Shown here: positions 1 to 64,000 of the stretch, one piece after another | Layout: every line of letters starts with the position of its first letter | How positions within the stretch are numbered: position 1 is the first letter of the stretch | Assembly (NCBI GenBank): GCA_034521575.1 | Contig: JAXHMJ010000002.1 | Coordinates: 280,706-344,705, forward strand | Length of the DNA: 64,000 nt | From: a candidate division KSB1 bacterium | GTDB taxonomy: Bacteria > Zhuqueibacterota > Zhuqueibacteria > Residuimicrobiales > Krinioviventaceae | Direction of reading: 5' to 3' | Program-made: the position numbers and the translations under genes | Notes under the pieces: model-generated | Database searches by the model: none | Seen by the model: the letters and a program-made list of their open reading frames with translations, nothing else | Told to the model about the DNA's origin: nothing

Positions 1-154
1 AGTAAACCTTATTACCTTATTTACCTTATTTGAGTATTTGAGATGAAAATAGAATATAATTTGCAGAAGCTTGCCCTGTGAAATGTGAGTGTTCGAACAT
101 ATTTCACTGGGGCCGGAAGCCAGTAAGGAGTAAGAAGTAAGCAGTGGCGGGAGT

Positions 155-221
155 GGGAGACGAAGGGACTGAGGGACTGAGAGACAAAGGGACGAAGAGA
201 CGAAAGGACGAAGGGACAAGG
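155..221 (+). repeat. Octameric purine-rich tandem repeat
   Basis: About eight degenerate 8-bp units of the form GRGACKRA (GGGACTGA, GAGACAAA, GGGACGAA and so on) run head to tail. The flanking bases 1-290 are AT/purine-rich filler in which I see no gene. It resembles in style the 7-bp arrays further along but has a different period. Confidence 0.6.
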
Positions 222-358
222 CTCTAAGTCAAAAGGAAAAAGTAAAAAGTGAAAAGTTAAAAGAGAATAAGCCGATTGCAGATTTTCGATTGCAGAATTC
301 AGATTTAAAAGATTCAGCGAAAAATCCGCAATCCGATATCAGAAATCCGCAATCGACG

Positions 359-532
359 CTTCGGTTTCGGCATACGAAGGATATTATTGCGGCGGCGCAG
401 CGGGGGAAATTGCCGGAGCAGATAATGATTACGGTGCATCCGCAACGGTGGACTAATAATCCGATTTTGTGGGGGAAAGAGTTGGTTTGGCAGAATTTTA
501 AGAACGTAATAAAGAAGGCTGTTGTTTTGAGG
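359..532 (+). pseudogene. Polysaccharide deacetylase, C-terminal fragment
   Basis: The reading frame encodes only the last ~58 residues of a NodB-like polysaccharide deacetylase: an LRFR start, then ITVHPQRWTNNPILW and LVWQNFKNVIKKA. The first two thirds of the protein, including the catalytic RHDVD motif, are missing. Upstream is repetitive filler built from 'AATCCGCAATC'-like blocks. Downstream the frame runs directly into a heptad repeat array. The pseudogene at 3805-4370 has the same C-terminal module, starting at the same LRFR codon and ending at the same KKA position. It is very unlikely to make a functional enzyme. Confidence 0.7.
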
Positions 533-790
533 GGTCGGAGGGCAGAGGTCAGAGGACAGCGGTCAGAGATCAGAAAAAAGAGGTCAGTAAAAGATTGACG
601 TCTGACGTCTGATGTCTGATGTCTGGACTGGTTTGGCAGAATTTTAAGAACGTAATAAAGAAGGCTGTTGTTTTGAGAGGTCGGAGGGGCGGAGGTCAGA
701 GGGCAGCGGTCAGAGATCAGAAAACAGAGGTCAGTAAAAGACTGACGTCTGATGTCTGATGTCTGATCTCTGGTTTCTGGAATGGTTTGG
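484..790 (+). repeat. Tandem duplication carrying two heptad foldback elements
   Basis: Two ~150-bp units lie head to tail (484-628 and 629-790). Each begins with the deacetylase 3' segment GGTTTGGCAGAATTTTAAG, passes into CAGAGGN heptads, then AGTAAAAGA, then inverted heptads (CTGACGTCTGATGTCTG). The second unit is followed by TTCTGGAATGGTTTGGC again. The plus-strand CAGA blocks of the left arm can pair with the TCTG blocks of the right arm, with AGTAAAAGA as the loop. No coding function is supported, although open frames (RGQRSEVRGQ-type) run through it. Confidence 0.75.
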
Positions 791-892
791 CTGTTGGCAG
801 TAGATAGCAAGAAGTATGGAGTAAATAGAGAGAGAATTTAAAGTGTCCAGAATACATAGAATTGTTGGTTATGAAAAAGGCGGGGGAAAGGT

Positions 893-1376
<484 letters not shown>

Positions 1377-1387
1377 GGAGATACAAG

Positions 1388-1625
1388 TTAGTCTTGTCAG
1401 AGGACAGAGGTCAGAGGTCAGAGGTCAGAGGACAGAGGGTAGAGGACAGAGGGCAGAGGTCAGAGGGCAGAGGGCAGAGGGCAGAGGTCAGGGGGCAGCG
1501 GTCAGAGGGCAGCGGTCAGAGGGCAGAGGACAGGGGACGGAGGTCAGAGGTCAGAGGTCAGAGGTCAGAGGACAGGGGGCAGTAAAAGACTGACGTCTGA
1601 CGTCTGATGTCTGTTTTCTGGAATC
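1388..1625 (+). repeat. Long heptad foldback element
   Basis: About 26 tandem 7-bp units of CAGAGGT, CAGAGGA or CAGAGGG occupy 1394-1580. They are followed by the loop-like CAGTAAAAGA and then by inverted heptads GACGTCTGACGTCTGATGTCTG ending in TTTCTGGAATC. This is the longest left arm in the island apart from 6118-6340. A transcript could fold into a long imperfect hairpin, because CAGA pairs with TCTG in each heptad. The arrays are open in several frames but show no protein-like composition. Confidence 0.8.
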
Positions 1626-1694
1626 AGAGATACAGCAAATTTCCTTGTCAGTTTGATATTTATAATGTGTAAATAAAGAGAGGGGGTGAGTTCT

Positions 1695-1825
1695 GTGAGG
1701 ATTGATTCTGCAAAAGACTGTGGATTTATAAGTGAGGAAACCCATCAAAAGCTAATTTCACAAAATCATTCGGAAAGATGCTGGGCTCCATGATAAAAAA
1801 TCCAACCGGGTTTATAAAAACTGAC
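1695..1825 (+). pseudogene. Four-helix-bundle protein, internally deleted remnant
   Basis: A GTG start after GAGGGGG gives VRIDSAKD, which matches the N-terminus of the gene at 4521. It then jumps to a C-terminal piece, SEETHQKLISQN, followed in a shifted frame by KMLGSMIKNPTGFI, typical of the end of S23/avd-like four-helix-bundle proteins. The middle of the protein is missing. The remnant ends at a heptad tail (CTGACGTCTGATGTCTG). Confidence 0.55.
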
Positions 1826-1861
1826 GTCTGATGTCTGATCTCTGGTTTCTGGAATGGTTTG

Positions 1862-2273
1862 GCTGTTGATGTTTACAAGATTACAGATCATGGAGAATTC
1901 AAGCGGGATTTTGAGTTGAAAGATCAGCTGCGTCGGGCTGTTGTCAGTATTGCGAGTAATATTGCTGAGGGCGAAGAGTCGGGCACGAATAAACAGATAG
2001 TATAAAGAAGGAAGAAAAGAGTAAGAAGCATATAACGTTTAATCGTTGAATTGTTGAAACGTTTAGCCAGTGTGCCTGATGAACGGTTAAACGCAAAAGT
2101 ATGTTTATTATAATAGAAAATCCAACTAGTCTGTAGCTGAGGTTCAGACTCGGATTGAAATTGCCTGTGAAATTGGCCACATTTCAAGAAAAATGTGGAT
2201 TGATTTGGATCGGAAATGTGAATTCATATCAAAAAAATTGCGTCGGTTGATTCAATATCGTGCAAAGCAGTGA
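1862..2273 (+). pseudogene. Four-helix-bundle protein split by filler DNA
   Basis: The first part (to about 2000) reads AVDVYKITDHGEFKRDF, then LKDQLRRAVVSIASNIAEGEE, the conserved helix of the TIGR02436 / S23-like four-helix-bundle family. The last part (about 2148-2273) reads RIEIACEIGHISRK and ends KKLRRLIQYRAKQ. Between them are ~145 bases of AT-rich filler (AACGTTTAATCGTTGAATTG type) that introduce stops. The N-terminus begins directly at a heptad tail, GGAATGGTTTGGC. It is a broken gene. Confidence 0.65.
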
Positions 2274-2946
2274 GCGGGAGAAAGTTTCAAGTTTTAAGGG
2301 GAAATGAGGGTATGGGGTTCGGGGTACGAGGTACGGTGAAATTTTCAAGTTTTAAACAAGAAGGCAAAAGTAAGCATTTCCAAAAACTTTTTTCACAAAA
2401 TCATTCGGAAAAATGCTGTGCTCGATGATAAAATATCCGGCTGGTTTTATCAAAACTGACGTCTGATGTCTGCTCTCTGGTTTCTGGAATGGTAATGGGG
2501 TTTATTGACTATAATGACGCAGCTTGAAAGTTTCGGGATATCGATCGATTTAATAAAGAATATAGCTGTTGATGTGATAAGAAGGTTTAAAGTTATAAGA
2601 AACAGATAGTAAAGAGTAAGAAGAAAAGAGTAAGAAGAAAAAAATCGTTTATTCGTTGAATCGTTTAATAGATTGTATGATTAAATTAAACATTTAAACC
2701 GTTCAACTTTTTCTTTAGAGTGATATACTATAACGCGTATATTGGAAGCTTATTATCCAGATGTTCTCTCAATCTTAAAACCATTCAGGGATTAAATGTC
2801 TTTATTGTTGATTTGAATGAAAAGGAATTCAAGATATAAAGACTGCCTGAAATACATGCTTTAATTGGAACGGTTTTGGTAGTTTTATTGTTAAATTATA
2901 GATAATTTATCCGTACAGATTACATTTTTACCTGGAGAATAATAAT
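2274..2946. other. Gene-free mosaic of repeats and gene scraps
   Basis: No intact gene is seen. In order there are GGTAYGR heptads at about 2310-2337; a four-helix-bundle C-terminal scrap at about 2388-2455, similar to 1755-1825; a tail-only heptad element at 2455-2493; a 9-residue stub MGFIDYNDA similar to sequence upstream of the nuclease gene at 10043; and AT-rich GTTTAAT/GTTGAAT repeats at about 2645-2712. It reads like accumulated recombination debris. The stretch before 2947 supplies a GGAG ribosome site. Confidence 0.6.
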
Positions 2947-3195
2947 ATGAGTTCAACAGAAATGAAAGAAAAAATTATTAATGATATCAAAAAGCTTCCG
3001 GAAGATTCTTTGGAAGAGATTATGGATTTTATTTCATTCAAGTTATCGCGAATTAATCATAAAGATACACCTGCTCAACCTGTTCAGAAAAAAGCGGATT
3101 CATCAAAAGATCCATTAGTGGAATATATTGGCAGCATTGAACATGGTTCTCTTGCTAAAGATATTGATAAGGAACTTTATGGGACGTCGCATTGA
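2947..3195 (+). CDS. Putative antitoxin of PIN-domain pair
   Basis: An 82-residue protein preceded by CTGGAGAATAATA. The N-terminal ~40 residues (IINDIKKLPEDSLEEIMDFI) have the helical pattern seen in DUF2281-like and other VapB-type antitoxins. The rest is charged and probably disordered, which suits a toxin-neutralising tail. Its stop overlaps the TTG start of the PIN-domain gene by four bases, the usual arrangement for a co-translated antitoxin-toxin pair. The antitoxin role rests mainly on this context. Confidence 0.7.
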   Translation: MSSTEMKEKIINDIKKLPEDSLEEIMDFISFKLSRINHKDTPAQPVQKKADSSKDPLVEYIGSIEHGSLAKDIDKELYGTSH

Positions 3196-3620
3196 AAATT
3201 TTTATTGATACATGGGGATGGCTTGCTCTCGGTGATAGAAAAGAAAAACGGCATCAAGAAATTAAGACTTGGTATTCAACAATTCATTTAAATGCTGGTA
3301 TGATATATACAAGTGATTATGTTCTTGATGAGACCTTTACATTGCTTTTTCGTCGCCTTGATTATAAAAAAGCAATACACTCTTTAGAATCAATTCAGGA
3401 TTCTGTTCATAAACATTTCATAAAAATAATATGGATGAATCCATCTCGTTTTGAAAAAGCAAAAGAATTGAGGCGTAAATTCTCGGATAAACCTTTGATC
3501 TCTTTTACTGATTTGACATCTATGGCTATTATGTCTGAATTTGAAATAAATGATATTCTGACAGAAGATAGTCATTTTTTACAGGTGGGTTTAGGATTTA
3601 AAAGAATACCTGAAGATTAA
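3192..3620 (+). CDS. PIN-domain ribonuclease toxin (VapC-like)
   Basis: A 142-residue PIN domain: FIDTWGWLAL carries the first acidic residue, DYVLDETFTLLF the second conserved acidic patch (D and E), and SFTDLTSMAIM the third. VapC-family PIN toxins are Mg-dependent endoribonucleases that cut tRNA or rRNA. The start is taken as TTG at 3192, which overlaps the upstream stop; no in-frame ATG precedes the first catalytic Asp. The length is normal for the family and the gene looks intact. Its target cannot be read from the sequence. Confidence 0.85.
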   Translation: MKIFIDTWGWLALGDRKEKRHQEIKTWYSTIHLNAGMIYTSDYVLDETFTLLFRRLDYKKAIHSLESIQDSVHKHFIKIIWMNPSRFEKAKELRRKFSDKPLISFTDLTSMAIMSEFEINDILTEDSHFLQVGLGFKRIPED

Positions 3621-3732
3621 TTCAATGAAACAAAAACATGGTCGGTTGCACAGAAATTCAAGACCTGTTCATCAGTAAGGCTAAGGTCTAGTGGGGCGAT
3701 TATCAAATAAATTAGCAGATTGAAAAGTAAAA

Positions 3733-3802
3733 AAACGTTTAATTGTTCAAAAAAGTTAAAGCCGGATAAACGATTAAACCCTTAAACAGTTCAACTTTTT
3801 CC
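3733..3802 (+). repeat. AT-rich GTTTAA/GTTCAA interspersed repeat
   Basis: A ~70-bp block made of AACGTTTAATTG, GATTAAACCCTTAAACAG and GTTCAACTTTTT words. Similar blocks occur at about 2036-2100, 2645-2712, 9996-10020, 18625-18668 and 46625-46675, always between genes. It is a separate family from the CAGAGGN heptads. No function can be assigned. Confidence 0.5.
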
Positions 3803-3804
3803 CA

Positions 3805-4370
3805 ATGCCCGATTTCACCCTAAAAATCTACCAAAAATTACTCCGGTCTTTTGCCGACATTCCCGTTCTCACCTTTGAAGCCTTTGTACAGAATCCGCAG
3901 CAGTCCGGCATCATTTTGCGCCATGACGTCGACCTGCGTCCGGATTACGCGCTGGCGATGGCGCGGCTGGAAGCGGAATATGGAATTCGGGGCACGTATT
4001 ATTTTCGCATTGTGTCTGAGAGCTTTCAGCCGCAGATTATCAGGCAAATTGCAGAGTTGGGGCATGAGATTGGGTATCATTATGATGAAGACATAGACTT
4101 TATAGTAAAAAGTATAAAGAAAGTAGAAAGAAAGCTTCAAGTGTTAAGGAAAAAGGTAGTAGAGAGTATGGAGTAGGGAGCGGGAATAGAAATTTGCGGT
4201 TTCGGAGGACCGGGGATATTATTCGGGCGATTGAAGGTGGGCGGTTTCCGGAGCGGGCGATGATTACAGTGCATCCGCAAAGATGGACGAATAGGGCTTT
4301 GCCCTGGGTGCGGGAGTTGGTTTGGCAGAATTTGAAGAATGTGGCAAAAAAGGCGTTGGTGTTGATAAAA
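3805..4370 (+). pseudogene. Polysaccharide deacetylase, middle deleted
   Basis: 3805-4100 encodes the N-terminal ~98 residues of a NodB-like polysaccharide deacetylase, including the metal-binding motif ILRHDVDLRPDYAL and the end HEIGYHYDED. A ~90-bp purine-rich filler with repeated GAGTATGGAGTAGGGAG-like words and a stop follows. From about 4189 the C-terminal module resumes (LRFRRTGDII, AMITVHPQRWTNRALPW, LVWQNLKNVAKKA) and runs straight into heptad repeats. Roughly the middle third of the normal protein is gone, so the gene should be inactive. It is GC-richer than its surroundings. Confidence 0.8.
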
Positions 4371-4453
4371 CAGAGAGCAGAGGGCAGAGATCGGAGGTCA
4401 GAGAACAGAGGTCAGAGAACAGAGGACAGAGGACAGAGAACAGAGGTCAGAGA
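4371..4453 (+). repeat. Heptad array without tail
   Basis: About eleven CAGAGNN heptads follow directly on the deacetylase 3' module. Unlike most other copies there is no AGTAAAAGA loop or inverted TCTG tail here. The array ends at GATGCAACAAATATTTTTGAC and is followed by the ribosome site of the next gene. Confidence 0.7.
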
Positions 4454-4520
4454 TGCAACAAATATTTTTGACATTGATGGGATTTTATAATTTGTAAATA
4501 TAAAGAAGGGGGCTAGTGCC

Positions 4521-4709
4521 GTGAGGATTAATTCTGCAAAGGATTTAATGGTTTATCAAAAGGCTTATCAACTTGCAATGGTGATTTTTGAAATAAGCAA
4601 ATCCTTTCCAAAGGAAGAAAAATATGCTTTAACCAATCAAATTAGACGGTCGTCGCGATCTGTTTGTTTGAATTTAAGAGAAGCTTGGCTTCCAGCTTGT
4701 AGAGTTTAA
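4521..4709 (+). pseudogene. Four-helix-bundle protein, N-terminal half
   Basis: Starts at a GTG after GAAGGGGG and reads MRINSAKDLMVYQKAYQLAM, then SFPKEEKYALTNQIRRSSRSVCLNLREAW, the first two helices of the S23-like four-helix-bundle family. It then diverges and stops after 62 residues, where family members run to about 115-125. It is probably a 3'-truncated copy. The 180 bases downstream contain no recognisable gene. Confidence 0.65.
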
Positions 4710-4889
4710 ATGTTTGTTGTCTATGCTATCAAAAGTTATTCTACCGGCAGAGTATATATTGTTTTAATAAATAAAATAACCCGGTCAAAACTAAAAGTTT
4801 GCTTGTAAATGAGGATATGCAAGATGCAGTCAATAAAACAAGTTTGCGCAAGAGGCATCATAGAACATCGATCATATTCGGTAAAGCGC

Positions 4890-4957
4890 TTGACATTTGA
4901 TAGAAAAAACGTTATTATAATGACGTTTTTCATGTAAATACGGTCATTATAATAACG
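4890..4957 (+). promoter_or_regulatory. Promoter with 15-bp inverted-repeat operator
   Basis: TTGACA (4890-4895) and TATTAT (4913-4918) are separated by 17 bases, matching a sigma-70-type promoter. A perfect 15-bp inverted repeat, CGTTATTATAATGAC at 4910-4924 and its exact reverse complement at 4943-4957, covers the -10 element and the transcription start region. The geometry (18-bp spacer, arms of 15) suits a dimeric repressor or a paired binding site. The ATPase gene starts six bases after the second arm. The regulator is not identifiable; autoregulation is possible. Confidence 0.6.
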
Positions 4958-4963
4958 GAATTT

Positions 4964-6096
4964 ATGTTTTTCCCAAGAATATTAGAACGTACTGTGTGTG
5001 ACACGTTGAGACCTGGCAAGGTCGTGTTACTGCTGGGGGCGAGACGAGTTGGTAAAACGGTTCTGGTTCGTCGTATTGCGGATCGGTTTGCCTCGGAATC
5101 GATGTTACTGAATGGTGAAGATCACGTCACGTTTGAGCTGCTGAAAACGCGCAGTATTGATCGGTATAGACGATTGATTGGTTCGAAAACACTCGTCATT
5201 ATCGATGAGGCTCAAAAAATTGAAGGAATTGGCGTTATTGCCAAATTGATGATTGACGAAATCCCCGGTTTGCGCATGATTTTAACGGGTTCGTCTGCTT
5301 TTGATTTGAGCAATCGTTTTGGCGAGCCGCTGACAGGGCGAAAAATTACCGTTCATCTCTATCCATTGTCATACCTCGAGTTCTCACAAAATGAGTCCAT
5401 ACTGGAGACGACGAGTCGTCTGGAGGAGCGGATGGTTTTTGGCTGTTATCCGGAGGTGTGGCAGTATAATGACCGACAGGCGCGAATTTTATACTTGAAC
5501 GAACTGGCGCAGGACTATTTGCTCAAAGATATTTTGCAATATGAAGGTATTCGTAGTGCCTCCAAAATATCCGATTTGTTGCGATTGATCGCCTTCCAGA
5601 TCGGCAAAGAAGTATCGTATGATGAATTGGGACGCCAGCTTGGATTGACGAAAAACACGGTGGAAAAATATCTTGATTTGCTCACTAAAGTGTTTGTTTT
5701 ATTCAAGGTGCGCGGGTTCAGCCGCAATTTGCGCAAAGAAGTGAGTAAAAGCAGCCGCTGGTATTTTTATGATACCGGCATCCGCAATATTTTTACGACG
5801 AATTTTAACGAGCTTGCGTTGCGACCGGATGTTGGTGAATTGTGGGAGAATTATGTCATTGCCGAGCGTTTGAAAGCCCTGGAGTATAGACAGATTTTCG
5901 CCAATACTTATTTTTGGCGAACCTATGACCAACAGGAAATTGATTGGATTGAAGAGCGGGACGGCCGTCTGTTTGCCTATGAGTTGAAATGGGGGATAAA
6001 AAAGTTCGCGTTCCCGCGGCATGGGATAAAGCGTATCCGGATGCGACTTTTCAGATTATTCAGCCGGATAATTATACTGAATGGCTGGAAAGTTAG
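4964..6096 (+). CDS. AAA ATPase with DUF4143 domain (frameshifted near end)
   Basis: Archaeal-type P-loop ATPase with Walker A GARRVGKTVLVRR (about residues 26-38), Walker B TLVIIDEAQK, and LTGSSAFDLS sensor. The C-terminal DUF4143 region includes EVSYDELGRQLGLTKNTVEKYLDLL (winged helix) and WYFYDTGIRN. The last conserved block WRTYDQQEIDWIEE precedes a frameshift at a G5 run (5991-5995). Adding one G restores a good ending, KVRVPAAWDKAYPDATF to LES and stop at 6096; read as given, the frame instead ends at 6106 with unrelated residues. Family role is unclear; many lie in TA-like or mobile islands. Confidence 0.85.
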
Positions 6097-6110
6097 GGAA
6101 AACTGATGGA

Positions 6111-6392
6111 TATTTATAGATCAGCGGTCAGAGGGCAGAGGGCAGAGGGCGGAGGACAGAGGTCAGAGGTCAGAGGGCAGAGGTCAGAGGGCAGAGGTCA
6201 GAGGGCAGGGGGCAGAGGTCAGAGGGCGAAGGACAGAGAGTCAGAGATCAGAGGTCAGAGGACAGAGGTCAGAGGTCAGAGGGCGAAGGACAGAGAGTCA
6301 GAGATCTGAGATCAGAGGTCAGGGGTCAGGGGGCAGGGGGCAGTAAAAGACTGACGTCTGATGTCTGTTCTCTGTTTTCTGAAATGGTTTGG
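6111..6392 (+). repeat. Long heptad foldback element
   Basis: About 30 CAGAGGN / CAGAGAN heptads (6118-6345) interspersed with GGCGAAGGACAGAGAGT blocks, one of which is itself duplicated. The loop-like GCAGTAAAAGA and inverted tail CTGACGTCTGATGTCTG follow, ending TTTCTGAAATGGTTTGGC. The tail passes directly into a four-helix-bundle fragment, exactly as at 1850-1862. Confidence 0.8.
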
Positions 6393-6575
6393 CGGTTGGC
6401 CATGGAGTTGGCTGTAGATGTTTACAGGATAACAGATCATGGAGAATTCAAGCGGGATTTTGATGAATTGAACCTTTCAACCGATCAACATTTAAACTTT
6501 AGCTCTGCTGAAGAAATTAATTTTTCTTTAATGTTGTTTAAATATAACCCGATAATTATAAAAATAGAGTTTTGA
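6384..6575 (+). pseudogene. Four-helix-bundle protein, N-terminal fragment
   Basis: Reads VWRLAMELAVDVYRITDHGEFKRDF and then leaves the family to run into AT-rich filler (AACCTTTCAACCGATCAAC). Only the first helix of the S23-like protein remains. It is nearly identical to the start of the fragment at 1862, but retains the WRLAMEL segment missing there. Confidence 0.6.
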
Positions 6576-6596
6576 AAATATCGCATTAAATTAATA

Positions 6597-6797
6597 ATGG
6601 CGAATATAAGACGTCAAAAATTACAAGAGATTTACAGGCATCTGAGAAAACCCGAAATGACATTTATTGTCGGGGCCCGTCAAGTCGGCAAAACGACGAT
6701 GATAAAGCAGCTGATTCAAATGCTGCAAAGAACAGAAGAAAAACTGTTGCTTATGAATGAGATTTATGAGAGCTATTTGAAAAAGTCATTCAGTTAA
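6597..6797 (+). pseudogene. AAA/DUF4143 ATPase, truncated
   Basis: The first ~50 residues are the N-terminus of a DUF4143-type ATPase: RRQKLQEIYRHLRKPEMTFIVGARQVGKTTMIKQL, with an intact Walker A. The remaining ~330 residues, including Walker B and DUF4143, are missing. A short continuation (ESYLKKSFS) and further KLYDKKGL-like text suggest an internal deletion that left scraps of the C-terminal part. It is not expected to be functional. Confidence 0.7.
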
Positions 6798-6894
6798 ATC
6801 AAACCACGGTAAGATTTTTGCCCTATTACAAACTATATGACAAAAAAGGGTTAAGTCTTTAAACTGCTTTTATGGGTATGAACTGGGAGGTACT

Positions 6895-7048
6895 CGGAGG
6901 ACAGAGGTCAGGGGTCAGAGAACAGAGGGCAGTAAAAGACTGATGTCTGATCTCTGGTTTCCGGAACAGTCTGGTGGTTGTTTTGTTAAATGAAATGTAT
7001 TTTGGTTTCAAGAAAATAATTGTTATTATGTGAAAAACACGCGTTTAA
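6895..7048 (+). repeat. Heptad element plus shared ~95-bp downstream segment
   Basis: A short heptad array (6895-6935), AGTAAAAGA, and the inverted tail CTGATGTCTGATCTCTGG lead into a segment (about 6957-7048) with the words GGTGGTTGTTTTGTTAAATG, ATTTTGGTTT and TTGTTATTATGT. The same segment recurs at about 10898-10995, again directly after a heptad tail and again just upstream of a small TA-type gene. It may carry a shared promoter or be a mobile boundary. Confidence 0.6.
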
Positions 7049-7068
7049 AATTTTCGTAGAGTTGAGCA

Positions 7069-7320
7069 ATGAAGACTCAAAAAACAATGCTTGCGTCAAT
7101 AAAAATTGAAAGAAATGATGATGGTTTTTTAGCGTCTATTCCTGATATTCAGGGAGCTTTTGCCGAGGGAGATACCATTGAAGAAGCGATATTTAATTGC
7201 ATAGATGTCATAAAGATGATTATTGAATACCGTAAAGAAAGAGGAGAAGAATTGGGAATCCAGGCATTTAATTTTTCAAAAAGCAATTCTTTAACATTTT
7301 CGGTGCCTGGCGGAATATAA
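7069..7320 (+). CDS. HicB-like antitoxin, solitary
   Basis: An 83-residue HicB-fold protein: LASIKIERNDDGFLASIPDIQGAFAEGDTIEEAI is the partial RNase-H-like fold of HicB. No HicA gene follows directly. A 24-codon ORF starting at 7323 (MGKLVDKFQ) is not recognisable as HicA. The next gene, at 7417, is another HicB-type protein. It could be an orphan antitoxin that has lost its toxin. Confidence 0.75.
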   Translation: MKTQKTMLASIKIERNDDGFLASIPDIQGAFAEGDTIEEAIFNCIDVIKMIIEYRKERGEELGIQAFNFSKSNSLTFSVPGGI

Positions 7321-7416
7321 AGATGGGGAAACTGGTAGATAAATTTCAGAGTTGCTCTTTATCGGGTTTGTGGAACCTTTTGTTTGATAAACAATAACTG
7401 ATACGGAGATTAAGAA

Positions 7417-7668
7417 ATGACCAGACTATTAAAAACGCCTCTTGTTCTTGAACCGCAAAAAGAGGGTGGATGGACAGTGACGAGCCCTGTTTTACCGGAG
7501 CTTGTAACAGAAGTTGATGATCTTGCGGATTTGCAACATGTTGTTTCAGATGCTATTCATGCTGTTATAGAGTTATATAAAGACATGGGCAAACAGATTC
7601 CCGCCGGTCTGGTTGAGAATTCTAATTCTCCTGTCTCGTTTGAATCACTGATTCCGTCTGACGTATGA
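7417..7668 (+). CDS. hicB: HicB antitoxin
   Basis: An 83-residue HicB-type antitoxin: LVLEPQKEGGWTVTSPVLPELVTEVDDLADLQ is the typical strand-strand-helix core. The family neutralises the HicA mRNA interferase by direct binding and often represses the operon. Its stop overlaps the hicA start by four bases (ATGA). The ATG is preceded by GGAGATTAAG. The gene order is antitoxin first, the reverse of the E. coli locus but common elsewhere. Confidence 0.85.
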   Translation: MTRLLKTPLVLEPQKEGGWTVTSPVLPELVTEVDDLADLQHVVSDAIHAVIELYKDMGKQIPAGLVENSNSPVSFESLIPSDV

Positions 7669-7880
7669 CATATCGTGAGCTTGTAAAACGATTAAAGAAA
7701 CTTGGGTGCTATGAGATTAAGCGGAGAGGAAAAGGGTCTCACAGGAAATGGATAAATCCCGTATCGAATAAGGGAATGGTTATTCCGGATTGGGGAAGCA
7801 AGGATTTAAAAGTCGGTACATTAAAAGGCATATTAAAGCAATTGGATATCGATAATGATGATTGGGAGAAAACAGGTTAG
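7665..7880 (+). CDS. hicA: HicA mRNA interferase toxin
   Basis: A 71-residue HicA. The double-stranded-RNA-binding-like fold is recognisable from YRELVKRLKKLGCYEIKRRGKGSHRKWI, with the catalytic His in GSHRKW, and from LKVGTLKGILKQLDI at the end. HicA cleaves mRNA and tmRNA and arrests growth unless bound by HicB. It overlaps the upstream hicB by ATGA, so the two are co-translated. It appears complete. Confidence 0.9.
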   Translation: MTYRELVKRLKKLGCYEIKRRGKGSHRKWINPVSNKGMVIPDWGSKDLKVGTLKGILKQLDIDNDDWEKTG

Positions 7881-7886
7881 ATCATA

Positions 7887-8225
7887 ATATATCAGAGATC
7901 AGAGGACAGAGGACGGAGGTCAGAGGACAGAGGACAGGGGGCAGAGGGCAGCGGACAGAGATCAGAGGTCAGAAGTCAGCGGTCAGAGAACAGAACAGAG
8001 GGCAGTAAAAGACTGACGTCTGATGTCTGATTTCTGGAATGGTTTGGCAGAATTTGAAGAATGTGGTAAAGAGAGCACTGGTGAGGAGAAAGTTTTAGGG
8101 AAAACAGAGGTCAGAGGACAGAGGTCAGAGGTCGGAGAACAGAGGGCAGTAAAAGACTGACGTCTGATGTCTGTTCTCTGTTTTCTGAAATGGTTTGGCA
8201 GAATTTGAAGAATGTGGTAAAGCGC
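7887..8225 (+). repeat. Two heptad foldback elements around a deacetylase scrap
   Basis: Heptad arrays at about 7892-8008 and 8103-8150 are each followed by AGTAAAAGA and the inverted tail GACGTCTGATGTCTG. Each tail ends in TTCTGRAATGGTTTGGCAG and continues as the deacetylase 3' segment (LVWQNLKNVVKR). The pattern repeats the tandem duplication at 484-790. From 8225 to about 8500 I see no gene; the open frame there has no recognisable similarity. Confidence 0.7.
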
Positions 8226-8500
8226 ATCATTTCACGATGTCGTTTGACGGACTCGACTCTTTTTTTCCGAGGCAGCGTTATAAAACGGTTTGTTTCGACG
8301 GGGCCCGGTTCTTTTAGCAGAACCGATTCTGAGGGTGGAGAACAGAACCTCTGCATACGTGCACAAAACATCTATTGCCTTTTATTCCGATTTTATTTAG
8401 ATTTTATGCAGGTGAACAAGTAGAAAAATAAAAGTTGGTTTTGCCGGCTATCATCACCTGAATGGTTCGGCATCACATCATAGCGCTGGAATCAGGTTCT

Positions 8501-8755
8501 ATGAAAACAAAACATGATATTATTGACTCTATACCAACGGCGGCTGAAAAATATTTTTGGGATTGTGATATTAGCGAGTTATCCATGAGAGAGCATCATC
8601 AATTTATTATCGAACGAATTTTAAACTTTGGTGATGACGATGCGGTGCGATGGCTATTCGATCATACGAACCGGGCGCAGATAAAAAACGTCCTTCACAA
8701 TAGCCGGAATCTAAGCGAAAAGACCAGGAACTTTTGGAACATCATGATGAGTTGA
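8501..8755 (+). CDS. DUF6922-like antitoxin partner
   Basis: An 84-residue protein starting MKTKHDIIDSIPTAAEKYFWDCDISEL, with RWLFDHTNRAQIKNVL in the middle. The WDcDi....l....FIIERIL.fG pattern is the DUF6922 family, found next to nucleotidyltransferase (AbiEii-type) genes. I chose ATG 8501; an upstream in-frame ATG at 8462 adds 13 non-conserved residues. It overlaps the AbiEii-like gene by 22 bases. The antitoxin role is inferred from context. Confidence 0.75.
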   Translation: MKTKHDIIDSIPTAAEKYFWDCDISELSMREHHQFIIERILNFGDDDAVRWLFDHTNRAQIKNVLHNSRNLSEKTRNFWNIMMS

Positions 8756-9384
8756 AAAATCACTTTTTTTACGAGATCTTGCCCCCGTCTCAGAGAACGC
8801 TGCTAAATGACTTGGCTCGGCAGGAGTGGCTGGGCTCATTTTACCTTGTCGGCGGTACAGCGCTGGCATTGCATATCGGGCATCGGATTTCTATTGATTT
8901 TGATTTTTTCTCCCGGAATGAGTTTAACAATCACAACGTCATGCGACATTTATCTGATCTTGGGGAATTTGATTTGTTTGAAGAGGGGCGTGATACGATC
9001 CATGGCTCTCTTAATGGCGTCAAACTGTCATTTCTACGCTATCGCTATCCCGTCATAAAGCCCTTACATCCGCTACACTTTTTAAACTTGGCTGATATTT
9101 TTGATATCGCGCTTATGAAACTATCAGCGATTTCCGGACGGGGTGCAAAAAAAGATTTTATCGATTTTTATTTTTTATTGCAGCGTTTGAACCTCACCGA
9201 ACTTTTAGCGGCTTATTCGGAAAAGTATGGTGAGGGGGTGAGTCATCATTATCATTTATTCAAGTCTCTTGTTTATTTTCAAGATGCGGAGCATGAGCCG
9301 ATGCCACGGATGATACAACCTGCCGAATGGGCTGACGTTAAACGTTTTATGGTACAAACGGTAAAAGAGATTGGGTTTTTCTGA
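8734..9384 (+). CDS. AbiEii/AbiGii-family nucleotidyltransferase toxin
   Basis: A 216-residue protein with the nucleotidyltransferase motif YLVGGTALALHIGHRISIDFDFF, where GG and the two acidic residues of DFD form the active site. A further conserved AL(M)KLSAISGRGAKKDFIDFYFLL follows, typical of the AbiEii/AbiGii (MenT-like) family. Such toxins transfer nucleotides to tRNA or other targets and act in type IV TA or abortive infection. The start is TTG at 8734; the overlap with the upstream DUF6922 gene supports a two-gene module. It looks intact. Confidence 0.85.
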   Translation: MEHHDELKNHFFYEILPPSQRTLLNDLARQEWLGSFYLVGGTALALHIGHRISIDFDFFSRNEFNNHNVMRHLSDLGEFDLFEEGRDTIHGSLNGVKLSFLRYRYPVIKPLHPLHFLNLADIFDIALMKLSAISGRGAKKDFIDFYFLLQRLNLTELLAAYSEKYGEGVSHHYHLFKSLVYFQDAEHEPMPRMIQPAEWADVKRFMVQTVKEIGFF

Positions 9385-9391
9385 TTGTGCC

Positions 9392-9472
9392 GGAAAGCTT
9401 AAGCCAAAGATCATGGAGCAGATTGCCGGGATGGGGCATGAGGTTGGCTATCATTATGCGAATGTTGATTGA
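9392..9472 (+). pseudogene. Polysaccharide deacetylase internal scrap
   Basis: A 26-residue stretch, KLKPKIMEQIAGMGHEVGYHY then ANVD and a stop, matches residues ~72-97 of the deacetylase remnant at 3805. There is no start. This is the third or fourth deacetylase scrap in the island. Confidence 0.6.
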
Positions 9473-9563
9473 CTAAAACAATAATTGTTATTTTTTTTGT
9501 TGACTATAATAAACCAGGAATTAGATTGCTTTGTATATTTCTTTATTTGTGGAGTTTATTGTT

Positions 9564-9800
9564 ATGAAATTTGTCGAGTTAACCGCTGTGGTGTGGAAAG
9601 AAGAAGGAGGATATGTTTCTAAATGTCCTGAATTGGGTGTGGCGAGCTGTGGTGATACTGTGCAGGAAGCTCGAATTAATTTAAAAGAAGCTGTCATGTT
9701 ATTTCTTGAAAATGCCAAAATTATCGGGTTGATGGATGATATAAAAGAGAGTTTGTCGGCGAATGAAAAGTATACAACTTTGTTTGAGATTCCGGCATGA
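9564..9800 (+). CDS. HicB-like antitoxin with broken HicA partner
   Basis: A 78-residue HicB protein: ELTAVVWKEEGGYVSKCPELGVASCGDTVQEARINLKEAV is the HicB core. The ATG at 9564 follows GTGGAG. The stop overlaps a downstream ATG (ATGA) that begins what looks like a HicA start, but HicA is truncated after 20 residues. The antitoxin is therefore intact without its toxin. Confidence 0.8.
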   Translation: MKFVELTAVVWKEEGGYVSKCPELGVASCGDTVQEARINLKEAVMLFLENAKIIGLMDDIKESLSANEKYTTLFEIPA

Positions 9801-9859
9801 CAGCCTCTGGTCGTCTGCCGTTGGTATCCTCAAAAGAAATAATCCGTGTACTAATTTGA
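9797..9859 (+). pseudogene. HicA toxin, 20-residue stub
   Basis: Overlaps the upstream HicB stop by ATGA and reads MTASGRLPLVSSKEIIRVLI before a stop. 'LP.VS.KEIIRVL' is the usual start of HicA, so the toxin has been cut off before its catalytic His. No other piece of it is visible downstream. Confidence 0.6.
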
Positions 9860-10042
9860 AAAATATGCCTCTTTCAGTTTCTTTGAAAAGTGCTGTATGA
9901 TTCAATTAAAAAAAAGTGCTGTGTCGATGAGATAATGGGGTTCATCGATTATTATGACGCAGCTTTATGCATTGCCAAACGAGATATTGGTATAAACGAT
10001 TCAACCATTCAACATTTAAACAGCAATAACAGGGGGGAAATA

Positions 10043-10741
10043 GTGCGAGAAAATTGCGAAAGGAATACCTCAAAGAAAAAACCGATTCATCTCATCATCG
10101 ATCATCGTGAACATGCCAGTCGTTTGGTCAGTGAACTTGACTCTTGTTTGGATTGTTTTTTATGGAAATTCGGGCACTTTAGTTGCGGCGACTATCTCGT
10201 AGAACACAAATTTTTGATTGAACGAAAGACCTATTCTGATTTTCTGAATTCTATAAAAGACGGACATTTGTTCAGACAGGCCTATGCGTTGAGTTGCAGC
10301 GATTATCGTTCTGCCGTTATCGTTGAAGGCGGGACTGCTGAGAGGAGAACCAGTACTATTTCCCGACAGGCTGTGCTGGGCGCTCTGGTGCATCTCAAGT
10401 TGATACCGGGTATTCCCGTGTTTCGCACGAGAAATGCCAAAGAAACCTTGCAACTGTTTTGTTTTTTAGGGCGACAAATTAAAAGACCGGATTTTCAAAT
10501 CAGAACCATAACACCGCTCCTGCATTTACCTGCAAACAGCCTGAACAATGCGCAACGCCAAAAAATCAAACTCTTGCAAATGATCCCGGGACTGGGCAGT
10601 AAAAAAGCAATGGCCTTGTTGCGAAAGTTTGGATCGATTAAAAAAATTGCTTGTGCCTCAACAGACGAGTTGATTACGGTGGCGGGGATTGGGAAGAGGT
10701 TGGCCGAGAATATTTTGGGTGTTTTTTGCGAGGAATATTGA
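10043..10741 (+). CDS. XPF/Mus81-like ERCC4 nuclease with HhH domain
   Basis: A 232-residue protein with an ERCC4 nuclease domain: IIDHREH (D20, R22, E23), GDYL (G49, D50) and IERK (E60, R61, K62) form the GD..ERK active site. The C-terminal part (about 175-230) has two helix-hairpin-helix motifs, IPGLGSKKA and VAGIGKRLA. This is the nuclease-plus-(HhH)2 architecture of short archaeal XPF and of Hef without the helicase; such enzymes cut branched or flapped DNA. I chose GTG 10043 after AGGGGGG because the paralogue at 11623 starts at the same point; the frame is open further upstream to 9890. Confidence 0.8.
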   Translation: MRENCERNTSKKKPIHLIIDHREHASRLVSELDSCLDCFLWKFGHFSCGDYLVEHKFLIERKTYSDFLNSIKDGHLFRQAYALSCSDYRSAVIVEGGTAERRTSTISRQAVLGALVHLKLIPGIPVFRTRNAKETLQLFCFLGRQIKRPDFQIRTITPLLHLPANSLNNAQRQKIKLLQMIPGLGSKKAMALLRKFGSIKKIACASTDELITVAGIGKRLAENILGVFCEEY

Positions 10742-10995
10742 AAAGTCAAGTGAGAAGAACGTTTAAAGTTTTAAGCGAGGGAACACATCAAAAACTTGTT
10801 TCACAAAATCAGCTCGGAAAGATGTTGGGTTTTATGATGACGAAATCAACTAACTTTAAAAACTGACGTCTGACTTTTGATGTCTGACGTCTGATCTCTG
10901 TCTTCTGGAACAGCCTGGTGGTTGTTTTGTTAAATGAAAAGCATTTTGGTTTTCAAGAAAATATTTGTTATTATGTAAGGAAATACGAGTTTAAA
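10742..10995 (+). repeat. Four-helix scrap, tail-only heptad element and shared segment
   Basis: A scrap of four-helix-bundle C-terminus (SEGTHQKLVSQNQLGKMLGFMM, 10770-10850) runs into inverted heptads CTGACGTCTGACTTTTGATG (from 10863). The segment GGTGGTTGTTTTGTTAAATG and TTGTTATTATGT then follows, shared with 6957-7048. The order of parts matches 1755-1860 and 2388-2493, so scrap plus tail travels as a unit. No gene is seen. Confidence 0.55.
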
Positions 10996-11031
10996 CAGGA
11001 TTTGAATAGACGATTCAGCCGTGAGTGAAAA

Positions 11032-11263
11032 ATGGAACATGCCAGATATATCGTGACACATTTCGATAAAGTAGGTGCTTTAACATTCCGATTTTTTTGA
11101 TGACAATACCATTCAAACTATAAATTTTGAACCTGTATTACACGGTCCTTTATATGGTGTACTACAAGATGAAAACGTGTTTGATAAAGTAAGCTTTGAT
11201 CCGGAAGCACATACGCTGGTTTGGCCCAACGGCATCAACTACTTTGATCCGATGCATCAGTGA
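11032..11263 (+). pseudogene. DUF2442 protein, frameshifted at T7
   Basis: The first part reads HARYIVTHFDKVGALTFRFF and stops. Removing one base from a seven-T run at 11092-11098 continues it as DDNTIQTINFEPVLHGPLYGVL, then DPEAHTLVWPNGINYFDP, the highly conserved second half of DUF2442 proteins. The length is normal after correction. It could be a real mutation or a homopolymer sequencing error. Proteins of this family usually pair with DUF4160, but none is present here. Confidence 0.75.
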
Positions 11264-11622
11264 TTGGCCGAAATTTGAGAAAAGTATGAAAGAAATAGTT
11301 GAGCGCAGTGTAGAAAATGTGATTAGAGATTAAGTGTGGAAAGAAGCAAAAAACGTTCATTTTTTTAATCAATATCGCAAGGGGCAGTTGGAAGACTCCA
11401 TTTCTTATTCAGAATGGTCAAATGATTATCAGCATTATCTTGGTCTTCGGGAATAACTTGAGCGATTGATCGATCATGTTGCATGACAATAATTTTCTCA
11501 TCACTGCTTATTATATCGATAAAATTAAAAAAGGTGAATTGCTATGGAAAAAGAAATAAAAGTTTGGTTTGATAAAGAAGCAGATTATTTAACAGATTTA
11601 AACATTAATTACAGGGGGCGTT
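11264..11622. other. Decayed small-gene remnants
   Basis: Several short frames are visible, none complete. One is DWPKFEKSMKEIVERSVENV to 11334. One at 11335-11456 (KEAKNVHFFNQYRKGQLEDS, ending YLGLRE) is of unknown family. A scrap NNFLITAYYIDKIKKGELLW resembles the end of small TA-island toxins. The stub MEKEIKVWFDKEADYL at 11543 matches the start of DUF2283 proteins. I read this as successive TA-type genes that have been cut short. Confidence 0.45.
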
Positions 11623-12324
11623 GTGCAAGAAAATCGAGAATTGAACACCGGCAGGAAAAAGCCGGTTCATCTCATCATCGATCATCGCGAACATGCCAGT
11701 CGTTTGGTCAGTGAACTTGGCTCGTGTTCGGATCATATTTTATGGAAATTCGCGCATTTACGGTGCGGCGACTATTTGATAGAACATAAATTTATAATTG
11801 AACGAAAAACTTATCCTGACTTTTTGCTGTCCTTGAAATCCGGGCATTTGTTCAGACAGGCATATTATCTAAAAAACTGCAGTCACCACTCTGCCATAGT
11901 CGTGGAGAGTGTGAGTCCTAAAGAACGATATTGCAAACTAACTCGACAAGCATTGCTGGGTGCACTGGTTCATCTAAAGTTGATTGTGGGTATTCCCGTG
12001 GTTCGTACCCTGAACGCAACTGAGACACTACGAATGTTTTATTATTTAGGTCAGCAAATGCAGCATTCCGACTTTCAGATCAGAACAATATCACCCATGA
12101 TCCATGTGCCTGGAAACAAACTCGAGAAAAATCAGCGGCAGAAAATCAAACTATTACAAATGATCCCGGGCGTGGGCAGTAAAAAAGCCATGGCATTGCT
12201 TCGAGCATTTTAGATGGATATAAAAAGTATTGCTTGTGCGTCAAAAGACGAGTTGGCTGCTGTGTCGGGGATCGGGAACAAGCTGGCCGGGAATATTTGT
12301 GGTGTTTTTTGTGAGGAATATTAA
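11623..12324 (+). pseudogene. Second XPF-like ERCC4 nuclease, premature stop
   Basis: Paralogue of the gene at 10043, recognisable throughout: IIDHREHASRLVSEL, CGDYLIEHKFIIERKTYPDF, and IPGVGSKKAMALLRAF. An in-frame TAG (12211-12213, codon 197) interrupts it just before the last HhH motif; the rest, SIACASKDELAAVSGIGNKL, continues in frame to 12324. The nuclease core is intact, so a truncated protein could still be made, but it would lack half the (HhH)2 domain that the family needs for DNA binding and dimerisation. Confidence 0.75.
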
Positions 12325-12377
12325 ACAAGTTCAAGTGAGAAGAAAGTTTTAAGCTTTAAGGATAAAAGGGGGCTATT

Positions 12378-12735
12378 ATGTATCGATCTTATGAGGATTT
12401 GGATGTATGGAGACGGAGTTGTGAACTGGCTATCACTGTAATCCGTCTTTTCCATGATTGCAAAAACTTTCCGATCAAAGATCAAGTAACAAAATCAGCC
12501 TTTTCAGTACCCAGTAATATTGCCGAAGGCGCTGAACGAGACTCACGTCTGGAGTTTATTCGTTTTCTCAATATCGCCAAGGGAATATCTGCTGCAGAAT
12601 TACGAACTCAACTCTATATTTGTCAGACAGATCAATATTCTTCCCGATCAAAAATTCAAAGCACTCTATTCCGAACTGAGCGGAATTTCTGCCACGCTTC
12701 AAGGCCTGATCAAATATTATCGTAATAAAAAATAG
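12378..12735 (+). CDS. Four-helix-bundle (S23/avd-like) protein, frameshifted
   Basis: The most complete four-helix-bundle copy. YRSYEDLDVWRRSCELAI, then QVTKSAFSVPSNIAEGAERDS and RLEFIRFLNIAKGISAAELRTQL lie in one frame. From about 12625 the family continues in another frame as QINILPDQKFKALYSEL and LQGLIKYYRN to a stop at 12735. One indel therefore separates an otherwise normal ~118-residue protein. These proteins occur as stand-alone genes or in 23S rRNA intervening sequences, with no established enzymatic role. Read literally, it would make a 115-residue protein with an unrelated tail. Confidence 0.65.
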
Positions 12736-12740
12736 GGTAA

Positions 12741-12761
12741 GGTTAAGTACATAACTTAACC
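12741..12761 (+). repeat. Small hairpin in AT-rich repeat
   Basis: GGTTAAGT and ACTTAACC form a perfect 8-bp inverted repeat around ACATA. It is followed by two more ACTTAAAAC words. It lies six bases after the four-helix gene stop and could act as a weak terminator, but no T-run follows. Confidence 0.4.
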
Positions 12762-12799
12762 ACTTAAAACTTAACCACTTAAAACTCAAAGAGCAGATT

Positions 12800-13895
12800 A
12801 TGAAAATACTCCTAACAGGGCCTGCCGGCTCCACCCGGCTACCGACACCTCGTCCGTCATTTATTCAGAAACCGGAAACGTCTTTGCAGAGCGCGGATTG
12901 GCCGGGGAGATCATTGGACATCGTCGGTCTGGATGTGATCAATGATTATTACGATCTGCGCGTTAAATACGGACGTCTGCAGCAGTGCGGACTGCCGATG
13001 CAGAAGATTCGCACGCATGAGATAGCCCGGAGTGAGAAATGGGGCAACTACCGCTTTATCAAACTGGACCTCACTGATCAGCGGCGGCTGTTTGATCTGT
13101 TTGAACAGGAGCAGTTTGATATCGTGGTACATCTGGCCGCCCAGGCCGGGGTGCGTTACAGCGTCGCCGCCACCGGATTCCTATCTCAAGAGCAATGTCA
13201 TCGGCTTTCATCATATCCTGGAAGCCTGCCGGCATCACAACGTCAAACATCTGGTCTATGCCTCCAGCAGCAGCGTGTATGGCTGGAACGAGTCGCGGCC
13301 GTTTTCCACATCCGACAATGTGGATCATCCCATCAGTCTGTACGCAGCCAGTAAAAAATCCAATGAACTGGTGGCGCATGCCTACAGCGCGCTTTACGAT
13401 CTGCCGTGCACGGGACTGCGCTTTTTTACCGTTTACGGTCCCTGGGGACGGCCCGATATGGCCCTGTTTCTGTTCACCGACCGCATCCTGAACAAACAGC
13501 CCATCGATGTGTACAATCACGGCGATATGCAGCGCGATTTTACCTATGTGGATGATATTGTCGAGGGCATCAAACGCGTCATCGAGCGGCCGCCGCAGCC
13601 GAATCCGGACTGGGACGCGGCCAATCCCGATCCCGGCAGTTCGCGGGCGCCGTACAAGATCTATAACATCGGCAACAATGCGCCGGTCAAGTTGATGGAC
13701 TTTATTTCAGCGCTGGAAACGGAACTCGGTATGGAGGCGCAGAAGAATTTGCTGCCCATGCAGCCCGGTGATGTGCCGGCCTCGCACGCCGATGTCTCGG
13801 ATCTGATGCGCGACACCGGTTACAAACCGAATACGGATATCAAAGACGGTATCCATCGGTTTATCGAATGGTATCGCTGGTTCTATCATGTATAG
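12800..13895 (+). pseudogene. NAD-dependent nucleotide-sugar epimerase, multiply frameshifted
   Basis: Recognisable as a GalE / UDP-glucuronate 4-epimerase-like short-chain dehydrogenase. It has the Rossmann start MKILLTGPAG, GLDVINDYYDLRVKY, VVHLAAQAGVRYS, LVYASSSSVYG, and the catalytic YAASK (expected Y..xK), then LRFFTVYGPWGRPDMAL and RDFTYVDDIVEGI. The N-terminal helix region (about 12828-12915) is scrambled between frames. A further shift near 13178 moves the rest into another frame, which runs cleanly to 13895. At least two or three indels are needed to restore it. Pathway: activated sugars for surface polysaccharide. Confidence 0.8.
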
Positions 13896-13898
13896 CGG

Positions 13899-15048
13899 AT
13901 GCCTAAAGGCGGTTCAATATTGACTTTGGGAGAAAACGCAAAAGAATTTATCGCCGGGATGCGGCGCCGGCTGCGGGAGCCCGGCTATTCGCAGCCCAAT
14001 ATAGATTTATTCCAGGTCGCGCGTTTTCATCGCTGTTTGCCCTGGTTTTCCCCCTGTGAGTTCAATCCAGCAGAGCGGGATTATTGGTATAGGTCTCTGG
14101 CGCGGTACACACGCCTGACCCGCGAACTGGGAACGATATTACAAGAGTTTGAACAACATCGCATTCAATATTTCCCGTTCAAGGGACCGGTGTGGCAGCA
14201 GCTGTTGGCGCCCGGGTTGCCGTTTCGGCAATGTACCGACCTGGATGTTTTTGTCCATCCGCATCAAAGCTACGAGGCATTTGACCGGCTGCAGACATTG
14301 GGATATCTGAACGTCTATGATTTAACAGCCGTACAATTGCAGACTCTGGTATCCCGGGTGTTCAGCATGGAATTCAGACACAAAAAGAATGGTTTTGTCA
14401 TTGATCTGCACTGGGATATTACCGAAGGTTATTGCCGCCAGCCTTTTTCCGACGATGATCTGAGACATCTGACAAAACAATCCCGGAATGAACAAAACAG
14501 CGCGTTTGATGATTCTGTTATCCTGTTTATGGTTTTGATGCACGGCGCCAAGAACCATTATGAAAAATTGATCTATGTGGCGGATCTGTTCTGCTGGCAG
14601 TGGCAACACCCGAACTGGAACTGGGAACACGAAGTACAGCGCTACAAAAAGACCGGTCTGTTGCGGTTTTTAACGGTCGGATTTGGGATTGACACACGCC
14701 TTGCTGGACTCATCGCTGCCGCAACCTGCGCGCCGGGCTCTGAACCGGGACAAAACGGCGCGCCGACTCGTCGCGGAAATAAAACAGAATTTTGAACAGG
14801 GTATACTCAAACGCCGGTCCCGCAGTCAGGCGTTGCGGTTCCAATATCAGTTCCGTCAGGGACTCGCCCAGACACTCTATTATACCGGGTTTCGCATGAC
14901 CCCGAAAAAAACCGACTGGATAAAGGCGCCGGATGCGAATTTATTGACCGCTCTGCTGAATCGATTAAAAAGGGTGAAAAGTCTGTGGTCAAACGTCAAG
15001 CCGGGATCGCGAATACTACGAACCCGACACAACCATAGGGGGCTTTAG
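13899..15048 (+). pseudogene. Nucleotidyltransferase family protein (PF14907-like), frameshifted
   Basis: The first ~265 residues fit the 'uncharacterised nucleotidyltransferase' family: the FPFKGPVWQQLLAPGLPFRQCTDLDVFVHP segment has the nucleotidyltransferase G...(T)DLD(V) acidic pair, and FVIDLHWDI follows. Near 14690 a shift is needed; the other frame then continues GLTHALLDSSLPQPARRAL, RRLVAEIKQNFEQG to a stop at 15048, as expected for the family C-terminus. Members often sit with HPr-kinase-like and PqqD genes in peptide-modification loci, which gives it a possible link to the cluster beginning at 25.8 kb. Its biochemical role is unknown. Confidence 0.65.
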
Positions 15049-15109
15049 CGCCCTTTCATGACAGAGCCCACGGACGGTCTCCGCCTGCCGGCTGATTCAT
15101 TCGTCGTCT

Positions 15110-18100
15110 GCAGGAAGCAGCACACAGCCTGTCCCGACTCTCGGGCCTGTCCCGAGCATCGGGAGCCTGTCCCGACTCTCGGAATCTGTCCCGTAGGGAC
15201 AAAATATCTATAGAACCCATGCGAACCCAAAAAAGCGCCCCGTCAGGGGTGCCATATGCCGGAACCGTCAGTCAACGCTGCAAACGATCGATTCCGGGAT
15301 GTTCTGAAAAGGGTTTCTCACACCCTGATTAAAATTGGTCCGATTGCGTCCCTACGGGACGCCGGTTTTTGTTTGATGGATATTGCTATAGATATGCCGT
15401 CCCTGCCGGGACGGGGATTGTGCAAAATTTCATCAGACCGGGTGTTTCGCGGATTTGTAAATGCCTGGTGTTGTAAACTCGATATTTCATTGCAAGGGTA
15501 ATTTGAACTTTACATGCCCTTCATTCATGACACCTCACAAACCTGTCCCGACGATCGGGCCTGTCGCGAGCATCGGGAGCCTGTCCCGTAGGGACAAAAT
15601 ATCTATAGAACCCATGCGAACCCCAAAAAAGCGCCCCGTCAGGGGTGCCCTATGCGGAAAAAGGCAGGCAACGCCGCGAACGATTAATTCCGGGATGTTC
15701 TGAAAAGGGTTTCTCGCACCCTGATTAAAATTGTTCCTATTGCGTCCCTGCGGGACGCCTGTTTTTGTTTGATGGATATTGCTATACGATATGCCGTCCC
15801 TTCCGGGACGGGGATTGTGCATCATTGAAGATTCAGCATATTGAGTGTTTCCCGGATTTGAATATGCTGTTTTTTGGCAAAATTGACAATGCACATTCGC
15901 AGGATGGTTTGCGCTTTCGCCACGCACAAAAACCGAGACCTGGCGCTGCGTCTGCCGCCACAAATTTATACGTAATCTTGTCTGTTTTTGCGTGGACACA
16001 GCGATGCGCCCCGCGCCACTATTCCATTCAATGCCGTCGACGCACCTGTCCCGAGCATCGGGACCTGTCCCGGTTATCGGGACCTGTCCGGAGCATCGGG
16101 GCCTGTCCCGACTATCGGGAATCTGTCCCGTAGGGACAAAATATCTATAGAACCCATGCGAACCCAAAAAAGCGCCCCGTCAGGGGTGCTATATGCGGGA
16201 AAAGGCAGGCAACGCTGCAAACGATTGATTCCGGGATGTTCTGAAAAGGGTTTTTCACACCCTGATTAAAATTGTTCCTATTGCGTCCCTGCGGGACCCC
16301 TGTTTTTTTTGATGGATATTGCTATAGATATGCCGTCCCTGCCGGGACGGGGATTGTGCGAAATTGAAGAATCAGCATATCGAGTGTTTCCCGGATTTGA
16401 ATATGCTGTTTTTTGGCAAAATTGACAATGCACATTCGCAGGATGGTTTGCGCTTTCGCCACGCACAAAAACCGAGACCTGGCGCTGCGTCTGCCGCCAC
16501 GAATTTATAGGTAATCCGTGGACACAGGGATGCGGCCACTATTCCATTCAATGCCGTCGGCGCACCTGTCCCGTAGGGACAAAATATCTATAGAACCCAT
16601 GCGAACCCCAAAAAAGCGCCCCGTCAGGGGCGCCATATGCCGGAACCGTCAGTCAACGCGGCAAACCATTGATTCCGGGATGTGCTAAAAAGGGTTTTCC
16701 ACACCCTGATTAAAATTGCTCCTATTGCGTCCCTACGGGACGCCTGTTTTTGTTTGATGGATATTGCTATAGATATACCGTCCCTACCGGGACGGGGATT
16801 GTGCGAAATTTCATCAGACCGGGTGTTTCGCGGATTTGAAAATGCCTGGTGTTGCAAATAGCGGCGCGTGATTGAACTACGGTCTGCGCTGCTGCCACAA
16901 ATTTATACGTAATCTTGTCTGTTTTTGCGTGGGCACAGCGATGCGTTCCACGCCACTATTTCACTCAATGCCGTCGGCGCACCTGTCCCGTAGGGACAAA
17001 ATATCTATAGAACCCATGCGAACCCAAAAAAGCGCCCCGTCAGGGGCGCCCTATGCGGGAAAAGGCAGTCAACGCTGCAAACCATTGATTCCGGGATGTT
17101 CTGAAAAGGGTTTTCCACACCCTGATTAAAATTGTTCCTATTGCGTCCCTGCGGGACGCCTGTTTTTGTTTGATGGATATTGCTATAGATATACCGTCCC
17201 TGCCGGGACGGGGATTGTGCAAAATTTCATCAGACCGGGTGTTTCGCGGATTTGTAAATGCCTGGTGTTGCAAATAGCGGCGCGTGATTGAACTACGGTC
17301 TGCGCTGCTGCCACAAATTTATACGTAATCTTGTCTGTTTTTGCGTGGACACAGCGATTCGCCCCGCGCCACTATTCCATTCAATGCCGTCGACGCACCT
17401 GTCCCGACTATCGGGCCTGTCGCGATTATCGGAGCCTGTCCCGGTTATCGGGAAGCTGTCCCGTAGGGACAAAATATTTATAGAACAAATGCGAACAAAT
17501 AAAGCACCCCGTCCGGAGTGCCCTATGCCGGAAACGGCAGGCAACGCAGCAAACCATTGATTCCGGACTATGCTGAAAGGGATTTTCTGCACCTTGATCG
17601 ACATGGCGCCTATCGCGTCCCTGACGGGACGCCGGTTTTGAACGACGACGGTTGCTATAGATATGCCGTCCCTTCCGGGACGGGGATTGTGCATCATTGA
17701 AGATTCAGCATATCCAGTGTTTCGCGGATTTGAATATGCTGTTTTCGGCAAAATTGACAATGCACATTCGCAGGATGGTTTGCGCTTTCGCCACGCACAA
17801 AAACCGAGACCTGGCGCTGCGTCTGCCGCCACGAATTTATAGGTAATCCTTTTACCTGGTAATCCGTGGACACAGGGATGCGGCCACTATTCCATTCAAT
17901 GCCGTCGACGCATCTGTCCCGATTATCGGGCCTGTCCCGATTATCGGGAGCCTGTCCCGACTATCGAGAATCTGTCCCGTAGGGACAAAATATCTATAGA
18001 ACCCATGCGAACCCAAAAAAGCGCCCCGTCAGGGGTGCCATATGCCGGAAAAGGCAGTCAACGCAGCAAACCATTGATTCCGGACTATGCTGGAAGGGAT

Positions 18101-18590
18101 TTCCCGCACCTTGATCGACATGGCGCCTATCGCGTCCCTGACGGGACGCCGGTTTTGAACGACGATGGTTGCTATAGATATGCCGTCCCTTCCGGGACGG
18201 GGATTGTGCATCATTGAAGATTCAGCATATTGAGTGTTTCCCGGATTTGAATATGCTGTTTTTTGGCAAAATTGACAATGCACATTCGCAGGATGGTTTG
18301 CGCTTTCGCCACGCACAAAAACCGAGACCTGGCGCTGCGTCTGCCGCCATGAATTTATAGGTAATCCGTGGACACAGGGATGCGGCCACTATTCCATTCA
18401 ATGCCGTCGGCGCACCTGTCCCGTAGGGACAAAATATCTATAGAACCCATGCGAACCCAAAAAAGCGCCCCGTCAGGGGTGCTATATGCGGAAAACAGCA
18501 GGCAGGGCGGCAAACGATTGATTCCGGGATGTGCTGGAAATCATATTCTTGAACACATTGGACAAAAGATTTAAACCCTTTTTGGATCAT
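15110..18590. repeat. BIME-like repeat array A
   Basis: Eight copies of a ~400-540-bp unit. The left motif TGTCCCGTAGGGACA + AAATATCTATAG begins near 15187, 15582, 16123, 16567, 16983, 17457, 17972 and 18418. Each unit then has the hairpin GCGCCCCGTCAGGGGTGC, a conserved ~90-bp middle, the hairpin GCGTCCCTGCGGGACGCC, and the right motif CTATAGATATGCCGTCCCTGC + CGGGACGG. The left and right motifs are inverted relatives of one another, as are the two inner hairpins. Spacers come in two alternative versions. Open frames through the array (PTGQI-, RDKISIEPMRT-type) follow the repeat and are not considered genes. Confidence 0.85.
16040..16132 (+). repeat. Palindromic minisatellite CCTGTCCCGANNATCGGG
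   Basis: Five ~18-bp units CCTGTCCCGANNATCGGG in tandem, each carrying the palindrome CCCGANNATCGGG, lead into the left motif of an array A unit. Similar runs occur at 15126-15186, 15541-15585, 17398-17456 and 17915-17972, each just before a left motif. Unit number differs between copies. Confidence 0.7.
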
Positions 18591-18753
18591 GTTTTATCCG
18601 GGTTAGAAGCCGAAAGTTTTGATAGATTCAGATTGTAAACGCTTAAACAATTAAACCTTTCAACGAGTGCAACACTATGGTTTACCTGTGGTTTACCTGT
18701 GGTTTACCTGTTGATTTCCCGACCTTGCACCTTTGACTTTTAGACTTTACGAC

Positions 18754-19767
18754 TTGCGACTATTATTCGACATTTGCCACCCCGCCGAAGTTCACCATTT
18801 CCGGCACCTGTACCGGTCTCTGAAAAAACGCGGCTGGACCGGTTTGTTTGCGGCGCGCGACAAGGACGTGACGCGGCAATTGCTGGCGGCGTACGATCTG
18901 CCGGCCGTGATCTGGAGCGAACCGGGACAATCGGTGTTAAAAAAAATAGCCGGTATTCCGCGCGATCTTTATGAATTTTATCATATCGTGCGTACCTTTA
19001 AACCCGACGTGATGCTGAGCACCGCCTCGCTGCACAGCAGCTGGATCGGCGGCTTGTTGAACATTCCGCACATCGCCTGTCTGGATACCGAGCACAGAGT
19101 CGGCCTGGATCGGCTCACGTTGCCCTTTGTTACGGTCAAACTGGTCAGTAACAGCTATCAACGCAGACTCGGCGGCCGCACCCTGCGATACAACGGCACG
19201 CATGAATCGGCTTATCTGCACCCGGATCGGTTTCAGGCGGATTTGGGAGTGCTGAAAGAACTGGGTGTTAAAGATCAAGACTATGTCATGGTTCGGTTTG
19301 TGGCCTGGAATGCGTTCCATGATCATCGGGGAGACGGTATGACCGATCGACAACGGATTGACCTGGTGTCTCTGATTTTAAACCACAAAAAGGTGTTTGT
19401 TTGCGCGGAAAACGATCTGCCCGCCGACCTGCAGCCGTACCGGTTCCCGTTGCCGCCGCATCGGTTTCATCATGCTTTGGCGTTTGCACAATCCTGTATC
19501 AGTGAGGGAGCGACAACCGCGGCAGAGGCGGTATGGGCGGGCACGCCGGCGGTGCTGCTGAACCCGTTTGAACTGGGATATATTCAAGATGCGAAACACT
19601 ATGGGGCTCTGGTGCAAAAAAAGGCTTTCACGGACACGAATCCCGATTTTTGGGAAAATTGGCTGATCCGGTCAAAATCCGGGTACCGGCATGCCATCCA
19701 GACATACCGGCGTGATCATATTGATTCTACGTTATTTATGGAACGGTATTTGCTCTCATATGAATGA
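18754..19767 (+). CDS. DUF354 family glycosyltransferase-like protein
   Basis: A ~337-residue DUF354 protein. The family start RLLFDICHPAEVHHFRHLY is preceded by TTG codons at 18733 and 18754; I chose TTG 18754 because it places the start right at the conserved strand. Other visible blocks are FKPDVMLSTASLHSSWIGGL, PHIACLDTEHRVG and SEGATTAAEAVWAGTPAVLL, the last being the donor-site motif of GT-B glycosyltransferases. DUF354 proteins are predicted GT-B enzymes found in surface polysaccharide loci. Intact. It follows array A and starts a run that continues into the sugar transferase 33 bases downstream. Confidence 0.75.
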   Translation: MRLLFDICHPAEVHHFRHLYRSLKKRGWTGLFAARDKDVTRQLLAAYDLPAVIWSEPGQSVLKKIAGIPRDLYEFYHIVRTFKPDVMLSTASLHSSWIGGLLNIPHIACLDTEHRVGLDRLTLPFVTVKLVSNSYQRRLGGRTLRYNGTHESAYLHPDRFQADLGVLKELGVKDQDYVMVRFVAWNAFHDHRGDGMTDRQRIDLVSLILNHKKVFVCAENDLPADLQPYRFPLPPHRFHHALAFAQSCISEGATTAAEAVWAGTPAVLLNPFELGYIQDAKHYGALVQKKAFTDTNPDFWENWLIRSKSGYRHAIQTYRRDHIDSTLFMERYLLSYE

Positions 19768-19799
19768 ACTGGAAAACGAACTTTATAATATGGTAAGGT

Positions 19800-21784
19800 A
19801 TGGGACTGTCGGTTCTGGGAAGGGTTGTAGAGGTACAGGAGTTGAAAATAACTAAAAAATATCAATTTATCCTGTTTGATCTGCTTGCATTGAACCTGGC
19901 CTACTGGGGAATGCATTTTTTATCGCCGGCTGTCGGACTGAGCGCGTCCTATTACAAGTTGTGGCTTTTAATTCACGCGGTTTGGGGAATTGTGCATTTC
20001 AGCCGGAAAAATCACTGGGCCCTGGATAAAGGTGCGTTTAAAGCCCGATTGTTCCATCAAGTCACCAGCAGTCTGTACATGCTGTATCTCACGGTATTGA
20101 TTGTGATTTTTCTCGGGAGCACGGATTTTTCATTGTATCATATTTTCGGCACGTTTATCAGTTATTGGTTAATTTCAATCGTACCGGTCTCACTGTACAA
20201 AAACAATGCGTATGCGCTTCCGGATCATTCTTATCCGCAGAAAAAGACAGGAGAGGTTCGTTACCTGCTTTTTGATACCTTTCTTTTGATGATTGGTTTC
20301 TTTGTGATTTATTTTATAAAGTATAGCTCCCTTTCATTAGACCCCAAAGGCATCCAGGTTTTATTATTTCTGACCGGTATCAATGCAGTGACGTCACAAT
20401 GGACACGCCAGTACCACGATATCCACAAGTTTTATCATGCGGTTGCGGGAACCTTGCGTTTCCGGTTTTTTATCAGCCGCGCTTTTTTCCGTCCTCATCT
20501 TCTGCATTCCAGTTGTTTCATTATTCCCGATCCACTATTTTTGGCACATTGCTGCTTTTGATGGGGCTTGAAATTGCATGGTTTTGGACGCAAAGCTCGA
20601 AAATCCGTAAAAGCCGGGGGGGTGATATTGAGGACATTAATGAGGTACGCAAGTATATCGAGCACTATGAAGGTAAACCTCAAATCGCTGCTGATACGGG
20701 GACGGGGCATTGGACAAAACCCAAACAGAGCGCCATTGCAGATCTCAAAGATCGATATTTATCCGCGAATCCAGATCTTTTTCATGTCCTTGCCGAAAAT
20801 CTGGATTTGACTCGTGTTGATGCGTTGCGCGCCAAAGTCCTAACAACATCAACATTATATAATATTGATGTTCTGCCGGAGGATGAGCTTCAATTGTTCA
20901 TTAATCTCGAAAAAATCAACAATATTCGTTTTATCAACCGCTATTTCCTTCAGGTTCACCGTAAACTCGTTCGCGGCGGGTATTTTATACTGCGCAAAAC
21001 GCGCCTGGAGACGTTTCGGGAGTCGCTGGACAATCGGTTTCCCAGGCCGCTGGCGTTTATGATATACGGTCTTTATTTTACCTGGTATCGGGTTTGTCCC
21101 AAGTTGCCCGGGTGTCAAAAGCTGTATTTCCTTATTTCCAAAGGCGAAAAACGCGTTTTTTCCCGGGCGGAAATCGCGGGACGCTTGTACTTTTGCGGAT
21201 TTCATTTGCTGGGTATACACACGATCAATGGCGAGCATTGGTATATCGCTCAAAAAAACGGATTGCCGAGCACGGATTTGAATCCGTCATACGGACCGCT
21301 TATCAAATTAAAACGTGTCGGCTATCAGGGAAAATTGATCAATGTTTACAAACTGCGAACCATGCATCCTTATGCCGAATATCTGCAGGATTATGTCTAT
21401 CAGCAGAACCAACTCGATGAATCCGGCAAGCTCAGGGACGACTTTCGCATGACGGAATGGGGAAGGGTGTTTCGAAAGTTCTGGATTGATGAAGTGCCGC
21501 AGTTTGTGAATCTGATGCGCGGCGAAATGCGTCTGTTTGGCGTGCGCGCCTTGAGCCGGCATTATTATTCGTTGTATCCTCCGGATGTACAGAATATGAG
21601 AATCAGACACAAGCCCGGACTGGTTCCTCCGTTTTATGCGGATATGCCGAAAAGTTTTGAGGATATCATTGAATCCGAGCGACAGTATCTGATTCGCAAA
21701 GAAAAAGAGCCCTGGAAAACCGATGTGATCTACTTTGCCAGGGCGGTGATGAACATACTGTTCAGACACGCCCGCAGTCACTAG
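19800..21784 (+). CDS. Initiating sugar transferase with N-terminal membrane domain (frameshifted)
   Basis: One gene in two frames: 19800 to about 20455, then continuing to 21784. The N-terminal ~220 residues have several hydrophobic segments (YQFILFDLLALNLAYWGMHF, LYMLYLTVLIVIFL, WLISIVPVSL, LLMIGFFVIYFI). The C-terminal domain carries VYKLRTMHPYAEYLQ and WIDEVPQFVNLMRGEMRLFGVR, the hallmark of WbaP/PglC-type phosphosugar transferases that put the first sugar on undecaprenyl phosphate. A single indel in the region around 20455 joins RYHAVAGT to PVFYQPRFF. Read as given, the N-terminal part ends at 20561. Confidence 0.75.
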
Positions 21785-21873
21785 TCGCCCGCGCTGTTGA
21801 AATCAGAGTTCCGGTAGCTGTTATTTTTCTCCTGTCAAGGAATATTTTACTCAAACCTCTGTTTTATAATAGT

Positions 21874-23118
21874 ATGAATGCAAAAATCCTGTTTTATCTA
21901 AGTATCATTGTGACATGCACTGTATTGATTGCCGCGTCAACGGTACCTGAGCATCTTGCAGATGAGCTGGCCCGGTTGGGCTTTGAAAATGTGGTCTGTT
22001 ATGAAAACCGGCACGGTCAATTGGCCGTCCAGTACGAAAACCGCATCCACCGGGATGAGGTCCGGGCGCTTTCAGCGGTCCTCAAGTGTGTGGATGAATG
22101 CGTTGAAACGGAACAGCGAATTATGCTGCTGCCCGTGAGTCGCGGTATGATCAACACGGGCATCAGTATTCATCTAACGGATTACCGGGCGTTTATCGCG
22201 CGGGAAATGAACGATGCAACGTTCTTTGAAAGAATTCACTTTATAAAAACAAAAAAATTCGATTTAAAATCTTTAACCGGCCAACCCCGAAACACCCCGT
22301 TGGGGAAAATAGATATTTCTGTTCTGCCCGGGATGAATTTTCAATTGGGCAATTACGAGGATCGTGTTAAACTGAATTTGAATATTTATCCGGATTTTCG
22401 TGTGCGATTGTGGGATGGAGCGGAAATACAGGTGCAGCCTGTAATACCCGTGTTTGACGAGATTTATACGGAGCAGGGCGTTTATGACAAGTCGATACGG
22501 CTCTCCAGAGCAACGCTCTCCCAGTTTCTAACCGTTCCGGGAGATATCAGAATGATTGTCGCAGCCGGCGCCTTCGTGCCGGAGCGCTGGGGGGCGGGAA
22601 TCGAAATGAACCGCATGTTTTTCAATCGGACTCTGTTAATGGGCGGCAGACTGCACAGAACCGGATTTTTGTTTTATCAGGATCAAGAGTGGAACATTTC
22701 CACTGATATGCTCACCACAGGGTCTGCTTATGCGCGTATTTTTTTAAAACCCTGGAATATGTCAGCCGGATTAAGCTATGAGCAATTTCTGATGCGAGAC
22801 GAGGGCTTTTCTTTTGACATTGCACGTTATTTCGGTGAAACCAGATTGGGGTTTTATGTGACCCGAACCGATCGGGATACGCATGGCGGGTTCCGGTTTA
22901 CGATTCCCTTTTCTCATCCCAAACATTCCGCTCCAAACCGGCTGCGGATACGCTGGGGCGAGTATTATGTGTGGAATTATAAAGCCTCCAGCGAGGTTTA
23001 TACCTATGGCGGACCGATTGACACCGGCATCTCTGTGCAATCCGGTACGGAGTGGCGGCATGTATACAAACGTCTCTGGCCGTCATATTTGAAAAATAAT
23101 TTGAGTTTCCTAAAATAA
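21874..23118 (+). CDS. YjbH-like exopolysaccharide outer-membrane protein
   Basis: 414 residues with a signal peptide (MNAKILFYLSIIVTCTVLIAASTVPE). The middle and end are rich in alternating hydrophobic strands (LGNYEDRVKLNLNIYPDF, RLHRTGFLFYQDQEW, ETRLGFYVTRTDRDTHGGFR) as in a beta-barrel. The HGGFRFTIPF segment resembles YjbH/Wza-associated lipoprotein-barrel proteins of FCB bacteria. These outer-membrane proteins accompany exopolysaccharide synthesis, which fits the sugar transferase just upstream. The exact role in export is not known. The family assignment is moderate; the barrel character is clearer than the name. Confidence 0.6.
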   Translation: MNAKILFYLSIIVTCTVLIAASTVPEHLADELARLGFENVVCYENRHGQLAVQYENRIHRDEVRALSAVLKCVDECVETEQRIMLLPVSRGMINTGISIHLTDYRAFIAREMNDATFFERIHFIKTKKFDLKSLTGQPRNTPLGKIDISVLPGMNFQLGNYEDRVKLNLNIYPDFRVRLWDGAEIQVQPVIPVFDEIYTEQGVYDKSIRLSRATLSQFLTVPGDIRMIVAAGAFVPERWGAGIEMNRMFFNRTLLMGGRLHRTGFLFYQDQEWNISTDMLTTGSAYARIFLKPWNMSAGLSYEQFLMRDEGFSFDIARYFGETRLGFYVTRTDRDTHGGFRFTIPFSHPKHSAPNRLRIRWGEYYVWNYKASSEVYTYGGPIDTGISVQSGTEWRHVYKRLWPSYLKNNLSFLK

Positions 23119-23233
23119 GTCTTGATTTTTTTTGTTGTTATTGCTATTTTTTAATGAGGTATACCGTCAGACCGCAAAAGATACTGTTAAATGCTATCCG
23201 GGTCCGGCGAATAAACTATGTGGGAGGAATACC

Positions 23234-24945
23234 ATGTTGTGTAAAGTGGGTAAAACTGTACGCGTGTCATGTGTCGCGATTTTAATCATCGTCGCATTGG
23301 TGGGGATGTCGTGCAGTCTGAATGAAGTGGATGATCCGCTCAGCAGCGGTTCATTCAGAATCACAAAAGCAGCGCGAACAACCAATCAGAACGGAGTGGG
23401 ACGTCGAACCTTCTATCGGCATGAAACCCTCATCGTCAATCTGATGGATTTGATAAAACAGGAACAGACCTTTATTGAAATTGTCCGTTTATCGGATGAC
23501 CGGACCTTGAACGAGACGGTTATGGTGACCGATATGGACGGAAACATTATGGGCCTGCCGGTCTGGCATCACATTGGTCTGGGCAATGACGGCAATCCGA
23601 TGAGTGCGGGGGCGACTATCTGGTGCATGTTCTTCAGCCGGAAAAACATGAACCGCGTACCATCCTCAGCATCCCGTTCGAGGTTAAAGACGCCCCGGCG
23701 CCCGAACCGCATACCTGGGTCTGCAATAATTCCGGTAGCGATATCTTTGGACAGGCTCTCATTGGAGAAACCGTTTACATGACGGGAACCGGATTCGTTC
23801 CGGGCGACAATGTGCGTTTGCTGGTGATCAGCGACGTGGATACGGTCTTTGACGGCATGGGCTATGCGGATGTCAGCGGCGGCATCGAAACCGCAACCAT
23901 TAACGGCGACGGCTCGCTACCGCCGACCTTGGTCTGGACCCCGCCGGTCACCGGCGGCTATGATGTGGTGGTGGACACGGAGCCGTTCTCCGAGTACAAC
24001 GAGGGCGATGCGGTATCCGATGTCTTGCTGCAGGGCCTGGTCGTCCAGGAACCGGCGTCCGAAGAAGATATTTTCATTGACATTGCCAGTGACGAGTTTG
24101 GCATTCATAAATCCCAGTTTGATTCCCTTGATGCCATTTTTGCCACGGTTTGCCCCTACCGCCAGTCGCTCTATAATGTAAACCGGGATTACTGGAACAC
24201 GCCGGGATCCGAAAACTATCGTTCTAACCGTTCCCCGATGGTCTGGACCCCGATTGCGGTGACGCTGCATCAGGAGGTCTGGGAGGCGGGCGATCCCATT
24301 TACACCATCCGCACCGTCGGAACCATGCAGATGACCACGAACCTGCAGTTGAATCATCGCACGTCTTGCGTACCGACAGTGCGTATCCGCGGCGCCTGCA
24401 AGCCCAAATATATGAATCCGCTGAAACTCTGGCCCGGCCCCTATGATATGATCGTGGATGTGAACGGCAATGATGTTTATGATCCGGGTATCGATTACCT
24501 GGACGGCGGAAGTCCGGGACCCGGTTTCACCATTCCGGGCGAACTCTTGCCGTCGGATTCGGTGCGCATTATCGCCACCACGGATGACGATTTTGTCGGG
24601 CGCCAGTTCGGCACTACAAAGATCAATATCAAGGTGTTCAATAACCTGCTCCAGGGTCATGAAAATGTCGAGATCAGAGTCTCTGTTGTGATTGGCCCCG
24701 GACGCGTCATACCCGGTCCATCGGGAAGCTTTAAAGACAAGTATGGCTACCTGCATCTGTTTACCAACGAGGACGGCTATGTCTGGTGCGAATTCACAGA
24801 CGGACAGTTCGGCGTCATGTCGCGCGTCCGCCTTGAATTCTATATTGACGGCAAGCTGTACTGGCAGGTGGTTTCCCTCGATCAGACAACGCCGCACACG
24901 CATACACAGGGCATTATTATCCACGATCAGGGAAGCGGCAGCTGA
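23234..24945 (+). CDS. Secreted lipoprotein of unknown function (frameshifted)
   Basis: Starts at ATG 23234 after GGGAGGA. The N-terminus is a lipoprotein signal, IIVALVGMSC, followed by SLNEVDDPLSSGSF. The first frame runs to about 23610; a G5 run at 23608-23612 shifts it, and the family-like text resumes as HVLQPEKHEPRTILSIPFEV and continues 440 residues to 24945. Many Ig-like beta segments are visible (TVYMTGTGFVPGDNVRLLVISD, GGYDVVVDTEPF, YDMIVDVNGNDVYDPG). I do not recognise a catalytic motif. The gene lies between two YjbH-like genes and is probably an outer-membrane anchored partner. Confidence 0.65.
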
Positions 24946-24976
24946 GTTTAATATTCAATAGACTGTATATAATCAA

Positions 24977-25007
24977 GGGTAATCGTGTATACGGTTGCCC
25001 TTTTTTT
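24977..25007 (+). terminator. Rho-independent terminator
   Basis: GGGTAATCGT (24977-24986) pairs, with two G-U pairs, with ACGGTTGCCC (24991-25000) around the loop GTAT. Seven T follow (25001-25007). It ends the lipoprotein transcript 32 bases after its stop and 14 bases before the next ATG. Confidence 0.8.
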
Positions 25008-25020
25008 CATGGAACGCCGG

Positions 25021-25740
25021 ATGAGTAAACCGCTTTACAACCTATGTTTTTGTTTGCTGCTCGCTTTTGGAGCGAGAGCTGAACCCTTTGCGTCGGTGTA
25101 CGGGTACAGTGGACTTTTTGTCACACCGACCGCGACGATCATGCCGGACGGGCAGATGCGCATCGGGGTCAGCCGCATGCCGCGGATTGATCATGTGCCC
25201 ATGGGCTATAAAGAACGCACCATGGTGTTCGGCGCTTTAAGCTATCTGCCGTTTATGGAAGGGTTGCTGGGCGTGGTGTCGCCGGACCAGCATCCCGCAG
25301 GTATGGGAACCCGTACGCTGGCGCTGCGCATGCGTTTACTGCGTCAAAGCCGATTATGGCCCGCCATTGCCATCGGCGCCCAGGACTTTGTCGGCGGAAA
25401 AGCGCTTGATGTTTCGATCAAAGGCTCGCAGCTGTTTGCCGCCACTTATGTGGTGTTGACCAAAGATGAAAAATTACCCGGATGGCTGGGACGAACCCCC
25501 CTGACCTGGAATATCGGTTACGGCACCGACTGGCTGGATGCCAATACCCACCATCTCGTCGGACTCTGGGGCGGTGTGTCGCTGCAGCCCATGCAGCCGG
25601 TCCGGGTTGTCGCTGAATATGACGGCCGCCATACCAATCTCGCGGCCAAACTCGATCTCTTTTCGCATCTGCAGGTGACCTATGCCTGGTGGAACCTAAG
25701 ATATATGACCTGGCAAATGAGTTTATACTTTACCTTGTGA
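25021..25740 (+). CDS. YjbH-like outer-membrane protein, short
   Basis: 239 residues from ATG 25021 (MSKPLYNLCFCLLLAFGARA, signal peptide). The mature part, YGYSGLFVTPTATIMPDGQMRIG, with GAQDFVGG, WNIGYGTDW and VRVVAEYDG, matches the N-terminal half of YjbH-type proteins. Full YjbH proteins are about 700 residues, so this resembles a single-domain member. A GTG at 24985 is in frame but lies inside the upstream terminator. It is the last gene before the radical SAM cluster and starts right after the terminator, so it probably has its own promoter. Confidence 0.65.
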   Translation: MSKPLYNLCFCLLLAFGARAEPFASVYGYSGLFVTPTATIMPDGQMRIGVSRMPRIDHVPMGYKERTMVFGALSYLPFMEGLLGVVSPDQHPAGMGTRTLALRMRLLRQSRLWPAIAIGAQDFVGGKALDVSIKGSQLFAATYVVLTKDEKLPGWLGRTPLTWNIGYGTDWLDANTHHLVGLWGGVSLQPMQPVRVVAEYDGRHTNLAAKLDLFSHLQVTYAWWNLRYMTWQMSLYFTL

Positions 25741-25778
25741 TGATCCCCTGATCCTCTAAAATCCGATATGGAGATGAT

Positions 25779-27728
25779 ATGAGCTACGCAACGTTTGAAA
25801 AAAGAGAAAAACTGCCGAATATACCGGTGCGGGGGACATTGACGCTGACATACCGCTGCAACAATGACTGCCGCCACTGCTGGGTGCGGGAAGCGCCGGG
25901 CGATCCAAAGAAAAAAGAAGAGTTGTCCACAGAGGAATGGATTGACCTGATCGATCAGGCGCGCGCCATGGGCACGCGCGAGTGGTCGATCACCGGCGGC
26001 GAGCCCATGCTGCGCCCGGATTTTCTCGAGATTTTTCAACAGGCCACCCGCCAGTACCGGCGCTATTCTCTCAACACCAACGGCACGTTTTTAACCCCCA
26101 AAATCGCAAAACAAATCGCCGCCAACCCCAAAGGCCGCATTATGGTGGCCCTGTACGGCGCCACTGAAGATGTCAATGACCATATCACCCGCAATCCGGG
26201 ATCCTACCAGGCCGCCCTGCGCGGTATGCGCTATTTAAAAGAAGCGGGCGTCAAGTTTGAAGTCCAGATCGTGCCCATGCGCGATAATATTCATCAATTG
26301 GAAGATATGAAAGCGTTGGCTGAAACGATCAGTCCGCATTGGCGGCTGGGAGCGGTGTGGTACTATTTGCACAAAGACCGGGATGAGAGTAAGAATAAAG
26401 AGATTCGGGCGCAACGTTTACCGGCAGAGGTCGTGGTTGAACTTGACAACGTTGCGTTTTCAGACCAGAATAAAGATAGCGCTTGTCAGATTCAAGCCTC
26501 GGGAAAAAATATCTTACAACCCTGTCTGGAAAAAATCAATCATTTTGCCATCGATCCTTTTGGACATTTATCGTTTTGTGATTTTATTAGAAAACCGGAA
26601 TTACTCTATGATTTGCGGAAAGGAACGTTTAAGGAGGGATGGGAACGGTTCATACCATCTTTGAATCAAGTCACAGCAGATACCGACTATACTGACAATT
26701 GCGGTGTATGCGGCCGGCGTTCTTCATGTCGCTGGTGTCCCGCCTACGCGTGGCTGGAAACCGGTTCTTTTTCCAAACCGATTTCTTATCTCTGTGATAT
26801 TGCTGATATGACCAGCCGCGAAAAACAGAAATGGCAGGATGAACATATTCGCTATTATTCGATTGGCGGATTGACAGTCAAGCTTGAATCGGAACTACCC
26901 GTTACGGATAACACCTTTGCGAGTTCAATTCGAACCTTTGAAACCTTACCGGCTCCCGAAGACCTTTATATTCGGCATTCATTTAATTTTCCAAATATGC
27001 AGCGGGTGGATTTCGGTCCGCGTTTACAAACCCGCGACGTCTGGGATATCCGCAAAAAGGGTGAAACGGTTTACTATTTGAAATATACCGACGAACAGCG
27101 GAATGGACATGAACCTGTGCGCATCACGGCCAGCAATGACGATCATTCGCGATGGTTTGTTTATCACCGAAATGATAAGGAATATAAAGATGGTGAACTG
27201 GAATCATTATCTTTTGCCCCGAATGATCAATTGATCCTGTCAAATCTTGTCGCCCATCATCAAAGCACCCTGGTGCACGCCAGTGGGTTTCAGGTGAATG
27301 ATCTGGGATTATTGGTACCCGGACAATCCGGCGCCGGCAAATCAACGTTTACAAAATTGTTCGCTGAGCAGGCTGATATTCTTTCCGATGATCGTGTTAT
27401 CATCAAAAAATCTGGCAACCGCTTTCAACTGTACGGTACCTGGAAACACAGCAGTATCCCCGCAGTCTCGCCGGGGCCTTCGCCTCTTTCCATGATTTTA
27501 TTCCCCGTGCATGACCGGGAAAACAAACTTGCACCCGTAAAAACCATGATGGACTTTTATCAGCAAATGCTGCCCAAACTCGTCAAGCCTTTACCCGACG
27601 AGAAGTGGTGGCAACATACCTTGTCATTTCTTGAAAAACTGTATGCCGCCGTACCCGCCTATTATGTTCATTTCGATCTCTCGGGCAGCATTGTACCGAT
27701 TTTACTTGAAACTGAAAGCTGTGTATGA
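25779..27728 (+). CDS. Radical SAM/SPASM enzyme fused to HPr-kinase-like domain
   Basis: 649 residues. The N-terminal half is a radical SAM peptide-modifying enzyme: the CxxxCxxC cluster is C27, C31, C34 in YRCNNDCRHCW, and ITGGEPMLRPDF is the SAM-binding GGE motif. Residues ~250-340 hold a SPASM domain, with Cys in NCGVCGRRSSCRWCPAYAW for extra Fe-S clusters. After a linker (~345-490) comes a P-loop kinase domain with GQSGAGKST (G515-T523) and ILSDDRVII, as in HPr kinase/PEP-carboxykinase-like proteins. Fusion of the two is unusual. It starts after GGAG, opens the cluster, and overlaps the next gene by ATGA. Confidence 0.85.
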   Translation: MSYATFEKREKLPNIPVRGTLTLTYRCNNDCRHCWVREAPGDPKKKEELSTEEWIDLIDQARAMGTREWSITGGEPMLRPDFLEIFQQATRQYRRYSLNTNGTFLTPKIAKQIAANPKGRIMVALYGATEDVNDHITRNPGSYQAALRGMRYLKEAGVKFEVQIVPMRDNIHQLEDMKALAETISPHWRLGAVWYYLHKDRDESKNKEIRAQRLPAEVVVELDNVAFSDQNKDSACQIQASGKNILQPCLEKINHFAIDPFGHLSFCDFIRKPELLYDLRKGTFKEGWERFIPSLNQVTADTDYTDNCGVCGRRSSCRWCPAYAWLETGSFSKPISYLCDIADMTSREKQKWQDEHIRYYSIGGLTVKLESELPVTDNTFASSIRTFETLPAPEDLYIRHSFNFPNMQRVDFGPRLQTRDVWDIRKKGETVYYLKYTDEQRNGHEPVRITASNDDHSRWFVYHRNDKEYKDGELESLSFAPNDQLILSNLVAHHQSTLVHASGFQVNDLGLLVPGQSGAGKSTFTKLFAEQADILSDDRVIIKKSGNRFQLYGTWKHSSIPAVSPGPSPLSMILFPVHDRENKLAPVKTMMDFYQQMLPKLVKPLPDEKWWQHTLSFLEKLYAAVPAYYVHFDLSGSIVPILLETESCV

Positions 27729-28906
27729 GTGAATATGTAGATAAAGTATACAATATCCCGTTTGATAAAAAAGCAGTGACATTGCGGCACCTGGATATCG
27801 AGTTGACGGAACGCTGCAACAACAATTGTGTACACTGTTACATCAATAAACCGGTTTCGCATCAGTGTGATGAGATGAGTACTGACTTTATCCGCGAATT
27901 GATTCAACAGGCTGCGGACAAAGGCTGCCTGAGTATCAGATTCACCGGGGGTGAGCCGCTGTTGCGTCCTGATTTTGCCGAGCTTTACACAGTTGCGAGA
28001 CAATTGGGCATTCGCGTTATATTGTTCACCAATGCGACATTGCTTCACACGGATATCATTACCTTGTTTACAGATATACCGCCGCTTTACCCCATTGAGG
28101 TGACGTTATATGGCATGCATCAGTCATCTTATGAGGCGGTATCCCGCAAGCCGAACACGTTCCGTCCTGCATGGGAGGGGATTCAGGCGTTATGGAAGAA
28201 TAATATTCCTTTTGTGGTCAAACAGGCTTTTCTGCCGCCCAATTATAATGAACGCCTGGAATTTGAAGCCTGGGCGGAAACCATACCGTGTATGAATCAA
28301 AAACCGGATTACGCGCTGAATTTTGATTTGCGGGTGCGACGGGATTCAGAAACCCGAAATCATGAAATACGCAATGTACGCATGAGTCCTGAACACTTTG
28401 TCGAAATTATGGCACGTAATCCCAAACGTTATCTGAATGAAATGCAGCAATTTATGAAAAAGTTTTCAAAACCGCCCGGTAACAAGCTGTTTACCTGCGG
28501 CGCCGGATGCTCCGCATGGACGGTGGATTCATTCGGCAATCTTCAGGTTTGTCTGATGGTGCGCCACCCGAACCTAATTGTCAATTTGCATGAGCTCCCC
28601 CTGGATGAAGCGATGCAGATATTGACCCGACGCAAAGAGTCTTTGTATTCCAGAAATATAGAGTACAGGGAACGATGTGCCCAATGCTTTCTTTATGACC
28701 GGTGTCGCCAATGTCCGGGAACGGCCTGGTGCGAACATGGGGTTATGGATCAACCGGTGGATTACTATTGTGCGCTGGCTCATGCTGAAGCACAGGCTTG
28801 CGGATTATTGACCGCCGGAGAAAAAGCGTGGGAGGTGAGAAACCGGGAAAATCGGATCAGAAAACTGCAGACAAGGGAACGGCTTGTACATGAAAAGTCG
28901 AGTTAA
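27725..28906 (+). CDS. Radical SAM/SPASM peptide-modifying enzyme
   Basis: 393 residues. The [4Fe-4S] site is C31, C35, C38 (ERCNNNCVHCYINK), followed by IRFTGGEPLLRPDF. The SPASM region near the C-terminus carries FTCGAGCSAW, CAQCFLYDRCRQCPGTAW and YYCALA. This class installs thioether or other cross-links in ribosomal peptides. It overlaps the upstream gene by four bases and the following GNAT gene by 17, so it is translated as part of one operon. The length is normal. Confidence 0.85.
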   Translation: MSEYVDKVYNIPFDKKAVTLRHLDIELTERCNNNCVHCYINKPVSHQCDEMSTDFIRELIQQAADKGCLSIRFTGGEPLLRPDFAELYTVARQLGIRVILFTNATLLHTDIITLFTDIPPLYPIEVTLYGMHQSSYEAVSRKPNTFRPAWEGIQALWKNNIPFVVKQAFLPPNYNERLEFEAWAETIPCMNQKPDYALNFDLRVRRDSETRNHEIRNVRMSPEHFVEIMARNPKRYLNEMQQFMKKFSKPPGNKLFTCGAGCSAWTVDSFGNLQVCLMVRHPNLIVNLHELPLDEAMQILTRRKESLYSRNIEYRERCAQCFLYDRCRQCPGTAWCEHGVMDQPVDYYCALAHAEAQACGLLTAGEKAWEVRNRENRIRKLQTRERLVHEKSS

Positions 28907-29420
28907 ATTTGGTCTGCTCTGCGTATTGCGTTCAGTAAAAAGCGTTCCGTTGATCAGGCGTAACCTTAAAAAGATGCAACGGCTTTTCGATGTTTATGAG
29001 GCGCAACCGGATGATATACCCGAACTGAAACGCTGGCTGAATAAAAAAAACAAAAAACCGACGGTTTCCGGTGAAAAGGAGTTCATTCTCATCGCCCGGT
29101 TTCAGGGCATGCTTGCGGGATGTATTCAATTAATCTATTTTGGCGAGATGCGTCCTCAAATGCCGCATTATTGGCTGTATGCGCTCATCGTCAAACCGCT
29201 GTTCCGCAGTATGGGATGCGGAGAAAAATTATTCCGATGCGCAATTGCATTTGCAGAGCAAAGACAGTTCAATACATTGCATTTGTTGGTGAATCCTGAA
29301 AATTCACAGGCTTTGAACATTTATCGGAAATCAGGTTTTGAGATGGATCATGACCTTGCATTCAGCTGGAATAACAACTATCAAATTTTGACCTATAAAA
29401 AAGGAGCAAAAAATGGCTGA
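28890..29420 (+). CDS. GNAT-family acetyltransferase
   Basis: 176 residues from ATG 28890; a TTG at 28884 is also in frame. The GNAT core is visible: FILIARFQGMLAGCIQLIYF (strands 2-3), YALIVKPLFRSMGCGEKLF with the acetyl-CoA loop (R/Q-x-x-G-x-G/A variant RSMGCG), and ALNIYRKSGFE. The N-terminus is basic. It could acetylate the peptide product or a transfer intermediate; the substrate is unknown. Its overlaps on both sides place it in the radical SAM operon. Confidence 0.8.
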   Translation: MKSRVKFGLLCVLRSVKSVPLIRRNLKKMQRLFDVYEAQPDDIPELKRWLNKKNKKPTVSGEKEFILIARFQGMLAGCIQLIYFGEMRPQMPHYWLYALIVKPLFRSMGCGEKLFRCAIAFAEQRQFNTLHLLVNPENSQALNIYRKSGFEMDHDLAFSWNNNYQILTYKKGAKNG

Positions 29421-29715
29421 CATCCAATGGGACAGCGTTTACAAACAGAACAAAGATGTCGTCGCGCGGGAAATTGAAAATGAATATATCCTGGTGCCGG
29501 TCACGGCGGGTATCGGGGACTTGGATGAAGAAATTTATGCTTTAAATGAAACCGGACGTCTGATTTGGGATAAAATTGATGGTATTAAAGATATAAATGC
29601 TGTCAAGGCGGAGCTGCTGAGCGAATTCAAAGTGCAGGAACAGGAGCTCGCCCGCGATATAAACGGGTTTGTCCAGGAACTGGAAAAACGCAATATTTTG
29701 ATCAAAGTGTCTTGA
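29413..29715 (+). CDS. PqqD-like RiPP recognition element protein
   Basis: A 100-residue PqqD-family protein: VVAREIENEYILVPV, IYALNETGRLIWDKIDGIKD, and the final helix VQEQELARDINGFVQELEKRNIL. PqqD folds bind the leader peptide of a RiPP precursor and present it to the radical SAM enzyme. It is the key marker that this is a peptide-modification locus. It overlaps GNAT by 8 bases and the S26-like gene by 4. Confidence 0.9.
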   Translation: MADIQWDSVYKQNKDVVAREIENEYILVPVTAGIGDLDEEIYALNETGRLIWDKIDGIKDINAVKAELLSEFKVQEQELARDINGFVQELEKRNILIKVS

Positions 29716-30200
29716 AACACCCCGAGATAAATAAAATAACGGTGACTGATAGGTTGCTTCCTAAAGTGCTTTCGGCTGTACTCCAAAATGGGGCGCTTGT
29801 CAGAAAACTGGCCTGTGGTAACAGCATGTACCCGTTTATCCGCAACCAGGATGTTGTGATCATTGAACCCTTTAACCGCAGGCCGCACCTGGGAGATGTC
29901 GTTGCCTTTCGGCACCCGAAATTTCGCGGTCTGGCCATTCATCGTGTGGTCGGCAGACGCAAAGATTCGTTTTTGTTGAAAGGCGATAACGCAAAGCGTG
30001 CCGACGGCTGGTTGGCTTTTTCCCAGTTGACCGGATGTGTCGTGCAAACAGAACGCAATGCCCGTCTGAGACGCCCCCAGTCCCGTCTTGAATCGATCCT
30101 CATTGCCGGTCTGTCCCGTATCGGACTCTTGATTCCCATTCGCAAAATGATCAAATCGAACATGCCCGGCATGGTTTCTCCGCTTCAGCGAATTTTTTGA
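29712..30200 (+). CDS. S24/S26-type signal peptidase-like protein
   Basis: 162 residues from TTG 29712 (overlapping the pqqD stop). The serine motif is GNSMYPF (S38) and a later IHRVVG and LLKGDN match the S26/S24 Ser-His or Ser-Lys fold. In RiPP loci of this kind such peptidases are often next to PqqD and HPr-kinase-like genes. It lacks the long hydrophobic N-terminal anchor of type I signal peptidases, so it may act in the cytoplasm or be a degenerate, non-secretory member. Role in trimming the precursor is possible, not shown. Confidence 0.75.
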   Translation: MKHPEINKITVTDRLLPKVLSAVLQNGALVRKLACGNSMYPFIRNQDVVIIEPFNRRPHLGDVVAFRHPKFRGLAIHRVVGRRKDSFLLKGDNAKRADGWLAFSQLTGCVVQTERNARLRRPQSRLESILIAGLSRIGLLIPIRKMIKSNMPGMVSPLQRIF

Positions 30201-30371
30201 TCGTTTGAACAACTGTGTAACTGTTTTATGGAACCCTTTATGAATAAAATAATTAAATCTTTAGACTATAAATACAAGCTGCAATAGCATGTGATGTAAA
30301 AAAATATTTGAATACGCTTGAATGATAGTGTAAACGTTGAATTGACCCATTCTTGACAGACAGGCCATTTT

Positions 30372-31496
30372 ATGGAAAATTATCTTGAACAGCAACCGAT
30401 CACCGATTATCCCCTGTGGGAGCGATACAAAGGTCGGCATAAATTGCATACCATCACATTCGAAATCACGGAGCGATGTAATTTCAATTGCCGGCATTGT
30501 TATATTAACCAACCCGCCGGAGACAGGCAGCGTAAAAAAAATGAGATGTCAAGAGAGTTTATTTTAAAAACAGCGGATGAAGCTATTAATTTGGGCGCGG
30601 TGTGGTGTCTGCTCACCGGAGGGGAACCGCTTTTGCGCCCGGATTTCTCGGATATTTATATTGATCTCAAACGCAAAGGCCTGTTGTTGATGTTGTTTAC
30701 CAATGCCGGATTGATCACAAAAGAACATATCAACGTGTTCAAAGAATATCCGCCTTATGCCATCGAGGTTACGATTTACGGCGCGACCCGCGAAACCTTT
30801 GAAAAAGTGACCCGCAAACCCGGCTCTTTTGAGCGTTTTCGGCATGGATTGAATCTTTTAGTCGAACACAAGATTCCGGTGCGCCTCAAAGCCATGGCGC
30901 TGCAGTCCAACGTTCACGAAATGCAGGAAATCGCAAAGTTTGCGCGACAGTACACAGCAGATTTTTATCGTTTTGATCCGCAGCTGAGTCTGCGCGCGGA
31001 CTTTGATCAGGAACGCAATGAAATAATCAGGCAGGAGCGTTTGACCCAAAACCAGATCGTCGATCTTGAAAACCGCGATGATCAACGACGGGAAGCGCTG
31101 TCCAAACATTGTGATAAATATATCATGTCCGGACCGGACCGGCAAACCGCATACTTGCTCAACTGCGGAGCCGGAAACGGCAGTGTGGTGGTTTCTTATG
31201 ACGGAAGGCTGAAACTGTGTCCGTATATGCTTCAGCCCGAATTTATCTACGATTTGAAACAGGGTTCTTTGGCAGACGCATGGAAGACCTTTATCCCAAA
31301 CGTGCGCAAGACAACCACACAAAATCCGGAATACCTGAACCGCTGCAACAATTGCCGCATCTTTAATCTCTGTTCCTGGTGTGCAGCGCACGCCTATCTC
31401 GAAACCGGTCAGTCGGACCAACCGGTCGAGTATCTCTGTCAGGTGGCGCAGGCCCGCGCGGGAAAATCTGAGAAATCTCACAGAGACGAAAAGTGA
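30372..31496 (+). CDS. Radical SAM/SPASM peptide-modifying enzyme
   Basis: 374 residues. C36, C40, C43 in ERCNFNCRHCYINQ form the radical SAM cluster; LLTGGEPLLRPDF follows. The SPASM region has CGAGNGSVVVSYDGRLKLCPYM and CNNCRIFNLCSWCAAHAYLETG. It shares its ERCN.NC.HCYIN signature with the enzyme at 27725, so the two are paralogues. A 171-bp gap with no clear ORF precedes it. It overlaps the C25 peptidase gene by four bases. Confidence 0.85.
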   Translation: MENYLEQQPITDYPLWERYKGRHKLHTITFEITERCNFNCRHCYINQPAGDRQRKKNEMSREFILKTADEAINLGAVWCLLTGGEPLLRPDFSDIYIDLKRKGLLLMLFTNAGLITKEHINVFKEYPPYAIEVTIYGATRETFEKVTRKPGSFERFRHGLNLLVEHKIPVRLKAMALQSNVHEMQEIAKFARQYTADFYRFDPQLSLRADFDQERNEIIRQERLTQNQIVDLENRDDQRREALSKHCDKYIMSGPDRQTAYLLNCGAGNGSVVVSYDGRLKLCPYMLQPEFIYDLKQGSLADAWKTFIPNVRKTTTQNPEYLNRCNNCRIFNLCSWCAAHAYLETGQSDQPVEYLCQVAQARAGKSEKSHRDEK

Positions 31497-34400
31497 AAAG
31501 ACAGATTAAAATATGCCTGACAGCGTTTGTGATGCTTTATGGCGTTGGGTTGTCATTTTCTTTCGCTGCTCAACCCACAGTCTCCATCCTGGGTTCATCA
31601 GACACCCATCTCGAACTGCAGGTCAAATTCCCTGATTTTGATTTGATCCAGTCCGAGACCGGCTACGACATTACCATCCCCGGCTGCAGCCGCAAGAGTC
31701 AAATTGGTGCGCCTCAACTGCCGGTGTGGGCCCTGCAGGTGGCTGTGCCTCCCCGTGCGCACATTAGCATATCTTCTCAGCCGATTGATATCTATGAGTT
31801 TTCCTGTTTCAACATCACTCCGGCTCCGGTTCTGGCTGAATCTGTACCCTCGGACTCGCAGACTGTAAATTATGTCTTTAAACGAGATGATTCAATCTAT
31901 AATACCAGTCAGCATTTTCCCGCCTCCTGGTATATGGACGGCGAGCCGTATCAGCTGCGGTCACAGAAAATCCTGCCGGTTCGTCTGTTTCCGGTTCAAT
32001 ACAATCCGGTGACCGGACACGCGCAATTCGCACAAACAATGATCATTCGGGTGCGGTTTACAGGTGCATCAAGCCCCACAGGTGTTCACGATCCGAAAAG
32101 TCTGGACTGGGTGAAAAGACTGGTCTGCAATCCCGAACAGGCAGAGAAATGGCAATTTTCACCCGAGCTGCCCTTGAAAAAGCCCGCAGCCTTTCCGTCA
32201 TCAGCTCAGCCCTGGGTCAAAATCAGGGTGCCTCAGCCCGGCCTTTACCAGATAACCGCCGGCGATTTACAGGACATGGGCGTTGAGATTCAATCCATCG
32301 ACCCGGGCACATTGCAGCTGTTTCTGAATGGCGCTCAAGTTCCCATCGAGGTCGTTACGGGTCATGAGGCTTTACAGACTGGCGACAAAATCCGATGGGG
32401 GGTGGCACGGGTCGGAACGGAGTATACCCGCAAGAATACCTACTGGCTCACCTGGGGAGCAGAGCAGGGTGAAAGAATACACATCGACCATTCGTTTTCA
32501 GAGGCAGGAGAGATTCTGGTGCGCGGGCCCAGGACCATCCGCCTGGAGCAGCAAACCTATTATCTGAGCGAACTTGAAGCCCAGCCGCAGGAGGATCACT
32601 GGTTCTGGGAGCGGTTGATGAGCGGCCGACCCTTTCAGGTGGATTTTGAGGCGTCGCACGTGTCCGATACAGCCGCCAGTGCACAACTCGACGTTGAAAT
32701 GCTCGGTTATGTGCATTTGCCGGACGTCGAACCGGATCATCACACGGTCGTTTCTGTTAACGGAAATCAGGTCATCTCCGAGCTGTGGGATGGTCGCATC
32801 AGAAAACAGATGCAGAATACATTTCCCTTGAGCGATTTGAAAGACGGTGAGAACACAATTGATTTTGATCTGCAGTTGCCGGACCATGTGCCCTATGATT
32901 TTCAGTTCCTCGACAACATAGAATTGACCTGGTGGCAGGATTATATCGCTGACTCGGACAGCGTCTGGCTTACCGCCCTGGGTGAGGGGGAACACCGCAT
33001 CCGGTTACGCGGGCTGTCTCACAATGACCTCAGGGTATACGCCTTTGAAAACAACCATTGTATAAAACGCATAACCAATGTCCGGTATTCAGAGAGCGAA
33101 CCTTATTCTCTGCTTTTCTCAGACTCGCTTTCCGGAGAAAGACACTACTTGATTGTCAGGGACTCCCGGAGGCCGGATGAAATGTCTGTTTATAGTCCTG
33201 TTGACGTTACGGCGCCGCAAACGGATTATATCATTGTCAGTCATGCGGACTTTATACAAGCCTCTCAACAGCTTGCTGAATTTCACCGCTCCCGGGGATT
33301 GTCGGTGCAGGTGGTGGATGTTCAGTCTGTCTATGACAAGTTTAATTACGGTCACAAAGACCCGTCTGTCATTAAAGACTTTATTTCCTACGCCTATCAC
33401 AACTGGCCCAAACCGTCTCCGCTTTATTTGCTTTTGATGGGGGATGCCTCGTATGATTATTTGAATTACACCGGAAACGGGGAGACCGATTACGTGCCGA
33501 CGCATCTGTTTATCTCCAATTCCTATTCGTTCGAAACCGCATCGGACTCCTGGTTCGGTTGTGTCAGCGGATCGGACCTGGTCCCGGATCTGTATGTCGG
33601 CCGATTGCCGGTAAAGACCGCTGAAGAAGCGCAGGATGCTGTGCTGGATATCATGCAATATCATAAAAACCCGCAGGCGGACTGGCAGCGTTCTATGATG
33701 TTTGTTTCGGATGACTCGGATATCGGCGGCGATTTTGAAGGCTTTACCCAAAAAACAGTAGAGCTGGTCCCGGATGTTTACCAGGTTTCGGCCCTGTATG
33801 CCAAAGATATGCTGGATGAGACATCAGCGCGGGCAGCTCTCCTAAATGCTCTGAACCAGGGTCAATTGATCGTTAATTACATCGGACACGGGTCCAGGGT
33901 CAGCTGGGCGGCGCAGCCGCGCTTGTTCCATATCACAGATATCCCGAATTTACAGAATAATGCCAAAATGCCGCTGGTCATGACCCAAAGCTGTATCAAC
34001 GGCTATTTTATTCATCCCGACCCGGAACAAAGCGCCATGGGTGAGGTGTTTATGACCGCGGGACATCGCGGCGCCATTGCCGTGTACACCGGCGCCGGTT
34101 ATGCCTATCTGAGTCCGTTGCGCACCCTCACCGACCGCTTTTATCAGGCCTTGCTGCGCGAATCGATCGCAATGCCGGCGGCGGCCGCGACGCTGGCGCG
34201 CGCCGAGCTGTTGTCGCGTCATCCGGAAAAATGGGACCATGCGTTGTTTTATATGTTTTTCGGCGATCCGGCCCTGCAAATGCCGATCGCAGTACAATCG
34301 ACAATTGACCCGGCCTGGTACAGCGGAACCGTTGAAATAGAGGGAGAACCGGCGCCGCAGGGTGCTGCAATCTTTGCGCGCCATTTTACACGCCGATATG

Positions 34401-35227
34401 GGGACAGTGCGTTGATCAAAGAAAATGGCCGCTTTGACAGTCTACGGGTTCCGGCTGATAATCCTTACACCCCGCAGCGCGACGGCGCACGCACAGGCGA
34501 TTCTCTGTTTTTTTTCCTGGCAGTCTCCGGAGATACCTTGCTTTTGAATCCGGTGGTCGAATGGCAGAGCGGTTTACACTCGATGGACTTTGAGCTGTCG
34601 TCGACCGCTGTCGAAAATGATGTGACGATTCAATTGTACGTTAACAATCAGTCAGCCGATCAATGGATTTCAGGTGACCCCCTGCCGCGGGAGTCCAGGA
34701 TTACGGCAATGATACGGGATGAACATTCCAACATCGATCCGGAGCAAATCAGCTTGCTTTTGAATGACAGCAGCGTTGCTGATGAAAAATTGACGTGGAA
34801 TCAGAACGGACCAGAGCTGTCGGTTTCTTTTTCACCGGATTTACCGGATGGAGACTATAAACTCATGGTTTCTTTTCTATCCGGACCGGCGCGTGACCAT
34901 GCGCAATCCCTCCTGTTCCGGGTCCAATCGTCACTGGCATTGGAGGATGTGCTTGTGACTCCCAATCCCCTGTATACAGAGGGCGAGTTGACTTTTATGC
35001 TGCTCAACGACCAACCGGCCAATATTGTTCTGCGTTGTTTTACACTTGCCGGTCGGGCGCTCTGGACGAAATATTTTACCGCAACTGTCGGTTTTAATAC
35101 TTTTAAGATTAATGCCTATGATCAAACCGGCGATCGACTGGCCAATGGCGTCTACCTGATATCGGTTACGGCCAAAGATGATTATGAATCTGTAAAGAAA
35201 ATTGTGAAAATGATGCTGATACAATGA
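31493..35227 (+). CDS. C25 (gingipain-type) cysteine peptidase, secreted
   Basis: 1244 residues with an N-terminal signal peptide (ending SFSFAAQ). A long propeptide-like beta region precedes the caspase-like C25 domain. The catalytic pair is H799 in NYIGHGSRVSW and C834 in MTQSCINGYF. The C-terminal ~90 residues (LVTPNPLYTEGELTF, YDQTGDRLANGVYLISVTAK) form a FlgD-like secretion-sorting domain of the type IX system. C25 enzymes in this group can be PorU-like sortases or toxin-like proteases; here the overlap with the radical SAM gene suggests a role in processing the locus product. Confidence 0.8.
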   Translation: MKRQIKICLTAFVMLYGVGLSFSFAAQPTVSILGSSDTHLELQVKFPDFDLIQSETGYDITIPGCSRKSQIGAPQLPVWALQVAVPPRAHISISSQPIDIYEFSCFNITPAPVLAESVPSDSQTVNYVFKRDDSIYNTSQHFPASWYMDGEPYQLRSQKILPVRLFPVQYNPVTGHAQFAQTMIIRVRFTGASSPTGVHDPKSLDWVKRLVCNPEQAEKWQFSPELPLKKPAAFPSSAQPWVKIRVPQPGLYQITAGDLQDMGVEIQSIDPGTLQLFLNGAQVPIEVVTGHEALQTGDKIRWGVARVGTEYTRKNTYWLTWGAEQGERIHIDHSFSEAGEILVRGPRTIRLEQQTYYLSELEAQPQEDHWFWERLMSGRPFQVDFEASHVSDTAASAQLDVEMLGYVHLPDVEPDHHTVVSVNGNQVISELWDGRIRKQMQNTFPLSDLKDGENTIDFDLQLPDHVPYDFQFLDNIELTWWQDYIADSDSVWLTALGEGEHRIRLRGLSHNDLRVYAFENNHCIKRITNVRYSESEPYSLLFSDSLSGERHYLIVRDSRRPDEMSVYSPVDVTAPQTDYIIVSHADFIQASQQLAEFHRSRGLSVQVVDVQSVYDKFNYGHKDPSVIKDFISYAYHNWPKPSPLYLLLMGDASYDYLNYTGNGETDYVPTHLFISNSYSFETASDSWFGCVSGSDLVPDLYVGRLPVKTAEEAQDAVLDIMQYHKNPQADWQRSMMFVSDDSDIGGDFEGFTQKTVELVPDVYQVSALYAKDMLDETSARAALLNALNQGQLIVNYIGHGSRVSWAAQPRLFHITDIPNLQNNAKMPLVMTQSCINGYFIHPDPEQSAMGEVFMTAGHRGAIAVYTGAGYAYLSPLRTLTDRFYQALLRESIAMPAAAATLARAELLSRHPEKWDHALFYMFFGDPALQMPIAVQSTIDPAWYSGTVEIEGEPAPQGAAIFARHFTRRYGDSALIKENGRFDSLRVPADNPYTPQRDGARTGDSLFFFLAVSGDTLLLNPVVEWQSGLHSMDFELSSTAVENDVTIQLYVNNQSADQWISGDPLPRESRITAMIRDEHSNIDPEQISLLLNDSSVADEKLTWNQNGPELSVSFSPDLPDGDYKLMVSFLSGPARDHAQSLLFRVQSSLALEDVLVTPNPLYTEGELTFMLLNDQPANIVLRCFTLAGRALWTKYFTATVGFNTFKINAYDQTGDRLANGVYLISVTAKDDYESVKKIVKMMLIQ

Positions 35228-35461
35228 ACGTTGAAATGTTGAAATGTTGAACAGTCGAACGGGTTATGCGTCGAATTTTGAACAAGACTTGTCGGTCAAA
35301 ACTTTTAATAGAATTTTATTAAATTAATATATAACAAATAGACAAGTTGAATTATGCTGGTAAAGAGTGTTGTGGTATGAATTTTGTTGTTTTTATTGTA
35401 ACGGTGAAATCAGGGAAATGAAAACGGCGTTAACGGTGTTTATGGTAGAGGAAACAGGAGT

Positions 35462-38400
35462 TTGGTAATGATCAATGTGTTGAAATACAGTGTGTTTGTT
35501 TTCATGGTGTATAGCGGATTGCTGTCTGCATTGTATGCAAATTCTGCCCTGCAGAGAACCCCGTCTATCAATATTCTCAGTTCTGATGAAAATGCTTTGA
35601 CGATCGAGTTTACGTTGCCCGATTTTACCGTTCAGGAAACCCGCCGCCATTCAGAGTACAATCAGATCATTCAGGTACCGGGATTTTCTCAAACCGCCGA
35701 CCCACGTGCGCCGCAGCTGCCCGTTACAGCGGTGACATTCGGTATCCCCCATGATGCGCAACCGACGCTCAGAATTCTCGACAAACAGACCGGCTATATT
35801 CCGGAAGCCTTTATCACTCCGGCCGCGGATATCGAACTGCCTGTTTCCGAAACGCCCTGGTTGCCGGATCCGGACAGACAGCCGGTGTATGTCTATGAAA
35901 CGGGCGAGGTTTATCAGTCAAACAGTCTATATCCGAACGAACCGATCCAGCTGAACGATCCAGTGATCATGCGCGGACAGCGCATGTCGGCGCTGCGCAT
36001 TCGGCCGTTTCAATACAATCCGGTCAGCAAACGCGTGCAGCTCATAAAGTCCGCAATCATTCGCATTGACTTTAACAGCGCGCTCGGCAAACGCAGCGCA
36101 GCGCTGAGGACGGCTCCGGCTGATACCTTTTTTCGGCCTCTGTATCAAAATACCCTGATCAATTACGAACAGGCAAAATCGTTTTTAGAACCGCCGCGTG
36201 CATTGCGAAAACAAAACAACGGCGGCTATTTTCTCGATCAGGGCAGCGAATGGCTGAAACTGCAAGTGGATCATAACGCCATCTACTGGCTGGAAAAATC
36301 CGATCTCGATGCCGCCGGATTCGATATGACCGGCAAAGATCCGCGCAACCTGAAGCTCTTTAACAAGGGAGAAGAAATCGCCATCCATGTCCACGGCCAG
36401 GACGACGGTAGTTTTGACAGCGGTGATTATATCGAGTTTTACGGAGACGGGCATAAATCATTTTATTCGCATACCAATGTCTATTGGCTGACCGTTTCAG
36501 GCAGTTCCGGTCTGCGCATGAGCGAAAAGGATGGGGCGCCGGATGCGTCGGCGTCGGTGCTCACGCGTGGAAAGACAAGAACCCACTTTGAGAAGGATGT
36601 TGATTATATTTCAAATTTTCCCAATAGCACAAATGAAGATAGATGGCGTTGGGACTGGATTGCCGGTGGTTATTCCAGTTATGAATCATGGACTACTCCT
36701 ATTATTTTATATAATATTTCTAACATTGCTGCCAGTGATTGCTATTTTAAGACTTGGGTTAAGGGGGGGACGCTGGATAATAATGTATATCCTGACCACC
36801 ATTTTATAACATATATTGCTCCAGCTTCAGACCCTTCTGATAAATCATTAGTTATGGATCATCAATTTGACGGACAAGTATTAGCTGTACATGAGGAATC
36901 ATTTTCGCAATTAGTTTTAAAGGAGAATAATCTTGTTGTCGAGTATTTTGGTCCAGGTGACACCGGGGCTGGGCTTGATGTTTTGCACATTATGAAGTTC
37001 CAAGTTGAATACTGGCAGGATTGGTTAGCGATCAACGATAGTTTGACCATACGCCCTCAGGGGAGCGGAGTAGTTGAATGTCATATCAAATCATTTCAGG
37101 ATAATTCCCTGTTGCTATACGATGTCTCAGATTCTACAGCCCCGCAGCGGGTTCTGAATGCGGACGTGACCGCTGACGGAGCGGTGTACACCCTGTCATT
37201 TCAGGGTGATGTGTCGGGGAATCCAAAATATACAGCTATAACCCCGGATAAACGCTATAAGCCGGATTCCGTTTATATGGATTCAAACTCTGACTGGAGA
37301 AACACAGGCCGGCAATCCGATTATGTGTTGATTGTCTTTGATGATTTTGCCGAAGCCGTTGCCGGGTTTGCTGAATTCAAACAGCAGCAGGGGTATCGGG
37401 TTCACACCGTCAAGGTGCAGGATGTCTATGATGAGTTTAATTACGGCTTGTACAGCGATCAGGCGTTAAAGAACTTTTTTCAATATGCCTATGATTTCTG
37501 GACCACAGCGCCGGCCTATGTACTTTTGGTGGGGGATGCGTCCTGGAATCCGCGTATGGTGAATCCGGGAAAATACGGCAGCTCGCGTTCTGATTTTGTG
37601 CCCACCCACATGTTCGAAACCATCTATCAGAACAACGAGTCGCCCACCGATCAGTGGTACGCCTGTGTCGACGGCGGAGATATTATCCCGGATATGATGG
37701 TGGGGCGTGTTCCGTCACGCTCTTTGAATGAAGCACGAGGGATCATGGACAAACTGCTGGCGTACCAGTCGGATTATGAGAACAGCGATTGGAACAAACG
37801 CTTGATTTTTGCTACAGATGATAACGAAGCGGAATTTGATTTCACCGGCAATTCGGATGCATTGATTGCTGACAATGTGCCAGGGTTGTATAGAATTGAA
37901 AAAATTTATCTGGATGATTACGGCAGCGCTTCGGCAGCGAAAACCGCTTTGCTGGACGCATGGGACCAGGGCGCTTTGTTTGTCAATTATCAGGGACATG
38001 GTTCCAATCAGCAATGGGCCAATGAAAATATGCTGCATCGCACCGATATCCCGGGTATGCGCAATGGCAGCCGACTGCCGGTTGTGTTGATCGAAGCCTG
38101 TAAAAATGGTGATTTTGTAGATCCCAGGATTGAGAGAACCTGTCTGGCAGAGTTCTTTTTGAAGGAACGCAGCCGCGGTGCGGCGGGGATGTATACGGGA
38201 GCGGGCTTTGCCTTTTTAACCCCGGTTCAGACTATGGCTGATGAGTTTTATCACGATGTGCTGATCAACCAGCAGCCCGTTTGGGGACAGTCTGTGATGA
38301 CCGCCTCGCAGGTGATGTACAGCACGCATCCGAGCTATTGGGATCATGTCTGGTTTTATATTTCCTTTGGCGATCCGTCCATGGCCCTGCATCTGCCTGC

Positions 38401-39351
38401 CGCTGAACATTTTGTGTCCGCACAGTATTCGGGTACGGTGTCCATGGGCGGTGAACCGCTTGCCGCCGGAAGTCCGGTTACCATTTGGAACGGCGACAAT
38501 TTCTTGCAGGAAACAAGCGTTCAAAATGACAGCGGACGCATCGGTCCCCTGCGTATTTATGCCGATAATCCCGAAACTGCGACTCTGGACGGCGCCCGGG
38601 CCGGGGATACGCTGACTTTTAAGGTAAGCATGGGGTCTGATACATTGAATCTGATGCCGGAGGTTGTCTGGCGTCCGGGAGATAAAAAAACGGTGAACTG
38701 GACCGTCATGACCACGTCTGTTCAGGAAAACACCATTCACACTATAGCCTATCAGATTCATTCAGAACAACGTCTGCAGGATGTATTCTCGGGTGATATT
38801 ATCCCCGCAAATTCCAGGCTGTGGGTGATCCTTGAGAGTGAGCAGCATGTGATCACCGACAGGCTCGGTTTTTATCTGAACGAAGATCCTGTTGAGTTTG
38901 AGGTGGTTGAACAAACCGGGTCAAAAACCCGATTGCAATTGAATACATCCGGATGGCCTGATGGAACCTACGAATTGTCACTTGACACGCCATTGCATCT
39001 TGGCAATGAGGCCGCGAAACTGAACAAGATCATGTTTCGGCTCGAGTCTGATTGTGCGCTGGAACAGGTTATGAATGTCCCCAATCCCATGCGTGATGAA
39101 ACGGAATTCACCTTTGTGCTGGTGAATGATAAATCCGCTGATGTTACGCGCTTCGACTGTTCACAACAAGCGGCCGACTCATTTGCGTGCTACAGCCCGG
39201 ACTATTGCCGGTGGGTTTCAATGCGGTTCCCTGGGACGGCCGGGATGGAAACGGCGATAGAATTGCGAATGGCGTCTATCTGTATCAGATTAAAGCAAAA
39301 GATCAGGATGAACAGGTGCAAAAAACCGGAAAAGTCTTGGTTGCCCGATGA
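35462..39351 (+). CDS. Second C25 cysteine peptidase (frameshifted C-terminus)
   Basis: About 1296 residues after correction, a paralogue of the upstream peptidase. Signal peptide at the start; catalytic pair H846 (NYQGHGSNQQW) and C880 (VLIEACKNGDF). Near 39160 an indel changes frame; restored, the C-terminus reads LRLFTTSGRLICVLQPG, NAVPWDGRDGNGDRIANG and YLYQIKAKDQ, a sorting domain ending at 39351. Without correction the frame runs to 39382 with unrelated residues. The stretch 36590-37080 is noticeably more AT-rich than the rest of the gene. The 230 bases upstream hold no gene, only GTTGAAATG repeats and filler. Confidence 0.75.
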
Positions 39352-39410
39352 AAAATGTTGTTTTTTTGTAAAAATATTGTGATATTATCTTTAACCTGAG
39401 GAGAACTTTA

Positions 39411-40433
39411 ATGAAGCGCTTGATTTTTTTTGTACTGACCGTATGCATGTTTTTTAATTTAGGCCGCTCCCAGGATCACCCTGTGCATATCACCTTGGTC
39501 GAGTTTTATACCGTATTTGATAAACCCAATCAGCATGTGGATGTCCACCGGGAAACCGGCAGTGAAAGCAATGTGTCGCATTTTAATATCTGGCGATCCA
39601 CCAATTCCACATCCTATGGAACCAAAGTTGTATCCTTTGTTCTAGCTGACGGTCCCGGCACCTATGATGTAACGGATTCGCCATCCGAAAGCGGGCGCTA
39701 TTATTATACCCTGGAAGAAGTGGACAATTCCAACAATTCGGTTTACAAGCAGCCTTATCCGCCTGAAACATACGATCCGTTCGTGGATGTTATTTTAAAC
39801 AGTGATCCGGTTTCCGATACCGAAACCATCAGCGGCAACGGCTGGTACGATTTTAATGAAGGCGGCAGCAGCGGTGATGCGCCGGGAGACGGTCATGCGG
39901 TCAAAGTTGAAATTCAAAAAGGCGATGACGGCACATTGACTGTCACGCAAAACAATCAGGCGCCGGCTGATGCGCCGGGCGCGGATGTGGCGCCCTATCA
40001 TTGGGAGTTTTCCGGTGATATTTTTAACACGGTGCGTATTTATTTTTATTATAATGATGAGGATGTTGCCGGTTTTGCCGAGAATTCAGATTATATCGGG
40101 ATTGCGCAATACAATCCCGGGTCAAACTCATGGAACTGGGTTGGAGGAACTGTGCATTCGAGCGGCAATTATATTGAAGTATCGGGTGTCACTCCCACCG
40201 GTACTTTTGCACTCTACCGACGGATTTTTGGAGATGTAAATGGTAATGGGTATGTGGATGGAGTGGATTTACAGCGTTTTGGAGATGTATGGCAGCAAAC
40301 ATCCGGCTTTACCACAGGAAGTGATCCCAGCTTTTTTAACTATAACAAAAATATGAGTGGTGGTAATCAGATAATTGATGGGGTGGATTTACAGGTTTTT
40401 GGAGATTGCTGGCATAATGGTGGTAATTATTAA
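39411..40433 (+). CDS. Secreted dockerin-like repeat protein
   Basis: 340 residues, signal peptide (FFVLTVCMFFNLGRSQ). After an Ig/fibronectin-like N-terminal region comes a ~110-residue beta module (WYDFNEGGSS, YHWEFSGDIFNTVRIYFYY, GTFALYRRIFG). The C-terminus has two dockerin-type EF-hand loops, DVNGNGYVDGVDLQRFGDVW and IIDGVDLQVFGDCWHNG. The same C-terminal ~200-residue module occurs in the protein at 41871. Dockerin-like repeats bind Ca and partner domains; no cohesin gene is visible in the window. Confidence 0.7.
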   Translation: MKRLIFFVLTVCMFFNLGRSQDHPVHITLVEFYTVFDKPNQHVDVHRETGSESNVSHFNIWRSTNSTSYGTKVVSFVLADGPGTYDVTDSPSESGRYYYTLEEVDNSNNSVYKQPYPPETYDPFVDVILNSDPVSDTETISGNGWYDFNEGGSSGDAPGDGHAVKVEIQKGDDGTLTVTQNNQAPADAPGADVAPYHWEFSGDIFNTVRIYFYYNDEDVAGFAENSDYIGIAQYNPGSNSWNWVGGTVHSSGNYIEVSGVTPTGTFALYRRIFGDVNGNGYVDGVDLQRFGDVWQQTSGFTTGSDPSFFNYNKNMSGGNQIIDGVDLQVFGDCWHNGGNY

Positions 40434-40446
40434 ACAGGAGGCAAAG

Positions 40447-41610
40447 ATGAAACGATCGATACTATTAATATTTTCTTTTGTATTGTTGATTATACCGGCA
40501 TTGCTGATGGCTGGTCCAAATGCCGGTGCAGAATTTCGAGTAGATATAGAGTTGTCCTCACCGGGAAATGGTACAAATGACAATGTGACCCATGTTGAGG
40601 GCTTGACTTCGGGAGACGTTTTTTATGTTCACTGTTATTGTGTTGGGGTTTCCGATTTAGATGAATTTGATTTTATTATGAACTATGATCCATCAGAAAT
40701 TAATGATGGTGGATATTCTCCGAATAATGGATTTACTGAATCCAATATTTTGGGAAGTTCATTAACTTCCACAGGTTCAGCTGGCTCTGGATACAGAGAC
40801 GTCGCCTATACGGCGAGCGGAGAACAAACGGATGCAGAAGCTCCTGATGGTAATGGGTATCTTGGTTATTTTACATTACAGGCTGCAGTGGATAATCCCA
40901 AAGGTATTACGTTTTCTAGTGTACAATATGTAACAAATGATTCTGAGGGTGACTATCTAACAAATTATGACCATCAAGCCACATTCGGTGGGGGGTCCCT
41001 ACCCGTAGAGCTTTCATCCTTTGAGGCATGGTTGGATGCTGAACAGGTTACGATCAAATGGACAACTCAGAGTGAACAAAATGCCTTGGGTTTCAATGTT
41101 TTGCGCTCTGAATCTCAATCTGATGGTTATGTTAAAATTAACAGTGAACTGATAAATGCAGCTGGAACAAGTACTACTCAAAACACCTATGAATATCGGG
41201 ACTCTCAATTACAGACTGTTGAGAGCTATTGGTACATGCTCGAGCAGGTGGACACAGATGGACAGACAGAATTGTTTGGCCCGATTGAAGTAATGATCAG
41301 CACGGATGTTGTAGATGCGCAACATGCACCGGAAGACTATCGGTTGTATAGCAATTTTCCAAATCCGTTTAATCCGGTGACTTTGATTCGGTATGACTTG
41401 CCTCTTTCAGGATACACTGAATTGACTATTTTTGACATGACCGGACGCAAAATCAAATCGCTGGTGAGCGCGCATCAGTCCGCCGGCCAGCATGTGGTAC
41501 GCTGGGACGCTACTGATCAAATGAATGAACCGGTATCGAGCGGGGTTTATATTTACCGGCTTCAAGCTGGCAAAGAAATAAAAAGCCGGAAAATGATGTT
41601 ACTGAGGTAA
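40447..41610 (+). CDS. Secreted protein with type IX sorting domain
   Basis: 387 residues from ATG 40447 after AGGAGG; an in-frame start at 40375 lies inside the upstream gene. Signal peptide (ends LLMAGPNAG). Middle: cohesin/Ig-like strands (FDFIMNYDPSEINDGG) and a fibronectin-like region. The C-terminal ~90 residues, YSNFPNPFNPVTLIRYDLPL, YTELTIFDMTGRKIKSLV, and SSGVYIYRLQAGKE, are the classical FlgD-like type IX sorting domain. It lies 24 bases before the putative precursor gene. Confidence 0.85.
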   Translation: MKRSILLIFSFVLLIIPALLMAGPNAGAEFRVDIELSSPGNGTNDNVTHVEGLTSGDVFYVHCYCVGVSDLDEFDFIMNYDPSEINDGGYSPNNGFTESNILGSSLTSTGSAGSGYRDVAYTASGEQTDAEAPDGNGYLGYFTLQAAVDNPKGITFSSVQYVTNDSEGDYLTNYDHQATFGGGSLPVELSSFEAWLDAEQVTIKWTTQSEQNALGFNVLRSESQSDGYVKINSELINAAGTSTTQNTYEYRDSQLQTVESYWYMLEQVDTDGQTELFGPIEVMISTDVVDAQHAPEDYRLYSNFPNPFNPVTLIRYDLPLSGYTELTIFDMTGRKIKSLVSAHQSAGQHVVRWDATDQMNEPVSSGVYIYRLQAGKEIKSRKMMLLR

Positions 41611-41634
41611 TATTAAAATAAAGAGGAGAGGGTT

Positions 41635-41802
41635 ATGAAAAAAACGTGGGTGAAACCGAGTTTAAAGATACTGGTTCATAATCATGAGCAGGAAAATTTA
41701 ATTTTAGGTGATTGTACAGGAAGTAACTTATCTCAACAAAACGAAATTGGACAATGTGATGTTGAAAATTCATGTGGTAGCGTTTGTTCATCAGCTGTAT
41801 AA
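41635..41802 (+). CDS. Candidate RiPP precursor peptide (four Cys)
   Basis: A 55-residue ORF with a strong ribosome site (AAGAGGAGAGG, 4 bases before ATG). The N-terminal part starts MKKTWVKPSLKILVHN; its WxKPxLxxL pattern resembles leader motifs bound by PqqD-like proteins. The C-terminal part is small, polar and has C27, C41, C47 and C51 (ending SCGSVCSSAV), a plausible core for thioether cross-links; Gly25-Asp26 could mark the leader/core junction. It sits in the radical SAM/PqqD/C25/ABC locus where no other candidate is found. The assignment is inference; no database match was tested. Confidence 0.7.
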   Translation: MKKTWVKPSLKILVHNHEQENLILGDCTGSNLSQQNEIGQCDVENSCGSVCSSAV

Positions 41803-41870
41803 AGAAATTGTTTTTAAAATATTTTTTTTAGCTTATGCTGGGTATAACCGGCATTTTTTTCCGGTACAAT

Positions 41871-44219
41871 ATGAAAATAGTATATTATATAGCACTCTTA
41901 ATAGCCTCAAATGTCGGCGCCCAAACCGCCCTCATCTGGGAACCCTCAGGTGTCACCGGCGGCAGTGGGTCGGACATGAACAGTGCGCTGTCAAGTCAGG
42001 GTGTAACCGGGACATTAAGAACCGCCTCTGATCTCAGCGGTGTCACTCTGGGCAGCTATGACTATGTATTTGTCTGTCTGGGCGCCGATCCGAACAACCG
42101 GGTCCTGGACCCGGTGAATGATTCTGCAGATATCGCTGCACTGGTCGATTATCTGGACAACGGCGGCGCTCTGTACATGGAAGGCGGCGATACCTGGGCT
42201 TATGATGACGTCACCGATCTGCATGTCAAATTTCAGATCACCGGATTGTCGGATGGGACGCAAGCCGCCTCGCTCGATACGGTGCGCGGCGCCAATAACC
42301 TGCGCGGCCTCGATCTTGAATACAGCGGTCCCAATGCCTATATCGACCGCCTGGCGCCCAAATCCGGCGCTTTTATTGTCCACAACAACAACAATCCGGA
42401 ATTTGCCTGCGGCATTGCTTTTGACAGCGGCACGTATCGCACCATCGGCGCGTCGTTTCTGTTCGGCGGACTCGTGGACGGCGCCTCGATAACATCGGAT
42501 GTCATGGCGGATTATCTGGACTTTTTCGACAACGGCTATGCCGGAAAACCGGCGCCACCGCGCAATGTCAGAGCCTTGCAAAGTCACAACCTTGCGGTTC
42601 CGCTGGTCTGGGACGCCCCGGTTGGCAGCGCGCCGATTGAACGGGCATCCTCCACCCATATGTCCGAGTTTTACACATCACCCCGCGTTCATGCGTTGTC
42701 ATTTACCACAATCAACGCTGCACCGGATCAGGACATCCGTCAATTCAATGCCCCGGATCAGGAACAAGAGGCCATGCTGGAGGACCTGCAGTCCTATACC
42801 GTTTATCGCAGTACCGGCGCCTCCGGACCGTTCTCTGTCGTTGCTACGGGATCGACGCGGCAGTTCTACCGCGATGCCAGCGTCACAAACGGACAGCTTT
42901 ATTATTATAAAATCACCGCCCAATATGCCTCCGGCGAAAGCGACGATTCCTATCAGGTTCATGCTGCCCCGCAGGCTCAGGGACGGCAAATTTTGTCGGG
43001 CTTTACCTTGAATCCGCCGACGCTGGACGGAAATATTGACGCCGCTGAATGGAGTGAGGCCGATTCCGTGGCAATCACCTCGGACGGCATCGCCGATCCG
43101 GTCAAGCTGTTCATGATGAATGATCAGGACTATCTGTATGTGGCCGTGCGCGATGAATCAAACACGGCTCAGGATATTGATGATCAGCTGGCGTTGTATC
43201 TGGATGCGGATCAAAATCGAGCCTGGCCGTCTTCGGGCACCTCTGAGGGCAATGTCTGGATCCGTCAGGCGGAATTTTCTGCAGAAAATCAGGTCCGCTC
43301 AATCACCGGATTCTGGCCGCGCTCTTTGAGCTTCCCCGATACCTCAACCGATGCCGATATCAGCCAGAGCTCGGATTTACAGTCGGGCCAAATGCATTAC
43401 GAAATGAAATTTGACCTGGCCAACAGTATGCTGAATGCCGCTCCCGGTGATGAGCTGGGACTCTATATCTCCGCCCTGGACGCGGCGTCTTCAACCACAA
43501 CAGGGATCTGGCCGTCGGCGCTGCAGACCCTGCCCCAGGATGACCCGTATCTGATCCCTGCCCTGTACGGTGATCTGATTTTGTCGGATGTGCCGGTGTT
43601 CAGCGAGACGTTGAATATTTCATCCGCGGGAAACTATACATTCAATGATCCGGGCGACGGGCATGAATGGGGAATGAATGTCACCGCGTTGGACGGGTCC
43701 GGTGATGTGACCCTGACCCAGACCAATACCGCTTATACGCCCTTGCCCTGTACCGATGAAATCCCGTTATACTGGACCTTGGAGGTTCCGGCCTCCATCA
43801 ACAGTTATACGGCGGATGTCGAGTTTCATTACACCGATGCGGATGCCGCGGGATTTGAAGAATCTGCCGCCTATTGGGGCGTGGCCTGGCTGAATGAGAG
43901 CGCTAAAGTGTGGATATGGTTAGGCGGAACCATCGATGCTTCTGCCAACACCGTCACAATTAATATAAGCGATAAAGAAGGTGTATTTGTTCTATATCGA
44001 CGTATATTCAGTGACTACGATGGCAATGGGTATGTGGATGGAGTTGATTTGCAGCAATTTGGCGATTCATGGCATGCTGAAGGCTCACCTGAATTTGATC
44101 TTTATTCCAGAGAGCAGTTTTTTAATTGTGGATATGGAACTCAAGGAGGTGTGCAGATAATCGATGGAGTTGATCTGCAGGTGTTCGGCGATAGCTGGCA
44201 TAACGGCATTCAACCGTAA
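41871..44219 (+). CDS. Large secreted dockerin-like repeat protein
   Basis: 782 residues from ATG 41871 (MKIVYYIALLIASNVGAQ, signal peptide). N-terminal ~230 residues resemble a ThuA/glutamine-amidotransferase-like fold (YDYVFVCLGADPNN, NGGALYMEGGDTW). A fibronectin-like domain (SYTVYRSTGASGPFSVVATG) and a carbohydrate-binding-like module with VKLFMMNDQDYLYVAVRD, then LDADQNRAW follow. The C-terminal ~200 residues repeat the module of the protein at 39411, with EF-hands DYDGNGYVDGVDLQQFGDSW and IIDGVDLQVFGDSWHNG. The C-terminal 240 bases are AT-richer than the rest. Likely an extracellular partner of the locus. Confidence 0.7.
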   Translation: MKIVYYIALLIASNVGAQTALIWEPSGVTGGSGSDMNSALSSQGVTGTLRTASDLSGVTLGSYDYVFVCLGADPNNRVLDPVNDSADIAALVDYLDNGGALYMEGGDTWAYDDVTDLHVKFQITGLSDGTQAASLDTVRGANNLRGLDLEYSGPNAYIDRLAPKSGAFIVHNNNNPEFACGIAFDSGTYRTIGASFLFGGLVDGASITSDVMADYLDFFDNGYAGKPAPPRNVRALQSHNLAVPLVWDAPVGSAPIERASSTHMSEFYTSPRVHALSFTTINAAPDQDIRQFNAPDQEQEAMLEDLQSYTVYRSTGASGPFSVVATGSTRQFYRDASVTNGQLYYYKITAQYASGESDDSYQVHAAPQAQGRQILSGFTLNPPTLDGNIDAAEWSEADSVAITSDGIADPVKLFMMNDQDYLYVAVRDESNTAQDIDDQLALYLDADQNRAWPSSGTSEGNVWIRQAEFSAENQVRSITGFWPRSLSFPDTSTDADISQSSDLQSGQMHYEMKFDLANSMLNAAPGDELGLYISALDAASSTTTGIWPSALQTLPQDDPYLIPALYGDLILSDVPVFSETLNISSAGNYTFNDPGDGHEWGMNVTALDGSGDVTLTQTNTAYTPLPCTDEIPLYWTLEVPASINSYTADVEFHYTDADAAGFEESAAYWGVAWLNESAKVWIWLGGTIDASANTVTINISDKEGVFVLYRRIFSDYDGNGYVDGVDLQQFGDSWHAEGSPEFDLYSREQFFNCGYGTQGGVQIIDGVDLQVFGDSWHNGIQP

Positions 44220-44646
44220 AAATTCAGGATGTTTAACGGGGATAAAAAAGCAGGTTTGCCGCGATGCAAAGACAGGTTTTTTGGTTACATGATGTGTCTC
44301 TAAGGTTTTGAATGGTTCAATATAAAAAGTAAATGAGCAGTCATGCAAAAAAAGCTGAATGGAAATCTGTAAGGTCTATATTTTATTATTGTTGTGTGGA
44401 TTGATTATCGAAGCATTGCACGCAGAGGCGCGAGAGGGCGCAGAGGGAAAAAAAGTGCACATGGTAAAACACAGGCCAATAAAGATTCTCAACTGTTTGA
44501 AAGCATCATATGGATGATCTCTTGGTTTTTTTTGCGATCTCTGCTTCTTTGCGTGAATTGGATTTTTAATGATCTTGACGTCCTCGTTTGTAAATTTCCA
44601 ACTCGATTCGTTATAGAAGCGAAAAACTGTTTCTTTTTGATAATGG
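44220..44646. other. Intergenic region
   Basis: No gene is supported. A GCAGAGGCGCGAGAGGGCGC block (44415-44440) is a short GC-rich version of the widespread CGCAGAGG repeat. Short ORFs (MFNGDKKAGLPRC... at 44229; MSSHAKKAEW... at 44333) lack ribosome sites and family features, so I do not propose further precursors. Confidence 0.5.
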
Positions 44647-46491
44647 TTGTATTTTAAATCATTGATTGGTTATGTGCGGAATCACGGGATTTTCGGTTTG
44701 AAACATATCACGCATATCAAATTCATTCCCCGCGCCCTGGAGATCATCTGGCGCAATTCCCGATTGAACACTGTATTACGCCTGTTGCTGGTGCTTGTTC
44801 AGGGCGTCCTGCCGCTGCTCACGGTTTATCTGATGAAGCTCATCGTTGACAGTGTGACAAAGGCTATATCCGAAGCACAGCCCGATCCGTTTCCCATTCT
44901 GCTGTTAATCGCTGCCCTGACGTTGACCCATCTTGCTCTGTATTCCCTGAATTCTTTTTCCCGCTTTTTACAGGAAAAACAAAAAATGCAGGTGCTGGAC
45001 GAGTTGAGCGACCGGATTCATGAACAATCCGTGCGTATGGATTATGCCTATTATGAAAACGCCCACTATTATGATTCCATGCACCGCGCGCAAAAGCAGG
45101 CGCTTTCGCGTCCCACGGCCACCTTTGACAATACGGCTCAACTGCTGCAGAACGGCGTCTCCATGCTTGCCATGCTCTCCTTGTTGTTGTCGTTTCATTG
45201 GCTCGTGTCACTGCTGCTGCTGATTGCGGCTGTTCCCGGAATCTGGTTTCAGCTGCGTTATTCCGATCGATTGTTTCACTGGGAACTGGCGAACACCGAC
45301 GCCATGCGCAAATCTGCCTATTATTCCTCTATCCTCACAGAGGATCAATATGCTAAAGAGATCCGTTTGTTTGATCTGGGGAATGAATTCATCAACCGAT
45401 TCAGCCATCTCAAAACCGAATTGAGAACAGAACGGCTGCAACTGGCGCAGAAACGCTCCCTGCATCAAGTCGCGGCCCAGTGCATAACCGTGCTCACGAT
45501 TTTCGGATCCTTTGCCTTTGTGGCCTATCGCGCTGTTATGGGCTTGATCACCCTGGGCGATATGGTCATGTATTACCAGGCGTTTCAAAAAGGCGTGAAT
45601 TATCTGCGCGCCATGCTTTCCAGTCTGGCCAAATTATTTGAAGATTCGCTTTACCTCGCTAATCTGTTCGAGTTCCTGAGGTTCGAGCCGGAGATTCAAG
45701 ATCCGCCCGACCCCGAAAAAATTTCTGCAAAAGCCGGCGCTATTGAATTCAGACAGGTGGCCTTTACGTATCCGTTTGCAGCGCAGCCGGTGTTTACCGA
45801 TCTGTCTTTTAAGGTTCGGGCAAAAGAACATATTGCATTGGTGGGTCCGAACGGTTCCGGGAAATCCACTCTGGTCAAGCTGTTATGCCGATTGTATGAT
45901 CCGGATACCGGAACGATCGAAATCAATGGATTGAATATTCAACACTACAGAATCAAAGATTTGAGACAAGCTCTGAGTGTGGTGTTTCAGGATTTTTCGA
46001 GATATCATTTATCCGCATCTGAAAATATTCGGCTGGGCGATATTCATTCGCAGACCGACGAACAGACCATTCAAACTGCGGCGCAAACTGCCGGAATTCA
46101 TTCTCGTTTACAGGAACTCCCGGACAGCTATCAAACGCCGCTGGGCAAACGCTTTGAGAACGGCATGGATTTGAGTGCGGGAGAGTGGCAGAAAATTGCC
46201 CTGGCCCGGGTGTTTATGCGCGATGCCCCTATTGTCATTTTCGATGAACCCACCAGCGCCCTGGATGCACAGGCCGAGTATGACCTGCTGCAGCGTCTCA
46301 AATCCATGACCAGGGATAAAACCAGCATCTGGATCAGCCACCGGCTCGCCAGCGCTTCCCTGGCCGATCGCGTGCTGTTCCTGCAAAACGGCCGGATTAC
46401 CGAACAGGGCCCGCATCGGGACCTCATGAAGAACAACAACGAATACGCCGCATTCTACCGCAAACAATCGCAGTTTTACTGTGACAGCTGA
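44647..46491 (+). CDS. ABC transporter, fused permease/ATPase (peptide exporter type)
   Basis: 614 residues: an N-terminal six-helix exporter domain (VLRLLLVLVQGVLPLLTVYL and others) followed by an ATPase domain with Walker A GPNGSGKST (400-408), signature LSAGEWQKIALAR (509-521) and Walker B VIFDEPTSALD. The SAGEWQ signature variant is frequent in bacteriocin and RiPP exporters. There is no N-terminal C39 peptidase domain, so the leader must be removed by another protease, possibly C25 or S26. The start is TTG 44647; an alternative is TTG 44662. Probably exports the product of the locus. Confidence 0.85.
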   Translation: MYFKSLIGYVRNHGIFGLKHITHIKFIPRALEIIWRNSRLNTVLRLLLVLVQGVLPLLTVYLMKLIVDSVTKAISEAQPDPFPILLLIAALTLTHLALYSLNSFSRFLQEKQKMQVLDELSDRIHEQSVRMDYAYYENAHYYDSMHRAQKQALSRPTATFDNTAQLLQNGVSMLAMLSLLLSFHWLVSLLLLIAAVPGIWFQLRYSDRLFHWELANTDAMRKSAYYSSILTEDQYAKEIRLFDLGNEFINRFSHLKTELRTERLQLAQKRSLHQVAAQCITVLTIFGSFAFVAYRAVMGLITLGDMVMYYQAFQKGVNYLRAMLSSLAKLFEDSLYLANLFEFLRFEPEIQDPPDPEKISAKAGAIEFRQVAFTYPFAAQPVFTDLSFKVRAKEHIALVGPNGSGKSTLVKLLCRLYDPDTGTIEINGLNIQHYRIKDLRQALSVVFQDFSRYHLSASENIRLGDIHSQTDEQTIQTAAQTAGIHSRLQELPDSYQTPLGKRFENGMDLSAGEWQKIALARVFMRDAPIVIFDEPTSALDAQAEYDLLQRLKSMTRDKTSIWISHRLASASLADRVLFLQNGRITEQGPHRDLMKNNNEYAAFYRKQSQFYCDS

Positions 46492-46873
46492 TTGTCCGCC
46501 GGAATAGATATTTATTGTTCTCTCTACTGTATCCTGCCTACTTTTTCAAGCTTTTAAATCCCTCAACAGCTCCCCCGGAAATCACTTGATATCATCTAAA
46601 GTCAGTTCATTTTTGCTGTTTACTGCTTAATGTTTACTCGGGCATAAACCTTTCAACAAATCAACAATTAAACCTGAAAAATTACTTGATATTTCATTAT
46701 TTATTAGCTAATTCTGTCCTCTGTCCTCTGTCCTCTGCCCTCTGCCCTCTGTTCTCTGTCCGTTTTGTAATTTATTGTCATACCTGAAAATATAACTTGA
46801 AAAAATCATGCTGTATTTGTAGTTTGCAAGAAACCGAAAACGATTTAGATCACCTTAACAGGAGAAGAGAACT
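46492..46873. other. Intergenic region with reverse-strand heptads
   Basis: 46714-46762 is a heptad array in opposite orientation (CTGTCCT, CTGCCCT, CTGTTCT), the only copy outside the island at 1-11 kb. AT-rich GTTTAA-type words flank it (46625-46675). A GGAGAAGAG ribosome site lies before 46874. No gene is seen. Confidence 0.6.
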
Positions 46874-47938
46874 ATGGATTTAAAACTTTTGACCCTCTTT
46901 CTGGCCGGTTTGGCTGTTGTACTGATGGTGGGATGCCAATCCGGTGTCGATCATCCGCAACCGGTTAATCCCGATACCATACCGGAGGCGCGTGCCTTGC
47001 TGGATTTTCTGTACGAGATCAGAGGCGAATATGTGTTGTCCGGACATCATAATGGTCCCAATAATCCGCTGCAATATTCAACGGCTGTTGAAGAAATGAC
47101 CGGTTCAATGCCTGTGGTCTGGGGATCAGATTTCAGTTTCAATTTTCGCGGCAATGATCCGGCGGTTGTCAGGAGCAACATGGTCGAGACAGCAAAGGAA
47201 TTGTATGCCAGGGGACATATCATCACATTAATGTGGCATGCCTGTTTTCCCGCGGACGGCGATTCCTGTGATCATGAGAGCATCTGGTTGTGGAAGCCGG
47301 GAGTCTCTGAGCAGCAATGGGACAGTTTGACGACTCCGGGCACGCAGCTGAATCAACAATGGCGGGAACAGGTTGATCATGTGGCTGTGCATTTGAAGGA
47401 ACTGCAAAAAGCAAATGTTCCGGTGCTCTGGCGGCCCTACCATGAGATGAACGGTATCTGGTTCTGGTGGTGTGACAAAAGGGGAGAGGACGGTTTCCAA
47501 AAGCTGTGGAAAATGATGTATGATCGTCTGGTCAATCATCATAACCTCAACAATCTGATCTGGGTATGGAATCCCAACGCACCGCGCGATACACCGGGCG
47601 ACGAGGCATACGATTATGATCTCTATTTTCCCGGACTCGAATATGTTGATGTGCTGGCCGCTGATGTCTATCACAATGATTACAAACAGAGTCATCATGA
47701 TGATTTGATTGAACTGGCCGGCGATAAAGTTATTTCGCTGGGTGAAATCGGAAAAATGCCTGAACCTGATATTCTTGATGAACAGCCGCAATGGACCTGG
47801 TTTATGGGATGGGCCAACTGGCTGTTCAAAGCCAATGATCCCGATTCCGTGCGAGCGCTGTATAACTCACCCAGAGTCCTTACGATGGATGAGATTGAAA
47901 AGAATGCAAAGGGCGAGTACCGCGTTACCCTTGAATAA
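46874..47938 (+). CDS. GH26 beta-mannanase-like lipoprotein
   Basis: 354 residues. Lipoprotein signal with the lipobox LMVGC (C21). GH26 features: SGHHNGPNNPLQY near the start, WRPYHEMNGIWFWW with the acid/base E191, and VISLGEIGKMPEPD with the nucleophile E291. The family hydrolyses beta-1,4-mannans or related glycans. Anchored outside by the lipid, it probably degrades mannan-type polysaccharide. The length is normal and both catalytic Glu are present. A terminator follows. Confidence 0.9.
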   Translation: MDLKLLTLFLAGLAVVLMVGCQSGVDHPQPVNPDTIPEARALLDFLYEIRGEYVLSGHHNGPNNPLQYSTAVEEMTGSMPVVWGSDFSFNFRGNDPAVVRSNMVETAKELYARGHIITLMWHACFPADGDSCDHESIWLWKPGVSEQQWDSLTTPGTQLNQQWREQVDHVAVHLKELQKANVPVLWRPYHEMNGIWFWWCDKRGEDGFQKLWKMMYDRLVNHHNLNNLIWVWNPNAPRDTPGDEAYDYDLYFPGLEYVDVLAADVYHNDYKQSHHDDLIELAGDKVISLGEIGKMPEPDILDEQPQWTWFMGWANWLFKANDPDSVRALYNSPRVLTMDEIEKNAKGEYRVTLE

Positions 47939-47956
47939 AAAATACTATCATTCACA

Positions 47957-47986
47957 AGCGCCTGCGCTTTATGCAGGCGCTTTTTG
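47957..47986 (+). terminator. Rho-independent terminator
   Basis: AGCGCCTGC (47957-47965) and GCAGGCGCT (47973-47981) form a perfect 9-bp stem around GCTTTAT, followed by TTTT. It lies 19 bases after the GH26 stop. Confidence 0.9.
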
Positions 47987-48430
47987 GGGAGAAAATATAA
48001 ATTCATTTTTTGAGCGTTTGATTGTTTGTCTGCTTTTTTGAAATATTAAAAATTGGGCAACGAACTTGATTATTGAATTGTAAAACCTTAAAATGGATAT
48101 CACACAATATTCAATACGAAACAGCAAGATTTAAACCTTATTCAAAGCCGTTCAAGCTTGGTAGCCTTTAGATTAGATGAACGAAAACCTTATTACATTA
48201 TTTGATGAGCGAATACGTTCAGACGATCTGCTGATTTTTGTTCAAAATTACCAAACAGTAAATCACGATTAAAAAACCGCATTTTGGGGAAAAATGGTTA
48301 CTCAATTCAATGACATTAACCGGGACGAGATTTCCCAATGATTCGAGGCTGAGCACCAGTTGGACATGAAGACTTGCTCTTTTCAACTGCATTTTCTTCC
48401 TTTGACGCATAGCCAGAAATGCCCCCGAGC
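47987..48430. other. Intergenic region
   Basis: AT-rich sequence with no recognisable gene on either strand. It leads into array B, whose first partial unit appears near 48436 (GTCCCAGCGGGAC). Confidence 0.5.
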
Positions 48431-51400
48431 CCCCGTCCCAGCGGGACCTGTCGCGTCTCTCGGGGCGGCATATGCCGGAATCGTGAAACAACGCCGTAAA
48501 ACCTTAATTCCGGTATGTGCTGGACAAATTTACCGACCGATAACGAACATGACGCTTATCGCGTCCCTGCCGGGACGCCTGATTTTCTGTCACGAATAAT
48601 GCTATAGATATACCGTCCCTGCCGGGACGGGGATTGTGCATCATTGAAGGTTCAGCATATCGAGTGTTTCCCGGGTTTGAATATGTCAAGCTTTTGTATA
48701 TTTTATATTTCGTTGATAGCATAAATTTAAACTTTCCACTTCCTTTAATCCCGGCGTCACCCCAACCTGTCCCGTAGGGACAAAATATCTATAGAACCCA
48801 TGCGAACAAAAATAACGCGCCCCGTTCGGGGTGCGATATGCCGGAGACGTCGGTCAACGCTGCAAACGATTGATTCCGGGATGTGCTGAAATTGATTTTC
48901 CACATCCTGATTAAAATTGTTCATATCGCGTCCCTACGGGACGCCGGTTTCGAACGACGATTGTAGCTATAGATATACCGTCCCTGCCGGGACGGGGATT
49001 GTGCAAAGTTTCATTATAGCGAGTGTTTTGCAGATTTGAATATGCTTTTGCAAATTGGGGCGGTGCGATCGTTCTGTCTGGTATTCCATGGGCAGGGAGG
49101 CGCGGCCACGCTCAACCGCCTACGAATGAATCCGCCGGTGGGCGATGGGGATACGGTCTGCGCTCTTGGCACTATTGCATTGAATGCCGGCCGCGGCCTT
49201 GTCCCGTAGGGACAAAATATCTATAGAACCCATGCGAACAAAAATAACGCGCCCCGTTCGGGGTGCGATATGCCGGAGACGGCGTGCAACGCGGCCAACG
49301 ATTGATTCCGGGATGTGCTGAAATTGATTTTCCACACCCTGATTAAAATTGTTCATATCGCGTCCCTAACGGGACGCCGGTTTCGAACGACGATTGTAGC
49401 TATAGATATGCCGTCCCTGCCGGGACTGGTATTTTGCATAAACAAAGGTTCAGCATGCAGAGTTATCTTTTCATCGCCTTCATTCCAGGCAACACACCCT
49501 GTCCTGTGGGGACAAGATATCTGTAGCCAGAAGTGCTACCAGATAATCCGTCCCATTGGGATGGATTATGCCGGAACGTAAACCTTACGTCCGTCGTCAA
49601 TGGCTATTTTTAATCATGATATTGATCCAAACGACACCCAACCTGTCCCGTAGGGACAAAATATCTATAGAACAAACGCGAACAAAAAAAGGCGCCCCGT
49701 TCGGGGTGCGATATGCCGGAGACGGCGTGCAACGCGGCCAACGATTGATTCCGGGATGTGCTGAAATTGATTTTCCACACCCTGATTAAAATGGCGCCTG
49801 TCGCGTCCCTACGGGCCGCCGGTTTCGAACGATGATTGTAGCTATAGATATGCCGTCCCTACGGGGACGGGGATTGTGCATCATTGAAGGTTCAGCATAT
49901 CGAGTGTTTCCCGGGTTTGAATATGTCAAGCTTTTGTATATTTTATATTTCGTTGATAGCATAAATTTAAACTTTCCACTTCCTTTAATCCCGGCGTCAC
50001 CCCAACCTGTCCCGTAGGGACAAAATATCTATAGAACCCATGCGAACAAAAATAACGCGCCCCGTTCGGGGTGCGATATGCCGGAGACGTCGGTCAACGA
50101 TGCAAACGATTGATTCCGGGATGTGCTGAAATTGATTTTCCACACCCTGATTAACATTGTTCATATTGCGTCCCTACGGGCCGCCGGTTTCGAACGACGA
50201 TTGTAGCTATAGATATGCCGTCCCTACGGGGACGGGGATTGTGCAAAGTTTCATTATAGCGAGTGTTTTGCGGATTTGAATATGCTTTTGCAAATTTGGC
50301 GGTGCGCGGGCGAAAAATGGTTTGCGTTTTTTGAGAAAGGCCGCCGTCGAGCTGATGATCCATGCCCGGATTATACGGTGTCAAAGTCAATTTTTATACG
50401 GAATCCTCTTGCCTGGTATTCCGTAGACAGGTAGAGCGCGGCCACGCTCAACCGCCTACGAATGAATCCGCCGGTGGGCGATGGGGATACGGTCTGCGCT
50501 CTTGGCACTATTGCATTGAATGCCGGCCGCGGCCTTGTCCCGTAGGGACAAAATATCTATAGAACCCATGCGAAAAATAACGCGCCCCGTTCGGGGTGCG
50601 ATATGCCGGAGACGGCGTGCAACGCGGCCAACGATTGATTCCGGGATGTGCTGAAATTGATTTTCCACACCCTGATTAACATTGTTCATATTGCGTCCCT
50701 ACGGGCCGCCGGTTTCGAACGACGATTGTAGCTATAGATATGCCGTCCCTACGGGGACGGGGATTGTGCAAAGTTTCATTATAGCGAGTGTTTTGCGGAT
50801 TTGAATATGCTTTTGCAAATTTGGCGGTGCGCGGGCGAAAAATGGTTTGCGTTTTTTGAGAAAGGCCGCCGTTGAGCTGATGATCCATGCCCGGATTATA
50901 CGGTGTCAAAGTCAATTTTTATACGGAATCCTCTTGCCTGGTATTCCGTAGACAGGTAGAGCGCGGCCATGCTCAACCGTCTACGAATGAATCCGCCGGT
51001 GGGCGGACAGGGTCTCTGGGTTCGGAAAGGAAAAAATACTCAAGCGATTCTTTGTCTGAATCGCAAGCTATTTTAAAATACAGGTTTTGATCGTCTCCTT
51101 CGCCAATGACCGTCCGTTAGCCTTTGCCGGCTAACGGAGGCTTTTATTTCAGAGCCCCGGTATCGCGTCTGCCTTTCGGCTGATTGGCGCCGGGACGGTG
51201 AGCGAAGAGGATGCGGTCTGCGCTGCCGCCACGGATTTATACGTAATAAAAAGCAATAATTGTACGTAATCATCTTGTCTGATTTTTCATGGGCACAGGA
51301 ATTCGGTTATGCTTCTTTATTATATTCAATCCTGTCATTTACCAAATTTGTCCCGTAGGGACAAAATATCTATAGAACCCATGCGGCCAAAAAAAAGCGC

Positions 51401-52905
51401 CCCGTTAGGGGTGCGATATGCCGGAAACGGAAGCAAACCTCAAATATTGAGTATTGTTTCCATTAATAGAAAAGCTCTTTGCTTTTTTAATACAATTTAC
51501 ATATTTTAAATACAAACAACGTCAAAATATATATCAACCTGGGGATCTATCACTAGGAGGGAACAATGGCAAATACCTATACACAAATCTACCTTCAATT
51601 CGTGTTCGCAGTGAAAAACAGAATGTCTTTGATTCAATCGGACTGGAAAGATGAGCTTTATAAATATATCACCGGAATTGCTCAGAATAACAAGCACAAA
51701 CTCATTGCAATAAATGGAATGCCGGATCATTTGCACCTATTTATTGGTTATAAGCCGCACCAATTAATACCTGACCTTCTTCAGGATATCAAGGGATGTT
51801 CGTCTACCTGGATTAATGAGCGTAGACTGGCTTGTGGAAAATTCGGATGGCAAGCCGGATATGGAGCGTTTTCGTATTCGCACTCACAAATCAATAATGT
51901 TGCGACGTATATAAAAAATCAGGAAAAACATCATAGAAAGAAATCTTTTAGGACAGAATATATCGAATTTTTAGATAATTTTAACGTTGATTACAGTGAT
52001 CGTTATATTTTTTATGATATTGAGTAGAATGAAATAACAAAGTTGCATATGTCGTCATTAAAGCACGTGGATTCAGAATTTATATCTAATCTAATATACA
52101 GTTTGTCCTTTGTCTCGAAATTGGATATGCCGTAATTTACAAACAACGCAACATACTATTAATCATGTGATGTGCTGAAAGGGGTTTCCCACACCCTGAT
52201 TAATATTGCGCCTATCGCGTCCCTGACGGGACGCCGGTTTCGAACGACGATTGTAGCTATAGATATACCGTCCCTGCCGGGACGGGGATTGTGCATCATT
52301 GAAGAAACAGCTGTCCGAATTTTTTCAATGGTGAATAAAGATATTTGATCAAATTCTATGCTTTGGACATTTCCTAGTCAGTATAAATTGAACATTCTCC
52401 AGGATATTTTTTTCTGTCATCACCCCAACCTGTCCCGTAGGGACAAAATATCTATAGAACCCATGCGAACAAAAAAAGGCGCCCCGTTCGGGGCGGCATA
52501 TGCCGGAGACGTCGGTCAACGATGCCAACGATTGATTCCGGGATGTGCTGAAATTGATTTTCCACACCCTGATTAAAATTGTTCATATTGCGACCCTACG
52601 GGCCGCCGGTTTCGAACGACGATTGTAGCTATAGATATGCCGTCCCTGCCGGGACGGGGATTGTGCAAAGTTTCATTATAGCGAGTGTTTTGCGGATTTG
52701 AATATGTTTTTGCAAATTGGGGCGGTGCGATCGTTCTGTCTGGTATTCCATGGGCAGGTAGAGCGCGGCCACGCTCAACCGTCTACGAATGAATCCGCCG
52801 GTGGGCGATGGGGATACGGTCTGCGCTCTTGCCGCTATTGCATTCAATGCCGGCCGCGGCCTTGTCCCGTAGGGACAAAATATCTCTAGTCAGAATCATC
52901 ATCAT
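48430..52905. repeat. BIME-like repeat array B
   Basis: About eight full or partial units of the array A family. The left motif TGTCCCGTAGGGACA begins near 48769, 49200, 49643, 50009, 50537, 51349, 52431 and 52863, with a degenerate copy near 49500. Inner hairpins read GCGCCCCGTTCGGGGTGC and the right motif CTATAGATATGCCGTCCCT. Spacers differ from array A (CCGCCGGTGGGCGATGGGG type). One unit is split by the Y1 transposase gene: its left half ends near 51440 and its middle resumes at about 52118. Flanking motifs form inverted pairs, as in BIMEs. Confidence 0.85.
51566..52027 (+). CDS. IS200-like Y1 transposase (RAYT-type candidate)
   Basis: 153 residues, IS200/IS605-like TnpA fold: YTQIYLQFVFAVKNR at the start, the HUH motif GMPDHLHLF (H55, H57), and the nucleophile Y115 in VATYIKNQEKHH. 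A GGAGGG ribosome site precedes ATG 51566. It is single-copy here, without a TnpB gene, and sits inside an array B repeat unit. That is the arrangement of RAYT proteins, which mobilise REP/BIME hairpins. Direct recognition of this repeat family is inference. Confidence 0.85.
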   Translation: MANTYTQIYLQFVFAVKNRMSLIQSDWKDELYKYITGIAQNNKHKLIAINGMPDHLHLFIGYKPHQLIPDLLQDIKGCSSTWINERRLACGKFGWQAGYGAFSYSHSQINNVATYIKNQEKHHRKKSFRTEYIEFLDNFNVDYSDRYIFYDIE

Positions 52906-52993
52906 GGTCCCCGTCCCGTCGGGACGGAATAGGCCGGAATTCGACTGGAATATGAATATTGATTCTCGTGAGACGATAGATCAATTTGCTGTT

Positions 52994-53923
52994 CTACGAT
53001 TCTTTCTCCGGCGCGGACCGCTCAATCAAAATAATCAAACCCGCCCCAACAACCATCAGCAGCAGCGCAACCGCAAACTCTGACGTAAAGACATCCGGGA
53101 AAAACGGCCGATAGCCGGTAATGACCGCCTCACCTTCCTTGATGATCAATTCCCCGGCAGCATCCCGCAGATACAGTGTGTTTTTCCACGGCCACAACAC
53201 TCCGACCGATCCGAAAATAAATCCTGTGAGCAATCCCAGCGTCGCATTGCGGAAATGTTTAAAAATCCATGCAATCAAATTGGCGAATAAAACCAAACCG
53301 AGTCCCGCGCCCAATGCGACGGGCAAAAGGATGGTAAAATCGCGCTGACTCACAGCATGAATCATGACCAGTTGATAATTCCCCATTAAAACCAGAACAA
53401 ACGACCCCGAAAGTCCGGGCAGGATCATGCTGCACATGCTGACGGCGCCGCAAAGAATCAGGTAAAAAAAACCGTCATTTTCGGTGGCGGGATTGACAAA
53501 CGAGATAAACAGCGCCAGGGCTGCCCCGGCAATCAGCATGATAAACACCGGCGGGCGCCAGTGTTCGATGCGTCTGCCGACAAAATAGACCGAGGCCAGG
53601 ATAAGCCCCAGGAAAAAAGACCATACCCATTCCGGATAGCGCTGAAAGAGAAAATCCAATAATTCTGCCAGCGACAGAATGGCAGCGACGATCCCGAAAA
53701 GCAGGGACATCAGAAACACGAAATCGGTGTGTTGGGCAAATTTACGCCATTCACGCTGTCCGAGCCATTGCAGCGCCGTCAAATTAAACGATTTGATGGC
53801 ATTGATGAGCCGCTCAAAAATGCCGAACAACAGCGCCATGGTACCGCCGGACACGCCGGGGATAACGTTGGCGGAGCCCAATGCAAGTCCCTGCAAAAAT
53901 TGGATGAGATGGTGTTTTTTCAT
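52994..53923 (-). CDS. DUF368 family (PopT-like) undecaprenyl-phosphate translocase
   Basis: 309 residues with 8-9 hydrophobic segments. Two PG(V/L)SG motifs are visible (NVIPGVSGGTMALLFG and ILPGLSGSFVLVL), diagnostic of DUF368. Some members have been shown to return undecaprenyl phosphate to the cytoplasmic face, recycling the lipid carrier for envelope glycans. It is convergent with array B, which ends ~90 bases away. Intact. Confidence 0.85.
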   Translation of the reverse strand: MKKHHLIQFLQGLALGSANVIPGVSGGTMALLFGIFERLINAIKSFNLTALQWLGQREWRKFAQHTDFVFLMSLLFGIVAAILSLAELLDFLFQRYPEWVWSFFLGLILASVYFVGRRIEHWRPPVFIMLIAGAALALFISFVNPATENDGFFYLILCGAVSMCSMILPGLSGSFVLVLMGNYQLVMIHAVSQRDFTILLPVALGAGLGLVLFANLIAWIFKHFRNATLGLLTGFIFGSVGVLWPWKNTLYLRDAAGELIIKEGEAVITGYRPFFPDVFTSEFAVALLLMVVGAGLIILIERSAPEKES

Positions 53924-54014
53924 GATCCGCTCGATTTTGTGTAATGCCGATATAAGGTTCGAAATAAAAATACAATGACCAGCCCCTTGGGAAATGGGGA
54001 CAGGCTGCTATAAC

Positions 54015-54044
54015 AAAAAAAAGCTGGTTTTTTTAAAACCAGCT
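54015..54044 (-). terminator. Rho-independent terminator after tRNA-Pro
   Basis: On the minus strand, AGCTGGTTTT and AAAACCAGCT form a perfect 10-bp stem around AAA, followed by a run of seven T. It lies just after the tRNA 3' end. Confidence 0.9.
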
Positions 54045-54045
54045 C

Positions 54046-54123
54046 TGGTCGGGGCGAGAAGATTTGAACTTCCGACTTCCTGCTCCCGAAGCAGGCGCGC
54101 TAACCGGACTGCGCTACGCCCCG
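54046..54123 (-). tRNA. tRNA-Pro (anticodon CGG)
   Basis: The minus strand folds as a cloverleaf: acceptor CGGGGCG/CGCCCCG, anticodon stem CCTGC/GCAGG with loop TTCGGGA (anticodon CGG), and T loop GTTCAAATC. The 3' CCA is encoded (ACCA at 54049-54046). Proline codon CCG. Confidence 0.95.
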
Positions 54124-54247
54124 ATATTGGGAGAATGTATTTGAGATTTGAAACAACCCGCCAGGGGCGGGTATATTTTATTAATTCGCCAACTTTTAAT
54201 CCATTGACCTCAATGTTATCAGCTTTGATAAAAACCTTTGTTTTGAT

Positions 54248-54922
54248 TCACTGCCAGGTCAGGCTTTTGAAAATGAGTTTGGCAAACAACAGAGTATCCC
54301 GAACCGGATGAATGGCGCTGCCTTTATTTGTGTACACGGTGCGAATGGGGATTTCTGCAAAACGGCTCCCGGTTTTACCCAGTTTAATCAGCATTTCAGA
54401 TTCAACTTGAAACCCTCGTTCACAGAAATTCATGGCCTTTAGAGCGTCTAATCGCAAGGCGCGATATCCGCATTGACTGTCCCGGATGCGTGCGCCGGAA
54501 ACAAGCGAGACCATAATGGAAGTAATCCCGTTGCTCAATTGACGATGGGCCGGCATACAGCGCTGCCGATCGGTTCGATTTGCGATAATGACATCCGAAA
54601 CATCGCTTTCAATCGCATGAAAAAAAGCCGGCAGAGAACTGGGGGGATGCTGCAAGTCCGCATCCATCATGATCATCCATCTGTATTTGTGAGCCACGCC
54701 GAACCGGATAGCTGACCGAATGGCATCACCCTTGCCAAGATTGCAAGGATGAGAGAGCACGGTGCACTTGCTTTTTCTCGCGCGTTCCGCCGTTGCATCA
54801 ACGGACCCGTCATCCACAATCAGGATATGTTCGGGATGAATATACTTTGCTATGTCAAAGATCAAGGATTCAATCGTCGATTCTTCATTATATGCTAAAA
54901 TTGCAATATAACAAGAACTCAT
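54248..54922 (-). CDS. GT2 family glycosyltransferase (dolichyl-phosphate-mannose-synthase-like)
   Basis: 224 residues. The GT-A core reads CYIAILAYNEESTIESLIF, ILIVDDGSVDAT and MMDADLQHPPSSLPAFF (the D-x-D metal site), then SQCGYRALR and GFQVESEMLIKLGK, as in DPM1/DPG-type enzymes. They transfer a sugar from a nucleotide donor to polyprenyl phosphate. It is the last gene of the minus-strand set, 44 bases downstream of the SH3/parvulin gene. Confidence 0.85.
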   Translation of the reverse strand: MSSCYIAILAYNEESTIESLIFDIAKYIHPEHILIVDDGSVDATAERARKSKCTVLSHPCNLGKGDAIRSAIRFGVAHKYRWMIMMDADLQHPPSSLPAFFHAIESDVSDVIIANRTDRQRCMPAHRQLSNGITSIMVSLVSGARIRDSQCGYRALRLDALKAMNFCERGFQVESEMLIKLGKTGSRFAEIPIRTVYTNKGSAIHPVRDTLLFAKLIFKSLTWQ

Positions 54923-54966
54923 AAAGTCTTAAAATATAACAATAAAAAATGATTGATGCAAGTGAT

Positions 54967-55497
54967 TTATTCTATACGTTTGAAAATATTGTAACCATGC
55001 GCTGTTTCTACAATATCACTGACTTTGTTGACATCAAGCGATACAATCACAGACTCTATTTTCTGACTAAAATCTCCGCGATCAAAATAACCCAGGTCAC
55101 CGCCAATAGAGGCGCTCGGCGCGATTGAATGTTGGCGAGCCAATGTTGAAAAATCCTGACCCTGTTCAAGCTTTTGTTTGATCTCCTGCGCTTTTTCCCG
55201 CGTTTTGACCATAATATGCAGCGCATGAAATTCTCCGGAATCGTCTGAAGCTTTGAATGCGGTGAGGGACGGCTTCCAGAACCAGCCGGTGAGTTGCACC
55301 TGCACCCAGTTGTCCCGTTCCTGCAGAATGGTCATTTCCGTGCCTTTGAGAATAGTGCCGATTTTACGGCCGTTGGGAGCGATACGCAGGTTTTCTTCCG
55401 CTACCTTGACGTACATGGTTCTGACCTGTGCAGCGCCCAACGCAGCATACAACAGAATGATGCCCAACAGCAAAACTGACATATGACGATGCTTCAT
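54967..55497 (-). CDS. SH3-like and parvulin (PpiC) domain protein
   Basis: 176 residues. A signal peptide (MSVLLLGIILLYAALGAAQ) is followed by an SH3-like domain (EENLRIAPNGRKIGTILKG, WVQVQLTGWFW) and a parvulin peptidyl-prolyl isomerase domain (HALHIMVKTREKAQEI, FSTLARQHSIAPSASIGGDLGYF, DIVETAHGYNIFKRI). The combination suggests a periplasmic folding aid or envelope-binding protein. It overlaps pfkB by four bases. Confidence 0.85.
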   Translation of the reverse strand: MKHRHMSVLLLGIILLYAALGAAQVRTMYVKVAEENLRIAPNGRKIGTILKGTEMTILQERDNWVQVQLTGWFWKPSLTAFKASDDSGEFHALHIMVKTREKAQEIKQKLEQGQDFSTLARQHSIAPSASIGGDLGYFDRGDFSQKIESVIVSLDVNKVSDIVETAHGYNIFKRIE

Positions 55498-56423
55498 AAA
55501 TCCTCCGATGATACGGTTAAAGTATTAATAAAATGTTCTATTTGTCCAAGATCAGGTATTCCCGGTTTACCGCCGATGTGAGAGCAGACGATCGCGGAAA
55601 CCGCTGAAGCGAATTGTGCTGTTTTCCTTAATGTATAACCATTCATGATGCCGTATAAAGAGGCGCCGTGAAATACATCTCCCGCGCCTGTGGTATCTAC
55701 AACCGGGACCGGAAATGCGCGCTGGTGAAACGATTCCTCTCTGCTGGCCCAGTAACTGCCTTGGGCCCCACAGGTAACCGCCGCGGTTGTAATACCGAAA
55801 TCTAATAATTTTTTCGCACTTTTCAGAGGGCTTTTTTCTATTTGATGCTCTGAAAACGTCTCGCTGACTATGGCGATATCAACCCATTGAAGCAATTCTT
55901 CCGGAATGGGCCGGTTGCTGCCGATATCAATAGACACCCGAGTGTTGTGTCGACGGGCGATTTGAGCGGTTTCAATACAAAGGTCAATGTCTCGACCGTC
56001 TATATGCAGAATCTCAGCCTCGCGTATGTGGTTTATACAGGCCTCATTCAGGTCTGAAATACTACTGCCATTACGATTCAGAAAAATAGTTCGGTCTCCG
56101 TTTCGTTGATCGATAATGACGAATGATTCGGCTGTCATCCGATCCGGATGTCTTTCCAGAGCGGAACAATCCACATGAAACTGCTCTAATTCGTGCTGCA
56201 GAAAATCCGCCATTTCATCGTCACCAACCGTAGAGATAAATGTGCCGGGGATGCCCAATCGTCCCAGCACAGCCAGCGCTGTGGGGACAGGACCGCCGCC
56301 CTGCATCACATAATGATCAACGATATTTTTTGTGTTGGGTTCCGGATAATGTTGTGTCAACAGTAAATGGTCGACAACAATTAACCCCAAACCAACGCAT
56401 CGATAGGGTATGGTCTTTGTCAT
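55494..56423 (-). CDS. PfkB family carbohydrate kinase
   Basis: 309 residues. PfkB signatures are GGGPVPTALAVLGRLG near the start and VVDTTGAGDVFHGA near the end (the catalytic Asp is in DTTGAGD). The substrate is not clear; ribokinase or fructokinase-like sugars or a nucleoside are possible. It overlaps ftcD and the SH3/parvulin gene by four bases each, so it is part of the same transcript. Confidence 0.85.
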   Translation of the reverse strand: MTKTIPYRCVGLGLIVVDHLLLTQHYPEPNTKNIVDHYVMQGGGPVPTALAVLGRLGIPGTFISTVGDDEMADFLQHELEQFHVDCSALERHPDRMTAESFVIIDQRNGDRTIFLNRNGSSISDLNEACINHIREAEILHIDGRDIDLCIETAQIARRHNTRVSIDIGSNRPIPEELLQWVDIAIVSETFSEHQIEKSPLKSAKKLLDFGITTAAVTCGAQGSYWASREESFHQRAFPVPVVDTTGAGDVFHGASLYGIMNGYTLRKTAQFASAVSAIVCSHIGGKPGIPDLGQIEHFINTLTVSSEDL

Positions 56424-57436
56424 GGTTCATCAAATAGTTTTGTGATTTGTCGTTCTATGATTTTGGCGTCCGGGTCAAAAGGACCGAGGTCATTTAGCCC
56501 CAGCGCCTGCACCGCCGTTTGAATCAATTGATCCGGTTTTGAATCTGATTGCAAATAATACCGCCCCGCTTGCAAAAGCGCCTCAAGCGGACACATGCCA
56601 ATCAGTTCACTGCCGGTAACATGCACAGATCTTTTTTTTGCCTCTTCCTTGACGGTTTCAAAGGCTGTGTGCATCGGTGTTACGGTAAAATCAACAAGAT
56701 TCATGGACACCTGAACTTTGTTATATTGCTTCAGGGTCCAGCCAATTGCTTTGCACTGTTTGAGACGGCCGGGGATGTTCTTTACACTGCCGTCCGGATC
56801 AACAAGGCGCTTTCCTGATTCCCGGACAACGGCTGCAATTTCTTTTGCAATATCAAGTTCCTCTGTGTCAAGATTTATATTATAAGCGATGAGCAAAGGA
56901 CGAGCGCCAATGGCGGTGGCTCCGCTGACAGGGTTAAAGCGTGCGGGACCAAAGTCAGGTTTCCATTCAGCTTTTTCGAGTTTTGTCTGAAATCCTTCAT
57001 ATTCACCGCTTCGGATGCAGGAAAGATTGCGCCGGGCATCTATCAGAGCCGCATGCGCGTATAGGTAAACCGGTATGTCAAGTTCTGCGCCTACTTTTTT
57101 CCCCAGTTCGCGGGCAAGCGATATACAGTCCCGCATCGACGTACCACTTAATGGAATGAACGGACACACATCTGTGGCGCCAACCCGGGGATGTACACCT
57201 TTGTGAGAGCGCATATCAATCAATTCAAAAGCTGTTTGAATGGCGTTAAATGCGGCCTGGAAGACACTCATTTTGTCTCCGGCAAAGGTGATGACCGTTC
57301 GGTTTACATCAAAACCGCTGTCTCTATGCAGTACCTTTACCCCGGACACCGATGTGATCGCATCATGGATAGTTTGAATTTTTTTGGCATCCCGTCCTTC
57401 ACTGAAATTGGGCACGCATTCTACCAGTTTCATCAA
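56420..57436 (-). CDS. ftcD: Glutamate formimidoyltransferase
   Basis: 338 residues, single-domain FTCD-type enzyme: LVECVPNFSEGRD, SHKGVHPRVGATDVCPFIPL, and GSELIGMCPLEALLQAG. It transfers the formimino group from N-formimino-glutamate to tetrahydrofolate in histidine breakdown. The cyclodeaminase domain is absent. No other histidine-utilisation gene is visible here. The start MMK overlaps the ispG stop by four bases. Confidence 0.9.
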   Translation of the reverse strand: MMKLVECVPNFSEGRDAKKIQTIHDAITSVSGVKVLHRDSGFDVNRTVITFAGDKMSVFQAAFNAIQTAFELIDMRSHKGVHPRVGATDVCPFIPLSGTSMRDCISLARELGKKVGAELDIPVYLYAHAALIDARRNLSCIRSGEYEGFQTKLEKAEWKPDFGPARFNPVSGATAIGARPLLIAYNINLDTEELDIAKEIAAVVRESGKRLVDPDGSVKNIPGRLKQCKAIGWTLKQYNKVQVSMNLVDFTVTPMHTAFETVKEEAKKRSVHVTGSELIGMCPLEALLQAGRYYLQSDSKPDQLIQTAVQALGLNDLGPFDPDAKIIERQITKLFDEP

Positions 57437-58491
57437 CCTTTCCAGTTCTCTACCTCGTTTATCAGCTCTTGCACAATCTGATCCTCTTTGATTCGGCGGA
57501 TGATTTTTCCCTTTTTGAACAAAACAGCGCTGTCTTTTCCACAGGCGACACCGATATCCGCTTCCCGCGCTTCTCCCGGTCCGTTTACCACGCAGCCCAT
57601 AATGGCCAGTGTCAGTGGTTTATCTATACCCGCCAGACGTTTCTCTACGCTGTCCACAATCGGAATCATATCCACCCGAGTTCGTCCGCAGGTGGGACAG
57701 GAAATAATGTTCACACCCGGAGGTGTGAGATTCAGGCTTTTCAGAATTTGCCGCCCGACCGTCACTTCATCCACCGGATCTCCTGTTAAAGAGACGCGCA
57801 GGGTATCTCCAATACCATCCGCGAGCAAGATGCCCAGTCCCACCGCGCTTTTGATCGTGCCGCTTTTTACCGTCCCGGCTTCCGTTACCCCGATATGCAG
57901 AGGCACATCGGTTTGACGCGCGGCGGATCGATACGCTTCAATGGTTTTTAAAACATCGGATGATTTCAGAGACAAGACCAAATCTTCCGCCCCAAACTCT
58001 CTGCACAGGTCGATATTGCGCAATCCGCTGCGCACCAGTGCATTGACTGTGGCGCCGCCTTCCTCGTTCAATAAATCCTTTTCAATTGAACCGGAATTGA
58101 CACCGACTCGTATGGGGATTTTATATCGGACCGCTTTTTTTACGACTTTTTCTACATATTCTTTTTTTCCGATATTACCGGGATTAATACGGATTTTGTC
58201 CGCTCCTGCGTCCAGTGAACCCAGGGCCAGTTTATAGTCAAAATGAATGTCCGCCACCAGGGGGATCGTGATTTGTTTCTTGATCTCTGCAAACGCGGTT
58301 AGCGCCTGTTTTTGCGGAACGGCCGTGCGTACAATATCGCAACCGGCGCTTTCCAGAGCCTTGATCTGGTTTACAGTGGCGGCAATGTCTGTTGTATCTG
58401 TATTGGTCATACTCTGAATAGCTATTGGAGCATCGCCGCCAATCGGAATATTCCCTACAAATATTTTACGGGTTTTTCTGCGTTTGATCAT
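57433..58491 (-). CDS. ispG: 4-hydroxy-3-methylbut-2-enyl diphosphate synthase
   Basis: 352 residues, the sixth step of the non-mevalonate isoprenoid pathway (MEcPP to HMBPP). Diagnostic parts: IAIQSMTNTDTTD, DIHFDYKLALGSLDAGADKIRINPGNIG, and the [4Fe-4S] ligands in ISCPTCGRT and IMGCVVNGPGEA. I chose the ATG at 58491 (MIKRRKTRK), which follows the family start; an in-frame ATG at 58545 adds 18 residues. It is the first gene of the minus-strand set. It is divergent from the tetR gene. Confidence 0.95.
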   Translation of the reverse strand: MIKRRKTRKIFVGNIPIGGDAPIAIQSMTNTDTTDIAATVNQIKALESAGCDIVRTAVPQKQALTAFAEIKKQITIPLVADIHFDYKLALGSLDAGADKIRINPGNIGKKEYVEKVVKKAVRYKIPIRVGVNSGSIEKDLLNEEGGATVNALVRSGLRNIDLCREFGAEDLVLSLKSSDVLKTIEAYRSAARQTDVPLHIGVTEAGTVKSGTIKSAVGLGILLADGIGDTLRVSLTGDPVDEVTVGRQILKSLNLTPPGVNIISCPTCGRTRVDMIPIVDSVEKRLAGIDKPLTLAIMGCVVNGPGEAREADIGVACGKDSAVLFKKGKIIRRIKEDQIVQELINEVENWKG

Positions 58492-58654
58492 AATTTTACC
58501 ATAATTTTCAGCCTGTATTTTATAAAATTTATTGCTGAAAAGCAAGCATTACAGAATAGTTAGCACCGATTTAACGGGAAAATCTGTGTAAAGATTCTGA
58601 AAAATGCTTTAAAATATGAAACCTTTTGACTTGCACTACGTTTATACAAGAAAA

Positions 58655-58670
58655 TTTACCGAACGGTAGG
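58655..58670. promoter_or_regulatory. TetR operator-like site 1
   Basis: TTACCGAACGGTAG in the ispG-tetR intergenic region matches the second site at 58754 in 13 of 14 bases (ACCG/CGGT arms around AA). Probably bound by the TetR protein encoded downstream; TTGACT lies ~30 bases upstream. Confidence 0.6.
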
Positions 58671-58753
58671 TAAGATTTTGCAATATTTTGTCAAATTAAA
58701 TGTTAAAATCAGGCGATTGGTTGAAACAATGAGAAAAAATATTCGTCTTGAAT

Positions 58754-58767
58754 TTACCGAACGGTAA
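58754..58767. promoter_or_regulatory. TetR operator-like site 2
   Basis: TTACCGAACGGTAA, near-perfect palindrome (ACCG AA CGGT), 19 bases before the tetR start. With site 1 it probably mediates repression of the regulator and the efflux operon, the usual TetR/AcrR logic. Confidence 0.65.
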
Positions 58768-58785
58768 GTCATAAAACGGGATATA

Positions 58786-59385
58786 ATGATGCAGCAAAAT
58801 GACAGGCACTGCAGTTCTACAAAAAACACCATTTTTCAGGTCGCTGCAAGACTTTTTTCCGAAAAAGGCTATAACGGTGTTTCCATGCGGGAAATATCCG
58901 AGAAATGCAATGTTTCCAAACCGACGATCTATTATTATTTCGGAAGTAAAGAGGGTATTTACAAAGAACTGATCGAGACCGGTGTGGATCATGTGTTTAC
59001 TACCCTAGAGTCAGCATCAAAACAACCCATTCCGGTCAAGGAACGGCTTGTTTTGATTTTTAAACAATTTTTCCAGGCGGCAAAGACACATCCGGATTAT
59101 GTCCGCTTTTTTCAAAAACTGTTCACCTCAATGGAAAAGGAACCGGTTCTGGTGGATATGCAGGCGGAAGCTGAAGCACGAGGAAAAATATTAATAACCA
59201 TGATTCAGGAAGCTGTTGAAACAGGTGAGTTTGGCGCCAGCGCGCATCCTGAACTGGCGGCGCGAATCGTTGGCGGGGTCCTGCAGTCATTTATCTGGCA
59301 GCAACTGCATTCGCAAGAGGATGTTTTGAACGATGACCTGGCTGAAGAAATTGTTGAAATGCTTTTTAAAGGATTGAATGAATAA
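58786..59385 (+). CDS. TetR/AcrR family regulator
   Basis: 199 residues. The N-terminal helix-turn-helix reads AARLFSEKGYNGVSMREIS, NVSKPTIYYYFGSKEGIY. The C-terminal ligand domain is diverse (FFQAAKTHPDYVRFFQKLF). Placed just upstream of TolC/MFP/RND genes and behind two operator-like sites, it is the probable repressor of the efflux operon. Starts at ATG 58786; ATG 58789 is an alternative. Confidence 0.9.
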   Translation: MMQQNDRHCSSTKNTIFQVAARLFSEKGYNGVSMREISEKCNVSKPTIYYYFGSKEGIYKELIETGVDHVFTTLESASKQPIPVKERLVLIFKQFFQAAKTHPDYVRFFQKLFTSMEKEPVLVDMQAEAEARGKILITMIQEAVETGEFGASAHPELAARIVGGVLQSFIWQQLHSQEDVLNDDLAEEIVEMLFKGLNE

Positions 59386-59414
59386 AAAAAAAGTTCGAGA
59401 TCATGGAGGATTTT

Positions 59415-60791
59415 ATGAAACGTCTAATGTACACAGGGTTGTGTATCATTTTTTTAATCAGTGTCTCGCTGCAGGCTCAGGAGCCTATGGTTCTGACACT
59501 CGATAAAAGTGTCTCTATCGCCCTGGAAAACAATCCGGGTTACCAGAGCGCTGAAAAGCAGGTGCAAAAAGCCGAGGCCGGTGTGTGGGAGGCCTATTCA
59601 CAGGTGCTGCCGCAGGTGAATGCCAACGCCAATGTTCAGCACAACTGGGATATTCAAACCACCCGAATGCCCAACTTTTTAAAACCGGCGTTGCCGGATC
59701 AATTCAGCAGCCAGATGCCGGACTATATCGAAGTGGCGTTTGGACTGGAGAATTCGTTCCGTTACGGCGCAAACTTGCAGCAGCCTTTATTTCTCGGCGG
59801 CGCCGGACTCTCCGGAATTCAAATGGCTTTGGCCGGAGTCAAGGCCGCCGAATATGACAAGGCTTCCAGAAAACAGTCATTGATTTACAATTCAACCCAG
59901 GCGTTTTACTCCTGTATTTTGGCCAAAGAGCTGGTGACGGTTCAGGAAGAGGCGCTGGAACAGGCAAAGGCCAATCTAAATGTGGTGACGAAAAAATACA
60001 ATGCAGGTACGGCATCCCGGTTTGATAAAATGCGTGCCGAGGTCAATGTGGCCAATACAGAGCCCCAGGCTATTTCAGCCCGAAATAATTATCAGATTGC
60101 ATTAACACAATTGCGTATGGTCCTGGGTCTGCCCAGGAATCAGGAACTAAAAGTAGACGGCAATTTGCTCTATGAACAGGAATCCATGGCAGAAATGACC
60201 TTGAGCGATCTGAAAGACAAAGCCCTGCAATATCGTCCCGAGGTACAGGCGTTTCATGAACAGCGTTATATCGCCAAAAAGGGAATTACAGCGGCGCGCA
60301 GTGCGTTTATGCCGAAATTGATATTCCAAACCGATTATTCCTATATGGCGAACCAGAACGACTGGAAACTGAATCAGAATGAATTCAGCAAGGGTTTTAC
60401 TTCAAGTATCAGTTTGCAGGTGCCGCTGTTCAGCGGATTCAAAAACAATAAATCCTATCAAAAAGCCAAACTGGACTATAAAATCGTCCTGGATCATGAC
60501 AAGCAGCTAAAAGACGGCATTGTCGCAGAAGTGGAAATGTCATATAATAATCTTCAGGAAGCCGGCGAAAAGTATCAGGCCGCCGCGCAGTCCGTGGAAC
60601 TCGCGCAAGAGTCTTATCGGCTGGCCAATATGATGTACGAAGAGGGCGCCAGCACGCAACTGGATGTCTGGGCTGCCCAGTCGGCGATGACTCAGGCGCA
60701 GCTGAACGAATTGCGGTCTTTGTTTGATTATCAAATGGCCAGATATGAACTGCGCAAAGCAACAGGAACATTAACCGGACTATTAGAATAA
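59415..60791 (+). CDS. TolC family outer-membrane efflux protein
   Basis: 458 residues from ATG 59415, preceded by GGAGG; the in-frame ATG at 59403 overlaps that site. Signal peptide (ending LISVSLQAQ). Two OEP repeats with long coiled helices (LNVVTKKYNAGTASRFDKMRAE and SYRLANMMYEEGASTQLDVW). Forms the outer-membrane channel of the RND pump encoded downstream. Intact. Confidence 0.9.
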   Translation: MKRLMYTGLCIIFLISVSLQAQEPMVLTLDKSVSIALENNPGYQSAEKQVQKAEAGVWEAYSQVLPQVNANANVQHNWDIQTTRMPNFLKPALPDQFSSQMPDYIEVAFGLENSFRYGANLQQPLFLGGAGLSGIQMALAGVKAAEYDKASRKQSLIYNSTQAFYSCILAKELVTVQEEALEQAKANLNVVTKKYNAGTASRFDKMRAEVNVANTEPQAISARNNYQIALTQLRMVLGLPRNQELKVDGNLLYEQESMAEMTLSDLKDKALQYRPEVQAFHEQRYIAKKGITAARSAFMPKLIFQTDYSYMANQNDWKLNQNEFSKGFTSSISLQVPLFSGFKNNKSYQKAKLDYKIVLDHDKQLKDGIVAEVEMSYNNLQEAGEKYQAAAQSVELAQESYRLANMMYEEGASTQLDVWAAQSAMTQAQLNELRSLFDYQMARYELRKATGTLTGLLE

Positions 60792-60806
60792 CTTTGGGAG
60801 AAACCA

Positions 60807-61928
60807 ATGAAACGTATATTATCTATAGGTTGTGTCGTACTGGTTATTTCAGTACTGCTCGGATGCGCAACAGGTGTCGAGGAAAAAGAACAGGATGTTC
60901 GTGTTCCGGTGACCGTACAAACTGTAACGCGTGGTGATCTGGAACAATCGCTCACCTACCAGGGTGATATCAAAGCCCGGGTGGAGGTCAGAGTTTTTTC
61001 CAAGATTCCCGACCGCATTGCGCGTTTCTTTGTAAAAGAGGGAGATGTGGTGAAAAAAGGAGAACCGCTGGCTGAAATTTACGCGACTTCCATCCGTCAG
61101 GGTGTGAGACAAGCCCGGGCTGCATTATCCGCCGCTGAAGCACAGCATTCCAATATGAAAGAAGAGTTTCAACGCAGCGAACGGCTTTTTAAAGAGGGTG
61201 CGGTGAGTCAACAACAGTATGATCAGGTTAAAACTCAATACAAAGCCGCCAAAGCGCAACTGGAACAGGCTGAAGCGGGATTGCAAAGCGCAAAAGAGGG
61301 ATTAAAGGATGCCACGGTTACTTCGCCCATTCAGGGGGTGGTCGGCAGACGCTATATGGAAGCCGGTGATATGGCATCACCCGGTATGCCGCTTATTTTG
61401 ATGGTTCAGATGGACAGCGTAGAGATCCGGTTCGACGTGACTGAAAATGATCTCGGCAAAATCAAGACGGGACAAACTGCGCGTGTTCATATTAAAAGTT
61501 ATAAAGATAAAGTGTTTACAGGTAAGGTTAAACGCATCAGTCCGGTTCTGGATCCGATGACGCGTATGGCGACGGTTAAAGTTCATATTGATAACCCTGA
61601 AGGGTTGCTGCGTTCCGGTATGTACGCCAAAGTTGAAATTGTGACCGGCATTGTGGAAAACACGATCCTGGTGCCGAGATTTGCGACGCTTGAAAATACA
61701 CGTCTAAACCGTGAGAGCAGCGGCAACCAGGTGGTCAAAGAATATCATGTGTTTGTCGTAAAAGACAGCCTGGCTGAGCAACGGACACTGGATATTAATT
61801 ACATCAACCATGTGCGCATGGCTGTGGACAGCGGTCTGCAAGTCGGAGAAAAACTGATTGTAGAAGGCCAGAACAATATCAAAGACCAAACACCTGTCAA
61901 GATCGTCAAAGAGGAAAGTGAATTATGA
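60807..61928 (+). CDS. RND efflux periplasmic adaptor (MFP) lipoprotein
   Basis: 373 residues with lipobox VLLGC. The lipoyl-like halves (FVKEGDVVKKGEPLAEIY and ATVTSPIQGVVGRRYMEAGD), the coiled hairpin between them (QARAALSAAEAQHSNMKEEF) and beta-barrel (VEIRFDVTENDLGKIKTGQ) are typical of HlyD/AcrA adaptors. It bridges TolC and the RND permease. Its stop overlaps the RND start (ATGA). Confidence 0.9.
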   Translation: MKRILSIGCVVLVISVLLGCATGVEEKEQDVRVPVTVQTVTRGDLEQSLTYQGDIKARVEVRVFSKIPDRIARFFVKEGDVVKKGEPLAEIYATSIRQGVRQARAALSAAEAQHSNMKEEFQRSERLFKEGAVSQQQYDQVKTQYKAAKAQLEQAEAGLQSAKEGLKDATVTSPIQGVVGRRYMEAGDMASPGMPLILMVQMDSVEIRFDVTENDLGKIKTGQTARVHIKSYKDKVFTGKVKRISPVLDPMTRMATVKVHIDNPEGLLRSGMYAKVEIVTGIVENTILVPRFATLENTRLNRESSGNQVVKEYHVFVVKDSLAEQRTLDINYINHVRMAVDSGLQVGEKLIVEGQNNIKDQTPVKIVKEESEL

Positions 61929-64000
61929 AATTATCCAAAGTATCCATACGCCGCGGCGTGACATTTACGATGATCTACTTGATCGCTGTCGGATTCGGAT
62001 TGTTCGGGTTAACCCAGTTGAAACTGAATCTTTATCCTGAACTCGAATTTCCGATGATGGTGGTGATTTCACAATATTCCGGTGTCGGACCGGAAGATAT
62101 AGAGACGGTTGTGACCCGTCCGATTGAGGAGGCGGTTGCAACCTCGGAAAATATTAAAGAGGTCAGTTCTGAATCCAAACAGGGTCTCTCCCTGGTGTAT
62201 CTTGAATTTGCCTGGGGCACGGATATGGACCAGGCGGAAATGGATGTCCGGAATAATCTCGATTATATCCGCGATTATCTGCCCGCTGATATGAGCGATC
62301 CTCTTTTGTTTAAATTTGATATTTCGCAAATGCCGATCATGTACATTATGGTGAATTCGGACCAGCATGGACCTGCCGAATTGCGGCAGATTGCATTGGA
62401 TGAAGTTGAACCGCGTCTGGAACGTATTCCCGGTGTGGCAACGGCCAATACATCGGGCGGACTGACTCGTGAAATTCGGGTGATGATTGATCCGGTGAGA
62501 TTGCGTGCGCATCACCTTGCCATTCAGCAGGTCACCGCTGCCTTGCAGCAAAACAATCTGCAGATACCGTCCGGGTTTATCGATGATCAGCACACCGAGT
62601 TTTCCATACAGACGCAGGGCGAGTATGACAATGTTGAGCAGATTCGAAATACGGCTGTCACAACCATGAACGGTTCTGTGATCCGCGTTCGCGATGTGGC
62701 GGATGTCATTGACGGATTCAAGGAGGTCCGACAGCAAGTCTGGACCAATGGCCGACCGGCGGTGATGGTGTTTTTACAGAAACAATCGGATGCCAACATT
62801 GTCAACACATCGGATCGGATCAATGCGCAAATGGCTGATCTCCAGAGCGCCATGCCTGAAGGGGTAAGCCTGGATATTTTCTGGGATCAGGCGGATTTTA
62901 TCAATCAATCCATGTCCAATCTGGGCAGTACAGCGGTTCAGGCCATTGTCCTGGCGTTTCTTGTCCTGTTGTTCTTTTTACGCAATTTCCGCAGTTCACT
63001 CATTGTTGCCGTGTCTATTCCGATTTCAATATTACTCAGCTTTGCTGTCATGATGCTGGCTGATCTTACATTGAATGTGATTTCTATGGCCGGATTGGCG
63101 CTGGCGGTCGGGTTGCTTGTGGATAACGCGATTGTGGTGTTGGAGAGTATTTACCGGCTGCATGAGGAAGAAGGTCAGCCGGCTGATAAAGCCGCCGACC
63201 AGGGCGCCTCTGAAGTGGGGATGGCCATTACAGCTTCGACATTGACCACAATTTCGGTATTTGTCCCCATTCTCTTTGTCCCGGGTCTATCCGGACAATT
63301 GTTCCGGGACATGGGCTTGACCATTTGTTTTTCGTTGATTGTTTCCCTGCTGGTGGCGCTGACCCTGATTCCGTTGCTGGCATCACGCTTTTTGCGCGTT
63401 CGCCAGGTGCATAAACAAAAAGGCATGCTCGGGAACTGGGCGCGCCGCATCGAAACCATGATGAATCGGTTGTACGCCCGTTACGGCAAATGGCTGGACT
63501 GGAGTCTTTTGCATCGCAAAATTGTTATTCTGCTATCCATGGGTGCGTTTGTCGTCTCTGTCATCATATTGGTTATGCTCGGCGCCGAGTTTCTTCCGGA
63601 AAATGATATGGGATTCATTGAAATGCAGGTGGAGCGCTCTCCGGGTATCAGTCTGAATGAAATGGCGAAAACCATGCGAACCATGGAAGATATTGTACGT
63701 GAAGAAGTACCGGAAGCCAAATTGACTTATGTGGATTTCGGCCAGGGTGAAGGAATCATGGCGCTGTTTGGGTCACAGGGATCGAACCGGGGTTCCATGC
63801 AAATTACGCTGCCGGATCAAAGCGAGCGCGAGCGCAGCCAGTTTGAAATTCAGGATGTGTTGCGGGACCGCTTTAATGAATTGCCGGATACTGAAGTGAA
63901 ATTTATTCAAGGCGGATTTAACCAAATGTTCGGCGAAGGTGATATTGTGATACAAATATTCGGTTTTGATCTGGAGGTTGCGCGTGCGCTTTCTGAGGAG
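61925..64000 (+). CDS. RND efflux permease, 5' part (runs off window)
   Basis: About 692 residues of an AcrB/MdtB-like HAE1 permease are visible. Start KLSKVSIRRGVTFTMIYLIAVG, LYPELEFPMMVV, then TM segments such as AIVLAFLVLLFFLRNFRSSL and ISMAGLALAVGLLVDNAIVV (with the D-N of the proton relay). Proton-driven inner-membrane pump; the C-terminal half lies beyond 64000. It overlaps the adaptor gene by four bases. Substrates unknown. Confidence 0.95.
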   Translation, partial: MKLSKVSIRRGVTFTMIYLIAVGFGLFGLTQLKLNLYPELEFPMMVVISQYSGVGPEDIETVVTRPIEEAVATSENIKEVSSESKQGLSLVYLEFAWGTDMDQAEMDVRNNLDYIRDYLPADMSDPLLFKFDISQMPIMYIMVNSDQHGPAELRQIALDEVEPRLERIPGVATANTSGGLTREIRVMIDPVRLRAHHLAIQQVTAALQQNNLQIPSGFIDDQHTEFSIQTQGEYDNVEQIRNTAVTTMNGSVIRVRDVADVIDGFKEVRQQVWTNGRPAVMVFLQKQSDANIVNTSDRINAQMADLQSAMPEGVSLDIFWDQADFINQSMSNLGSTAVQAIVLAFLVLLFFLRNFRSSLIVAVSIPISILLSFAVMMLADLTLNVISMAGLALAVGLLVDNAIVVLESIYRLHEEEGQPADKAADQGASEVGMAITASTLTTISVFVPILFVPGLSGQLFRDMGLTICFSLIVSLLVALTLIPLLASRFLRVRQVHKQKGMLGNWARRIETMMNRLYARYGKWLDWSLLHRKIVILLSMGAFVVSVIILVMLGAEFLPENDMGFIEMQVERSPGISLNEMAKTMRTMEDIVREEVPEAKLTYVDFGQGEGIMALFGSQGSNRGSMQITLPDQSERERSQFEIQDVLRDRFNELPDTEVKFIQGGFNQMFGEGDIVIQIFGFDLEVARALSEE

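Follow-up and report, generated by a model that had tools for sequence, protein, structure and literature searches.

The open reading frame at 41635-41802 (+) of the window, by which we mean the whole 64,000-nucleotide stretch of KSB1 DNA analysed here, is on the strength of its sequence a real gene, and we are nearly certain that it encodes a RiPP precursor. The predicted peptide of 55 codons (MKKTWVKPSLKILVHNHEQENLILGDCTGSNLSQQNEIGQCDVENSCGSVCSSAV) opens with WVKPSLKIL, closes with CSSAV and has Cys at positions 27, 41, 47, and 51; its start lies 24 bases past the stop of the gene for a T9SS-sorted protein, behind a strong ribosome site (AGAGGAGAGGG). The sequence-only reading had described the ORF, its four Cys, its WxKPxLxxL start, and its ribosome site, and all were present as described. 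The length of the ORF is no evidence in either direction, because ORFs as long are frequent by chance within the window. We used a noncircular profile of 21 relatives that left out the window's own peptide, and the ORF was its sole match among 1,547 six-frame fragments (26.6 bits, E = 3.8e-7; runner-up: 6.7 bits, E = 0.63). Shuffled versions of the peptide reached 15.2 bits at best, and 0 of 20,000 came near the real score. Pfam and NCBIfam assigned no family to the peptide or its relatives. This profile match, the retention of Cys and leader in the nearest relative, and the co-occurrence of precursors with a fusion of rSAM1 to an HprK-like kinase (the last two given below) lend the precursor role strong support.

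Table 1 Features around the predicted precursor gene in the window
Feature	Coordinates	Strand	Evidence or remark
rSAM1: radical SAM/SPASM maturase with C-terminal HprK-like kinase domain	25779..27728	+	kinase domain at ~residues 348-649
rSAM2: radical SAM/SPASM maturase	27725..28906	+	orthologue clade support 100/99
GNAT acetyltransferase	28884..29420	+	
PqqD-like RiPP recognition element	29413..29715	+	PF05402, E = 1.5e-14
S24/S26 family peptidase, candidate leader peptidase	29712..30200	+	PF00717, 5.6e-7; TIGR02228, 8.5e-10
rSAM3: radical SAM/SPASM maturase	30372..31496	+	orthologue clade support 100/97
C25 peptidase, PorU-like	31493..35227	+	PF01364, 5e-86; NF033707, 5.6e-96, below its cut-off
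Second C25 peptidase, PorU-like	35462..39382	+	
Secreted protein, function unassigned; weak dockerin-like C-terminus	39411..40433	+	homologue at same place in G043
T9SS type A sorted protein, directly upstream of precursor	40447..41610	+	TIGR04183, 9.1e-11
RiPP precursor peptide (predicted), 55 aa	41635..41802	+	WxKPxLxxL leader in residues 1-26; core from C27 onward Cys-rich, with four Cys
Terminator-like hairpin with T tail, 32 bases past precursor stop	41835..41854	+	weak
ABC exporter, 2.8 kb downstream of precursor	44647..46491	+	homologue beside G043 precursors

All genes from rSAM1 to the precursor lie on the + strand (Table 1). The three rSAM proteins each have CxxxCxxC and the SPASM Cys; none scored above cut-off with curated maturase or precursor models, the best matches below cut-off being the mycofactocin, heme b, and PQQ radical SAM models, and a plasmid search with rSAM1 as query returned mycofactocin enzymes. 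In the S24/S26 peptidase, SMYP and AIHRVVG correspond to sequences of Ser-His signal peptidases. Radical SAM, PqqD-like, and exporter genes had been placed around the ORF by the sequence-only reading; they are present in the locus, but 10.1 kb separate the ORF from the end of the closest upstream radical SAM gene, and two C25 peptidase (PorU-like) and two secreted-protein genes occupy the interval. Since a C25 peptidase also adjoins rSAM3 in the related genome G043, the T9SS link may be functional. Downstream of the precursor are an uncharacterized 783-aa protein and the ABC exporter, whose model matches cover permease and ATPase parts, with no C39 peptidase seen. The hairpin is weak evidence because shuffles yield at least as many such matches. 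Elsewhere in the window, at 15535-18316 and 48219-51090, short ORFs with near-identical translations are repeated, apparently as an intergenic repeat family.

The nearest relative carrying the precursor family is G043, from the same family as the window genome, with three paralogues that all keep the four Cys and the WxKPxLxxL leader. One of its contigs holds S26, rSAM3, and C25 together with a PorV-like protein, Doc, and the first part of a T9SS protein; a second contig has the last part of a T9SS protein, the three precursors, a methyltransferase, and an ABC exporter. Combined, these contigs, which are themselves unjoined, reproduce the gene order of the window. A profile built from the window and G043 peptides only (A1) found the family in eight more genomes among 80 searched, none of them used in training, and these were the genomes with the rSAM1-HprK fusion (8/8, P = 3.4e-11). 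Precursor homologues were found in 10 KSB1 genomes at the first pass and in 12 later, with maturase genes in all. The homologues that show this leader and Cys pattern are found in clusters with orthologues of rSAM1-HprK, rSAM2, rSAM3, PqqD, and the S26 peptidase, which bears out the precursor role first proposed from the letters of the window. Loss of the ORF or its Cys from relatives that keep the radical SAM genes had been named beforehand as grounds for giving that role up; both were conserved there.

In the tree, rSAM1, rSAM2, and rSAM3 form separate orthologous clades. In G015 and G056 the clusters are smaller and contain a single rSAM plus a separate HprK; the rSAM enzymes of these two genomes fall outside the main rSAM3 clade. 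In G048 the rSAM1-HprK gene is in two halves separated by transposase-like ORFs (L073:4448-9006). A second type of small peptide, with KP leaders and many Cys-Gly-rich units, was seen at L068:15337-15552 and 14744-14965 (-) and at L072:6003-6242 (+); it adjoins other radical SAM, PqqD-like, and S26-like genes and appears to represent another RiPP family within these clusters.

We assessed the spread of the family outside KSB1 by genome sampling. The family consensus is [WY]xKPxLxxVxLxPEEAVLxxCK followed by a Cys-rich core. Of 388 sampled genomes, eight from outside KSB1 matched at E = 1e-3; 25 of 285 matched at 1e-6 in the phylum of G365, and 4/4 in the phylum of G123, while a contig scan with a narrow pattern returned only the known G043 contig. 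Precursors lie beside radical SAM genes in several uncultured phyla, with a peptide-kinase-like gene in most clusters, and the operon PqqD-rSAM-precursor-HprK-S26 peptidase recurs in many loci of other phyla. An association of rSAM1 with a CxxC-type core end is suggestive, the sample being small and the clusters mixed. G123 has about ten near-identical precursor copies, ending ...PEEAVLGVCKSDTGAGPNQSTCIIPQCFNPGS; those inspected (L153:7939-8094, L155:7895-8080, L155:10685-10840, and L158:7192-7347) follow large, apparently exported protein genes, with no maturase gene within the fetched stretch.

The peptides of the family typically end in Ser or Thr, a feature overlooked in the sequence-only reading, which also passed over the S26 peptidase and the HprK-like kinase domain carried by rSAM1. 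Within KSB1, a C-terminal Ser is found in 21/21 relatives, compared with 17/175 background ORFs; the window peptide ends in Val. Among 64 distinct peptides outside KSB1, 55 have a terminal Ser and five a terminal Thr, and of the remaining four at least one is an incorrect long frame; where HprK lies in the fetched locus, 26/26 end in Ser or Thr. In these tallies each peptide was counted once, though some loci were fetched twice, and related sequences are not independent. We rejected the idea that Thr-ended precursors go without a kinase, as 4/5 have HprK in the locus.

The HprK-like domain of the window has an intact His-Lys-Asp-Asp motif (H, GxxxxGKS, and DD). Its AlphaFold (AF2) model (pLDDT 89.7) matched PEPCK (E = 9e-7) and HprK/P (E = 5e-6) in a Foldseek search of the PDB, with modest TM-scores, so that the modeled fold is the expected one of the HprK/PEPCK superfamily; phmmer with the same domain against the PDB returned only chance ABC-transporter matches. 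The full motif was found by pattern in 22/27 HprK fragments outside KSB1 (some loci counted twice). In lasso peptides, the kinases PadeK, ThcoK, and PsmK phosphorylate a C-terminal Ser and need the His-Lys-Asp-Asp motif (PMC9266682, PMC10368454). By this analogy, phosphorylation of the C-terminal Ser or Thr is a probable trait of the family at large. BsfK, also a lasso kinase, phosphorylates a Ser inside its peptide (PMC10368454), and the presence of HprK is thus no proof of a C-terminal site.

Of the kinase-linked members seen, only the window peptide lacks a C-terminal Ser or Thr, and its phosphorylation is accordingly doubtful, or would have to occur at S52 or S53; we consider it rather unlikely that this peptide is phosphorylated. 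It also departs from the family in R15 (H), in K28 (T), and in a PEE motif with one extra residue, and it is the most divergent W-type member (profile A2: 49 bits vs. 62-80 for the others). The CSSAV end may reflect drift, use of S52 or S53, or an assembly fault. These same departures would fit a decaying copy, one whose kinase site and some of whose leader consensus are gone and which is drifting or no longer used. Such decay is improbable, since the window gene retains its reading frame, its ribosome site, the leader core (W5, P8, L10, and L13), and all four Cys, and in the same locus rSAM1, rSAM2, rSAM3, PqqD, and the kinase motif look intact.

We think it likely that the gene encodes a radical SAM RiPP precursor on which PqqD, the three rSAM enzymes, the S26 peptidase, and the ABC exporter would act, each chemical step being inferred. 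PqqD-like recognition elements bind W/Y/LxxP (PMC12710340), and the locus has what is expected of an RRE-dependent precursor: a small ORF conserved beside maturases, a PqqD-like RRE, and a W/YxxP leader. The WxKP leader would be bound by the PqqD-like protein, which would present the peptide to the three SPASM radical SAM enzymes; these may modify the core from C27 onward, most probably through Cys cross-links to carbons of the backbone or side chains, and thioethers are somewhat favored as the cross-links. In the family at large, the HprK-like kinase, fused to rSAM1 in the window, is predicted to phosphorylate the C-terminal Ser or Thr. By homology, the S26-type peptidase is the likeliest enzyme to remove the leader, and the ABC transporter would export the finished peptide. 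The 10 kb between the precursor gene and the nearest maturase gene count against this pathway, as do the departures of the window peptide from the family pattern and the apparent origin of most relatives as metagenome-assembled genomes.

A true precursor could also be accompanied by an HprK-like domain with some other substrate or with a role in regulating export, in which case the C-terminal Ser would serve processing or attachment. The matches to NCBIfam HprK-related models, all below cut-offs, and the low identity to true HprK/P would agree with this, but the domain has the full kinase motif and HprK adjoins the precursor gene in most relatives, all other HprK-linked members end in Ser or Thr, and wherever the fused copy is degenerate (motif lost in L072, L074, and L077) the same cluster has an intact second HprK; we regard this alternative as improbable, if slightly less so than decay. 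It is much less probable still that the peptide, instead of being modified and exported, provides the scaffold on which a small redox cofactor of the PQQ or mycofactocin kind is made: PqqD is present and the best subthreshold rSAM scores are to models of cofactor systems, but the cores are variable and multi-Cys, there are several paralogues per cluster and an exporter, and none of the cofactor-type downstream enzymes was seen. As for a functionless chance ORF, of which the many similar-sized ORFs in the window might be taken as a sign, it is refuted by the profile match, the conserved Cys, synteny, and co-occurrence, and we give it almost no weight.

With the radical SAM RiPP reading, several known systems share parts of the locus. 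Lasso peptide systems (PadeK/paeninodin, ThcoK, PsmK/PsmN of pseudomycoidin, and BsfK) share with the family a YxxPxL-type leader, a discrete PqqD-like RRE, the His-Lys-Asp-Asp HprK-like kinase, the C-terminal Ser (which the window peptide lacks), and, in several clusters, a nucleotidyltransferase (PMC9266682, PMC10368454). The window family differs in having SPASM radical SAM enzymes, a Cys-rich core, and an S26-type peptidase instead; no lasso cyclase (Asn synthetase-like) or B2 protease gene was seen among the window proteins scanned. We ranked a lasso reading below the radical SAM one. Sactipeptides and ranthipeptides share the Cys-rich core, SPASM rSAM maturases, RRE, and ABC exporter, whereas the window has a kinase and three separate rSAM enzymes, its thioethers are predicted, and the curated models score below cut-off. 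The SynChlorMet cassette, compared by its NCBIfam components ScmC, ScmD, ScmE, and ScmF, resembles the locus in gene content (HprK-like, PqqD-like, and a pair of radical SAM/SPASM components), but matches to all four models were weak and far below cut-offs. PQQ and mycofactocin systems share PqqD/PqqE-like partner enzymes and differ from the window system in precursor, core, and context.

The family is apparently an undescribed group of chemically modified natural products, and we found no paper on an rSAM/HprK precursor group in the open-licence literature searched. It matches a precursor to radical SAM, PqqD, and HprK-like genes that were otherwise without a substrate, and it offers a rule open to testing, namely that Ser or Thr terminates kinase-linked peptides. 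If true, radical SAM peptide chemistry and lasso-type peptide phosphorylation would be joined in one pathway across several uncultured phyla. We tentatively propose, at somewhat less than even chances, a widespread and undescribed RiPP group that combines SPASM Cys chemistry with C-terminal Ser/Thr phosphorylation and further capping by NTP_transf_5. Several clusters lie beside exopolysaccharide genes, so a phosphorylated end could attach the peptide to sugar; such genes (Wzz, Poly_export, YjbH, and sugar transferase) were seen at 18733-25740 of the window and in the flanks of L068, L071, and L109. A Butyrivibrio plasmid (L134:7680-9703) carries an HprK-like gene, a 57-aa Cys-rich ORF (MKKAYVKPELK...), PqqD, and S26, with no radical SAM gene within the stretch, and this locus lies near NTP_transf_5 and polysaccharide glycosyltransferase genes.
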